64,000 nucleotides of DNA, from NCBI GenBank assembly GCA_000181795.3, contig CM012953.1, positions 8,564,668 through 8,628,667 on the forward strand, read 5' to 3'. Under the pieces are notes generated by a model that searched no databases, was not told where the DNA came from, and saw only the letters and a program-made list of their open reading frames with translations. The position numbers and the translations under genes were made by a program. Shown piece by piece: positions 1 to 64,000 of this stretch. This DNA comes from Trichinella spiralis (Eukaryota; Nematoda; Enoplea; Trichinellida; Trichinellidae). Within the stretch, counting starts at the first letter, position 1, and every line of letters begins with the position of its first letter.

Positions 1-21
1 GAGCTAAAACGTAACGTCTGG

Positions 22-257
22 CTGTTCTTTACTGTTGTTACTGCTGTTGGCTAGTGAAAAATAAAAATCACTATTTAACTTATTTTTTGTATTGTTTTTT
101 CTGAATGATTACTATCGCATTTGATATAACGTCACTTTGATACAGTAAAATATAGAATAATGATAAAAATTATTATTGAAAACGTTTATCACTAAAAAGT
201 ATAAACTTCACTAATAATATATTGGAAAAACAAAATGTCAATGAATGATAAAACTTA
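22..257. repeat. Dispersed repeat, copy A
   Basis: This segment aligns by eye with 13811-14035 in the same orientation. Shared blocks are a TTG/CTG-rich start, then AGTGAAAAAT, AAAATCACT, AACTTATT, ATTACTATC and TTTGATACA, and finally a TAAAAAGTA..AACTTCAC..ATATTG block ending near AACTT. Copy A carries a short insertion around 115-135 relative to copy B. The copies are clearly diverged (many substitutions and small indels), so this is an old interspersed element rather than a recent duplication. No terminal inverted repeats, target-site duplications or coding capacity are visible, so its class is unknown. The element may start before the window. Confidence 0.6.
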
Positions 258-1604
258 TAAATCTTGATTGAAACAATTCCCAAATAAGGAATATTTTCAT
301 TAGAAAATTTGTCCCGAAATCGACCATCCCTTATTTTTATATTTAGAATTTTATTTGTCAGCTGATGCTTATGCCATTTTTGGTTATACCGTTGCCAGTA
401 GTTGTCTTACGTTGTGATTTCTCTAATTTCATTCAGATAGAATTTGAAAGAAGCTTTTTTGTAGATTTAGATTATAGCTTGGAATGTACTGATCATGAAT
501 AAAGTAGATGTATTATTCTAACATGCTTTTGCGACACATAAAATGAAATTTTTAGAACATGTTTTTGCAATTTTTTTAAATTTCGCGTTCTCTTCTTTGT
601 TAGTTAATGAAAATTAGATGCAACCAGTGTCATCGACCAGTCTAATTTCAAATCAACTTATCAATAAACATACTATAGAAGGAATTTATACATGCTGAAA
701 AATATGTTTGCAATTGTAATAAGAGTTAACTGATACACTTCAGACATAACTTCATGCATAAATCATCAATCAAATAACTTTCCATGATCGAATTAATTTT
801 TTCATTGCTTTACTTTAATGCAGGAATACGGCATCAAACAGAAGAAAATATTGAGTGCAATAATCTGTGAAATTAAAACCCCAAAACCAGGTCAAGACAG
901 ACCCGGCTTTAGTCATCGGAAGGTGAAAAAATTGAAAAATGCACAATTCAGCTGCCAACTAATGTTCAACGTAGGACAACAAATGAGAAAAACTGGGATA
1001 AAATTGGAGTGGACAACCTAAGAATACCCCAAACTATTTCTCTCTCTCTGTTGTACAGCTGAGCGCTATAAACGTTCGATTGCGGGAAATATTGGGGTTG
1101 CGCTGTCAGATGAAAAAAAGATAAAGGACCAAGTTAATACGGAATTCGTTTGAAAAAAATAAGGCGCGAAGAAGTCAGTATTAAAACCTGACTGTCAGTA
1201 ACTCAAAGTGTAGTACTGTCGCCTAACTTGCTTCATACATGCTTGAATGGCATTCAATAAATTTACATTCAATATATTCAAAGCAATAAATTTAGTTTTT
1301 AAAAAATTTCACGTGCATTTAAATTTAAAATTTGTTTGGGATATACATAACTGAATGACATCAACTGTTAACATATTCAATTTTGAACAGAAATATGTTG
1401 ACCTATATAAATATAACTTGCGTTTCTTTAACGTCATACTGTATTTTGTAGTTTGAATTTTTAGTTTGCATTATTTTAGTTTAAAGTATTTAGTTTATAG
1501 TTTTATACTGTAATATCGATAAGTATTCTTGATATGTGAATATGGTTATACCGTTCTCTGAATGTACATATTATAGGACTTGAAAATAACTGATTTAAAG
1601 AGAG
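258..1604. other. Gene-free AT-rich stretch upstream of the TRAIP-like gene
   Basis: I see no supported gene here. A 67-codon open frame at 818-1021 follows an acceptor-like TTTAATGCAG and is somewhat less AT-rich than its surroundings, but it resembles nothing I know and has no partner exon. The part next to 1605 should hold the promoter of the TRAIP-like gene; no clear core element is visible. Confidence 0.4.
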
Positions 1605-3420
1605 ATGCCTTATAATTGTTCCATATGTCTGCAGCATCTGGATCCAAACCAGTCATCTGCACTGTACTGTGGGCATACTTTTCATTTGCAGTGCGTTCAG
1701 GCATGGTTAAGTACTTCAAAAGTTTGTCCTGTTTGCCGTTCGACTGTGAAAAAAAATGCATTAATCAAGTCGCTGTATTTTGGTGACGATTTGTCTACCA
1801 GTGTATTGTCCGATGAACAGTTGGAGTGCATGGTAAGCATAGTTGTTTTATTTTGTCAAATGTACACATTACGTGACCTTGGGAATATGAATGGCAATAA
1901 AATAAAAATTTCAAACTATATTTACGGTAGTTTTAATTTTTTCAGTTTAGCAATGAATGATTTTGTATTCTTTCTTGTTTACACATGAGATTTTAAATAG
2001 TTTTAATAGCAGTTTTCAGTTGGACATTTTCAAATAAATATTAACTAATTTCATTTTTTAATTGTTTTCTTATAATTTTGACATCTATTTCTTATTACCA
2101 GAAACTTCGGCTCTGATATTTATGATTTAATTTTCAAATTATCCTTTATTGTTTTCAGTGGTGAGAGGCATCGGTATTACTTTATGTAGTGAAGTTTGAT
2201 TTTGTGAATCCATTTTTATTACCATTTGCTTGCATGATTTTAGGTGAGTTCTTTGAATGATCGCATCGCACAATTGGAGAAGGAAAATAAAGAGCTGAAA
2301 ACTAGCTGCAGGGTTTCGAAAAATGAAGCAACCAAGAAAAGTCAGCAGGTAATTGTAGGGATAACTTATCAAGTTTGTAATATTTTAAATATGAGTGTTT
2401 AAGCTTGATACAACAACAAAGAAGTTGGAAGAGTTAGAAAAAAGCATGTCAGTTCTGAAGGTAGCTTATGCATCTCATCAAGTAATGGAAGCACAAGTTG
2501 CTAAATTGACAATTGAAATAGAATCATACAAGAAAAAAGTATCATTGTTCAGGCGGTATTGCGATTTATTATATATATATATTTTTTGAAATGTTTCAAG
2601 CACTTGAAAGATGCATTTTTTTATTCTTAGAATACAGGAATTGCTTGATAGCAAAGACAATGATTTATTAAACGTGGATGTGGACACACTTGTAGATCCT
2701 CACGAAATTATAAGTTGTCTTATGGTGATGAAACAGTAAGTGTCTGTTGTTTATTAATTGACAGGTTTGCTAATGAAACTGACGTTGTAGGAAGTTCAAA
2801 AACTGCAAACGCTCAAACTTAGAACTTACAAAAAGTGTTAAAGAGCTTAAGGCAAAAGTGACAAAGTATAAGAAAGCAGTCGTTGCTCTACGTGAAGAGT
2901 TGAAAATCGACCGTGAAGATCCAATGAAAACTCCATACAATCCATCGTTAAGACCACTGATTCAACATAGGTTTGCGTTTGTTGCGTAAAATTTTTTTTG
3001 ATTTAATCGCATTTTATACATGCATGTGTATTTATAAATGTATAAATAATAATAGTTCAATATCGATTGTCGACGAAATTATATATTTTTAGCGGTGCGG
3101 ATATCAGTGACGTAGCCGGACGATGCAACTTTTCAGACGATGATGAGGATTTTGAAATTTGCCGCAGCACGCGCAACAGTCACTTTATAATTTGCAAAAG
3201 TACAGACGTGGTTGTGAAGAAGCCATTGCAATACAAAGGTACTAATCAAATTCCGATCGAGTTGAGTGAGGAGAGCGATAACGATACCTCGTTCAAAATA
3301 AGCGGTGGTGTGAATATGAAGCTTCTCAGTGGAGTTGACCGACGTCTGCGCAAACGAGCTTTTTCCCAACTGAATGATGCTTCCAGCAGAAAGTTGAACA
3401 AGAGGAGAATTTTGCAGTAA
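1605..3420 (+). CDS. TRAIP-like RING finger E3 ubiquitin ligase
   Basis: Six exons (1605-1832, 2244-2348, 2404-2555, 2631-2735, 2791-2970, 3093-3420) join in phase to about 365 residues. Residues 5-45 form a RING-H2 finger: CSIC, then CGHTFH, then CPVC, giving the zinc-ligand set expected of an E3 ligase. A long coiled coil follows (roughly residues 75-240, rich in K, E and L heptads), then a low-complexity acidic stretch and a basic C-terminus. An N-terminal RING followed by a coiled coil is the layout of TRAIP (No poles in fly), a nuclear E3 that ubiquitinates the replicative helicase at stalled or converged forks; that role is family knowledge. The length is shorter than human TRAIP (469), and I see no PIP-box at the extreme C-terminus, where vertebrate TRAIP carries one. 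The start is the first Met, four codons before the RING. Confidence 0.75.
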
Positions 3421-5192
3421 CTATTTTTGCTTGATATTTTTTTATTGGGTATGGAAGGAATTTTTTCAGCTCTTTATTATTAGAATATAATATGCTTTAT
3501 TTCAAAACTCGTAAGGTGAACAGCTCATGTTGATTTTCTGATGCATTTTAAGAGTGATGTGATTCGTGCATTTTAAAGTAGTAGTTTTACAGAAAAATAA
3601 AAAAAATTTTAATCTTCCCTTGAATATATATATATATATATGTATAGACTTTGAACTCATTTTGTATATATTATTGGCGTTGGAAAGAGAACTGTACTGA
3701 TTGATGCTTTTAGTCATTCATTTCCAAACTGACAGACAGCTGTTCAGTAAATGTTGCAACGAATTGCTGTAATAACGATGAGTAAATATTACTTAATGAT
3801 TTCATGATTAAATTTTTTTTCTGTTGTGTCTATCTGCACCGTGTGTATGTTTGGAAAACGATAAAAGAAAATTTTCGATATGGTGAAGCTATTTCAGTTG
3901 ATGTGAAATTTAATTTCTTGAGTTTTTCGTGCACAGTATGCAGTTTTGTAAAATAGTCAATCTCGAAAATCAATAGAAATCAAGTCAGTAAAAAATGAAG
4001 AAGAAGCAAATGTCGATCATTGATTATTATCACCATTTGCTCTTGGTTGATTTTGGATGAATTGAATTAGCCTGAATTACGAAGCAGAGCTTTTTTGAAC
4101 ATTTGGTTGAAAATATTAATAAAAGCAACAATTGCAATGAGCAAGTACATTTTTTAAAATATTTTTCAAATATTTAAGCTTTTGTTGATGTTGATTTATG
4201 AAAAAAATTAATGAAGGAAAAATTGAATAGCATCAGCATAAAAAGCTTTTTCTCTAAAAAAGTTGATGAAAATTTTCAAATCAATAAAAATTTTTTTATT
4301 ATTCAATAATAAACATACAATGAATGTTAAAACTAATACAGTAAGCTTAAGCACAGTTCGGCAGCAGAAACTGCATTTGTTGTAGTGCGACTGGAAACAG
4401 TGAATCTGCAATTTGCATATTTTATTGTTAACTTTTTTCTATGTTTTCAGAAATTTAGCCACTTTTCGTATTATAATTTTGGCAAATGGAATGCTTGACA
4501 AAAGCTACACTTGTTACTCTGGAGGATTATTTGTCAAACTGATTTTTGATTTGTAAAATCTCAGATTTGCTTTTCATGTAGACAAGCTGGACACATTTAG
4601 AAAACAAAGATGCATTAGAAGATTACTGTTGATCTATTCATAGAAAAGAACTGTCAGTTAAAATTGTTTTTTCGAAAATCACCAGCAAAAGCTAACAGTA
4701 TTTCCTAATAATAAAATAATTGATTACATTATTGTAAACAAAAGCTTTTTTTGTAAATTAAAAATTATTTGCAAAATATCAGTGTAAAAGTTGTTGAAGC
4801 TGTTGACACAAAAATTACATTTTGCATAACGTATTTATACTTTATGTTAAATGTGAATTTATAAATTTAAATTTGATAAAAATGGACAATATTTTTTGGC
4901 TTTGATAATTTATTTTAATAAATGGCAAATTTTAATTGGAGCTATTATGCCTAAAGTTCAACATTTAATAACAACAGAAAGCGTACCGATGCGCCGCATG
5001 GAGCAAGAACAACAACTTTTGGATTTATTTGACTTGCAGCAACTACCAAAAATTGCCATCGGTAAAGCGGAATGTTAGGAGTTTTCATTAATTGCCTTTT
5101 CTCAATAACTTTTGCATAAAATTGCAAATCAAATTCAACAACAAACATTGAAGCATCAATTTCTACAATTCATTTCTGCACTTTGATCAAAA
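3421..5192. other. Intergenic stretch between the TRAIP-like gene and cathepsin B gene 1
   Basis: AT-rich, with no supported gene. It holds an (AT)n tract at about 3624-3641. A 43-codon Met-initiated open frame at 4947-5078, rich in Gln and Leu, lies just upstream of the protease gene, but it has no homologue I recognise and no splice partner. Confidence 0.4.
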
Positions 5193-7299
5193 ATGATGCT
5201 TAAGATATTAATTTTGTTGTCGTTTATTTTCCAATTACATGGTGGATATTATGAGCACTTTTTTCATCAACTGATGAGGGAAAATGTGAAACCAGTTGGA
5301 TGGAAAGTATGCAAATTGAATTGAATGCATTTGACAACTGTTTGGTTATTTAGATGGGATTAAATGCTTATTTTGCTGGCATGTCTCGAAGAAGCATTAT
5401 GCAACGCTTTGGTGCGGAGTTCGACTGGCATTCTGACAAGCGAAAAGATGAACATTTATCCCAATCAGAGTGTCCAATTTTACCTGAACAATTTGACGCC
5501 CGAAATCAATGGCCCAATTGCAAATGGATTGGCTTTATTCGTGATCAGTCGAATTGCGGCTCTTGTTGGGTAAAAATATTATTGTGTATATTGCATTTTT
5601 CAGAATCAAAATTATTGTTTATGGAACAAAATTACAATATTATGAATAGACGGCTTGCTTGTTTGTCAGATTAGATTAAATGAACAAGAAGAACAATAAT
5701 AATTAACGAATCAATATGAAAGTAAAAGCTTGAACGGAAATTTTCTTTCATCTTTTTTTGGCAATGTATTTTTCAATGCTGTTAATTAAGAAAATTTGAC
5801 TGATAAAGCAATGAAATAATATGCTTCAAAAAGTACTATTTTATATATTTGAAAATAGTAAATTTATTATTATTTGCATATAGAATAAATTAAAATTTAG
5901 GCAGTTTCCGGTGCATCCGTGATGTCAGATCGTCATTGTATAGCATCCAACGGTACAAACAGTCCATATCTTTCTGATGAGGAACTGCTCAGCTGTTGTC
6001 ATTATTGTGCACACGGGTATTCTGATTATTTTTTTTTATCAGATCTGTTTCATAAATTGTTGTTTTAAAAGAAAAAAAATTACCATTTAATTTTAAAATA
6101 GTTAAAAATTTGTAATGCAATATTGTGAACTAATTATAAACACTAGAAATAATTACAACAAGTATAAAATAAAATTATATTTAAATTTGGGCAGTAAAGT
6201 TTATTGCAAATTTGCTGTGATATGATGTGATAACAAAGATTGCATTTTTCAATAATATATTTTTGTAAATTGATTACTTAAATAAATAACAAAGATTTGT
6301 TTTATTTTAGTAAAAAGTTTTTAAATTGCTTATGAATAATGAAAATGCTTATGAAAATCATCAATTGCTATCATTAAAATTAAAACGTTCAACTTAAGAT
6401 GTCGAAGTGGAAAGATAGAAGCGGCATTTATTTATTGGCAACGCAGTGGTTTAGTTACCGGTGGACCTTATGGTGAGAAAGCTTGCTGTCTACCGTATTC
6501 CATATCACCCTGCACAATGTGCAGGCCGTACATGCTGGCTCCAAAATGCCAACGAACTTGTCAAGCTAGTTATAATTTATCTCTAAAGAGAGATAAGTAT
6601 TATGGTATAGTTTTACTTTAAGAAGAACAAAAAAGGGCAACTTTCACATTCAATATGATAATCTCATTATTTAGGCAAAAGTCATTATTATGTAAATCAA
6701 GATGAATTCGATATAATGCAAGAAATTTACCAAAGAGGACCTGTAGTTGCCGGCTTCAAAGTTTATCATGATTTTTTGTATTACATATCAGGTAGGTTTA
6801 TTTAACTCGAATAGAATAGTAATATATCCGGTTTATTTCATTTAAAATACTGTTTAACTGTTGTAACTTCAGTAAATCATGAATTTTTGTGATTAAAATA
6901 TCTACTTAAAAATGAAAAATAAATGTAAAAAAATATGCAAATAAACAAGAACTAATTTCAAATAAATGCTGTTCTTCCTCGAAAATTAGCATTTGTTCGT
7001 TTAATAAAAAAATTTATTTTTATTTCAGGCGTGTACAGGAAAAGTTCTGCTCACTATTTAGGAAATCATGCAGTAAAAATTATTGGTTGGGGCAAAGAGA
7101 ACAGTATCCCATATTGGTTGGTTGCCAATTCATGGAACAATACATTTGGAGAAAATGGTTTTTCGTGAGAAAATTTTAAAAATAAATTTTAAAAACAGTT
7201 TCTGTTTTAGGCTTTGCTCGAATTTTACGCGGTGAAGACGAGTGTAGAATTGAATCTGCTGTTTTTGCAGGAATACCGTCTCTGCGTAGTAAATGCTAA
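5193..7299 (+). CDS. Cathepsin B-like cysteine protease 1 (papain family C1A), secreted
   Basis: Seven exons (5193-5306, 5354-5569, 5901-6016, 6399-6604, 6675-6791, 7029-7157, 7211-7299) join to 328 residues. The protein has a hydrophobic signal peptide (residues 1-18), a short propeptide and a mature C1A domain starting near [12 protein letters not shown]. The catalytic Cys is in DQSNCGSCW, the His in [11 protein letters not shown] and the Asn in ANSWN. Cathepsin B is a lysosomal or secreted thiol protease; nematode members digest host or food protein. Two departures stand out. The occluding loop, which in cathepsin B carries the paired His needed for dipeptidyl-carboxypeptidase activity, reads [14 protein letters not shown] with no His. 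The usual GGH before the catalytic His is GNH, and the conserved CNGG motif is CRSG. I expect endopeptidase-type or altered activity (inference). Its exon pattern matches the gene at 10430-11921. Confidence 0.93.
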
Positions 7300-7847
7300 T
7301 TCAAATTTTCAATCCGGCAACGCTCTCTTACTGAAGAAAGAATTCTAATTTTTTTCTTCTACATTGAAGCTACAACAATTATAAAAATATTCGAATTTTA
7401 AGAATAAATTATTTAAATTTGAATATAGGTAAAACTGAAAATTCTGAAATAGTTCAAGAAAAAATTTTTTAATTTATGAAAATTAAAATATTTTTACCAA
7501 TGTTGAAGATAAATTTCTAAACTTCATGTGAAAATAAGAAGCATCTTTATGTACATCACACTGACATCATTTCAAATGTGGAACTATAGTAAAAAAATAT
7601 GAAATGTTTCCGCAAAAGTATTCACCGATTGTGTTGGCAAAAATTGTGAAAACAAACCAATTGAAACAAAGATTTCATTATTAATTAGTTAAATTCAAAA
7701 TTTCTCTGAACTTTCTATGCCATAACTGCCCATTATTAGAAGCAAATGAAATGTAAAAAACAATTTCAAAAATTGTACCTAATGTACTGAATTATACTGT
7801 AAATATCAAAATCTGCTCAGATCGATGTAAAATTGTTAATATTTGTA
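7300..7847. other. Intergenic stretch between cathepsin B gene 1 and FRA10AC1
   Basis: About 550 bases, AT-rich. It holds the 3' end of the protease gene, with AATAAA-like motifs soon after the stop, and the promoter side of FRA10AC1. I see no other gene. Confidence 0.5.
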
Positions 7848-9894
7848 ATGGATATTTTAGATGAAGATTTGCGCTCTGAGATTGATATTGAAAGTGATGT
7901 AGAGAGGAGAAAGTAATGCAAATGTTGATTTAATTGTTTTTTTCAAACAAAATGTTTAGGAAGAAAAGGTTTGACTTGGCAGTTAAAGATATTCCCAAAC
8001 GAGAACCAAAGCCTTCCAAGTCGTCCTTTCATGTTGAATGTGAAAAGTGATCATTTAATGATTATTTATTTAAAATATCCTGAATGTCATTATTTTTAGA
8101 GAAGCGACCAGAAGACAGAATTTTGTTCACTTAAATGCGGTATTAATACTATTTCTTGGAATAGCTTACTGTAATATTTTTTTCTTATTTGTTTAAAATG
8201 TATGTGCTTTTGCTTTTAAAATTTTATTTGATTGAAAAAAGTTTTTGACTATGAAGCAAACGAAATCAATTTTTATTTTTTGAAACTGTTATTCAACAAA
8301 ACAAAAGCAAAGTTAAACGGTTAGGTTAAAAATTAAAGTTTTTTATAAAAAGATTTAAAAACATTTTTGAAATAAAATGATCATTTATGCGTTCACTGTG
8401 TGTTTTTGTCTTAACCTGCTTCAATGCGTCCTAAAATTCTAAAATTTATATTGCTGTATACATAGCTCTTTTTTGAGCTTAGTTTATCTTTAAATTTTAG
8501 TTTAATTTTTTGGTCACTGATTTTTTTGTGATGCACATATATGTGATGTTTTAGTATTATTTGCACTGTTGCATAATGTATAGATGACTTTTTGATTTGA
8601 TAGCTTGCATTGTATAGTGTATTAAGTAAAATATTTGTTTGGTTTAACTTTTTTTTATATTTTATGATTATATATTGTTTGCACATCATATTGATTAATA
8701 AATTATAATATTAATTTTAAATCTAATTTTTATCTGTTTATCAGAACAAACTGATGCTTGTATGATATTATTTATGTAGCTGCAACGTAATTTACATTAT
8801 AAATTTAGTATGAACGCCATAAACGTTTGATCAACGAATATATCTTAAAGCATCCTGGTTCAAGTGCTTTACTGAAACGTGACACGTAAGTATGTTGATA
8901 TTTTTTTTATCATTTGCACATAATCTTTTTGTAAATCCCTAAGACTTTAACATATTTTACAGTTTCTTTTTAACGAACTTTATTTGTACAAATAATTTAT
9001 TAAAATTGTTTTTTGTAATTTAAATTATTTACAGGAGCAAAGATAAAACTGACATTGATGTTATTCGTGAAAATTCGAAATTTCTCTGGGAAGATGATGA
9101 CGAACCGCAGACTTGGTAATTTTCTCTTTTTTTTTGAATCCATCGACAGTAATATTTATTTTAATGGGTGATGATTATTTAGGGAACAGAAATTAGCTAA
9201 ACGTTATTATGATAAACTTTTCAAAGAATATTGCATTGGGGATTTGTCGAAATATAAAGAAGGAAAGGTATTGCTTTTGTTTTCTTTTTGTTATATCTTT
9301 ATCAAAGCATATTTTTTGATTTATTCACTATTCCTATTTTTTAAAGATAGCATTGCGATGGCGAATTGAACAGGAAGTAATTAAAGGAAAAGGTATTTTG
9401 TAGATGTGATGAAAAATAATTAATTAATAAAACACATTTTTTTCTTTTTGCATAAATATCTTAGGTCAGTTTATTTGCGGGAACAAGCGTTGTGAGGAAG
9501 AAGAGAATTTAACAAGTTGGGAAGTGAATTTTGCCTACGTGGAAGAACAAGAAAAGAAAAACGCTCTAGTGAAACTCAGTGAGAAAGCAGAACAATTTTT
9601 CAAATTATGAGTATTTTATTTTACCTGAATACCATTTTTTCAAGGACTCTGTCCAGATTGTTCAGAAAAGTTGAATTATAGAAAAATGTAAATTTTTTAA
9701 AATTTAATTTGCATATTTTTTAATGATGATTAAGTTATTTTTTTTCTGATTTCAGATTTGAAAAGAAGAAAAGGAACAAAGTTAAAACAGAAACTTTGCA
9801 TGCAAAAGGAGAAGATCGTAAGCGTTCAGTGGAGGAGGATGATGTTTGCGAAAGTGATTTTGAAGCGAACTTAATTGACGAAATGTTGCTCTGA
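7848..9894 (+). CDS. FRA10AC1: FRA10AC1 homologue
   Basis: Ten small exons (7848-7912, 7960-8046, 8100-8139, 8809-8885, 9035-9115, 9183-9267, 9347-9392, 9465-9578, 9645-9687, 9756-9894) join in phase to about 258 residues. The core is highly diagnostic: YERHKRLINEYILKHPG, TDIDVIRENSKFLWEDDDE, then KRYYDKLFKEYCIGDLSKYK, LRWRIEQEVIKGKGQFICG and a paired CPDC motif. These match the conserved FRA10AC1 domain, a nuclear protein associated with the spliceosome and named for the human FRA10A folate-sensitive fragile site. The two Cys pairs (GNKRC and CPDC) look like a zinc-binding arrangement, though that is inference. The tail is Lys-rich and ends with a short acidic stretch, as in vertebrate relatives. 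The gene sits between the two cathepsin B paralogues and is functionally unrelated to them. Confidence 0.9.
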
Positions 9895-10429
9895 TATTAT
9901 TATATTGTTTACATTTTGATGGTTATTTTGTACAAATTTCTAAAAAAAAAACAGAAGAATAATTCACTATTGAGAAAGTTGAAAATGAAACGTTTTAATT
10001 TTAAATTGTCTTGTTTACAATGTGCATGCTTAATAATTAATTAATTAATTTGTTTGTTTGTTTCTCCAAACAAACTGATGACGCTGTTTTTGTGTAAGAG
10101 TAATATAACTTTTTTTTGTTAATCAAAAATCGATACTTAATTGATGCAATTGCCGATTTGCATTTTTGTCTGTTTTATCTTTGCATCAATGTTTAAAAGA
10201 TTGATTTCCACTTCAGTGATTGTGTAATAATTAATGTACAGTAGACTGAGCTTTGTTGCGCCCAGTGCCTATTTGTAAATTTTAACCAACTGATAAGTAA
10301 GCACCATTTAAGCTGCTTCGTACACAGTTGATAAAGTTGGCAGTAAAGTATTTAAATTTAAAACAGTTCACTGGTGGACAAGTATATTGCAAGTGAACAA
10401 TCGGAGAGCAAGCAAACACCGTTTGAAAA
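9895..10429. other. Intergenic stretch between FRA10AC1 and cathepsin B gene 2
   Basis: AT-rich, with a short TTAA/AATT simple-sequence patch and a TTTG run near 10035-10065. It should contain the promoter of cathepsin B gene 2. No other gene is visible. Confidence 0.45.
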
Positions 10430-11921
10430 ATGTTTCTACAGGTTGTAACGTTTGGTGCGCTAATAAAATTTTCATTTTGCGGTTATTATGAAGATAATTA
10501 TATTCAATTGATAAAAAATAACCAAATGCCGAAAACTTGGAAAGTAATAAATTTATGATAATAGTTTTAAATTTTGGTTTTGTTAAAAAAAGTTTTAGAT
10601 GGGTTTGAATCCTTACTTTTCTGGTATGTCCAAAGAAGAGATCCTCATTCGAATGGGAACCAAGTTGATGAACAGTTCTACTGAATTTGATTCAAAATTG
10701 TCGAACAATAACGAAGCACTTATTAAAAAATTACCAAAGCATTTTGATTCGAGAGAAAAATGGCCAGAATGCGAATGGATTCGGTTCATTCGAGATCAGT
10801 CGAACTGTGGATCATGCTGGGTAAAATTTAGAACAAAAAAAATTAGCATTTTCAAATCCAACATGAAATAATCATATGAAATATTATTTTGATTCAATAA
10901 TTTCAACAGGCAATTTCTCGAATTAAACACTTTCACTAATTGCAGGCAGTATCTGCGGCTTCCGTAATGACTGACAGACATTGCATCGCTTCCAAAGGCC
11001 AAGAAACACCGTACATATCAGATGAACAAATTCTCGCATGTGCTAGCAGCAGCTATGGGTAATGTTGGTTATCAAAGTCTCTTTCCAAGCTCTAACGCTT
11101 CATTGGTGGTCATTTCATTCTTTTGATAGATGTTCAGGTGGAATGATACCATCACCATTTAATTACTGGAAAAAAATGGGAATTGCAACAGGCGGACCAT
11201 ATGGAGACAAATCATGCTGTCAGCCGTATTCAATAGCTCCATGCAGCAAATGTTCATACACTGCATCAACACCGTCTTGTAAATATGACTGTCAAGCTGA
11301 CTATGACATTCCGATAAGTGATGATAAATTTTATGGTACTGAAAAAACTTTTTTTCATTCAAAATACATATTTGTATTAATTTGGCATTTAAACAATGTA
11401 CAGCTAGTGAACATTACCATGTGTCGTCAAATCAATACGAAATCATGAATGAAATATACACGCACGGACCGGTGGTAGCAGGATTCATCGTTTACGAAGA
11501 TTTTACGTATTATATTTCGGGTAAATACTTTATAAATTTAAATTTGTCATTATTTAATATACATGCTTTTATGCATTTTACGCTATGCGAAGAAATGAGA
11601 CTTTTAAAGAAAATTTTCCGATTTATACAATTCTTCATTTAGGGATCTATCAGCAAACGACCTACGTGGCTATGGGAGGTCACGCGATCAGAATAATTGG
11701 ATGGGGAGAAGAAAACGGTATTCCTTATTGGTTGATTGCTAATTCATGGAATACAACATTCGGCGAGAAAGGTTTTTTTTGAAACATAAATCTGGATGAC
11801 AAGTAGTCTTTTTTTATTGGCCATTTTTTCAGGATTCTTCCGCATACGAAGGGGAACAAATGAATGTCGCATCGAAAGTGAAGTGTACACAGGCATTCCA
11901 AAATTGCGCCTTACTTTGTGA
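10430..11921 (+). CDS. Cathepsin B-like cysteine protease 2 (papain family C1A), secreted
   Basis: Seven exons (10430-10543, 10599-10820, 10946-11058, 11130-11335, 11404-11520, 11643-11771, 11833-11921) join to 329 residues. Exons 1, 4, 5, 6 and 7 have the same lengths as in the gene at 5193-7299 and the intron phases agree, so the two are duplicates. Signal peptide residues 1-18; the mature enzyme starts near [12 protein letters not shown]. Catalytic residues are intact: Cys in DQSNCGSCW, His in [11 protein letters not shown], Asn in ANSWN. The CSGG motif is near canonical, unlike copy 1. The occluding loop reads [14 protein letters not shown] and again lacks the paired His of true cathepsin B. 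The role is probably extracellular or gut proteolysis (family knowledge); loss of carboxydipeptidase activity is inference. AATAAA lies within 25 bases of the stop. Confidence 0.94.
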
Positions 11922-12136
11922 ATAAACTAACAATGAAGTTAATTTTTTTCCTTTGCTATTTGATGAGTTGTTCTTTTGAATAAAATTGCATGGGCTGTGT
12001 AAAGAAGTCAGTTTCATCTTTCTTTGACACGTAAATACGTTGCAATAGTCAAAACATGAACTTTAAATGAAAATTATTACATTAAACCCAAAATAAAACA
12101 ACGAATTTTGTTTTGACAACAATCCATAAACTTAAT

Positions 12137-12879
12137 TTATGGATCATCCAAATAAGAACGTCTCGTCTTGTCTTTGTAATAAAAATCTGGCTTCTCTTCC
12201 CACAAGCCCAGATCTCTTTCTATCTTCAACTCGTCCTGCTTCTTGTAGTTGTGATATTTAAGCAAATAACGGATCCGCTTGCAAAGTTCATGCCATCGCT
12301 TAGGTGTGTTTCTTTTCATCTTTTCCTTGTACAAATTTCGATAATGAATCAGTTTGATCAATTCATTAGCTCGATGCTGTCCAGGGAAACCTCGCAGCCA
12401 AGGTGGAACATGATAAAGTAACTGCGCTGGATGCACACTTCCATCGCCAAGAAGATCTAAAAATATTAATTCACTAAGAAATAAATTCACCCACGATGAA
12501 CTTCACTATACCAATGTAATCATTCTGTCCGTATAAAGCTTTTTCTTTACACCAATTATCTTTCAATTCAAATTTCGGCATTCTAACAGGAGTCATGCAA
12601 TCTTTGATGCGAGGAAGCCTTTGCCCTGTAAAAAGCATTGTCATATTTGATTAAATGTAGAAAAATATAACGTTATTCTGATTTCAAACCAAAAACCACA
12701 CAGCAAAAAGCTTTCCAATTCTTACCATTCTGGTAATAATTCCAATAGAATCCATAATCATTCACCTTCAATGGAATTCTCGTCCGATCTTTTATTACGC
12801 GAGGAACATGACTATTATCGTAAATTGTTCTTACAAATGAAAATTTCCATATTTTTGAAAGCAAATTCACGCTAAACAT
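12137..12879 (-). CDS. MRPL51: Mitochondrial large-subunit ribosomal protein mL51
   Basis: Three exons read right to left (12726-12879, 12512-12625, 12137-12456) give 195 residues. The N-terminus is basic and amphipathic, as for a mitochondrial presequence. The conserved block DNWCKEKALYGQNDYIDLLG corresponds to the mL51 signature [20 protein letters not shown] of the human protein. It is followed by PWLRGFPGQH and CKRIRYLLKYHNY, which match the rest of the family. mL51 is a structural protein of the mitochondrial 39S subunit, with no bacterial counterpart. The C-terminus, including WEEKPDFYYKD, extends well past human mL51 (128 residues), and the N-terminus is also longer. The gene is convergent with cathepsin B gene 2, about 215 bases apart. 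Confidence 0.88.
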
Positions 12880-13404
12880 TTATTTAACAAAATATTCGTT
12901 TACAGTACACAAATAATAATTAAGTTCAAACTAATTATTCAACTATTTTTTGATTCTACAACATTAACATGAAGCAAGCAAAATTGATAAAGTGAACTAA
13001 TAAATATACAGCTAATGGATTACACTTAATACAAATAACCATGCAGCTGCACAAAAGTTTTCACCAGTATAGTCAGCAGAGATCAGTTGCATAAATTTTC
13101 AAGGTTTACCTAGGCTGATTTTTAATGACTGAAGTAATATTCGTGTTTCTGCTATATGATTTCTGCTGTTCAAAATGCTGCTCAACGTTATTTTTTATTT
13201 CATCGATTTTGAAAATAAATTTACAACATTTATTTGTTTTGAATTAATATAACTATAATAATAATAGAATATATAAAAAATTCATCAAATCTTCAAAGCA
13301 TCGATAAAGAAATCACTGTTTGCACAAGAAATTAATAATTTTTTTATTTTCTTATCATTACAGTATCATATTTATCAGCAAGTAATGATTTTTTATAACT
13401 GTTC
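12880..13404. other. Intergenic stretch upstream of mL51
   Basis: AT-rich; contains the mL51 promoter side near 12880. I see nothing else that can be supported. Confidence 0.4.
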
Positions 13405-13653
13405 AGAGAAGATAGTAACACTCACTTTGTTCCAGATCTAGCCGGAGGAGAGGCAAAACCACCCATATGAGCACATGCTTTGTACATATTACACAGTAGA
13501 AAACAACTCGCACTGATAACAGAACAGGGTCTTAATTCAACAAATGCTGATGTTGCGGACTTAAGACGGGTAAGCAGCCGTTATGCTGATAAGAAAAAAC
13601 GCGTTGCACAATACATGGGTGAATATAACAGCGGTAGATGTACCATAGAATAG
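13405..13653. pseudogene. Unidentified coding-like fragment, open on both strands
   Basis: On the plus strand one frame runs from about 13402 to a TAG at 13651-13653 with a single in-frame TGA at 13468-13470. Its composition is protein-like, with LALITEQGLNSTNADVADL and VSSRYADKKKRVAQYMGEY. On the minus strand another frame is open from about 13580 down to a strong GTGAGT donor near 13424, encoding a Cys-rich stretch with CNMYKACAHMGGFASPPARS. GC is higher than in the flanks. I recognise neither product. It may be a decayed exon or transposon remnant; it lies just upstream of repeat copy B. Confidence 0.3.
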
Positions 13654-13810
13654 TTCATTCGAGCTTTAGTGTACATAACACCGGAGCCCATTTAATACTG
13701 CCTTCTAAGTGATGGTTTGCAGTATAATTGTATTGTATGGCATTATATTTGTATTTCATTGTATTATTTTTCCTTTCCACTTTGCTAATATCCTTCACTG
13801 ATATATATTC

Positions 13811-14035
13811 TGTATTGTTTCTATTGTTGTTGCTGTTGCTGTTGGTGGATAGTGAAAAATTAAAATCACTGTATAACTTATTACATTTTGTGTTGCTTTT
13901 GATGATTTATTACTATCACTTTTGATACAATTTCATATTAGCACAAGTGCTTTTCAAAATACTGATCAATAAAAAGTACAAACTTCACCGCAAACCACAT
14001 ATTGAAAACAAAATTTCTATGAATAATGAAACTTC
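13811..14035. repeat. Dispersed repeat, copy B
   Basis: Diverged direct copy of the segment at 22-257, sharing its order of conserved blocks from the TTG/CTG-rich start to the AACTTCAC and ATATTG blocks. A degraded coding-like fragment lies immediately upstream (13405-13653). The matching upstream part of copy A would lie outside the window, so whether the fragment belongs to the repeat cannot be decided here. Confidence 0.6.
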
Positions 14036-14960
14036 GTGAATTGTGATAAGCAAACATTTAACAAAATTTAAAAATATTAAAAATTCAGTGCTATGTTATA
14101 TTCACCATACTTAAGTTACGTAATCGAAAATGAAAATATTTAGACGAATGAAATGAAACAATATTGCAGCTAATTAAAACTGAAAAGTTTGAATCAATAA
14201 ACAATAAGAGAACGGTACAAAGGACCACTAAGATAACGCGTTCAACGACCAATGAGAAAACGCGATGAAACTTTAGGCTGAATTTGACTATTGTCAAACT
14301 TTCTCCACAAGACGATTTGCTCCTTCGATATCCTTCCAGTCTTGCCATATTCTGTGGCATTTAGTATTAAGCCTTAACATAGTGCACCGTGCAGTGTGCC
14401 ATGCCATCATAAGAAACAAAACAAATGATAATATATTTGGAAACGATAGTTTGCACTTGCCAAACAGGCGCTGTTGAAGTGGCTTCTTCCGCTTACTGAT
14501 TTTGCAGAACAGAAGAGGTGAAATGAGGGTATTGTGGTGCTGTGAAATGCCCTGCCCATTAGCGCTGGTGAAATATATTTTGATAGTGAGCCAGAACAGG
14601 AAATTGTAATCAATAAATTTCTACCATGGTGTGGAAAAGGAAGGAACGCAATACGCTGCTTACTTGCAAGGAAAAAAACCTGAAAATCCGTTGGCCAGCA
14701 AAATTACTGTTGTTCCATTCGTTCAAAAAATTCATAACTGCCATTGAACTGAGATGATTATAGCCAACGGTCAAAAGCCTGGCACATATATTTTCTGTTT
14801 TGATTGGTAACCAACAATGTGAAATGGAGCAACAAATGCGTCATTCTGCGACTTTCAGTGCATGATAATAATACTACGTGCTGAGATGAGAAAAACAATG
14901 TTTACTCATTACATTCAAAAACCAAGATTGTAAAATTATCCATTAAAAACACAAGTACAA
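14036..14960. other. Region with short broken coding-like frames
   Basis: Several short frames look protein-like but are broken by stops and frame changes. One example is 14570-14690, where AGEIYFDSEPEQEIVINKF ends at a stop and a neighbouring frame carries AAYLQGKKPENPLASKITVV. No family is recognisable and there is no consistent splice pattern. This may be a decayed gene or transposon, with low confidence. Confidence 0.2.
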
Positions 14961-16902
14961 GAGATGTCACCCCATTTACACCTACATTAAATAAACACTT
15001 GAAAATACAGGAGACTTGAAAGTCTCCAAGACAAAAATTTGAAATAACCCAAAGGGTTATTATTTTAGATATTTACCTTCAAGTAAATTCGAACAATCGC
15101 AACCTACTTGTCCAGATAATAATATATCAAAATATGTAACGCTATACATAAGTTGGGTTTTGCAAAATATTATTTTTTTTGTCTTATACAGGTTTAGAAA
15201 ATTTTGCAAACTTGCAACTACAATTAGTACACATCAAAAACAATTCATACTATTCTTTAATGCAATGTTTGCAGAGGTAAAAATATCATACCTTAAAATA
15301 AAGATTATTTTTAAACATCATTGTACATTCTTTACAAAAACCATTCTCATGCCCAACATTAAATGGCTTTTATTATGTATTATTTATTTTTTGTTAATTC
15401 GAAATGCCAAAAATAATTCCTTATCTTTCTTGTTTCATTATATATATATATATAGTTTAGCAAAAACACATGAACATTATGAAATTGAACTGTTCTCTTT
15501 AATATATTGACATTTTCACAATTTCTGTAAAACACTAAACTAAAAATTTCAATTTTAACTTCTCAGATCAATTTACTTTGAAAACGCAGTACATATTTAT
15601 TTAAAAATTCACAAAATTATACACTTCATATATATCAAATTAAAAAAGAATTCAAATTTTTTATTACACACGTAACATTTATGTTAATGCTAGAAATCTC
15701 GATTTGATAAAAATCAGTAATTCATTTAATGTTTTCCAAAACTGTTCATAAAAACCATACAAAATCTATTTAGTTTATAAGAAAATTCTTTTGATTCATA
15801 ATATGGAGCTACTAACTTGTGCAGAACGCGTTAAATATTTTATAGAAGAACAATACCAATCAGGCAGTTGAATAACAAACCTTCATATCAATATATTTAA
15901 ACAACTTTACTTAGGAAAGTTAGGAAATCATTAAATGATTCCCATGAAGTTCAATTCTTCTAATCGGAAAAATTAAAATTAAAAATCGAATAGACGTACT
16001 GAACGATTAAAACATATAGTGTAATAAGTCCCGGTTTAATTCTTGTCCATAACATGTTTACAATATGAAATTATTTGGTATTGAAAGATATCTCTGTTTT
16101 TTTTAATTCAGTGCAAATACTGAAGAGATCCACAAGTAGCACACAAATTGCGTTTTAATGAAATATTTTTTTCATTCCACATAATGTTTAATTTTTATAT
16201 TCAATTTATAAATTATTTATTTATTTTTTGAGATGAATAATGCAAATTTTGCACTCCAATTCCACAAGCGCAGATCTGATTTTCGAATATCATCTTAAAA
16301 TGATGCACAACTAATATCGACTAATAGCGAATAATTTAATAAATAAATGAATAACAATACTGATAATTTTAATGATTAATGTTTTTATATGACTGAATTC
16401 AATTAGAAAACCCAATTTAAAATTCAATTTTCTACTACAACAGACGAATTTCATTGATTATGCGATTCATACCGTTCAATTAATTTTGAAGGTAACTGAA
16501 ACGTGTACGACAAATATTTGTTGTACAGAATTTTTGTTTTGGAAATCATAATGATTTCCTTTAAGTTTATTACATAATCTCAAAAGATACACTCTTTTTT
16601 ATGAAGGGTTTTATGTGAAGTGATTGTTTTAACATGCATATTTTTGCAAATTTATATATTTGATAAATTCAATAACGTGATAATAATCTGATTTTCATTT
16701 GTTTTACTTGCAAATAAAGTAAATGGAATTCACTATGAAAACCTTACTTAATGTTGTTATATGGTTTCAAAAGCATGTTTAGCAGAATGAACATAAACAT
16801 TATTCATGAAAAAAACCATTACCAAATCCTGGAGATTGTTACTTTGTCATTTGTTTCGAGTGCTTGGGGTTACCTAGCTTTACAGTACCAACTGGTGCAA
16901 AA
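14961..16902. other. AT-rich intergenic stretch before the assembly gap
   Basis: Very AT-rich, with an (AT)n tract at about 15438-15454. No coding exon, RNA gene or mobile element can be supported. Open frames that reach into the gap are artefacts of the N run. Confidence 0.5.
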
Positions 16903-17829
16903 NNNNNNNNNNNNNNNNNNNNNNNNNNNNNNNNNNNNNNNNNNNNNNNNNNNNNNNNNNNNNNNNNNNNNNNNNNNNNNNNNNNNNNNNNNNNNNNNNN
17001 NNNNNNNNNNNNNNNNNNNNNNNNNNNNNNNNNNNNNNNNNNNNNNNNNNNNNNNNNNNNNNNNNNNNNNNNNNNNNNNNNNNNNNNNNNNNNNNNNNNN
17101 NNNNNNNNNNNNNNNNNNNNNNNNNNNNNNNNNNNNNNNNNNNNNNNNNNNNNNNNNNNNNNNNNNNNNNNNNNNNNNNNNNNNNNNNNNNNNNNNNNNN
17201 NNNNNNNNNNNNNNNNNNNNNNNNNNNNNNNNNNNNNNNNNNNNNNNNNNNNNNNNNNNNNNNNNNNNNNNNNNNNNNNNNNNNNNNNNNNNNNNNNNNN
17301 NNNNNNNNNNNNNNNNNNNNNNNNNNNNNNNNNNNNNNNNNNNNNNNNNNNNNNNNNNNNNNNNNNNNNNNNNNNNNNNNNNNNNNNNNNNNNNNNNNNN
17401 NNNNNNNNNNNNNNNNNNNNNNNNNNNNNNNNNNNNNNNNNNNNNNNNNNNNNNNNNNNNNNNNNNNNNNNNNNNNNNNNNNNNNNNNNNNNNNNNNNNN
17501 NNNNNNNNNNNNNNNNNNNNNNNNNNNNNNNNNNNNNNNNNNNNNNNNNNNNNNNNNNNNNNNNNNNNNNNNNNNNNNNNNNNNNNNNNNNNNNNNNNNN
17601 NNNNNNNNNNNNNNNNNNNNNNNNNNNNNNNNNNNNNNNNNNNNNNNNNNNNNNNNNNNNNNNNNNNNNNNNNNNNNNNNNNNNNNNNNNNNNNNNNNNN
17701 NNNNNNNNNNNNNNNNNNNNNNNNNNNNNNNNNNNNNNNNNNNNNNNNNNNNNNNNNNNNNNNNNNNNNNNNNNNNNNNNNNNNNNNNNNNNNNNNNNNN
17801 NNNNNNNNNNNNNNNNNNNNNNNNNNNNN
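16903..17829. other. Assembly gap of 927 Ns
   Basis: A run of 927 unresolved bases. The sequence to its right is GC-rich and coding, while that to its left is AT-rich and non-coding. At least one exon of the KCNQ-like gene probably lies in or beyond the gap. Whether the two sides are truly adjacent cannot be judged. Confidence 0.99.
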
Positions 17830-18606
17830 CCAGTGGCAGCACTCCGTCGACCGACCGTCGGCTTGGAAACGGTCCTTCTCCAAGTTGAACCTGCGCATCC
17901 GGAACCCAACCGACGAAGCCGATTCGACCCCGACCACCACCAAGCAGGACGAGTCGTCCGGAGGGAGCGGGGAGCTGAAGCCGGTGTTCTACGCGGCGTC
18001 GACCAGCGGCAGTTCGCCGGACCTCTCCACCGGTAGGCCCACGAAACCGCCGCCGAATCCCAAGCGAACCATGGCCCAGTACAAAATTGCGCTCACTTTT
18101 CTCTGCTATTTGCGCTTCTCGGCGTCGAAGCAGTCGTTCAAACGTTCCAAACAGTCGGCCGATTTGGTGGACATGTCGGTGAAAATGAACGAAAGCGAAA
18201 CAATCCAACTGGCTCGACTGGTCAATTTGCAGCAAAAGTTGGAAATGAGCCTCGGCACCGGCGCGGCAAGGCCCGAGATGTCGGTCAGTCAACGTCTCGG
18301 CCGACTCCAGCACACGGTTCTCAGCTTGCACAAGCAAACCGACGCCGTCAAGTCGGCACTGCAAACTATACGAGATCGTCTGAAGGGCACTGACAGACAA
18401 TGTGAGTAGAAAGGCAGAGAGTGTAAATCAAGAAAATAAATAAATCATACATATTTTTTTTGCAAATCACCATCGATCATCGTACTGTCAGTTTTTACTC
18501 GAATTTGAATATTTTCCGTTTCTTTTTTATTCGCACAGGGCTGTTTATGAGCACAATGGTGGTGGTAATGATAACAGAAATTACAAAACTATTCTTCAAA
18601 CACTGA
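17830..18606 (+). CDS. KCNQ-like voltage-gated potassium channel, C-terminal part (5' end in gap)
   Basis: The frame leaves the N gap and stays open to 18409. The block after AQYKIALTFLCYLRF resembles the KCNQ helix-B region. It is followed by DLVDMSVKMNE, then LARLVNLQQKLEMSLG (compare MVRIKELQRRLDQSIG in KCNQ1) and QRLGRLQHTVLSLHKQ, which occupy the places of helices C and D of the KCNQ tetramerisation tail. KCNQ channels carry slow non-inactivating K+ currents; helices A-B bind calmodulin. The pore is not in the window. A GTGAGT donor at 18402 and a pyrimidine-rich acceptor ending at 18538 suggest one more exon, 18539-18606, giving a short hydrophobic tail; without splicing the stop is at 18407-18409. 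The 17830-18400 piece is far richer in G+C than anything else here. The last exon would overlap the end of GRWD1 by 11 bases. Confidence 0.55.
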
Positions 18607-21276
18607 TAGTTTTAAAAATGTTGAATGCATCCGACGCGGTGCTTATCAAAACTCCCTCGTGATCCGGATGCCAGTTCACTTCTTTTATATCAATCTGGCC
18701 CATGTGGAGAAATATCAGCTGCTGTGGAATCCTCGACAAGATTTTCATGTCGCATCTGAAATGGAAAATAATTTTTCACAATTTTTTATTGCACTTTCCC
18801 AACAACAACAACAACAAACATGTCAGCATTTTCTTCTCTGTTGCCAACAAGATCCCAAATGCTGACCACGTCATCTTCGGCAGAAGCACAGAAAACACTC
18901 CTCTCGTGTGGACACCAGCTGACCGACGTGATAGGTCCTTTGTGAAATGGTAACAACACGACCGGACCGAAGCCCTGCAAAAAATTAACGACCACATTAC
19001 AAATGAAACGGATATAAAGCTTTATTAGCGAACACCTGAATTCTTCTGAAATCCCAAACTTTCAACAAACCGTCGTCTCCTCCGCTCACTAGCCACGGTT
19101 CAGTACGGTGCACGCTGATCACGTTCACATCTTTGCGATGCGCTTCCGGTATTCCAAAAACGCAAGCATCCTTCGGCGCCATTCTACAATCCCACACCAA
19201 AATGCTTCGGTCCGCAGAACAAGAAAAAAATACCTGAAAATTTTTAGCAGTGCAATTAAAAAATTGATTGCATAATAATAATTATTATTAATATTTTCAC
19301 GTTCGCCTCCTGATGAGACCATTGCAAATCTTCGACCGATGATTGATGCTGTTTGAATGGCCGCTGGTCAATTTGCCACTCGCCACCTTGGACCATTTTC
19401 CAAAAATGTATATTTCCCTTACAGTCTCCGGTTAAAAGTTGTCCTGAAATAAAAAGTAATAATAAACAAATACTTAAACACAGTATCCTCCGAAGAAAAT
19501 ACCTGGCACATGTCGACACCAGTCCAATGCGAAACCTTCATCCATGTGTCCGTGAAAAGTGAAAACGGGCTTTTCGTCCAATTTATCTCTAGACTTTTTG
19601 CCAAACACTGTTTCGGCAGCTTTCACTGCGGCAGACAAATTCCACACATGCACCTTCTTCAAAGAACTCCAAGTTGCGCACAGGGTGGTAGTTTCAATTC
19701 TACATGCCTACATCATACAAGTGATTGAAGAGGTGTAACAAGAGAAAAAAGAAATTTTTTCCTTATACCCGAATACGATTTACATCACCGCGATGATCAA
19801 TTGTGATGTCTTTGAAAATTTTTGTATCTTTATTTGTTCTCTTTTTTCTACTTTTCTCCTCTCCATCTGAACTATGTGAATCATCGTCATCTAAATTCAA
19901 ATTCAATAATAATAATTATTATCATTATTAAACTGAATACTTCACAACTACCATCCTTCAATTCTAACAGATTGCCAAGCATCATCACATGGATTCTGTT
20001 TCTCATTGGATGGCTCGCTTGAGTACCGGAAACAAGCATCACATCCATTGGAAAAGAACACTTCGTATCGGATCCAGGTGCCTTTACTGGTAGTGGATCA
20101 AAAGAAAGGCATGGATAGTCTAAAAATGAATAAAAATCACGCAATCAATCAACTTAAACTTAATCACAATGCTCCACCGGTGTAAAATGAGGAAAGCATC
20201 ACATAAGCAGTTTTATCACAAACAAGTTCTTCGCCTTCTTTAAGCGGTCGGCTTTGACCAGGTATGTAAATCTAAAAAACAAAATAATATTCACTTTTAC
20301 AAATTTTCATTTGATCGTTTATTTCTGAACCTCACTTTTTTCGTAATCTCTTTCGAAGCTACTGTACTGCTGTTCGTATCGTCCAATGCTTCATCGTCGT
20401 GTGATTTAACCTCATCGTCATCATCAGAACTGCAGTCCGACTCAGATTCATCTTCTTCCTCACTCACTGAATCAGCTTCTGCGATTTCCCCGATTTCCAC
20501 GCAGTCACTCAAATCGCTTGTATCTGAATCGTGGACTTCAATTTCATCAATTTCCTACAAAATCAAATTCATTTCACCAACTAATCGTATGTACAAATGC
20601 AATTGTAACAATCAACTTTTTAATGCACAATATGAACATTACAAATAATTATACACTAACTTACAGTAAAATTACATAACTATAAACTGTTAGAATCCAC
20701 AATATAAACAGTTACAACTAATTTTAGTTTTGCTTGCTCCCGCAACTTGATTTCAATTTTACTGTTAACAATGTACACTTTAGTGAAAATGTCATTCCTG
20801 TAGGCTTTATTTCAAAAAATCGTTTTATTAAAGTCATAATGATTTATTTTACAGCTTTTATTTGGTTGCGCATATTTTAAATTTGTTAAAACTTACTATT
20901 TTCGCTTGCAGTGTAGTAATACAACTTTTAATGTTATTTCTCAAAACTTTCGATTTTTCATAAAATTCGATAAAAGTGACTTAAAAATAACTCTAATACT
21001 TCCACTACCAACAATGCAACACAAAATAACGCAGAATCAAGTAAAACATAATAATAACATTACTGAATTCAACAGTACGAGTAAACGCTTAGAAGCTTTG
21101 TTTTTTAAACATTACCTTAAACTTTTCTAACAAGTGAAATTAATTATGACAAACAGAAAAATTTTAATATAGATTTCTACAAGGATATGAAAACTGGAAT
21201 AAAATTACATGAAACTACAAAGTACTCCACTTAGTTGATTTAACACGCTAAATGATGGAAAAAGTAGTACCTCCAT
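18596..21276 (-). CDS. GRWD1: GRWD1/Rrb1-like WD-repeat ribosome assembly protein
   Basis: A multi-exon minus-strand gene. Exons include 20336-20554 (very acidic N-terminus), 20178-20271, 19952-20119, then several exons down to a stop at 18596-18598. The signature PCLSFDPLPV matches the GRWD1 N-terminal CAF1C/H4-binding region. WD repeats follow: FHGHMDEGFALDWC, LLTGDCKGNIHFW, SVEDLQWSHQEANV, SADRSILVWDCR, DVNVISVHRTEPWLVSGGDD and GPITSVSWCPHE. The C-terminus LISTASDAFNIFKTISV matches the family end. GRWD1 (yeast Rrb1) is a nucleolar chaperone for ribosomal protein uL3 and a histone-binding factor. The last intron starts at a weak GTTTGT donor beside a (GTT)n run. The first coding exon is uncertain: ATGGAG at 21271-21276 joined across a 716-base intron fits the phase and would start MEEIDEIE. 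Confidence 0.88.
18799..18818. repeat. (CAA)n microsatellite in a GRWD1 intron
   Basis: CAACAACAA-type run on the plus strand, directly after the GTTTGT donor of the last GRWD1 intron. Confidence 0.8.
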
Positions 21277-24200
21277 ATTTTTATGCTAAATTTAATGCCG
21301 ATTTTGTTCAAAAAATATGACGAAATTCAGCGCTACCATGAAAAGTTCCACGAAAATGTTAACAACCAGTAAGATTACGGTACGTATAATGCAGGTACAT
21401 ACAGTATGTAAGTTTCAGAAATAAATTGTGATTTTATATAACGAAGTAATTACAATTATAAAATTAGCATAAATATTTTGTGATACTGAATATTTTAGCA
21501 AATTATTCAATTTATATTTATTTAACAAAATGTTATTTTTATCGTTAACAATTAGCGTTCAGCCATTGTGAATAAATTTGACACTTTTCACTGGCAAAAA
21601 ATCTTTTGCGAGCCCGCTTTTCCTTTTTCAGAATGCCTATTTTGATTATGTCATCCGGTACATTGAATTCATTAAACAATATTAATGGGCCCATTTAAAA
21701 ATTGAAATCGCATTTAACGAACGTGTGCTTCTTGGCCATAACCCGCAGAAGCCAGTGCACACAAGCAACGATAATAACTTTTAAATTTGGTAACTTTCAC
21801 TCCGATTTTGGTACTTTTTAATGTAATTGAATATTATTATCTTATAAAATTTAATACAATGATAACCTTGCCTTCTGATTTTATAAATTTCTTATTTCTT
21901 AATGCCTTGTTGTTAGAGTTTTGAATTTGTCTATTGTTTGCATGCATTTGTGCAAATATTTACTGCAACTCCTTGATGTGATCACATAAACGATGTTCTA
22001 ATAGCATCGGTTTTTTAATTTTTAATTTTTATTTAGTTCTTTAACCATGTTCAAGAATAAGTCAACTAACTTTTGTTTACATGAATGCATAACACAAGTA
22101 TTTATAACATCTATCTAGAAATGAGTGATAACTTGAAAGCGTCGTTGCTTGCACAGAGATGATGCACGTAATTTAAATATTTTCTTTGATGCCCTTCACT
22201 GACAGTTTATCACATGTATCCTTGTCGAATTGTGAAAGGCCTTGGTAAAATGCATTTCTTTTTCTGCAAAGCGGTTTTGTCCGCATTAAGTCTCACCTGC
22301 GATGCTGCTGGGTGGCATTTGTTAAACAAACGCAGCACAACATGTTGATATTTGCAGAAGCTGCTTTTTGTCTATCAATGTAACAAGTGCGCATATAATC
22401 TTTAATCAATTATAAAAATTGAACTCCTCGACCGAAAAATATTCGTTTGCGTAAAGGCTTTTATAATAAATTTCATAAAGTTATTATTCATTATTTTATT
22501 GTTATTTTAAAGATGTTTCAAAGATCACTGTTTACTTTAAGCACTTGCAAGTTTTGCTTCTACTTTATCTATAGCTTTTGTAAACCTGTAAAGTTAGTGT
22601 TTTTTGCAATGCAAACTTATAAAATGATTTTATTTCAAGATACGAAATTACTTGAAGAACTCTAAAAAATGACGGAGGAAATAAAATGACGGTATTATAT
22701 TCTTATAAAGTTTTTGAAATTACAAGTTCTTAAAGCATCCACTTACTCAATGACAAAAGCTTGATAGCATTGCGAAATAAGTATTCCTGAAACAATAAAG
22801 TTAAGCTTGCAAACAATTGTTTGTTTTTAAATTTATATAAAAATTCTTCAGCAGTGGCATTTATTTATTAGTTTTGCTACCTTTCTTCGCAAAAATTTTT
22901 TGACAAATGAAGATGCATGCAGTCAGAGGTAAAAAAAATTAATCGTTTCTATTCATTCTGCTGTTTACAAGTTTATAAAATTGCTCTCAATACGCGACAG
23001 CCATTCTTGGTGATTAATTTTACTTGCCTTTTTTGAAATTTATTTAAAAATTCTTATTTACAAACCTTTTTTTATTCATCATCTTAAAATTAAAGCAGAA
23101 GAATTTGGGGTAATCGTTAAAATAACTGTGACAGCGTCCCTGATGTCACAAACAAACTTACATTAATAAATCAACTTTTTTTGGTGCTATGAGACTTTCA
23201 GCTTTTTAGTATTATTATGTTTTTATAAATTTAACATTGTCATACTAAAAGTACTTTTGTTTAAAATTATTTCCGATAAAATTTTCAATATAATGAAAAC
23301 AATTTTTAATATTTTCTGCCTCTGATTAACAGCCGAATGTAATAAGTAATAATAAGAATATAAGCATCTATATCGTAATAATTATAAAATCATTATAATC
23401 AAGATATTATATAATTAAAATTATATTAAAATTTTTCTATTAAGGAGGTTGCAATTAAGTGAAATGCTGAATTCCAAGCGTGTAAATTTGTATATTTGAT
23501 CAAGTAAAGCTTCATTTTTTGCTAAAGTAAACATGTTGCACTTGTCATAGTTTCATTTCAAAAAAATTACAATGTAATACAAAACATTATAAGCTTAGCA
23601 TTCATTTAACTTTTTTGGATGCATTTTGCGTGTCATTTATGTTAGCTTTCAGACTTCTGATGCATTTATATTCATTATCCATTGAGAATGGAGTTTAATA
23701 TCTTTGAGCACATCCTTGGTATACATGTATATTAAGGTAAGTGCGCATTGATATGAAATTCAAATACTGCATCTTCTTGATTTGAAAGAATAATTTAATA
23801 TTAAAAAATCGTTTTTTCTTAAAAATGAATAAATAAGTGTAAATAATTGGTTTTTTTGTCGCTGCATTTGCGCTTTCATTGAAGCGCATTTTTGGTTGTT
23901 GATTTTAACACAAATTGATGAGTAGAAGTTGTTGAAGTACTTCAAACTGATTGATTGAATTTCAGCCGCGATTTTCTATATAAATAGAAACACTTTTGAA
24001 AAATTCCACTCGTTCATTAAATCCAATGTTTAAACTGGTAAAATTGTTTGCAGTCTACTGCTGGTAGATGGAATATCTATTTTGAAATTAACATTCAACC
24101 TTTTTTTTCCATTGTATTTGTTCCATGTGAATGTTGCATTTTAATTTCAAAAAAAAATTTCCATATTTAGCATAGTTAAACATTGAAACGAATAATTATA

Positions 24201-25011
24201 ATTTATACGCATATTATTCTTGTGTTTTTTCACAGATAAATATAAATAAAAAATGTATATATATATATATATCTTTATAGTGTAACATTGTTTGCTTGGA
24301 GTAGGAGTAATGAGAAAAAAATGCTAAAAGAGAGAGAGAGAGAGAAAGAGGAAAATATTGCCGGTCAGAAATGACAATTGAGTCATAAATATGGAGATTG
24401 ATTGGAGGAAGCTTCTTATTGAATAGCTTGAAGATCAAAAGCAGCGGTATGGTGATCGATTGACGGGCCGGGTCGACGGCAATTATATTTTCAGACCGAT
24501 TCTTGGTTGTAGGTTTTTCTTATTGTATAAATGAGACAAATGTGCTTGTAAAAACTGGTTGCACGACTGTAGTATGCTGGTTGGATAGCAAACGCTTGCA
24601 ATAGTTTCAACGGGTCGCAACGACGAAGAACGCCGTCGTGTCATTGTGACAGGGTTGGTTTTTGGTATCTGTCTGTCCGTAAATATTACCGTGGTTCAGT
24701 AATTTTTTCCCCATATTATTTTTTTAAATATTTATTTCACTTTCATCATTTTGCCTTGTCTGTTGTGCTGTTGTTCGTGTTGTTTGGTCTTCTCTGTTCG
24801 ACGAGCTTCAGGCTAACCGCTTGTCGTACCAAGACAAAGAAGCGAATTCGAGAGAGGTCGTCGGCATTTGGATTTTATCCATTTGCTCATCTACTTACAA
24901 CATCCCCTCCCTCCCTCCCTCCCCCCCTCTCTCTCTGTGCATCATTCTTTATTTGTACAAGATTTACCAAAAATCATTTTTTCTCATCTTCTTTTGCCCA
25001 ACAAAACGGTG
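21277..25011. other. Gene-poor 3.7 kb between GRWD1 and the astacin gene
   Basis: Mostly very AT-rich. Simple repeats occur at about 24256-24272 (AT)n, 24329-24350 (GA-rich) and 24903-24938 (a CT/CCCT polypyrimidine tract). The last 600 bases (about 24440-25011) are less AT-rich and should hold the promoter and 5' leader of the astacin gene. No exon, tRNA or mobile element can be supported. Confidence 0.5.
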
Positions 25012-28000
25012 ATGCAAATTTCATCTTTATTATTGTCGTTAATTTGTTTGATTGATATCCACTGCCATGCCGAGAATGCAGATGAACATCATCGACAGCA
25101 ACGATCGACTGAAGTGGTCAAACAAAAACCTGGACGTGATTTGCTCGCCGCTGATGTGGACAATCCGACGTCGGATCTGATCGATTCAGATATAAGGAAA
25201 AAGGCGTTCACTTTTGGTCAGACAAAACAACAACGAGACAGGATCAATTTCATTTTGAAGCAAATGGAACAATTGATGCTCAGCAATGTCAAAATGGAAC
25301 GATTGGCGGTTGCGGATACGAAATCCATGGTCCCGTCGTTGGAGAAGCGAATTTCCAATCAGGTATGTAAATTGAGAAATTTGTTTCCCTCAAACGCCGG
25401 TGAAGGTCACGTTTTTACCGTTAGCTATAGAGTGTAGATTGATTTCTGTATAGCTGTTTCGGCGCTTGTAAAGCCAAGCAGCAGAATGAACTGGGTTACC
25501 AGGTTGCTGGGCGCCTACTTTGCTACTAACCTCAATTCAAAGCATACTTCGCTGTCGGTCACAATCAGCTGCTGCTCAGAATGCAAACGAATTTCTAATC
25601 TCCACCGCTTAAAATCTTTACAACTCTTCTTTCTTCGAATATGCTACGAGGAAATCTTTTCTGTTATATATGTTTTTTTTTCTTTAAATATTTTTAATTT
25701 TCATTTTTTTTTCAAAATCAAATGCAAAACTTTGAAATAATTAATTCTATTACGAATTTATGAGTGAGTAGATTGAGCTTATTTGTGCAAATGAAAATGA
25801 AATTCCTCAATATGTGGTGTTATTTTTCGTCGTTAATGAAAACACGGACAGGCTTGAAAATGCGAACACACCCCAGTCGAATGTCGTGGCACGTTGATTA
25901 TTTAGGCCGACGGTACCGTTTTCAAGGGGGAGGAAAGAAACAAGGTAAACAAGGAAGAGAAGTTGTTCTTCCCCCCTTTTCCCAACATCTTCTATTTTAC
26001 TATCCTTCATCAAGGAGAAGTTCCAATTTTTATTGAAATTTGTATTATTGCTTTTTTTGTTGCTGTAAATTTCCCCCTCCCCCTCTTCATTTCCCCCTTC
26101 TCGCTTCGCATCACATCACCCAATACAGTTGTATGCGCCGCATAAGTTGTTCAATTGTTTTTCAATTTATCCAATTGTGTCAAATTGTAAAATCTGTTCA
26201 ATTCTTCAACTCCATAGCAATGGAATAATAATTTTTACCCGTCACCTTCTACCGATATACTTGACATGATTTTTCCAGTTTTCTTTTACAAAATGAAGTA
26301 TAATTTCAAGCATCCGCTTGTGCAGTTGAAAGTTTTTTCAACAATGTCCAACATCCATGCATCGTTTAATTTTGAAAAGTTAAACTTTTAAATTTGGAAT
26401 ATTCAACTGGACTAATTGTGTAAAAAGTTATTCTCATCCAATTTAGATTTGCAGTTCAAGGTGATTTCGATTTTCAAACCCAATACGAGATAAACGCAAT
26501 TAAATGACATATTATGCCCACAAAATGTGAAAACATTATAAATTAGACATTATATTTCGGTGTTTTCTTCAATTCAACATTACAAACAAAAATGTGACAA
26601 CGAAATGAAGCTTTCAATTGAAAATAATGATTTTTTGATAAAGGTGGTATTTGTAAAAAAAAACAAGAACTAATTTCATACATAGCAATGTTATGTTTTT
26701 TCATTGAAATTATTTTCCAGTTTATTTTTTTTTGCTTTTTGAATATGCAGAGTTTGTCATTGAACAATAAAAATACAACATGATGAAAGCTGCTTGTAAA
26801 CTGAATTAAATTTAATATTAAATATTCATTTTGTATTCGGTTCTGTTGACATGAATGAAAATCATTTTAAAATCAAATAGTGAATTTTGTGCCAATAAAA
26901 GTACTTTTTTGTGCAATGTTATTTTGTTCAAATGTAAAAATGAACAAGTAGCTTTTTTTCAGATAGAAGCAAACCTGTATCAATCGGAGGATAGTTTTCA
27001 TCGAAGATTGCAAGATCAGCGTAAAAATGCTTCGAATTCTTCAATAGATTATTTGAAGCACAAACCGCACAAAGAGCAACCGGGACGATTTATGGACAGC
27101 GATCCGCATGGGAAAAGTCCCGAAGAAAGTGGCAGCCATTACGAAGGTAACAAAAGTGGATAAAGTTGTTTCAAACATTTGTTTCATTATTTTTACTTTT
27201 TGCAGGTGATATTGTGCTGACACCTGAACAAGCTGAAGAGCTTTATTCTTCACTTGTGCATAAAAATGATCGACGTCAAAAGCGCAAATTTATCGCTTTG
27301 AACGCAAGGCATTGGGATTCATCTGTGCCGATTGATTACAGTTTCGACGGATCGCACAGTAATTAAGATGGAAATTAATTATTTAAAAGAAAAACTTAAA
27401 GCATTAATATTTTGTAGCTTCAAAGCAAGAACGACTTATAGAATTGGCGTTGAAGCACTGGGAAAATGTTACTTGCCTGCGTTTCCGAAGACGCTTCGAC
27501 ACGCCGAAGGGAAATCGGATAATTTTCACTGATGTAGATGGATGTGCTTCGAATGTTGGTCGAAATCCAATGAAAGAACCTCAGTATGTTTCTCTGTCGT
27601 TGGATTGTATGAAGGTGAGTTAAGATTGGTTGGTTGGAAAAGGTTTTCATTAAAAAGAACGACATTTCAGTTGGGAGTGATTGCTCATGAAGTGGCGCAT
27701 GCGTTGGGCTTTTGGCATGAACAATCTCGTCCGGACAGAGATCGTTTTGTAAATGTGGTGTGGAGAAATATTGATGAAGGCTCGTTGGCTCAATTTCTTA
27801 AAGAGCAAACCCGAGAAGTGGATTCCAAAGGTATACCGTATGATTATGGTTCCATCATGCACTATAGGAGTAAAGTATACATTGTATGCTCATTTGAATC
27901 TTCATTCAATAGTATCAGTGGTTGTTGTTTTTAGGCTTTTGCCAAAAATGGTGATTTGTACACCCTATTGACAAATGTTCAAAATTATCAAAGGACGATT

Positions 28001-30253
28001 GGTCAACGTGATCATTTATCATTCAATGATATTCGCTTGATGAATCAAATTTACTGTAGTCGTAAGTTCTCGAACAACAACAACAACAACAAATGAAATA
28101 ATTGACATGCGTGTGCAAATGAAATTTTTCAGACGTTTGCACCCCTTTGAATTGTCAACGTGGAGGCTATACAGATCCGAAGAAATGCAGCCGTTGCCGT
28201 TGCCCTGACGGTTTTACAGGCAAACTTTGTGAAATCGTCATGCCTGGTTTTGGTGAGCAATTTTCTCTCGCTCTTTTACAGTAATGATAGTGATTGAGCA
28301 AAAAGCTTTCACAATAAACAGTAAACAATGAAAACCAAAATTTTTACATCACAACCTGTACCTGGTTTTGCGACAAATATTAAACTTGTTTACTGTTTAC
28401 TTGGCTATCTGAGTTGACAGGCCGGAAATGGGAAAATTGTTTGCTAACGTAGAACAGTCGCAAATAACGTTCCATTCTATATTACATTAGCTGAATTTTC
28501 TAGCTATTTTTAAATTTAAATTTTGAATTTTAAAATCCTTTCACTTTGTGAACGAAACATTTGCAACATTTTGCACAATATCCTTTTCCACCAAGCATGC
28601 AAGCAATTTTATTTGTAATTTGAATAAATGAATGTACAATTTTAGATGCAAATTGTGGTGGACTGGTTGCAGTTAAAAGTCGATGGCATTATTTCAGCTC
28701 TCCCAATTATCCAAAGGCGTTCAAAGCTGGACAAGAATGCAGCTGGTTGTTCAGGGTTTGTTTGTTTTTATTTTGAAATTTATTAAAAATAAATAAACAG
28801 ACAACTTTAAGGCTTCGGATGGTCTGCGTGTAGAGTTGGAATTTATAGAACGTTTCGACATTTATTGCAAGGCGGAACATTCTCTTTGCATGGACTACAT
28901 TGAAATTCGAAATTCTAGCGATTTTGCCAACACAGGAATGAGGTAAAAAATTTAATTTTTATTATTCCTTTTTAAATAGTATCATAATTTTAAATTTATT
29001 TAGACTTTGTTGTCACAATATTCCAAAGCAAAGAATTTATTCATCAACGACTGATATGCTGGTTTTATTCCGCTCGTTTTATCGTTCTGGTCTAGGATTT
29101 CGTGCCAGAGTACGAGCAGGTAATTTTTGAAGGAAGAACTTAATTTTCAAAATTCAATTTCTTCTGTCAACAGATTTGCATTTGTTATGATATGGAAATA
29201 TCATAGTTACCGCGCATTATGCAGCTAAATCATATATATATATATATATTAAATATAGTTTTTTTTACAAGAAAAAATTTATAAATTCATAAAATTATAT
29301 TACTGAGATGTAAATTAAGAAAATGACGCATTATAAATGAAGCTTGAAATAATTTTTTAAAAGATAATTTGTAAGAAAATTAATTACATTTACAAATATA
29401 CAGTTATATTTTAGTGGTGAAAGGCGAAAGGCTGCGATCCATTCGTTCAGGTATGCCACACAGCACAGTAGTTTAACCGCTTGAATGTAGCTTCAGATAA
29501 AATTTAGAATGCGCATTAAATATTTAAATTAGAAAAAGAAGCTTAAGTGATCATTTTAAAATCATTTTTCCTGAACTGCGTGCAATGCGTGTGAAATGGT
29601 GGAGCATCTTTTTTATTCATGATCAATTATGGATTTAAAAAAATAATTAATTATTATTTTTTCATTCCGTTTCATTTTACAGTTCCACCTTCTGGCGAAT
29701 GGGAAAAATGGGGAGAATGGAGTCCGTGTAGCGTATCCTGCGGTGGCTGCGGCGTGCAAACACGACAACGGAAATGTCCAAAAGATTCCTTATGCGCGTA
29801 ACAGAATATGGCGAACGAATTGAATATAATCCTGAAAAAGCTCAACAATTTGTTTCTGCTTTTAGCGGTGAATCTACAAGTGTGCAGAGCTGCGGAAATG
29901 TACCTTGTGAAAAATGCAAAGAAGAAAAATTGGTTTCAGTATCCTGCGGATTGTGGGGTCTATTTCGATGTGAAGCGTATGAAGAAACATTACATTTTTT
30001 GCATCTATTTAAAAAGCTCCTCTAGAAAAGTTCATTTTTTTCTAATTATAATTTTAAATTTAGTTCGTACAAATAGTTTTGTAATTTGCAAATTTTTGAC
30101 AATTTTAAAACTAATTTCTTGATTATAGCAATGCTTTTCATTGTATTTGCTAATTTTTTATTTAGAATGCAATCCGTAGAAGTGCCATGCAAAGAAAAAT
30201 GCTGTACCGGCTATACAGTTGTAAATGGTGTATGCGAACCAGTTACATTATAA
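25012..30253 (+). CDS. Secreted astacin metalloprotease with EGF, CUB and TSP1 domains (NAS subgroup V type)
   Basis: Fourteen exons (25012-25362, 26963-27146, 27206-27358, 27418-27614, 27671-27874, 27935-28061, 28133-28252, 28646-28755, 28812-28942, 29004-29119, 29415-29450, 29683-29797, 29866-29976, 30166-30253) join in phase to 680 residues. Order: signal peptide (about 1-20); a long propeptide ending at the furin-like RRQKRK; the astacin domain, with zinc site HEVAHALGFWHEQSRPDRD and Met-turn GSIMHYRSK; an EGF-like module (CRCPDGFTGKLC); a CUB domain starting CGGLVAVKSRWHYFSSPNYP; a TSP1 repeat (WGEWSPCSVSCGGCG); and a short Cys-rich end. This order is that of nematode NAS-33 to NAS-38, including DPY-31/NAS-35 and NAS-36/37, which act in cuticle collagen processing or moulting. 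The role here is inferred from that. The gene has a 1.6 kb first intron and a 36-base microexon between CUB and TSP1. Confidence 0.93.
28073..28092. repeat. (CAA)n microsatellite in an astacin intron
   Basis: A short AAC/CAA run in the intron between exons 6 and 7 of the astacin gene. Confidence 0.8.
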
Positions 30254-31020
30254 ATGAAAAAAAATCGCTGTTATTTATTTTATTTTATTTGCAAGTTGTT
30301 TCGAAGCCAAATATGCTGCTGCCGTTGTTATAAATTGGTTATATCGTGTTAAAAATCATGCTTTCACAATGATGAATGAGCCATTTATTTGTTTGTAAAC
30401 GTCTTGCTTGATATAGATATTACCATCTGCTTTAAGATATCATTGCCTTTTTAGAATATTCAGCAAGTTATAATAAGAATACTTTTATCATTGATAGCAT
30501 ATCTTTACTGTGCCCGTGCTATCTGGAACTGTTTTTGTTTTCAAAAATTAAAAAATGCTATGCACTTTATCTGTTCGATATCATTACATTGATAAAAACA
30601 AAAACCAACGTAATTATAAAAGTTCAATTAATTTATTGTACTACAACAACTTCATTTTAATAGCAAATTTCAAGTTAAAGCTAATTTAAAACTTAAACAA
30701 CGCCTGAAATTGACAGAAATACTCCACCAGAATAACAATGTGAAATATTTACCGTTCATTATTCTGATTCAATTGTTGAATTCAGTTCTGATTTGAACAT
30801 TTTAATAAAAAGCAACCGTCTTGTTCACAACACAAGAAAAAAAATTAAAAATATCAAACTATAGTTATGAATAACTGACCAGCAGCAATCAATCTGGACG
30901 AAAGTATTTAACAAGCAGCACACATTAGACGAATACACAAAACAACATCAAAATGTAAATGCGCCAAATTTACACATTAAACTGCAATATATATGTATAT
31001 ATATATAATTAAATGTAAAG
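30254..31020. other. Convergent intergenic stretch between the astacin and BCL7 genes
   Basis: AT-rich, with an interrupted (AT)n tract at about 30988-31008. It carries the 3' ends of two convergent genes. No gene is seen. Confidence 0.45.
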
Positions 31021-32097
31021 TCAAAGGTTCTTCCTCCGTTTCATTTCAGGCTCTTCTGACAATTTGTCATTTTCTTCTTCCTTGCTATTTAAGGCAGCTT
31101 GTTCATTTTTCACTAAAAAATAAAGCAATTTCATCAAATATATTCATAAATTATTAATTCCAGTTAAAATCAGTAAAGACCATCAACATTTCATTAAAAT
31201 AAACTTACTTAAATCACTGAAATCCGATGCTCCAGTAACTTGATTTGACATTCCATTGTTCATTATAGCCTGATTTGAATCACTATCGAAGCATGGCTCA
31301 GAAAATGCTACAAAATCATAAAACAGTAAAAGTATATGAGTAAAAAAATATTACCATTTGAATCATCATTTGTTTCAGAAAAATTAGAACTCGCCTTCTG
31401 GTCGCTTTCTTGTCCTTCATCTACAATATAAGTGCAATATAAATTAAATTAAATTAAATTAAATGTAACACATAATTTAAAAATGGGCCTACAATCCAAA
31501 ATGTAATCGGTACTATCCTGTGACGATTCAGCATTTTCATTCGTCAATTTTGTTATATTTACCGATGTCGGAGCCTTGCGATTCTATAAAATCATTGCCA
31601 TTAAACAGTAAAATAGATTCCACACGTATTTTAAAAAATAATTTAAAATATTATTTATTTGCAATATATCATAAGAGCACACTTACTGTAACTAAACTTT
31701 CTGATTCAGTCACTTAAAAAGAAGATCAGTCAAATTTAAGTAGTTTAGGTGAAAATTAACACCATATGCAACATACCTGGAATCCATTTTAAAACTCGCA
31801 CAGTTGAATCTCTCAATGTGACCCATCGTTGCTCCCTTTAAAATAGAAAATGTTACTTGTCACAAAAAGAGTAATGAAAAATCAAAAGCAAAAATCAATT
31901 CAATCAAAATCAAACAAACGCAAGCAACTCAAATTCAGACTTATTTAAACAGTTTGATGGTGGGCAGTTTTTTCAAATTTAATTTTAAATTTCATGCCTG
32001 CTTACCATTTTCTAACACGTTCAATCGTATTAATCACACGTTTTACTTCTTCTTTACTCCGATTACGTGTCTCAGCTCGAAGAGAACGTGACAACAT
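31021..32097 (-). CDS. BCL7: BCL7 family subunit of the SWI/SNF (BAF) remodelling complex
   Basis: Seven small exons on the minus strand, starting at 32097 (first exon 32006-32097, second 31777-31835) and ending with TGA at 31021-31023. The N-terminus reads SLRAETRNRSKEEVKRVI, then KWEQRWVTLRDSTVRVLKW and IPVTE. This is the conserved BCL7 N-terminal block (human: SVRAETRSRAKDDIKRVM and KWVTVGDTSLRIYKWVPV). BCL7 proteins are small accessory subunits of BAF chromatin remodellers that contact the nucleosome acidic patch. The remainder is acidic and Ser/Asn-rich with little conservation, as usual for the family, and ends in a basic KRRKNL. The gene is downstream of SLC66A1 on the same strand, 566 bases away. 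Confidence 0.88.
31438..31464. repeat. (AAATT)n short tandem repeat in a BCL7 intron
   Basis: Five tandem AAATT-type pentamers in an intron of the minus-strand BCL7 gene. Confidence 0.8.
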
Positions 32098-32663
32098 AAT
32101 TCAACTAAAACGTAAAAAAATAAAACTAATTTTTAAAAATATTTTTAAAATTACATTAATTTTTTTTTAATTAAAGCAATTTTTCAATATTTATGAAATG
32201 ATAAATTAAAACTAGCTCAAAAATTAAAAAAAAGAGTCAACCGAAATAATACCTAATTTAGAACTACAGTATTTTTAAAAATAAAGTATTATTTCTTATA
32301 ATGCTATATTAAAGCGTTTATTTGAAATTTCCGGCTTTTAAACAAAATATTTGAAACTGATTAAATTAAATGAAATATTGATTAGTGAGAAAGTAAATAA
32401 AATTGTATAACATTGTCGAAATAATTGCAACAAAAGAACAATGTACGCACGTGCTCGTTTTTTGGGAAATATGTACTTGAGCTTTTATTTGCATTGAAAA
32501 TACAACAAAGAGTTGTTGAAAATACTTCACGTAATAATATATATTGCTTTATTCTTTTATTAACAACATACAAACGAAACAATTTCATTTAAATGACTAC
32601 CCGGAAAAAACAGTATAAACATATGACAAAACACTGAAAAAAACAATTTCACACTAAAAAGCA
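32098..32663. other. Intergenic stretch between BCL7 and SLC66A1
   Basis: 566 bases, very AT-rich, lying between two genes of the same strand. It must carry the 3' end of SLC66A1 and the 5' region of BCL7. A 68-codon minus frame inside it looks random. Confidence 0.45.
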
Positions 32664-33503
32664 TTATTGAAAATCTTCTGTAGTTTGTAAAATTGGTGTG
32701 TCTTGAGAATCATTCAAACTAGACCGATACAGAAAGTACTGAGCTATAGTGAAAATGTCAAGAAAACAACAACCTAAACTTCCGAGAAGCCAAGGCATAT
32801 GACGAACAAAATAATCTTCATCAACCCCACCTAAACATACAGATAGACCGTATGTAAAATTTGCTGCAAAAATAAGATAAAACATCCACATGTTGATGCC
32901 TCTGGTTGATTTTCGACGAAAATTTTTATACAGTTGTGGAAAACGACTGGAAATGTAACAAATACACGAAACTATACCCATGGCGTAGCCAAGCTGATCG
33001 ACAGAACCATGGAAAACAGCGCCATCGACTTCATCAACTTCATAGAACTGACTAACTGCTAAAGTTTGAACAGCAGCAGGAATAAGTAAGCATCGAAGCG
33101 AGCCAGAGCCAAGATCGCGTGCAAAGTGATTTCGCCATTCATTCTTCATTTTATAGTAAAAGTATTGTATTAATATTATCAAATCTTGAAACACATAATA
33201 AATGGCAACAAAAATTTGAGTGGGTAGCTGTTTCGTAAGTACAGCTCCGGTAAGATTCAGCGAATCACCCAAAAACCAAAGCAACAAAAAGTAAACAGAC
33301 AAGGCATCATTACAGTGACCTCTTTTATAATTAGTGTAGAGCTGGGGAAAAAGCGGAAAAAACCACATCATCAACGATATTATACCAATCCAAAAGGACG
33401 CCAGTTGCATGTCCGTTTCCACACATTCACCAAAATACTCGTAGATCCAGCCAACCCCATTCGGGCACACCGAATCATTGCTTACTAACAATTTCCAAAA
33501 CAT
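32664..33503 (-). CDS. SLC66A1: PQ-loop lysosomal cationic amino acid transporter (SLC66A1/LAAT-1 type)
   Basis: A single uninterrupted frame of 279 residues, unusual in this intron-rich window. Two PQ-loop motifs are plain: FPLFPQLYTNYKRG near residue 50 and SSRFPQLYKNFRRKSTRG near residue 190. Each sits at the end of a hydrophobic segment, and the whole protein has about seven membrane helices. SLC66A1 (PQLC2; LAAT-1 in C. elegans) exports lysine and arginine from lysosomes. The conserved WFLGDSLNLTGA and MYLIFAANFTYGLSV-like segments after each PQ motif fit this branch rather than cystinosin. The C-terminus ends SQDTPILQTTEDFQ, where an acidic-type lysosomal sorting signal could lie (not tested). 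It is 434 bases downstream of DUS2 on the same strand. Confidence 0.88.
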   Translation of the reverse strand: MFWKLLVSNDSVCPNGVGWIYEYFGECVETDMQLASFWIGIISLMMWFFPLFPQLYTNYKRGHCNDALSVYFLLLWFLGDSLNLTGAVLTKQLPTQIFVAIYYVFQDLIILIQYFYYKMKNEWRNHFARDLGSGSLRCLLIPAAVQTLAVSQFYEVDEVDGAVFHGSVDQLGYAMGIVSCICYISSRFPQLYKNFRRKSTRGINMWMFYLIFAANFTYGLSVCLGGVDEDYFVRHMPWLLGSLGCCFLDIFTIAQYFLYRSSLNDSQDTPILQTTEDFQ

Positions 33504-33937
33504 CGTATTGTTTTAAGTTTGCAAATCAAAAACTACTTCAGTAAGAGCAAAGAAAACACCAATAAATAACTCTAAAATCACAAGCAACTGCACATTTTTT
33601 ATTTCCGTGACCTACTATTACGGTAAATAAAGTTATGTTACTGTAAATCAAGAATTAAATATTTTTATTTTGAATTATTGAATTACACTTCAAAATTGAT
33701 ATTTATTTCAATGTATTATTGGTCCATTGAAGAAAATCAAGTATCAAACAGTAATAGAAAATTAATCTACTTGTGACTTTTGCTGCAATTTTCATGTAAC
33801 TTTACATTCAAGGTATACTGTCCGAAAAGAAACGAGAAAATTATGATGTATTTCTCGCATTTTACATACGTAAATATCGCGCAATTTAAAATAGAACTTT
33901 CATAATTCATATTTTGTGTTTAATATAATTTAAACAC
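33504..33937. other. Intergenic stretch between SLC66A1 and DUS2
   Basis: 434 AT-rich bases between two same-strand genes. Nothing else is visible. Confidence 0.45.
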
Positions 33938-35296
33938 TTACAAAAATGCTGAAATATTATGATCCAAAGACATTTCATTTAAACATTTCTCTGGAAGAAG
34001 TTTCGTCAGTCCTAAATAAATTATGGCGACTAGAGCTGCCGAATGCTCCGAATACCGCTTATTTGAGATCCACAATTCAGATTTGAAATGCTTATTATCT
34101 AAAGTAACATAGCTGTTAAATTTCCGATCACTACTTCTCTGTTCCGTGTGATAGACCGGTTGACGACGATTTGTTTCTCTACACCACTGATGTAAAAGTA
34201 ATTTTGGAGTTTTGAGCTTGAAATGCTTTCTAACGTAATTGACTTTTAATGAAAAAGTTTCACCTTCGAATGTTTTTCTCAGTCTGTTGCATTCCATACT
34301 TTTTTGCAACGATTTGACTCGATCTTCGTATATTTTCTCCATTCCCCACACCTGACAAATTTCATACATTGTAGCAGCTGCTGCAGTTTCTTGAATGATT
34401 TTCACAAAATCATGCCGTTCTCTAGACATCCTTTGAATTGTATATTTTACAAGTTGAACACATTCTTCATACTTTACAGCGTAACTGATGTAACGTGAAA
34501 CTACCGTTTTAAAATCATCAAAACCGTCTGATTGAAAAATTGACGGACTGACAATCGCGGCACGAGCAATCATTGCATGTGTAGCGTGGCATTTCAGACG
34601 AAAATTTTCTATATCCGTATGGTGACGTATTTCAGAAGAGCCGCCATTGCAAATGACAGGAATGCGCACTGCACGAGCAACTTCCGCAATGAAGTCATCC
34701 CTGTTCGGATGTTGAGCTCGTTCTGATGTCGTTCGTCCATGGATAGTAATTGCTTGGACGCCACATTCTTCAATCAGACGACATAAATCAACGGTGTCTT
34801 CGACACTGGGCAAAACGCGTATTTTACAAGAAACTGGCTTGGAAATATTTTCAACTAGCATAGTTAAAATGCTCCTCACTTTTTCACGCTGCTCAAGTAA
34901 AGCTGCGCCCATTCCACCTAGCAGTGAAAAAGGTTTCGGACATCCCATGTTGACATCAATTCCAGCCACATCCTGTTCGACAACTCGAGCTGCAGCCAAA
35001 GCTTTTTCTCCGTCACTGGTTCCTATTTGAAATACCAATTTATTAGTCTCTTTAGAAGAGGTACGAAATCTGGGAAAATTATCTCCCTCTGAACAGAAGT
35101 CGATGGTTCCAAGGTGTTCGTTAATTTTTCTCCTGCAACCAATAATTTTCTGATCGACAATTTCTTCTGTAAATACTAAATCAGCACCATAATCGAGGCA
35201 CATAAGACGAAATGGCAGTGTACTAATTCGAACCATTGGCGCCAATATGCGCTTACCCGCTCCAGACCATAACTGCTTTTTACATACTTCATCCAT
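33938..35296 (-). CDS. DUS2: tRNA-dihydrouridine(20) synthase DUS2
   Basis: One exon, 452 residues from the Met at 35296. The frame stays open to 35401, but the MDEVCKKQLW start is preferred because the family signature begins soon after (KRILAPMVRISTLPFRLMCL). The FMN-binding TIM barrel is clear. VNMGCPKPFSLLGGMGAALL holds the catalytic Cys, followed by CKIRVL, ITIHGRTTSERAQHP, PVICNGGSSEI and MIARAA. The C-terminal part (from LKVNYVRKHFKLKTPK to HSAALVAIIYLGL) is a double-stranded RNA-binding domain, which separates DUS2 from DUS1, DUS3 and DUS4. The enzyme reduces uridine 20 in the tRNA D-loop using NADPH and FMN. It is head-to-head with the ATP synthase beta gene, about 550 bases away. 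Confidence 0.93.
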   Translation of the reverse strand: MDEVCKKQLWSGAGKRILAPMVRISTLPFRLMCLDYGADLVFTEEIVDQKIIGCRRKINEHLGTIDFCSEGDNFPRFRTSSKETNKLVFQIGTSDGEKALAAARVVEQDVAGIDVNMGCPKPFSLLGGMGAALLEQREKVRSILTMLVENISKPVSCKIRVLPSVEDTVDLCRLIEECGVQAITIHGRTTSERAQHPNRDDFIAEVARAVRIPVICNGGSSEIRHHTDIENFRLKCHATHAMIARAAIVSPSIFQSDGFDDFKTVVSRYISYAVKYEECVQLVKYTIQRMSRERHDFVKIIQETAAAATMYEICQVWGMEKIYEDRVKSLQKSMECNRLRKTFEGETFSLKVNYVRKHFKLKTPKLLLHQWCRETNRRQPVYHTEQRSSDRKFNSYVTLDNKHFKSELWISNKRYSEHSAALVAIIYLGLTKLLPEKCLNEMSLDHNISAFL

Positions 35297-35846
35297 TTGC
35301 AAAAATTTCAACCATAACTGTTGATCGAAAAGCAAAATTACAATGACACCTACTTGTGTCATACTGTAAAAATTGAAACTGGCATTTATGCATTTCTTCA
35401 CTTTTTGTTTTTGTTCTTATAAAAACGTCATTTTATTCAAAAAATATATAAATAGTCTCCTTATACATATTTTTATACTTTATTTACTTTTCAAGATTTT
35501 ATAAATTTATTTTAAAATACGTTTGAAATAAATATATTTTAAATTAGAAATATATAAACTCAATGCTTAAATTAATACAAAAATCTCATCTTTTTTCGCA
35601 TAAAATAATCTTATTTAACTTGAAATTTTAGGAGGATTACTGTAATTATTTTTTCACTTTGCAACAAAGTAAAATAAAATATACTTCTATTTTAATTCAA
35701 AAAATAATTAGATTTAAATATATGTTTACTATATTTAAAGTTGAAATTTTAATTTTAATAAAGATACAAATATTTTCACTTGACATTCAATGTCTTAACA
35801 CTGTAATGAGTGCAACGCTGTCGTTTTTGGGGATTGTCTTGGTTAG
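35297..35846. promoter_or_regulatory. Shared 5' region of DUS2 and the ATP synthase beta gene
   Basis: About 550 bases separate the starts of two divergent housekeeping genes, so both promoters must lie here. It is very AT-rich with no recognisable core motif. The upstream continuation of the DUS2 frame (35297-35401) could be leader sequence. Confidence 0.4.
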
Positions 35847-38756
<2,910 letters not shown>

Positions 38757-39462
38757 GAGGAAAAAATAATCTTGGAATTTTTTAATGAAATAATTCAATA
38801 AATTGATTTTGAATGCTTGAATTTTTCAACAGTACTTGAAAACAGCGAATACTTTTCATTTATGCATTGTTTTGAATTTGCGCAAGCGGGTGACAGTTGA
38901 AGCAGAGAATTGCTATGCAAAATTGATGAACAGAAAATGCATTTAGAATTACATATCATTTCAGCAATCAGAAGTGAAAAAATTAGTTAATTTTTGAATG
39001 TTTTTGAACATGTAACGTATGTTATAGTCATTCAATTAAATACGAATACTGCGATAGCTATTTTATTTTATGAGTCTATTTGAGTATAGAATGCTAGGTT
39101 TGCAATTCTCTCTGTAAATTGAAATATATTTTTAAGGTTTTTAAACTTATTTTCTTAAATTTTAATATTATAATTTTCATTATTGTATTTTTAACATTAC
39201 AATTAATATTTTTTAAATGCTAACATGTAATATTTAGAAAATGAATACAAAATATTTCTGAAATGAATTCTTGAATGCGCTTTTCAATAGCTGATTTGTA
39301 ATATAAGCAAATTTTCTTTATATTACCGTGATATTTCCAGAAGCATAAATATTTCTGTTTCATTAAAATCAAAGTTTTGATGCAAGTTTTATTTATTTTA
39401 TTTCATTTTATAGAATTTTTTGAAAGTAAAAATAATGGAATTTAGTGATCTATGTATGACTG
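38757..39462. other. Convergent intergenic stretch between ATP5F1B and the cystatin-like gene
   Basis: About 700 bases, AT-rich, holding the 3' ends of two convergent genes. No other gene is seen. Confidence 0.45.
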
Positions 39463-40055
39463 TCAAATAATGGGATCACATACTAGACCATAGTCTTCTG
39501 GTCTTTCATGAAAATGGTAGGTAAGTGTACAATTCAATTTACATCCTGACTCTTCACAATTCTGGTAAACTTCCTTACGTGATATCTAAAATATGAACTG
39601 CAATCATATTATTCATTAGTTGCAAAATATTTTGCAATTATACCTTTGAAGATGTCTCACATTTCGTCAACGTTGCTATGAAGATAATCCTTCCAGTGTA
39701 AGTTACAGGAGTAGTAGCATCAATACCTTCCAAAACCTTGTGGAAATGTGGAAAATGGGCTAGATCTTTAGTATATAGAACAGATTTAAGAAGGGGCAAT
39801 TGCCTTTGTGCAGCAGCCTAAAAAAGGCTCTTTCTCTTTTAATTGCCAGCACACTGAAGCTTCAAAGAGTTTAGCTATTTTACTGTTACTTCTTTGATTA
39901 ACTATATTTTCAAAATAATTTGACTGCTATATTTTAATATCAGTGAAATATTTATGTGCAATAAATTTAATCGTATCATATTGTAAGTTTACCCGCGATT
40001 CTTCAGTATTCGTAAAAAGGCAGGCAATTACTGTAAGAAACAATATCACCAGCAT
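39463..40055 (-). CDS. Small secreted cystatin-like protein
   Basis: Three exons (39993-40055, 39644-39817, 39463-39585), all in phase 0, give 119 residues. Residues 1-18 (MLVILFLTVIACLFTNT) form a signal peptide. The mature part is about 100 residues, the size of one cystatin domain. PVTYTGRIIFIATLTKC occupies the place of the cystatin QxVxG strand-loop and the following beta strand. The later Cys pattern (QNCEESGCKLNCTLTYHF, then a final C five residues from the end) resembles the C-terminal disulphides of type-2 cystatins. If so, it would be a relative of secreted cysteine-protease inhibitors, and two cathepsin B-like genes lie in this window. The inhibitory QxVxG is not intact, so it may not inhibit papain-type enzymes. 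The fold assignment is inferred from length and pattern only. Confidence 0.6.
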
Positions 40056-42293
40056 TGCTTTAGATTATTGCATGCTCTAACCGATGTTTGGAATATATAT
40101 AAAACATATGTTCATCAAATATTACATTGACAAACACAGCAGCTACTAAATTAATAGTAGATATTTTGAAAATAGGCTTAATATAAAATGACCTCATCAA
40201 CTTACGCAAACAAAATGAATTGAAACTGTGTAGTTTATCAATATTGAAATTAACCAAATATTTAACAATTACCTGAATGACAAATGTAAAGTGTTGATAA
40301 ATAAATAAAACTAAAATTACGAAACAACGTTTTTCATTTTTGGGAAGCTAAACAAATGAAAACACCAAATATTGTTTGTTAATAATAGCAAATTTTCAAT
40401 GCTCAATGATCATATCAAAAATAGCAATAATTAAAATCAAAAATATGCTATCACCTTTTCAAAATTATGCAATTTAGAAATAACTTCTATTTATATAATA
40501 TATAACTTGCTTAGCACGTGTATAGCAACGTATAACTTGTTCAGCAACTTAAATCATAAGTTTAACTTTTAAAAACTTTAAACTTCATATAATAATGTAT
40601 CCAAATTGCAATGTAAATGTATTTACTTTTCTCCTTGTAAAATAATTTCAAAAGTAGTTTACAAAATTAGCTTTTTTCAACACAAAATATTTAAATTGTT
40701 ATTGTTGTTGATGTATATGATATATATATTTATTTATATAATTTGTACTACTGAGGTGAAAGAAATGTGATCCAACTGATACTGCTGCTTACTGATAGAC
40801 TGTTATTTTCACAATAACCACGTTTTAGGGTCTATTACTATAAGCATTAATATCATAACAGCAACTAAATGCATCTATCTATTATTAATTTTGAAGTACA
40901 ATCATAAGTTATAACACTCATGGCAGTATGTTGCGTTGTTATTGCTATAAATCTTTATATGCTATTGCTAATAGTTGTGCAATAATGAATTTAGACAATT
41001 CAAAATAAAAAATTAGTATTTTATATTGCATCCATTTTATTTATAAATATGATATAAAAATATGAGCCCAATTTTTGCGATTCACTGTTTTTGTAATTAC
41101 AATGCTGCTGTTGTTCTTTGTGTACTTTAATTTTCATTATCAGCAAAATTAAGCATGTTTTTCTATTTGTAATTCGTAGAATTTCAACGTATTTTTTATT
41201 GTATTTTGATGCAATGTAGATAATGCTGTTTTTCATCAAATTACAATAATTGAACAATAATGTGTGTGTAGATTATTAAATAAACAGCCCAGAAGCAGAA
41301 CTTTGTTGAGTTTTAATTTTTTGGGCTAACATAATGTAGTAGTAGAGCAAAACAGATATTTTGTAACCTTGATAATTAAACAGCAATAAAACTTAACGAA
41401 ATCATGCTTTGTTTAGCAATCACAATAAAATTATCATTCCTATGTTGAAATTCCATTTTCAGATTTTTTATTTCATGTGATTCAATAACGTGATAAATTT
41501 TTAATTTAATAACTTCATGTATTATTTAGCAACATAAATATAAAAGTAAACTACAACAATTTGATTGAATGAATGCACAATTATTGATTTGAAATATATT
41601 AATTTCTAACTTTTAAGCATTTTTGCTTTAAATCTCAACACAGTTCAAGTAGTATTTTTGCTATTTTTAAATTTATTGCGCTTTTTTATTGTAGAGTTTG
41701 TTATTTGTTTTGCAGTAATCGATTGTATAACGATATTACATCTATTTTAATGTGTTTTCATCATGAAAAAACTTCCTTTTTAAATATATAAGTAATTTTA
41801 TCAGATCCAGTTGATAATGCTGATTTCTTCTGTTTAGGAAAATGTTCTACTAAAAATTCAAATATATTTTACGTTGAACAATAATATCTGCAGTAATCTA
41901 TCAGATTGGCACATATCACATGCCTGACAACCTGATCACATGCTACAGTTATACGCTGTTCCAGTACCTGTAATTTTCAAATTTTTTCAAATACACATGA
42001 CGGATGAATGTGATTTTATTAGATATTTTAAAACTTTTCTGTTTCTAAAGTATTTTCATAATATTGGAATGATATAAACAGAAGAACAGATAAAATCCAT
42101 TGCATTTCGCATTAAAATCTCGAAGCATTACAGAGGACAACTATTTTGGCTAAAATTTATTAACAGATGGACAACTTATAACTGAAAACATTCAAGCAAA
42201 CATATAAAATGATAATTATTATATGCTTCAGTAAACATGCATAAAAGAATAATAATAATAAATAAGATCACTGATGCATTGCACATTTATAAT
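40056..42293. other. Gene-free 2.2 kb between the cystatin-like gene and THADA
   Basis: Very AT-rich throughout, with scattered TA/AT runs (for example near 40718-40740). No exon, RNA gene or mobile element can be supported. It holds the cystatin-like gene's upstream region and the 3' flank of THADA. Confidence 0.5.
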
Positions 42294-45200
42294 TTAAACG
42301 TTGGTTGCAATTCCAACCTTACTGAGAAAATCAAAAAAATTGTTTGATACACCGCACATATTCATTATCTTGGCGCAGAAGCTAAATTTAGCAATAACTA
42401 ACAATAGACGATCATTCATTGTTTCTTCATTCTTTTCATATTTCTTAAACCACCAATGAAATACTTCTTTCAATACCACGCAATAAAGATTCCACTGCTC
42501 GCAGGGTTTTCTTCGAACAGCTGATTGTACAACATCTGGTTGATTGTGGTGCATCCGTACAATCATCCGATAGCACCTCTTTAGCACCGTGTAACGCTCA
42601 CGGTAAGTATCAAATCTGGTAGTGAAAGGAATATCAATATCACAATCGCACACAGCTTCTGTTGGCCAAATGAGAAAAGAGTCGACCAAGCGACGTACGA
42701 GAACTGGATGCTGTACATGATCAGCAAGATAATCACCATATATATCAGCGCTTGGTCTGTATTCGTAGATTATTCTTCTTATTGGCAGTGATTTAATTGC
42801 CAATGACAAAACTCGTCTCACACGTTCATCATCATCTTCCAACAGCATCAGAATTATACAATGCAATTCCAAGCCATTTTCCAATGTCGCCAGTTTGTTT
42901 AGCAATGGAAAAATGCCTATTATTAAACTGTGAGCAGCCGCCAAACGCCTGCTAGTTCGTTTAAAATCGTTCGCATATTGCAATACCAAATCTGACCAAG
43001 TCAACCATCCATCTTGTGCATCAAAACTACTGAATTTCATGACACGAGACAGCAGAGGCAAAGCCAACGCCCCTGCTGTGACACCGTATTTTCCAATAGA
43101 ACATTCAAACAAATAGGCTTTTAATTCTGCATCAGTTAAGCCGCTTCTTTGTTGAAACTTTTCAGGCATTCGATTCCAATCAGTCAAAGTTTTCCATCTG
43201 TCAGTTACAGACATGCGCTTCAGTTTAAAGCGCTTTGTTACATACAAAAATGGACGATCAGTAAATGAACCACAATCTGAATAATAAACAGGTGATGAAG
43301 ATTTTGCTTCATCACAATTTTGATCACAAATATCTTCCAAATTTGCATGAACAGCAGCACTATTATCAACAAGGGAAGTGATTGAGTTGTCGTCAGTCAT
43401 GCAAACTGACTTTTCCTCGTGCAATATATATTCTGATTTGGTATCGAAATCGACGTTAACTGAAACGCTTGTCCCATTTGAAACACTTCTGCTAACTGCA
43501 TTTGTCATCTTGGCTTCTGAAGATGCAATTTTGGTAAAATGAGAGAATTCTGGTGGTTCATCATCGCTCAAAGATTCGCTGCACAATACGGTTCTACCAC
43601 CACCGCACGGCTGCGACGTGGCTTCTGTGTTTGCTCGAGGTTTTAAATTCTGCAACGCAGAAATGGCAAAGCTAGGACAAGATGACAACGTATTTGGCGC
43701 CAATTGCCAAAGTAGTTTTACAAGAGCGTCTTTATGACTGCGCGTGATCTGAGCAGTTCTCATTTTTTGCATAATTCTTTTGGCAGATTTTGCTCGGATG
43801 TGAGGGGGGGTCATGTTGGCCAACACTTCTGCAATCATCATCTTCACTTTCCAATTTGGAAAAGTAATCAAATGAGATGCCAAGGCTATTTTTACTAATT
43901 TCACTTGTTCTTCCAGCTTCTTATCTGAAACGGTGTCTACCACATTAATTTTGCGTAAAATGAACAACAGCGGTATAAGACGTAAATCATTAGAATTAGG
44001 CACCGGTGTGTATAGAGTTCTGATAATTTGCTGCCAAATTGAAATAAAGTAAGTGTTGAACTGCTGCAAGCCAATCTTATCCGATTCATGTATAGGGCCA
44101 AACATATTCATAATGAGACCTGAAAGTAAAACTGACCCAGCTTCTTGCATCCAAAACACATGCGCACTGAACAAGCCAATACAAACGCATAGTATTTGCC
44201 TTAGAAAAGGATACAAATCCGAACTTCCAGAGTGCTTTATCAAAAACCCTTTCAAACAATGTACTGCTCTTAACATGACCACATTTACAGTATCACTTTC
44301 AAAGTCGTTATAAATGAGATTAGAAGGAATTTCAATTAATTGATTTATAACATCTGCAAAATGTTCTGCAGGTGCATTTTCAACCACTGCCATGATAAAC
44401 GCTGGATAAGGTCCACCTCGCCTCTGACACTGCACTGAACTTTCATCACAAATCATCTGCATAATCTGAGATGAAAATATTCTAAATGGATTGTTGCCAC
44501 TGCTTTCATATGTTCTGCAGAATTCTTCAAAATATCGCTCTATGATTTTCAACACTGGTGGACAGACTGTAAACGTTGCTACTCGAAAATAAAAACTTCC
44601 TGTTAGTCGACAGATGTTCAGTCTGCTGACTGGAAATTTTGTGCTTAGACAATTCAACAGACGACAGCCACGTTTCACGATCAACAAATAAAAACGTTCA
44701 CGAGCAGATATGAGCAATTTGGCATCTTTAGTATCAGCTGCGTAAGCACCTTCCAAATTTATCAACGATGGTTGTGATCCAGTTGAGCAAATTGCATTGA
44801 TCACTTTGAGCAGGAAAATTTTCAAATGGTTTAATATTTTAGGCACTTTTTTGCCCAAATCACGTTCATTTATTAGCTCAGCAGCTTGTTCGACGTCTTT
44901 AAACACAGCCAAAATATCCGGAGGTAAAAGATTGAGCGGAGATAACAAATAAGATAGCAATTCCTTTCCTAAAACTTTGAGCAAAGGTTTTGATGGCGGA
45001 ATGTAGTAATGTTTGACATAAGTGAAAATAACATGATCAAACGCAACACGTTCATCTAGACAAGGTGCAACTAAGTTTTTATCGTTTTCAAAGTCATTCA
45101 AAGTCGGTAACCATTTTCCAGCCAGAGAGCAAAGTATATTAAGTTGAGAACAAAGCTCAAATGCAAGCTCACTGAAGTATTCGATACAAAACCAAAGATC

Positions 45201-47259
45201 TGATAGCAAACAGTTATTATCATGAATATGAAGAATTACATTCGCAAATGCATTCAATGTATGAGGTCGTTGTTCATCGTTATATAGAGCTTTCTGAAAT
45301 TCGGTCATATTGGCATACAATTTACTTGAAAATTTCATCACATTAGATAGAAAATGCACTGCTACATGCATGCGTTTATGTGATGCTCCAGGATAAAGTT
45401 GTTCCATAACCTTCTTAACGATGCATTTTACAAATGCACTAAACTTTTCATTTACGTCGAACAACGTTGACAAGCCAGTTAAAATTGTACTTTCAACTGT
45501 GAAAATTTCAGTAATGCTAAAAAATTATTTTTTCAACTGATTTTACATAAATTCACAAAAAATAAGTAATTTTGCGTAAAATAATATCAAGTAAGTTGGG
45601 TAGTAGAATAATAATGGACTTTTCTCTGTCTTGAAAAATAATAGACCCAATTTTATATTAGCAAAATCACGTATGACAGCTACACTTACAGCTCTTATGG
45701 CACTTATATGAAAAAAATTTTTAATCTCAAAAATTAATATATTTCATGACGTGAACAGTAAAAACGACAAAATAATTTTCTTCAATATGACAAAAAAATA
45801 ATGAACCTAGCAAATATTTTTGTAAACCGTTTTTACATTAAAATTATGTATCCTGTGTAAAAATCTGCATCATTTAACAACATATGTTTTGAAATTATTT
45901 TAAATGAAAATGTTTAAAATTACATAATATTAAAATATCTTACCTGTATCTTGGAAAATTACTGTAATAAAAGTTCCAAACGTTTTCGGCTAAATCGTCA
46001 TCCCACATGTTTGTTTTGAACAAATTTCCAAATACATTGAAAGCTAGAATTTTTTCCTGGATATCTTCGCTTTCCAGTGCTTCTGTTATCTCTTCAAAAT
46101 AATTATTTCTGATGAAATTTTTATCAAATTGCTTAAATCTCAAAAGTTCGCTCAGCGAAGCAATACATGCCCGACGTAGTCGAGTGCGTCTGGATAAAGA
46201 AATTGCTTTAAGTGGATCCGGGTTTCCAGATATTTCATGTAAATCCACTTCATCAATTACTGAAATGTCGTTCATTTGGGGCTTGCAAGAGAGCAGTTTA
46301 TTGTGCAAAAGTCTTACAAAATCAATTTGTGTTTCTGTCTCACAGTAGCTTAATGAGCGCAGCATAAATGCTGTAGTGCGTGAAGCAGTTTCAGCATCGT
46401 CACTGGAGAGAAGTTGAGCAAGCATTTGCAACCATGGATTATTACCACCTTGATCGTTTAGGTGAAATTTTATGGAATAAACAAGACACAAATAAAAATA
46501 AGAAGCGCTTGCTGCCACACTAATTTTGGACATTGCCAGCTGTATATTATCCGATATCTTGGAAAAATGATCGCTGAAAAATTCTTTTGAACAATGAGGA
46601 GCCAATTCCGCAAGAATGGTGTACTTTCCCCAACAAAATGGTGAAAAACATGTCAGATAGTACAAAAACAGTTCTTCACATTTTTTTGTCGTCTTACGGA
46701 CTATCTTTAATAAATTCAACCAACAGGAAAAAATTTCCTTATTCGTTTCTCGAATCAAATCCGACGGACTCTGCCAAAAGCTTTCTATCACTAGTTTAAT
46801 TTTATCAACTACCTGTTTGCTGATAAAACTGCTAGCAATGCGATTGCGCTTCTTACATCTGTATTCAAACATAGAAACGCTGTACGCTTTTTTCAAGCAG
46901 TTCACAATTGACAACAACTGCAAATAATTATAACGTGTTGCATTGTTGACGACAAACGTGCATAATTGTTCGCACATTCGAGTCACCATATACGGTCCCT
47001 TACGGCCCAATCGACTTAGAAAGAAGGCATCTGGTGTACTGTTAAAAAATCCATTGAGTAAAATTAAAGTATTATCCAACTTGGCCCACGTCAGCAATAA
47101 GCTCAAGTCAGTGTAAGGGCTGCGCAAAGCTGAGATTATGCTTCTGATTTCAGAGTTCTCGACGTCGTCGTTCAAATTTGATTCAGCAATGATCTGTTGC
47201 CAAAGGTGTTGCCTACTTTCTATTTGATCATTGACAATATCTCTTTCGTTCATATTCAT
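42294..47259 (-). CDS. THADA: THADA/Trm732-like HEAT-repeat protein
   Basis: Two large exons (45944-47259 and 42294-45516) joined by a 427-base intron give 1512 residues. The join runs through a GTAAGAT donor and a TTTTTTAG acceptor and keeps phase. The protein is all alpha-helical with no catalytic motif. The block RRGGPYPAFIMAVVE followed by an acidic, hydrophobic stretch corresponds to the DUF2428 hallmark of THADA (human: RRSAGLPF). MNMFGPIHESDKIG and the long C-terminal helical repeats also fit. THADA (yeast Trm732) partners the FTSJ1/Trm7 methyltransferase for 2'-O-methylation of tRNA position 32; the human gene is also linked to thyroid adenoma and energy balance. The length is below human THADA (1953). 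A Ser-rich, acidic insertion around residues 640-790 looks disordered. Having only one intron in about 4.5 kb of CDS is unusual here. Confidence 0.8.
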
Positions 47260-49076
47260 TTCTCAATGGATAAGCAAAAAGCAACAACAAGTGTTTACTC
47301 AAATGCAGTTGTTGGTTCTAAAGTTGGAAAATCTTTATTTTAATTACAACAATATTCTAATACATTTAATATTATTTGAAAATATTTTTATTAAATATAA
47401 ATTAAACAATCGTTTAAGAACTATTGCCTGCATTATTCAGAGTTATATAACTATTTGTAAAAATCAATTAGCATAGTTTGTCCTAAATGTAAAATTACTT
47501 TGCAATTGTTCTCGTTCAAGTACAATGTCTGATGTATAAATGTTGTTTAATGAAAAAGTAAAAATGCTCTAAAAATGTTTATTTGTTTATTACATCTTAA
47601 ACTCTACGAAGTCATGTGTCAACATCTGATTGTTTAGAACTTCATCTGCTCATAGAAATCTAAATCATTAAGAACAATACTAAACTTAAAATTTAAAAGA
47701 GTCAAAAAGAATCACAGCAATATTTTTTAGCTCAAATATTAAAAAGAATTTCCATTTCAAACGAAATTTTCAATTAATAAACTGTTAATATTCCAGTAAT
47801 AGTTCAGTTCATGAAGAGAAAATTTTATATTACCTTAAATTGCATTTGTTTGCTAATGCAGATTTTTATCGCTATATAAAATACAAAATTAACGATATAG
47901 AAATTTGACTGCACAGTTTAAAAAATAAAATTTAGCATCAAACGTTTAAAAATGCAATAATTCAAGAAACTTACCGTCAATGAGAAAATTGAATATGCAT
48001 TCAGCAACAACGTATCACAAATGAAATGTTACAGATAATTGAAATGGCTAATAAAAGACACAAAGCACTGAATGTCAGGTTATTCAAAATTAGAGCAGTG
48101 AATAATTTACATAATGCTTAATAAGTACAGTAGTTTTAGTATGATTTATTGTATTACTCTGACGTACGTCATAATATGACTTAAACGTTCGAGTTAAAAT
48201 TAATAAATGCTAACGAATAAATGAATCACTGAATGTTATTGTAAAAAATTTCAACGTATATACATTGGCTAAATAAAGAATGAACGATAATGAACAAAAT
48301 TATTAAGTTGTATTAAACTTATTAATATTTAAAAGTTTTTTTCCTTCATTTACTTTGAAAAATTATTTAATGTTATACTTTTATGCATAGAAAAAAAAGA
48401 TTTTTAAATAATCACATTTCAAGTACAAAATTATAAGGTTGCCAATTGAATGCAGCAAATTATTCGTGTGAGTAAAGTTGACTTTTAACCTGAAATCTTT
48501 ATTATTGCACATTTAAGTGAGCAATAAAATGCAAGTAATCTAATTTGATGCAACCAACATTTACCAATTAGCTACGCACATTTATTTTATTATTTTTCAA
48601 TTAAAATAAAATTATTAAAACTGCTTATTGTTTTGCCTTTGTTTATGTTTTGTTGAACTTCTTCAGTAAGCATGAAATGTATGTGTGTGTGTGTGTGAAA
48701 TTTGTAATTCGCTTCTGGCCGAATGCACTCATCGCTGCCTAGTTTGACCAGCCTCTTCTGACCCGTAGGCAACGTTTTGTGGACAGCTTTAGAACAAATT
48801 GCGCTTTTGGCGTGATGACCGAACGGCACCGTTTCAGCTTTACCGAATTTTAAACCGACACAACGAATCTGGAGCACGGTCAGCTTCGGTCAGCTAAGCT
48901 GATCGCCATCGGGTGGTCTTGATTTAAGCTTCGCTTTGCACCACTCATTCCACCAACCACAAGCAGGAAGATTTATTGTTCCTCATTTTCATGACCACAT
49001 CCAACTAGAACTACTGATATTACTTCTTTCTTTTTCTCTTGCTTCTTTCCTTTATGCTAGAAGCTTCAGTCCACAT

Positions 49077-49109
<33 letters not shown>

Positions 49110-49110
49110 C
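49077..49110. repeat. CAG/CAA trinucleotide run upstream of the Ig gene
   Basis: A run of mixed CAG and CAA triplets in the probable leader region of the Ig-domain gene. It is open in a plus-strand frame as poly-Gln, but nothing shows it is translated. Confidence 0.8.
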
Positions 49111-49353
49111 TAACTGAGACTGGTGAGCAACTGGCAAGCCGCTGCTGTCGAAAAAAACAAGCCTAACTGACGAAACTCTTTCTGTTCGTCCGTTGGCTAA
49201 AAGTTTTGATTGATGCCACACAGCTGCTCCGCTGCATGATTACTGTACGTAGCTGTTAGCGGCTAGTTTCCGCCAGTTGCAGCTGCGGCAGTTGCACATC
49301 GTTTTTACTGCTGCTGGCACTTGAAAAAGCTGAGCAAAATTTTATTTCACTCA

Positions 49354-49373
49354 TTCAGTCAGTCAGTCAGTCA
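49354..49373. repeat. (AGTC)n short tandem repeat
   Basis: Five tandem AGTC units about 115 bases before the proposed start of the Ig-domain gene. Confidence 0.8.
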
Positions 49374-49488
49374 TTTAGCTCTGTTCAGTCCTGATCGGCA
49401 GTCACTCCACTCACTTGCTCTTACAAAGCTTTCTTCTTCATATTATTATTGTTCTCATTTCTCTTCTTCTGCTTGTGTTGTCGAAATT

Positions 49489-52400
49489 ATGCTATCGTTT
49501 GTTCAGATTTTGATTTTAATTTTAATTTTGCCAATTTCATTTGCTAATCATTCCACTGTCAGAGAACTACTGGCACCTGAGACCAGTAGCGTGTCTTTGT
49601 CTTGTTCACCACTTTTGCAAGAGGAAAATTGCACTCGAGCTTCGTGGTTCCGCGAGGGGCAAGTTATCGGTACTTCTACATCCAACAGCAACTTGGTTCT
49701 TCGATTTGACATGAAAGTACCAGTACCGGATGACCAACCTCAAATTGGCTTACTACAGTTGGTTGGCTTGCGAAAAGGTAGCTTTTCAGGTAGAGAGGTT
49801 GGAGATTGTTGTTCAAGCTTTTCACTTCGTTCCAGGCGACGGCGGTCGGTTCTGGTGCCTTTGCAACGGCACCGTCGGTCAAGTGGCTCGAGTACGGATC
49901 GTTTACTTGGATGAGAGCTTCAAAAATGCCGCTCAATTATTGCAAACCACTGCCGGTCATTCGGTGATTCTGAAGTGTCGCAAGCCAGCCGGCTTTCCAA
50001 TACCAAGCGTACGCTGGGAAAGGGTAAGTCGCAAAGCGTAAACTAACAAAACACAAAAATCTTTCTTCATTTCATCAAATGCCAATATTTGCCTGTTTAA
50101 TTGATGACAATCTGCATGCAGATTTGATTTCTTAATTTTCTTCAAGCATTCATCGATAAATAATTCAACACAATTCTTATTTACTAACAACGTTGGAAAA
50201 TGATGTTTTATGCTTAAAATCATACATATAAGGATTTTAATCAAAAAGTAAAAAAAACTATATCACCTTTTCTTATTACAGTTTTAATTAAAGAATATCG
50301 AAAATGTTTGAATCTACAAACTTTCCTATCTAATGGTTTAATGGTAAATTCGGTGCACTTATATGTAAAACTGCCGACAGATTAGTTTAGCTGGAAAATT
50401 TTATCTGAGGACTGGTGTACAACTAGCATTATTTGATTGAATAAAAAGAGGAAGTAAATGAAATTGAAAATTAAAAAAAGTTGTATTTAAAAGAATTTTT
50501 CATTTTTTAAACATCCTTTATATATATATATATATACATGCATCTTATACAGATGGCAGTGATGGAAAATGATTTTGACAAAAAATTGTCCAATTGAAAA
50601 GTTCATTTTCATTGTGTTAAACATTTACATTTTATTATTACAAGTAGAGAATTTAAAAGTGATTGTAAATTTCTTTTGTCACCCAAACTCTTCAATTTCT
50701 TCTCACTGAATGGAGAAATTGAAAGAACGAACAACACAGGAACAGAAAGCATGTAGTTAGTCACTGGTGAAAGGCCTACTTTTATTCTATCTACTTTTGT
50801 TTAGAAATATCGGTCATGAATATTGTTTGCTTCATTTTATTCGAATATATAAGTTCATAAATAAGAATTGCCTCATTTTATCAATAAAATTATTGTTATA
50901 ATATTATTATTATAAAATAGTATATATATATGTGAAATAAAAAATTAAAGTTTGCATTTGTACATTAAGAAAACATTGATGCTAGTAGAATGATGCTTCT
51001 TATACATCATCATATTTTGAGATGTGATTTTGCAAGAATTGCGAATCATTCGATTTGGAAACTTAATTGATGTTTTCATAAATACATATTGACTAAAATA
51101 ATACACCATAACTACAGCCACTGCTTTAATGCAACTATGCTTTGCGCAAAAGTTTTGAAGAGGATCCACTGCATGCTTGGACTTATTTTTATACGCAAAG
51201 CTCAAGTTGGCTTCAAAACAGCAATCAAGCATTTCGTAGGGCAGATTCAAAAATCCTCTGACAAATTCGTCGTTCGCTATTCAAAATTTGCCCAACAGGA
51301 AATTTCTCAGATGAAAACTAAAAATAAATCAATAACAGAAAATTTCTTGGCATATTTTGATTAGTTATTAGTGATATTTAAACTCTTTTATTGGAAAAAT
51401 ATTGCAATTACATACATTTTAAAACAAAATTTCAAATGAAATGATTCTGATTAAATTTTAAGAAAATTTACTTTTAAGCAAGCATTGTTTTGCTTGAGTT
51501 TTTTGAAATTTAGAAAAAAAAGTAAAACTTTGAAATATCATATGTAAAAATAAATAGCGAAGAACCGTATGTCATGGGGGTGAAATGATCGATAGTTTTT
51601 TTTATAAAAAATTGAAATAAAACACAAAACAGTTTTAAAAAAAGATGTTTAAAATTGCAGATGTTCTGTGCATATTAAAACATTGAAATTTAAATCTCAA
51701 TCAAGTCAACGCGAAACGCATTGATTGAGATTATTGTTGAAGATCAAGATTTAATGGTTTTTAGTTCGCTTCTTGGATTTATTCACTTTTTATAATTAAT
51801 TTGATGAATAACAATAAGAAGAAGATATGCATTTTCAGTTTGAAGAATGTCAAAAAGTAAATAAATACATTTAAAAAGTTGCTTTTTAACCAGCGGCAGT
51901 GAAGATGCTTAGTTTGTTTTTAGCGTTTGTCGGTTGTTTTATTTTTGTTAGCTGAGCTGAAATTAATAAAAGTTTCAAATTCAATCATAAAACACTTTTA
52001 TGTACATTTCGTGTGTATCAGTGTGAAAGTTGAGAACATTCGACATTTTCAACAGCAACTGCGCGAAAATTGAACTTCACAAAGCATGCTTTAAAATAAT
52101 ATTAAAATATTCAGTTTTTGTTTGGTTCAATTTCTTGTTTATTTTATAAATTCTGATGAGTTAGAATTTTTAATTTTTTTTTAGAACGGCGATTTGATAT
52201 TGCCTGATGATCGATTCAGTCTAACATCCCTCGGCGATTTGATGATCACTTCAGCCAGTATATCTGACACGGGCCATTACAAGTGCATCGCTTGGAATGT
52301 GGCAGGCGAACGGAATTTGGTTCATCTTTTAACAGTGTTGCCTGCTTCGTGGCATCCAAAATTGCATTCCCAGTCATCTGCAAAACAGAATTTTGCAACC

Positions 52401-52694
52401 AACCATTCCATGCTACAAACAATATTCAGCACACTCTGCTATTTGTTGGGTTGTGTTTTGATCATTGTACTTTTGGTGGATCTTTTATGGCATGCGGCAC
52501 CGTCGTTGGCCGGCTACAGTCGATGCTGCTTTTCTTGGCTAAATCGAACATTGTTGGCAGGATGCCACAGTCGCTGGCCACGCCCACCAACTTATGAAGT
52601 TTGCAACGACGAATTTACGTTTCATCTGCCCCCGCCCCCTTATTCAGTAGTTACGGGTCGCCTTTTGCGAATACGACCAGCAAGTGTTGTTTAA
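49489..52694 (+). CDS. Single-pass membrane protein with two Ig domains and two cytoplasmic PPxY motifs
   Basis: Three exons (49489-49716, 49790-50023, 52185-52694) give 323 residues. Signal peptide residues 1-19 (ILILILILPISFA end). Ig domain 1 has Cys in VSLSCSP, Trp in ASWFREG and Cys in RFWCLCNG. Ig domain 2 has Cys in VILKCRKP, Trp in PSVRWER and the canonical DTGHYKCIAWN. A membrane segment follows at about 236-258 (LCYLLGCVLIIVLLVDLLW), then a 65-residue tail. The tail holds two PPxY motifs, RPPTYEV (288-291) and PPPPYSV (304-307), expected to bind WW domains such as those of Nedd4-type ligases. The 73-base first intron must be removed to keep frame; an acceptor 12 bases earlier would also keep frame. 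Intron 2 is 2.2 kb. It resembles small neuronal Ig-superfamily proteins of the ZIG type in layout only; I do not recognise an orthologue. Confidence 0.78.
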
Positions 52695-53790
52695 AAAATA
52701 TTTTCCCATTTCTTTCTTTTGCACTTTTGATTACTTTTTGTGATTTGTTCTTTTTTTTAAAGTTGATATGTTACAGTGTTCCATGTTCTGATGTTCTCTT
52801 TAAAAATAACTGTTTTATTTGATAATTTTCCTTGCATTTAAACATTATTCGATAAAATGGCACTGTTGCCCGAAGTTTTTATCGTGTAATTAATTATCAA
52901 TCACAATCATGCAGATATTGGAGAAATCTCACTGTTATGTATTGCTTTTTATTAAATATATTTTTAAATAATACAAATTTAAAAAATTATAACGTTGTAT
53001 AATTGCATCACCGAGGAAATTACGCAAATCTGGGTTTTGTCCAAGCAATATTACAATATAGCAGAAGACTGCCCATTGTAATAATACATTAAACTATTTT
53101 ATTTTCATGAAGCAGCTAAACCATATATAATCAGCATAAGGCGAAAGATGTTTAATTATTTATTATGCTATTATTGATTCATTTACATCTGTGCAAATTA
53201 TAGATTTCGAATATTGAATGGGTTATACACATATATAACATTTTTTTCATTCATACTGCAAAAAGCAATAAAAGAAACTGCATGTTCACAAAAATTGTGG
53301 CATTTGTAATTTTTAAAGTGAATTAAAAATTTTCAAACATATTTGGGCATATTTCACGTTTAATAAAGCATAAAATAGTCTTAATTAAGCAAAAAAATTC
53401 ACAAAATATTTTTAAAATGCTTTGAATATTTATCATTTCCACTTTACAGATTGTTTTAATAACTGTTAATAAAATTTTAAACAATCACAATGTTTTAAAC
53501 TGCAAAATCGAAAATTTGAGCACAGATTGGTCATCTATCATTTTCGAGTATGGCTAAAATGTGATTTGAAGAAGCATTCAAATAAAATCATTAAACCGGG
53601 TAAAGCAGAATGTGCTCATTCATTTTTACTTAATTAAAAGTTCTAATTTTAAAATAATAATCAATCTTTTAAGCGTTATCTGTTTAATAAAAGCCAATGC
53701 TTAAAACAGAAATAGTAGCAAAATATAACTTTCTTTTATTTCAAAACAGCACCAAGTTAAGAAATATCCAAAGAATAAAATTACCCCATA
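52695..53790. other. Intergenic stretch after the Ig-domain gene
   Basis: AT-rich, with no supported gene. It carries the 3' end of the Ig gene and the 3' flank of the small candidate gene on the other strand. Confidence 0.4.
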
Positions 53791-54119
53791 TTACCTCTTT
53801 GCTGTCGGAAAGTCGTCGGTTGTTTCATTAGCCAGTAGCATTGATGTTTGAGAGCACTGTTTGCAAATTACTTGACCTTCTGCTGTGTTTACATCTTTAA
53901 AATCATAATCTGATGAGAGTAAGCAAAATGTAAATATTTTGTCCCTTTTGTCTCTAATACAACTTACATAATTGAAGTGTTCATTAAATTATTAAAAAGT
54001 ATAAATTCTTCATTTAGAAGATAATAATAGCTTAATGTTGTTTGTCTAAAGCATAAAAAAGAAGAAAAAAATATGTTACTTTTTGCAAGTGGCTGCAACT
54101 GCTTTTTCTTCTTTTTCAT
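53791..54119 (-). CDS. Possible 52-residue two-exon protein with a CxxC motif
   Basis: Two short exons (54080-54119 and 53791-53909) on the minus strand, joined by a GTAACA donor and a TCATCAG acceptor, keep phase and give 52 residues. The N-terminus is very basic (MKKKKKQLQPLAK). The second exon has a CKQC pair in GQVICKQCSQTSMLLAN and ends FPTAKR before TAA. Codon composition looks protein-like against the AT-rich flanks. I recognise no family. It may instead be an exon of a longer, undetected gene; a CULT/Yippee-like zinc site was considered but the motif is too short to say. Confidence 0.3.
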
Positions 54120-54792
54120 TCTAGAATGGCTGCCACGAATGCAATATACATAAACAAAGCTTTAAAGGATGATTTTATAAAATGTTCAAATGTTCAATGT
54201 CACTTCTGGTTGGCCAGCTGGAGGAAACGTTTAACGTGCTTCTTCTTAGTTGGCTTGAACAACGCCTAGAAATGATGAATTGCTTTGGCCGATGCTTCAG
54301 CATTGTCAAAACTTTTCATCCAACTGGCGTACATTTCAAACATTTTCCTTTTAAATTTAGCTTTCTGATCAAATTAATATGCTAAGCTAATTTTCATTTA
54401 TTTTTTGTTTTGCTTGCTTCTCTACCTTCTTTTTACGCATTCGTCAGAGCGGTCAACAGTTGGCTCCACCCAGCTTCAACCGGTCAGCTATTGAAACAAA
54501 AGACTTGTCGTTTATTATTATTATTGGTCAGCATTGGAGCGGATAAAAAGGCATTAGTCGACCCGGATCGAAGCTGCTTCGCCGAAAAGCTGTCGTTAGC
54601 ACGACTGAGGCGACCTCTGTCCACGCTGACCTCCCATAAGTGGCGGTCATTGGTTTGGTACAACACTGTGCGACAGAATCGATCGTGTATTATTCATACA
54701 AATACCCTGCTTCAGCGTGCTGAAGTATATTTAAATAGCGTTGACAGTAAATCGGCGGACTGATTTTGAAACAACAATTTTTCTACTACACG
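54120..54792. other. Upstream region of the tyrosinase-like gene
   Basis: About 54400-54790 is less AT-rich than its flanks and lies immediately before the tyrosinase-like start, so it is probably promoter and leader. A 117-codon open frame at 54410-54763 has no recognisable product. Confidence 0.4.
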
Positions 54793-57700
54793 ATGATATT
54801 ACCGCTAATAAGGCCTAACTCTGCACTGACTCTCACCTCCCAACTAATCTTTTGTGCAGTTTTTTTCCCTGGACTGATTGAAGGTCAGGTGCCACGCGAA
54901 TGTGCTAACGAAGGACTTTTAACACAGCGCATTTCTTGCTGTCCAACGCCAGATGGTAAGTTACACTGCTCTTGATGCGCTCTTTGCTGCATATCCATTT
55001 TGACTATTTCACCTTTGTAACTATTAACTGTGCACTTTATCACATTATCTTAATCAACGATCATGGCACAGAGTTGTTATTCAGATTATTTTATACTTCA
55101 ACTTCACAACTTTTAAAATTAATTTATAAATTTAATATTTAATTCCATTTTTGTTACCGTTGCCGAGCAATTTAAAATCACAAGCTTATCTTTGCACGTG
55201 ATCTGATTTTGTATGATTTTAATGAAAAAGTCCCAAAATTAATAAAGCATCATTCAGTTTTATCTTATTTTATTTCAAAAGAAGTATCCATTGCAAGAGA
55301 ATAACGTACTTGAAAAATGTCCTAAGCAACGCTAGATCCCAGGATTAACGTTGTTTTTACCAATTGGTATGCATTTATGCAAAGTTGTTTAGTTTTTCTT
55401 TTAATTGCTTTTTCCTTTTATGAACAGAATTTAAATTTAATGGATTCTATATTTATATAACTTATCAAATAATTTATTGCATCAAGTGGATTGAAGATAT
55501 GCTTCAGTTTTTACGAAGATGATTCACATTTGTTCACAGCGGCTGGTACAGCTGTTACAAATTTGCCATTCGTCATAATTTTGTCCTTGATACATATGAT
55601 TCATTTGCAGTGCAAACAAAAGCTGCATGCCAGAATAATAAATGTCCACTGAAAGCTTTCCTGCTTAATAGACATTCGGCACCAATTTGGTAGAATATAA
55701 ATAATTTAATATTGCTTGTAATGCCTAATTTGATTATTTCATGCTTTGTCGAATGAAGCAGTTATAAATAAAGCTTTCTTCACATTTCTATTAAAGTGGA
55801 ATTGTTAGTTTGAATAAAGATTGCAAATACTTTTATATACATCTGCAAATTTCACAAATTTATTAAATTAAATGTAATTGATATGGTTGTGCATTTGTTG
55901 CAATATATAAAATATATTTCTAAACTTTTATTTTTCATATAAATTTTACAAAAATGGAATTGAATATTTTGTTTTTACAGCTGAAAAATTACATCTCCAA
56001 ACTTATATTGGGAATATTTTTGAATGGCAAAGTGTTCCGCGTCATTTTGCACTCTTGAAATGGTTCGGATTTTCCTCCAGATGCGTGACTTTTATATGTA
56101 AAGCGCATCTGTTGCTATTTCTGACAGCACTGAGGCGCTAGTTTCACTCTTATCTGACACTAATGTTCACCAAATGCTAACTGCTTAACTCCACTTTAAG
56201 CTGAATGATTTAGTATCTACTAGCTGGAATGTGTCTCATCAGCTGAAAAAGATAAAGATCAGCGCAGGGTAATTTATAGTACGAACTGAAAACTAATTAA
56301 TTATAACGAAACATATCACATGATGATTGCAAAGCTTTTTTCTAATGTTGAATTTTTTTCAATCGGCTGTTACTATATTTAAATTTAATTACGTTAGGTG
56401 AACGTGAAATTTAAATGTCAGTGGAAAAGAATTTTCTTTCAATTCAAAGCAGCAGTTTGTTTGGAAAATATTTATAGTTTGTTAAATTTTTATTCTTCTG
56501 CCTGAAAATTAACCTAAGTATGTAAATGTCATTATTTGCTGATGGAGCAGTCGAAGCATGTGGAGGTAGCATCCTCTTATAATAGCTTTTCACGAAGATA
56601 TGCACTTCTGCATCCACTATTATGCAATGTTATTCTTTATTTATCAAAAGTGGAAGGATATCCACTTTTAAAATGCCGTCCATTAAGATTTGTAATTATT
56701 ATGAAATGATTTCATTAAAAATGAGAAATTTATTTCATGTTTTGTATAATAAAAGCTTTTGTAAAATTTTTATTCAACAAAGTTGACTCATAAATTTAAT
56801 AAACGCTCATAATTATTGCAGTAAATCAGTAAATTTTATAATATTAAATTTATGATGGAAAAACCATTTGCAAAATCAACTGCGCACGTTTCAATGAGTT
56901 GTTGGCTGTTTCAACGCGCTTGTATAATGACATTTGCAGAACTTCATCACAAATATTCATTTCATCAATAAATATTTCTCTTTTTTGTCAAGTTGATGTT
57001 CATAAGCTCGGTAGTTTTTAATTGGAAAATGGATTTGTACATGAGTTGTTGTCAAAAAGAATAAAGAAGCTGATATTTAATAATCATAAAGCTCTGTCAT
57101 ACGTGAAGCATTCGGTCTGTTTGGTCAGCTAAATAATAAGCTTCGCGTTTATTGTTCATCAATGAGCCGTTTCTATTGTTGACCTGAGCTTGTTACTTTT
57201 CAGTGTCGCGTGTCTGATAAAGGAGAAAAACAGCGACAGCGTCTCGCATGTGTTTCCGCTTTACAGTTCATATATTGATGAATTATCAGAAACGGCGACT
57301 GTATTGCAAAAGAGAGGAGCAGAAGCTCTTATCCATTTTGAAGGATAATAACAAATTGATTATACAATCCTTCTCAGCGTGTGTTCAACAAATTGTAATA
57401 ATTAAATCGAAATTATTCCCTTCTTTTCAATGAATTTGCATAAAACTGGAAATTGTCCGAGGCTGACTTCAATGCAAACGATGTAAAAAAGTACAATTGC
57501 AAAAATGTTTTTATCGTTGTATTTATTTTATTAAATTTAGTAGAAAATATTGTTTTTTTGTTTTAATTTCATAGTGCGATTTGTAGGTTTTGATAAACCG
57601 TGCGGTGGACCTGGACGTGGGAATTGTGTGAAATTAGAGAATCCAGAAAGAAACAGAGAAACAGACTTATTGACGCCGAAATTAGATACAGTATTTTCCA

Positions 57701-59549
57701 TGTGGCCAAATTCTATTTATAAAGAAATTTGCGTTTGCAGTGGTCATTTCACTGGTTCCAAATGTGATGAATGTGTTGCTGGATATCGCGGGCCGAACTG
57801 TGAACACCGAATGCACAGTAAAGTGCGTAAGTGGATTAACCATGTCAATTCAGAAGAGGCAGATTTGTTATTAAAAGCTTTCCGACTAGCTCAGCATCTT
57901 TCCTCTGATCAATTGACCCTGTTGCCAATAGCTAACGGTGCAATTGAGCTGAAACAGTTAACCATCTTTGAACATTACGCTTGGATTCATTACATGGCAA
58001 GTGCAGAACAATGCTTTGGCATGGGATACGGTACTGGTTCAGCTTTTCCCACTTGGAATCGAGCATTTCTGTTACAGCTTGAATCAACTCTTGCTCGTCT
58101 GGTTCAAAATCATTCATTAACTTTGCCTTATTGGTTTTGGTTTATTCCGGAACCTGACAATCCTGTTGTCGGAAATTCTACAATTTTTGCCGCTCTTGAT
58201 GCACTAGCTGATCAGATGAGCATATGCCAAACGTGGGCAGCACGTTTGCAGCCGTTGTGCGATATATGCAGCAGTCGTGCAGTGACATTGAAGTATTACA
58301 ATTTGAACGACTACAATCAAACGTTGTTACAAATTCAACGACTGTTGGATCACGTAGACGATGAGGATTTGAAAAAGCAGTTGAATTTCATTTTGCACAG
58401 AACGTTATATGTACAAAACGGTGGATTATTAGGATTCACAGATGAACTTGACGCACTGGTTTCACACTTAAGTCCTGTATTAATGGATGGCTTGCACAAT
58501 GTCAGCAACGATGAAAAAGTATTTCTTTTTTCACTTTTTATACATTTATTTTTCACTCTACAATTTTATAACATTCATCTTTGTTAACTTGATTTCATAC
58601 TATTATTTATCATCATTTGACAACATTTCTCCATTTCAGTTAAATTTATATAGTTTGATAATTTTCAATTATATCTTCATTACTGCTTTTTTAACTTTAA
58701 AAACAGTTTTAAATTCAATTTGACTAAAAAGAGAATTTTGTATAGTTTCATTCGTTTATAATTTGCGTTGCAAAATAATGAATGTTTGTTTCATTTCACT
58801 TTCTTTGTCAAGGCGATCGCTGTGCTACGTTATCTGCTTCGTTTTCCAGCAGATTTGAACGCTGAAAATCCATTGTATTATTTGGCGTTGTCGGCTATTG
58901 ATTGGTTATTTGATCGTTGGCAAAAAATTAATCACGTCGCTCTTAATCAAATTTCCTTCACCACTTTACGAGGAAAAAACAAATTCGATCCAATCGTGCC
59001 TCTCTTTCCAACAAATACTCATGGCGATTATTTTGGTGCAACTACATCATATGGTTATAAATTTGAAAAGATCATTCCACGCACTCATCTGTGTATGTCT
59101 GTCGCATGCTTCATATGTACATATATCTATATACATATAGATACATGTTTGTGTGTGTGTGCGTGTATACCTAAAATCTTTTTTTTTTTATTTTTCCAGC
59201 TCTACCATTTTTCTTGGTCATTCAAGTGATCTGTTTAACAACTGTTGTTGTCGTGGTGCTATTCCTTTGCCGTCTCTTCACGCCGCTCAAGTCGAAACTG
59301 CATGCTCAAGAAGCAGAAGATCCTTTAATTGACAACGGTCTTACCAGCACCATTGTTGAAATAGAAAATCCCGCGCCGAATGGAAAGCACAACACGGTCG
59401 AAGAACCCTGGACAACAGGAGAAGACACAACGGCTGAACAACATGTCCAAGTCACAAGCTCTTTGTACACAGTCAACGACGATGCCAACATCAACACCGG
59501 CAGCATAGTTTCCATCGATGCTAGCCCAAGATCCGCTTCCAGTGATTGA
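54793..59549 (+). CDS. Transmembrane tyrosinase-family protein lacking most copper ligands (probable pseudoenzyme)
   Basis: Four exons (54793-54955, 57575-58518, 58813-59092, 59200-59549) join to 578 residues. Order: signal peptide ending near FFPGLIEG; a Cys-rich region starting QVPRECANEG (compare the TYR start QFPRVC); an EGF-like segment (CVCSGHFTGSKCDECVAGY, GPNC); a tyrosinase-like core (about 140-450); a membrane segment (FLVIQVICLTTVVVVVLFL); and a cytoplasmic tail of about 95 residues. This is the architecture of vertebrate TYR/TYRP proteins. In the core, YAWIHYMAS keeps the first CuA His, but FAHEAPAFLPWHR of human TYR corresponds to GYGTGSAFPTWNR, losing two His. In CuB, LLHHAFVD corresponds to YLALSAID, and the HNALH motif is MDGLH. 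At most one ligand per site remains, so type-3 copper chemistry is unlikely. Intron 1 is 2.6 kb. The function is unknown. Confidence 0.8.
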
Positions 59550-59845
59550 AATTCAATTCGCTACAAATCAAATCATCTCCCATCTCATCGAATCACTCAC
59601 TCACTCACATTCATTGAATCATTTTGTTCGTTTGTTTTATTTTTCGTTTTCTAACATATGCTGTTTTTAAAATAAATATTTTAAATTACTGTAACAGTAT
59701 ACATAAAATAAATACATTTATATAGATGATGACCATACTACTATACTGCACGTATCACAAATAAGTAACATGTCGAATTGTGCGTATTTGTGTTATTATG
59801 AGAAATGAATTGATTAAATCGCAGCAGATATGAATGAAAAAAAAA
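59550..59845. other. Convergent 3' region of the tyrosinase-like and ISWI genes
   Basis: About 300 AT-rich bases between two convergent stops, with CACT repeats at about 59588-59608 and AATAAA-type signals near 59672 and 59707. Confidence 0.5.
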
Positions 59846-62800
59846 TTAAGCCTTCGATCTACGACTGCTTCTTTTTCCATCTTGTACATCAGTTTTGCGT
59901 TTTTCAGGGGTAGCTGCTGACGAACCACTTCGTCCAGATTTGCAATTGTTTCGATTTCGTCCTCCGCCACTGCTTTTGTCGTTTTGCTCAACGTCGTGCA
60001 TTTCTTTTTCAATTAAGCTTATCAAAGTGTTACATCGTCGTTGCAACTCCTGAAAAAAAAACAAAAAGAAGCGTAAAACAAAAATCAAGCTCGTTCACAA
60101 ATGATATACCATAGCTGTTCGAGATTTCAAAAACCAGTCAAATCGAAACTGTGGTGCCACTCGGATTGCTTGTCGCAATTCTTCATACAAATTTTCCTTT
60201 CCAAAGCCAATCTCGTGTAACATGCAAACCAAAAATCTTAAAAAAAAGAACAATATGAATTAATTAAAATGCTGAATTCAAAAAAAATTTCATTAAACTA
60301 AACAGCAAAAAATGGGTAGCTTCTATTTCTTTACCTGTCTTCTTCTTCGGTATAATTTTTCCCCTTATTTGTACCGTACTGTACACGCAGCTGATGGAAC
60401 GGTGCTCTGTATCGTGCAATTTTCGACTCCAACGCACGTTTCACACTGAGACGCTTCTGAATTCGAGCTTCTCCTCTTTCAATTTGACCCAAAACACGGT
60501 CAATATCCGCCAGTTCACAACAACGAGCCCAAAATACTTTGTAAAATTCTCGAACCTGAAAATTGAACAATAAAGCAAAACTCAAGGGTCAATCAATCTA
60601 AACTGCCTCAAACTAACCTCATCAGGAGATTTGCCATCCACTTCTTGGGCAATATTTTCAACATCGTTACGGCCGTATTTTTCATTCGCCTTGATAAACT
60701 GATTAAATTCCCGCCGAGACCAGTTGCTAAATCCACAATGCAACAACTGCTCCTTTTCAGCCAATTCTTCTTCTGTCAGTGGTACAGCTTCATCAATTTT
60801 CTTTTGTTCATCTTCTTGCCGTTTCAAAGCTTCTTCAGGTGGAAGATCTTGCATCAGGGGAACCTGCAAATTACAATCAACTTTACATTTTACTTTAAAA
60901 ATATTTACAAACACATGTAATAATAATTCGTATATACAGTAATGCAAAAAATAAATATAATAATAATACTACACAACTTTTATAATAGAAAAAAAACAAT
61001 ATACGTATATATATATTACCTTATAACCGATAGTCTTTCGATAATAATAGACTTCTCTTTCACAGAGATGCAACAAACGAGGTGGATAGAAGTGAAAATC
61101 TTGTATCTGCGGTTGCTTTGGTGGCCTTGGAGCTTTGGGTGCTTTTGGTTCCACATGTGGACGGAGTGCATCTCTAGAAAAAAAAGTACATATTAAAAAA
61201 ATATAATCTAAAATACATAAAAACAAATAGAAGCACCTGAAATAAGCATCGATTTGATAATTCGCTTTGCGTTCTCTTTTCGGAGGCTCAATCCAATAGC
61301 CAAGAGCTTTTCGCTGTTTGCCTCTATAATCTTTCCCTTCAAATTGATACACCGAAGAAGCTTCTTGCGTGTCCAAAGTGAAGTTTCGCAAAGAACTTTC
61401 TCCCAGTTCTTCTAAACGACGCTTCAAAGCCTAAAAGCAAACAAACCAACGATACAAATTTTCCAAACAAGAAAAAAGTCAAACATTACTTCATTCTTTT
61501 CTTCGGATCTCGCCAAAATGCAGTCAATATCTTCTTCGGTAATTTCCGACTCCTTTCCTGCAAACACATGATCCGCACCATGCCGAATCATGGTCAACAT
61601 CTCGTCTTTTCCAAGAGATTTTTGAGTTTCGGCCAGCCGCCCTTGCTGAATTACCACAGTGTCCAAGCGCAGTTTTATTTCTGCACGTTCCACAATCCGC
61701 TCTTCGACAGTATTTTCGGTGATCAATCGAAACACTCGAACAGTCTTTTTCTGACCAATTCGATGAGCTCGATCCATCGCCTGAAGATCCATCTGAGGAT
61801 TCCAATCTGAATCATACAATATAACAATATCTGCTGTTGCCAAATTAATGCCAAGACCGCCAGCACGCGTGGTTAGCATAAAAATAAACTTTTCGCTGTT
61901 CGGGGCATTGAAAGCATCAATTGAGGCCTACAATAAAATAAATGCATGCTTCATTAAAACTGAATGCAAATCGAAATGAGTTACTTGTCGCTCTTGATGT
62001 GGAGTTTGTCCGTCCAAGCGACAATACGGATACTGCTTCCACAAGCAGTAATCTTCCAAAATATCAAGCATTCTGGACATCTGCGAAAAAATCAAAACTC
62101 TCGAACCTTAAACAACAAAAGATTGCATTCACAATTTTTAACATTTCTGCTAAAGAAAAAACCTTGTTCTTTCAATTTAGGCAAAAGCTTGTCGACAAGA
62201 ACCATTTTGCCACAATTATCTACCAAATGTTGATCAGTAGTAAATGGCGGTCCCGGTTCCGCACCATCGAATAAGTAAGGATGATTGCAACATTTTCTTA
62301 GTTGCATAAGAATGTTCAACAAACGAGCCTTTTCTAATTTGCCTGCTCCGTTAACAATATCAATATCTTTCATTAGAATTTTTGTATACCTAAAAAACAT
62401 AAAAATAAAAATAAACACATGCAAAATGAAAAACTGCAAAAAATAACAAACCAATCTCGCTGAAGCTTCGACAAGCCAATGTAAATTTTTAGCTCCTTTT
62501 TCGGAGGAAGCGCTTTCTCTACTTCAGATTTCAAACGTCGAAGTAAAAACGGTTTCAGAACCTAACAAATATTTACATTACAATTATAACAAACATAATT
62601 AATAAAAATGAGATAGTGAAACGTACGGTGTGCAACCGCTCCACGAGTCCAGTATCACCAAAACATGAACTCGTGTTAAACCAAGCGTCAAAATCATCCG
62701 AGCTGTTGAAAACATCTGGCAACAAAAAATTTAATAAGGCCCACAGTTCATGCAAATTATTCTGCAGAGGAGTTCCAGTTAAAAGTAATCGATGCGAAGA

Positions 62801-64000
62801 TCTAAACTGACGAACAATCTCTGACAGCTGAAAATAAAGAAAAAATTTGTATACAAAACAATTAAAATTTCAACATTTAATGCAAAACAATAAACTCAGC
62901 ATAATCATCTTTAACAAACTAAAATAAAAATATGCAAACATTATACTTTTGACTTTTCATTTTTAATTCTGTGGGCTTCGTCAATAACAATGTATCGCCA
63001 GTTGAATTTCCGCAGAACGCACTTTTCGCGAATAGCCATCTCATAACTCGTAACGCACACATCCCATTTGCCAGGCATGAGTTTTTCATTAATAATAGCA
63101 TCCTAAATTTTCATTCGGTGATTCAATGAGCACAAAAAACTTATAAAAACGCATTTAACTTACTCGAGTTTCCTGATCACCAATCAACTGAACGACAACA
63201 ATAGACGGGCACCAACGATTGAATTCATTCACCCAGTTGGGCAATGTTGACTTTGGACAAATTACCAAATGCGGACTCGGCATGTTTTTATAATGCTTCA
63301 AATAACCAATAAAGGAAATAGTTTGAAGAGTTTTGCCCAAGCCCTGAATTAAATAATAAATAAGTGAATGAACTATGGATTTCATTATGCCCTCACCATT
63401 TCATCGGCTAAAATACCATTGATCCCATTCTCTAATAAAGCAATCATCCAGTTTAAACCGCGAATTTGATAATCTCGCATTTCACCTCCTTTGATATCTA
63501 AAACGAATACTTTTATTACGATGGAAAAATTTAAGCAAAATTCAATTTCTTACACCAAGGAGATTGTGCAAAGCAAAAAATGTTTGCATTATGACGTTCC
63601 TCTTCTAACAATTCCTCATCCTCTTCTTTTTCAGTTTTGCGATGTCGGTGATCGCCAACAGCTGAAACCTTCGGAATCACTTTACCGTCTTTCTTTTCTT
63701 TAATTTTCAAAGGAGAACCAAGTTTCTTCCCTTCTAATAATTTATAACAAAGATGTTGAAACAAACAAGTAAAAATAATTAAACTCACCAGTCAACGCGC
63801 CGCTAGACACAAAATGTGAATACACTTCTGTCTGTTTCAACAGATATTCAAAACGCTTTGCCTGATCATTCAATACTTGATCGTAATGATCTCCAGTATC
63901 CGGTCTAGCAACTTTTGCGATCTTAGAGCTCTTAACATCCAAATAATCTTCTTCCTCGCTTTCACTTTGACGGCGAGATGAAGACGGCTCTGAATAATCT
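59846..64000 (-). CDS. ISWI: ISWI-type SNF2 chromatin remodelling ATPase (SMARCA1/5 family), N-terminus beyond window
   Basis: About sixteen exons run right to left from the window edge (63789-64000, 63554-63733, 63397-63497, 63164-63343, 62947-63102, 62627-62827 and so on) to a stop at 59846-59848. The helicase motor is complete: [29 protein letters not shown] (Walker A), [11 protein letters not shown] (DEAH box), [43 protein letters not shown] and RAHRIGQKK. The C-terminal HAND-SANT-SLIDE module follows, with [19 protein letters not shown] as SANT and [19 protein letters not shown] as SLIDE, then a basic Ser/Arg-rich tail. ISWI slides and spaces nucleosomes in ACF, CHRAC, NURF or RSF complexes. 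The N-terminal AutoN part is only partly in view. All introns are short. Confidence 0.95.

Follow-up and report, generated by a model that had tools for sequence, protein, structure and literature searches.

Gene structure and orthologues

The window analyzed here, i.e., the whole stretch of 64,000 nucleotides from Trichinella spiralis (contig CM012953.1), carries on its forward strand a gene with three introns, the four exons of which join into an open frame (Table 1). For exon 2, the acceptor at 57587 was preferred to that at 57575, giving a product of 574 amino acids; this choice is backed by the T. zimbabwensis protein P0001 (...CCPTPDGFDKPCGG) and by the Trichuris proteins (...CCPIPEGFTEPCGG). 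An earlier note on this DNA had described a frame intact over 578 codons; the open frame itself stands, but the length does not, since 578 residues need the acceptor at 57575 and the orthologues favor 574.

Table 1. Positions of the gene, its ligand stretches and its duplicated surroundings in the window
Feature	Position	Strand	Remarks
Duplicated stretch	51054..61721	+	Second copy at C1:8813118-8823822, 98.6% identical, flanked by runs of N
Exon 1	54793..54955	+	Signal-like hydrophobic segment, first Cys residues; donor gtaagt
Exon 2	57587..58518	+	EGF-like Cys-rich segment, CuA half of tyrosinase core, CuB1/2 stretch
CuA1 His codon (H189)	57988..57990	+	Retained in the two Trichinella proteins; replaced by Tyr in the two of Trichuris
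CuA2 stretch	58029..58033	+	Nine residues shorter than TYRP1; column Gly in Trichinella, Arg in Trichuris (MAFFT; gap placement uncertain)
CuA3 position	58057..58059	+	Asn (N212) throughout the four nematode proteins
CuB1/CuB2 stretch MDGLH	58483..58497	+	Single His (H358) in Trichinella; none in Trichuris
Exon 3	58813..59092	+	CuB3 stretch, end of core
CuB3 position	58885..58890	+	Ala-Leu (A390, L391) in place of (H/L)-His
Exon 4	59200..59549	+	Transmembrane helix, cytoplasmic tail, stop codon
Transmembrane helix	59202..59276 (approximate ends)	+	Hydropathy peak 2.99
Tail motif EAEDPLI	59310..59330	+	Fits [DE]xxxPL[LIM] of human TYR and TYRP1

The nearest protein was P0001 (91% identical), and orthologues, the collection of which the earlier note had proposed, were found in T. 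zimbabwensis, Trichuris trichiura (P0002) and T. muris (P0003), which rules out a chance open reading frame. Three protein searches, in two of which the best 7996 and 7997 word-sharing candidates were scored, returned only Trichinella and Trichuris proteins and no member of the vertebrate TYR family, even when the query alignment contained a fragment of TYRP1; they are therefore uninformative on gamma-type genes in other nematodes. It is to be noted that the Trichuris proteins, as recorded, reach their first hydrophobic segment only at residue 54-58, so that their start codons may have been annotated too far upstream.

A genome search with the protein as query recovered four exons per genomic copy, although exons absent from the query are not detectable in this way. 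The possibility, raised in the earlier note, that an extra exon restores the missing histidines is nonetheless disfavored, since the CuA2 and CuA3 positions lie within one continuous exon, the orthologous proteins run across intron 1 without an insert, and in-frame reading into intron 2 meets a stop after 22 residues. No tyrosinase-like stretch was seen by eye in the frames of intron 2.

Architecture and homology

In the 574-residue product, a signal-like hydrophobic segment (residues 11-29), recognized by hydropathy only, is followed by an EGF-like part with 10 Cys, the tyrosinase core, a single membrane helix and the tail. The vertebrate TYR/TYRP architecture that had been proposed for this gene is indeed borne out by the hydropathy segments, the Cys pattern and the profile matches. 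A profile search against tyrosinase families had also been suggested. The Pfam Tyrosinase model scored 34.8 bits (cut-off 22.6); the best PDB match was human TYRP1 (E 1e-20, or 1e-26 using the nematode profile), spanning the EGF-like segment and the CuA half; and profile-profile comparison with TYR/TYRP1/DCT by hhalign gave a probability of 99.9% and E 5.8e-32 over 408 columns. Identity of the nematode proteins to human TYR, TYRP1 and DCT is 22-25% in each case, compared with 40-50% among the three human proteins, so that they are not near any one vertebrate paralogue. The core landmarks PTWNRAF and LPYWFWF are invariant in all four nematode proteins. An AlphaFold2 model built from three sequences (P0001 with P0002 and P0003) reached a pLDDT of only 34 and a pTM of 0.25, and the assignment of the tyrosinase fold therefore rests on the sequence profiles. 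For P0001, the NCBIfam models TyrosinaseMelC2 (23 bits against a threshold of 450) and manganese catalase (15.4 against 350) fell far below threshold; the latter, and a PDB match to a meganuclease (E 0.007), were taken as chance.

Gamma-subclass type-3 copper proteins are characterized by a signal peptide, a Cys-rich segment and a transmembrane helix, as outlined in PMC3658974. This layout is found here, with signal and helix recognized by hydropathy only, as is homology to TYR/TYRP over the core; the six-His pattern of the subclass is absent. The gene is accordingly assigned to the gamma subclass by predicted descent, not by its metal site.

Loss of the metal ligands

Ligand columns were read from a MAFFT alignment of human TYR, TYRP1 and DCT with four nematode proteins, namely the window protein, P0001, P0002 and P0003, and scored against the six-His pattern (CuA H1(n)H2(8)H3, CuB H1(3)H2(n)H3). 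At most two of the six ligands are left in Trichinella, none in Trichuris trichiura, and none or one in T. muris depending on gap placement, since a T. muris His lies one residue off the CuA2 column (RHDGALPTWNR) and could be aligned with it. The two Trichuris proteins share 44% identity over their whole length (48% within the core), and neither has a His at any of the six columns as placed by MAFFT. Reading the CuA site from the letters alone, the earlier note had retained the His of YAWIHYMAS (H189), replaced that of PWHR by Asn (N212) and missed that of AHE (a Gly column), and in CuB it had replaced HH by AL (YLALSAID); the alignment agrees on each count, placing A390-L391 at CuB3. Its statement that the metal site is gone holds insofar as the site is dismantled, but it had overlooked H358 (MDGLHN), assigned to CuB2 by MAFFT and to CuB1 by hhalign, so that up to two ligands remain and not one.

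Human-paralogue-invariant columns served as a measure of what has been conserved. At these columns, 11 of 15 Cys, including 10 of 10 in the N-terminal part, and 5 of 6 Trp are retained throughout the four nematode proteins, as against 0 of 7 His (2 of 7 in the window protein alone). The difference between Cys plus Trp and His is significant (Fisher p 6.7e-4), whereas His loss is not when compared with the remaining human-invariant columns, of which 54 out of 151 are retained (p 0.096), the contrast being strong only against Cys plus Trp. Between the two sites, TYR C244, C247, C276 and C321 are lost and nematode C197, C268 and C279 are gained. Four His are common to all nematode ectodomains (H140, H184, H325, H435), and these align with non-ligand human residues. 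In human tyrosinase, dopa oxidation is described as surviving single CuA mutations, with tyrosine hydroxylation reduced to about half (PMC7144311). The two His of Trichinella, and the T. muris His beside the CuA2 column, leave room for weak metal binding, which may occur.

Maintenance of the gene

The coding sequences of the two genomic copies differ by seven synonymous and no nonsynonymous changes, a comparison within one genome of copies that may be alleles; the probability of 7/7 synonymous changes without selection is 2.8e-5 to 1.7e-4. The frame is open in both copies, in keeping with the proposal that the gene is maintained and not decaying, and a dN/dS near 1, named in the earlier note as the mark of a pseudogene, is contradicted by these counts (two copies, one genome). 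Coding divergence (7/1725) was below that of intron 1 (1.41%) and similar to that of the downstream flank (0.37%). The flank compared holds part of a neighboring gene. Trichinella and Trichuris separated about 281 Mya (PMC4740406). The codon changes thus indicate that the gene is kept by selection.

Tail motif and glycosylation

The pattern [DE]xxxPL[LIM] occurs in 4/4 nematode tails, which are otherwise 24-27% identical; its frequency in shuffled sequence is 0.003-0.007 per nematode tail, for a pattern chosen after viewing the sequences. The strict acidic dileucine [DE]XXXL[LI] is found in none of the four, and in TYR only among the three human proteins. P0001 and both Trichuris proteins also carry each of the four N-glycosylation sequons present in the window protein. 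Tyrosinase is described as sorted to melanosomes by AP-3 (PMC4649669, PMC10235903); TYRP1 is reported in the latter to lack direct AP-3 binding.

Interpretation

The explanation towards which we lean, and which appears fairly probable as a whole, is that of a nematode gamma-type tyrosinase relative that has lost its metal site, is kept by selection, acts by binding and is sorted by its tail. Homology, architecture, ligand loss and maintenance form the established part of it. The catalytic residues are lost and the gene is maintained, both as judged from sequence only, and the product is very probably a pseudoenzyme. It would enter the secretory pathway, fold through its retained N-terminal disulfides, become N-glycosylated and be anchored by the single helix. 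The [DE]xxxPL[LIM] motif could then direct it to endosome- or lysosome-related granules or to the cell surface; such granule or endolysosomal sorting is plausible, but tentative. The EGF-like and tyrosinase-fold ectodomain, performing no redox or tautomerase chemistry, might bind a partner protein or a phenolic ligand as a scaffold, chaperone or receptor, a role that we propose with slightly more reserve than the sorting.

P0001 and P0002 bear the name L-dopachrome tautomerase in public records, P0003 being named by its tyrosinase domain only, and the protein might accordingly still be a metalloenzyme, e.g., a zinc or single-metal tautomerase using the remaining His with other residues. DCT is indeed described as a zinc enzyme (PMC5855855), and Trichinella offers two candidate His and T. 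muris one, the latter close to CuA2. However, DCT itself retains all six His, and no zinc site with six conserved His was found here; T. trichiura lacks His at every ligand column, and the nematode-conserved His, four in number, face non-ligand human residues. Moreover, the papers found on 'dopachrome tautomerase' in these two genera concern, by title, MIF-family proteins, and no paper on the present protein was recognized by title or opening of the abstract among the Trichinella and Trichuris literature on tyrosinase or dopachrome tautomerase. The metalloenzyme is therefore considered quite unlikely, and the public name is unsupported by the aligned ligands. Somewhat less unlikely, though still improbable, is a substrate-binding protein, in which the emptied pocket holds a phenol, an indole or another small ligand as carrier or sensor: the fixation of PTWNRAF and LPYWFWF in four nematode proteins would suit it, but the shortened CuA2 stretch does not, and the AlphaFold2 model is too poor (pLDDT 34) to be used.

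A pseudogene or gene-model artefact is scarcely credible; the exon 2 acceptor does differ between models, but the frame is open in both copies, orthologues persist in two Trichuris species after about 281 My, and a pseudogene was rejected on the seven synonymous and zero nonsynonymous changes. As regards origin and not mechanism, horizontal transfer from a vertebrate host has to be weighed against vertical descent, since both genera in which the gene was found here are parasites of vertebrates, and Aguilera et al. list alpha-subclass genes for the nematodes in their survey (PMC3658974). Nevertheless, the 22-25% identity to each human paralogue shows no closeness to one of them, although rapid divergence might obscure such a signal, and three introns interrupt the gene; such a transfer is highly unlikely. 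Overall, the selection-kept gamma-type pseudoenzyme is the preferred reading.

The only other tyrosinase-fold locus found in the same genome is of the alpha type; its CuA is intact, while the His of CuB1 and CuB2 are replaced (Tyr, Thr), i.e., two of three CuB His are lost. It may be speculated, as a rather doubtful proposition, that both Trichinella tyrosinase-fold genes found are pseudoenzymes, type-3 copper chemistry having been abandoned and both scaffolds kept by selection, that the gamma one is a lysosome-related-granule or surface protein, and that its lineage is an ecdysozoan survivor of a deuterostome-type tyrosinase gene. Esposito et al. 2012 (PMC3334994) leave open whether two tyrosinase genes were present in the metazoan ancestor, with loss of one in protostomes, and the occurrence in nematodes of a deuterostome-type membrane-bound relative alongside an alpha-type gene bears on this question. 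Since ectodomain and tail motif have been kept across a divergence of about 281 My in the absence of the metal site, any non-catalytic job of the TYR/TYRP fold can be examined here separately from the chemistry of melanin; the functional name L-dopachrome tautomerase is also called into question.

Comparison with known systems

The nematode proteins resemble vertebrate TYR, TYRP1 and DCT in the order of parts, the 408-column profile match and the 10/10 N-terminal Cys, and resemble TYR and TYRP1 in the tail motif. They differ in that Trichinella has lost at least four of the six ligands and Trichuris five or all six, in the 22-25% identity, in a CuA2 stretch nine residues shorter than that of TYRP1, and in inter-site Cys partly replaced relative to TYR. 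The tyrosinase core is shared with the alpha-subclass nematode tyrosinases (C. elegans, Brugia), which are not known to carry a membrane helix; the best PDB matches of the Trichinella alpha-type gene are hemocyanins and tyrosinases, whereas that of the gamma-type gene is TYRP1.

Hexamerins and cryptocyanins of arthropods are, unlike the present protein, soluble storage proteins of another (beta) subclass, and are not known to have a membrane anchor or an EGF-like segment. They are described as hemocyanin-derived proteins that no longer transport oxygen and were kept for storage (PMC6850205), hexamerins missing at least one ligand His (PMC5201427). The hemocyanin-like Hcl-1 of the snail Biomphalaria glabrata, a relative of molluscan hemocyanin with three functional units, has a canonical His replaced, in conserved manner, in each unit (PMC5201427), i.e., one of six per unit compared with the four to six lost here. 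Among the literature matches listed, none described a pseudoenzyme from nematodes or from the membrane-bound gamma subclass. Ligand loss in relatives of type-3 copper proteins is precedented by the hexamerins and by the snail hemocyanin-like protein.

Gene model and orthologues

When joined, the four exons of the tyrosinase-like gene (see table) encode 574 codons followed by a stop. The earlier note had described an intact frame of 578 codons; the frame is indeed open, but its length came from an acceptor at 57575, and since the four residues that this acceptor adds are absent from all three orthologues, namely P0001 (Trichinella zimbabwensis), P0002 (Trichuris trichiura) and P0003 (T. muris), the acceptor at 57587 appears preferable. 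The comparison thus spanned two genera, Trichinella and Trichuris. The nearest public protein is P0001 (579 amino acids), which is 91% identical, stands for a cluster of 22 sequences and is recorded as 'L-dopachrome tautomerase, partial'. In both Trichuris records, about 50 residues (1 to about 55) precede the first hydrophobic segment, which begins at residue 54-58 by hydropathy, and their annotated start codons may lie upstream of the true ones.

Features of the window and related genomic loci
Feature	Position	Strand	Remark
Exon 1	54793-54955	+	Joined frame
Exon 2	57587-58518	+	Acceptor 57587 favoured over 57575
Exon 3	58813-59092	+	Joined frame
Exon 4	59200-59549	+	Joined frame, ends in stop
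PQ-loop protein	32664-33512	-	
Dihydrouridine synthase with dsRNA-binding motif	33938-35416	-	
THADA/TRM732-like ORF	42294-45524	-	DUF2428
ORF adjoining THADA/TRM732-like ORF	45940-47262		No Pfam match
ORF	49267-49914	+	No Pfam match
ORF	52185-52694	+	I-set 21.9 bits, below cut-off 23.7; then a hydrophobic segment (by eye)
ISWI-like chromatin remodeller	60582-61927	-	HAND and Helicase_C above cut-off, Myb-like below; converges on tyrosinase-like gene
Recurring piece with gene	51054-61721		Again at C1:8813118-8823822, 98.6% identity
Recurring piece	17830-25220		Again at C1:8785657-8793059, 98.0% identity
Alpha-like tyrosinase gene	C1:19741908-19744781		

Eight neighbouring ORFs were scanned against Pfam, and none matched a pigment-related family.

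Homology to TYR, TYRP1 and DCT

Profile searches bore out the proposed kinship with vertebrate TYR/TYRP. Pfam Tyrosinase recognized the window protein at 34.8 bits (cut-off 22.6) and, with matches listed up to E 1, all three orthologues (best 8e-8; P0001, 1.2e-7), which also gave a weak EGF_laminin match (best E 0.0019; P0001, 16.5 bits, below the cut-off of 21). The top PDB match was human TYRP1 (E 1.1e-20, or 1.1e-26 with a nematode profile), strongest at residues 32-241 and weak at 378-451, and profile-profile comparison with human TYR, TYRP1 and DCT gave a probability of 99.9% and E 5.8e-32 over 408 columns. The window protein is 22-25% identical to each of these human proteins, which share 40-50% identity with one another. 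Conservation is highest in the EGF-like segment (residues 32-130; 58% to Trichuris, 32-34% to human), followed by the core (48% and 22-24%); for the tail, identity to Trichuris is 24-27%.

Loss of the copper ligands

The four nematode proteins were aligned by MAFFT with human TYR, TYRP1 and DCT (the TYRP1 sequence matches its PDB chain from residue 25 to 472); it is to be noted that column assignment at CuA2 and CuB1/2 varies with gap placement. All four carry Asn at CuA3 and Leu, preceded by Ala, at CuB3. At CuA1, both Trichinella proteins have His and both Trichuris proteins Tyr, with a His one residue later in T. trichiura. The CuA2 stretch lacks nine residues relative to TYRP1, its ligand column holding Gly in Trichinella and Arg in Trichuris; in T. 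muris a His follows one residue past this column (RHDGALPTWNR), and another gap placement could align it at CuA2. Trichinella retains a single His at CuB1/CuB2, H358, which MAFFT aligns with CuB2 and hhalign with CuB1; Trichuris has none. The count of the six His is thus at most two in Trichinella, zero in T. trichiura, and zero or one, by gap placement, in T. muris. The earlier description of a dismantled site, with Asn at CuA3 and Ala-Leu at CuB3, therefore stands, except that the CuA1 His is not the sole survivor, H358 being present as well. CuB His mutants of human tyrosinase are reported to lose both activities significantly, and CuA mutants about half of tyrosine hydroxylation while keeping dopa oxidation (PMC7144311); judged from the alignment, the simultaneous loss of CuB3, CuA3 and more exceeds any of those single mutants. 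The ligands give no support to the name L-dopachrome tautomerase under which P0001 and P0002 stand in public records.

Across the three human proteins 158 columns are invariant; 68 of these are retained in the window protein and 54 in all four nematode proteins alike. The 54 include 11 of 15 Cys, 5 of 6 Trp and 11 of 18 Gly, but none of seven His, six of which are ligands; two of the seven survive in the window protein taken by itself. Cys and Trp together are kept more often than His (Fisher p 6.7e-4); His loss did not differ significantly from that of all other human-invariant residues (54 of 151 kept; p 0.096). The shared losses (CuA3, CuB3 and at least one CuB His) would predate the Trichinella-Trichuris split, reportedly dated at about 281 Mya with T. 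suis as the Trichuris species (PMC4740406), and CuA1 and the last CuB His were lost in Trichuris alone. Losses of this kind are what one would expect had selection been relaxed on the metal site but not on the protein. Between the sites, the Cys equivalent to TYR C244, C247, C276 and C321 are lost, and all four nematode proteins have Cys at C197, C268 and C279, where the human paralogues have none; the core disulfides thus seem to have been rewired.

Membrane segment, glycosylation and tail

By hydropathy alone, each nematode protein has a first hydrophobic stretch and a single strong membrane segment, in keeping with the signal peptide and single helix noted earlier. The window protein has four N-glycosylation sequons, each of which also occurs in P0001 and both Trichuris proteins, and one in human DCT as well. 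The pattern [DE]xxxPL[LIM], chosen, like the tail limits, after the sequences had been inspected, occurs once per nematode tail; of the human proteins, TYR and TYRP1 share it and DCT lacks it. Its frequency in shuffled tails was 0.003-0.007. The strict [DE]XXXL[LI] is found in human TYR alone of the seven tails. Tyrosinase is described as reaching melanosomes via AP-3, TYRP1 reportedly relying on tyrosinase with no AP-3 binding of its own (PMC4649669, PMC10235903). Because of this, and because the nematode tails lack the strict motif, sorting of the window protein to endolysosome-related granules would be a lead only.

A second copy and purifying selection

Searching the whole genome (53.1 Mb, 14 contigs) with the protein located two places of four exons each. 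Both recurring pieces lie downstream on the same contig, C1, of which the window covers 8564668-8628667, and abut runs of N, the second gene copy being N-bounded; they are probably redundant allelic contigs placed in the scaffold, or else a recent duplication. Between copies, 7 of 1725 coding sites differ, all synonymously (dN 0, dS 0.018), and divergence is 1.41% in intron 1, 1.07% in the upstream flank and 0.37% in the downstream flank, which includes part of a neighbouring gene. Without selection, the probability that all seven would be synonymous is 2.8e-5 to 1.7e-4 for transition weights from 1 to 4. These few changes, between two copies in one genome, show purifying selection on the whole protein, and the gene is indeed maintained, as had been proposed, not decaying.

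Besides the window gene and its copy, Pfam Tyrosinase found one alpha-like gene, its core, with exons joined by eye, scoring 93.3 bits. By eye, its CuA region (...IIHSPKYAPGAHFGPAFLPFHR) has all three His; its CuB region reads ...FELYGGVTLWVGGHM...YFFHQC, with the third His present, but with Tyr and Thr in place of the two His of the H-x-x-x-H that precedes WxGG (HNSIHAWTGG) in the hemocyanin units aligned from the PDB. Its product may also be catalytically impaired, and both tyrosinase-fold loci found lack a complete CuB site. Since the search worked exon by exon and scored few candidates (five), a further tyrosinase-fold gene may exist.

Relation to known systems

Aguilera et al. (PMC3658974) use three features to define the gamma subclass (signal peptide, Cys-rich region, membrane helix) and report alpha-subclass expansions in nematodes. 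Whether protostomes lost a deuterostome-type gene is left undecided by Esposito et al. (PMC3334994); the presence of a gamma-type gene in both Trichinella and Trichuris is relevant to this question. Titles and abstract openings did not mention the window protein, either in literature on Trichinella or Trichuris tyrosinase or dopachrome tautomerase, or among the matches listed for the gamma subclass and pseudoenzymes.

Homology, architecture, ligand loss and selection are documented here at the level of sequence; the product would enter the secretory pathway, be glycosylated and anchored in the membrane, and would be a pseudoenzyme working through binding. Neither hexamerins nor snail Hcl-1 is known to be membrane-bound. 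Both are described as retained despite loss of ligand His (hexamerins, PMC6850205, PMC5201427; Hcl-1, PMC5201427), so type-3 copper relatives can persist after such loss; the window protein is like them in this respect and differs in its predicted membrane helix.
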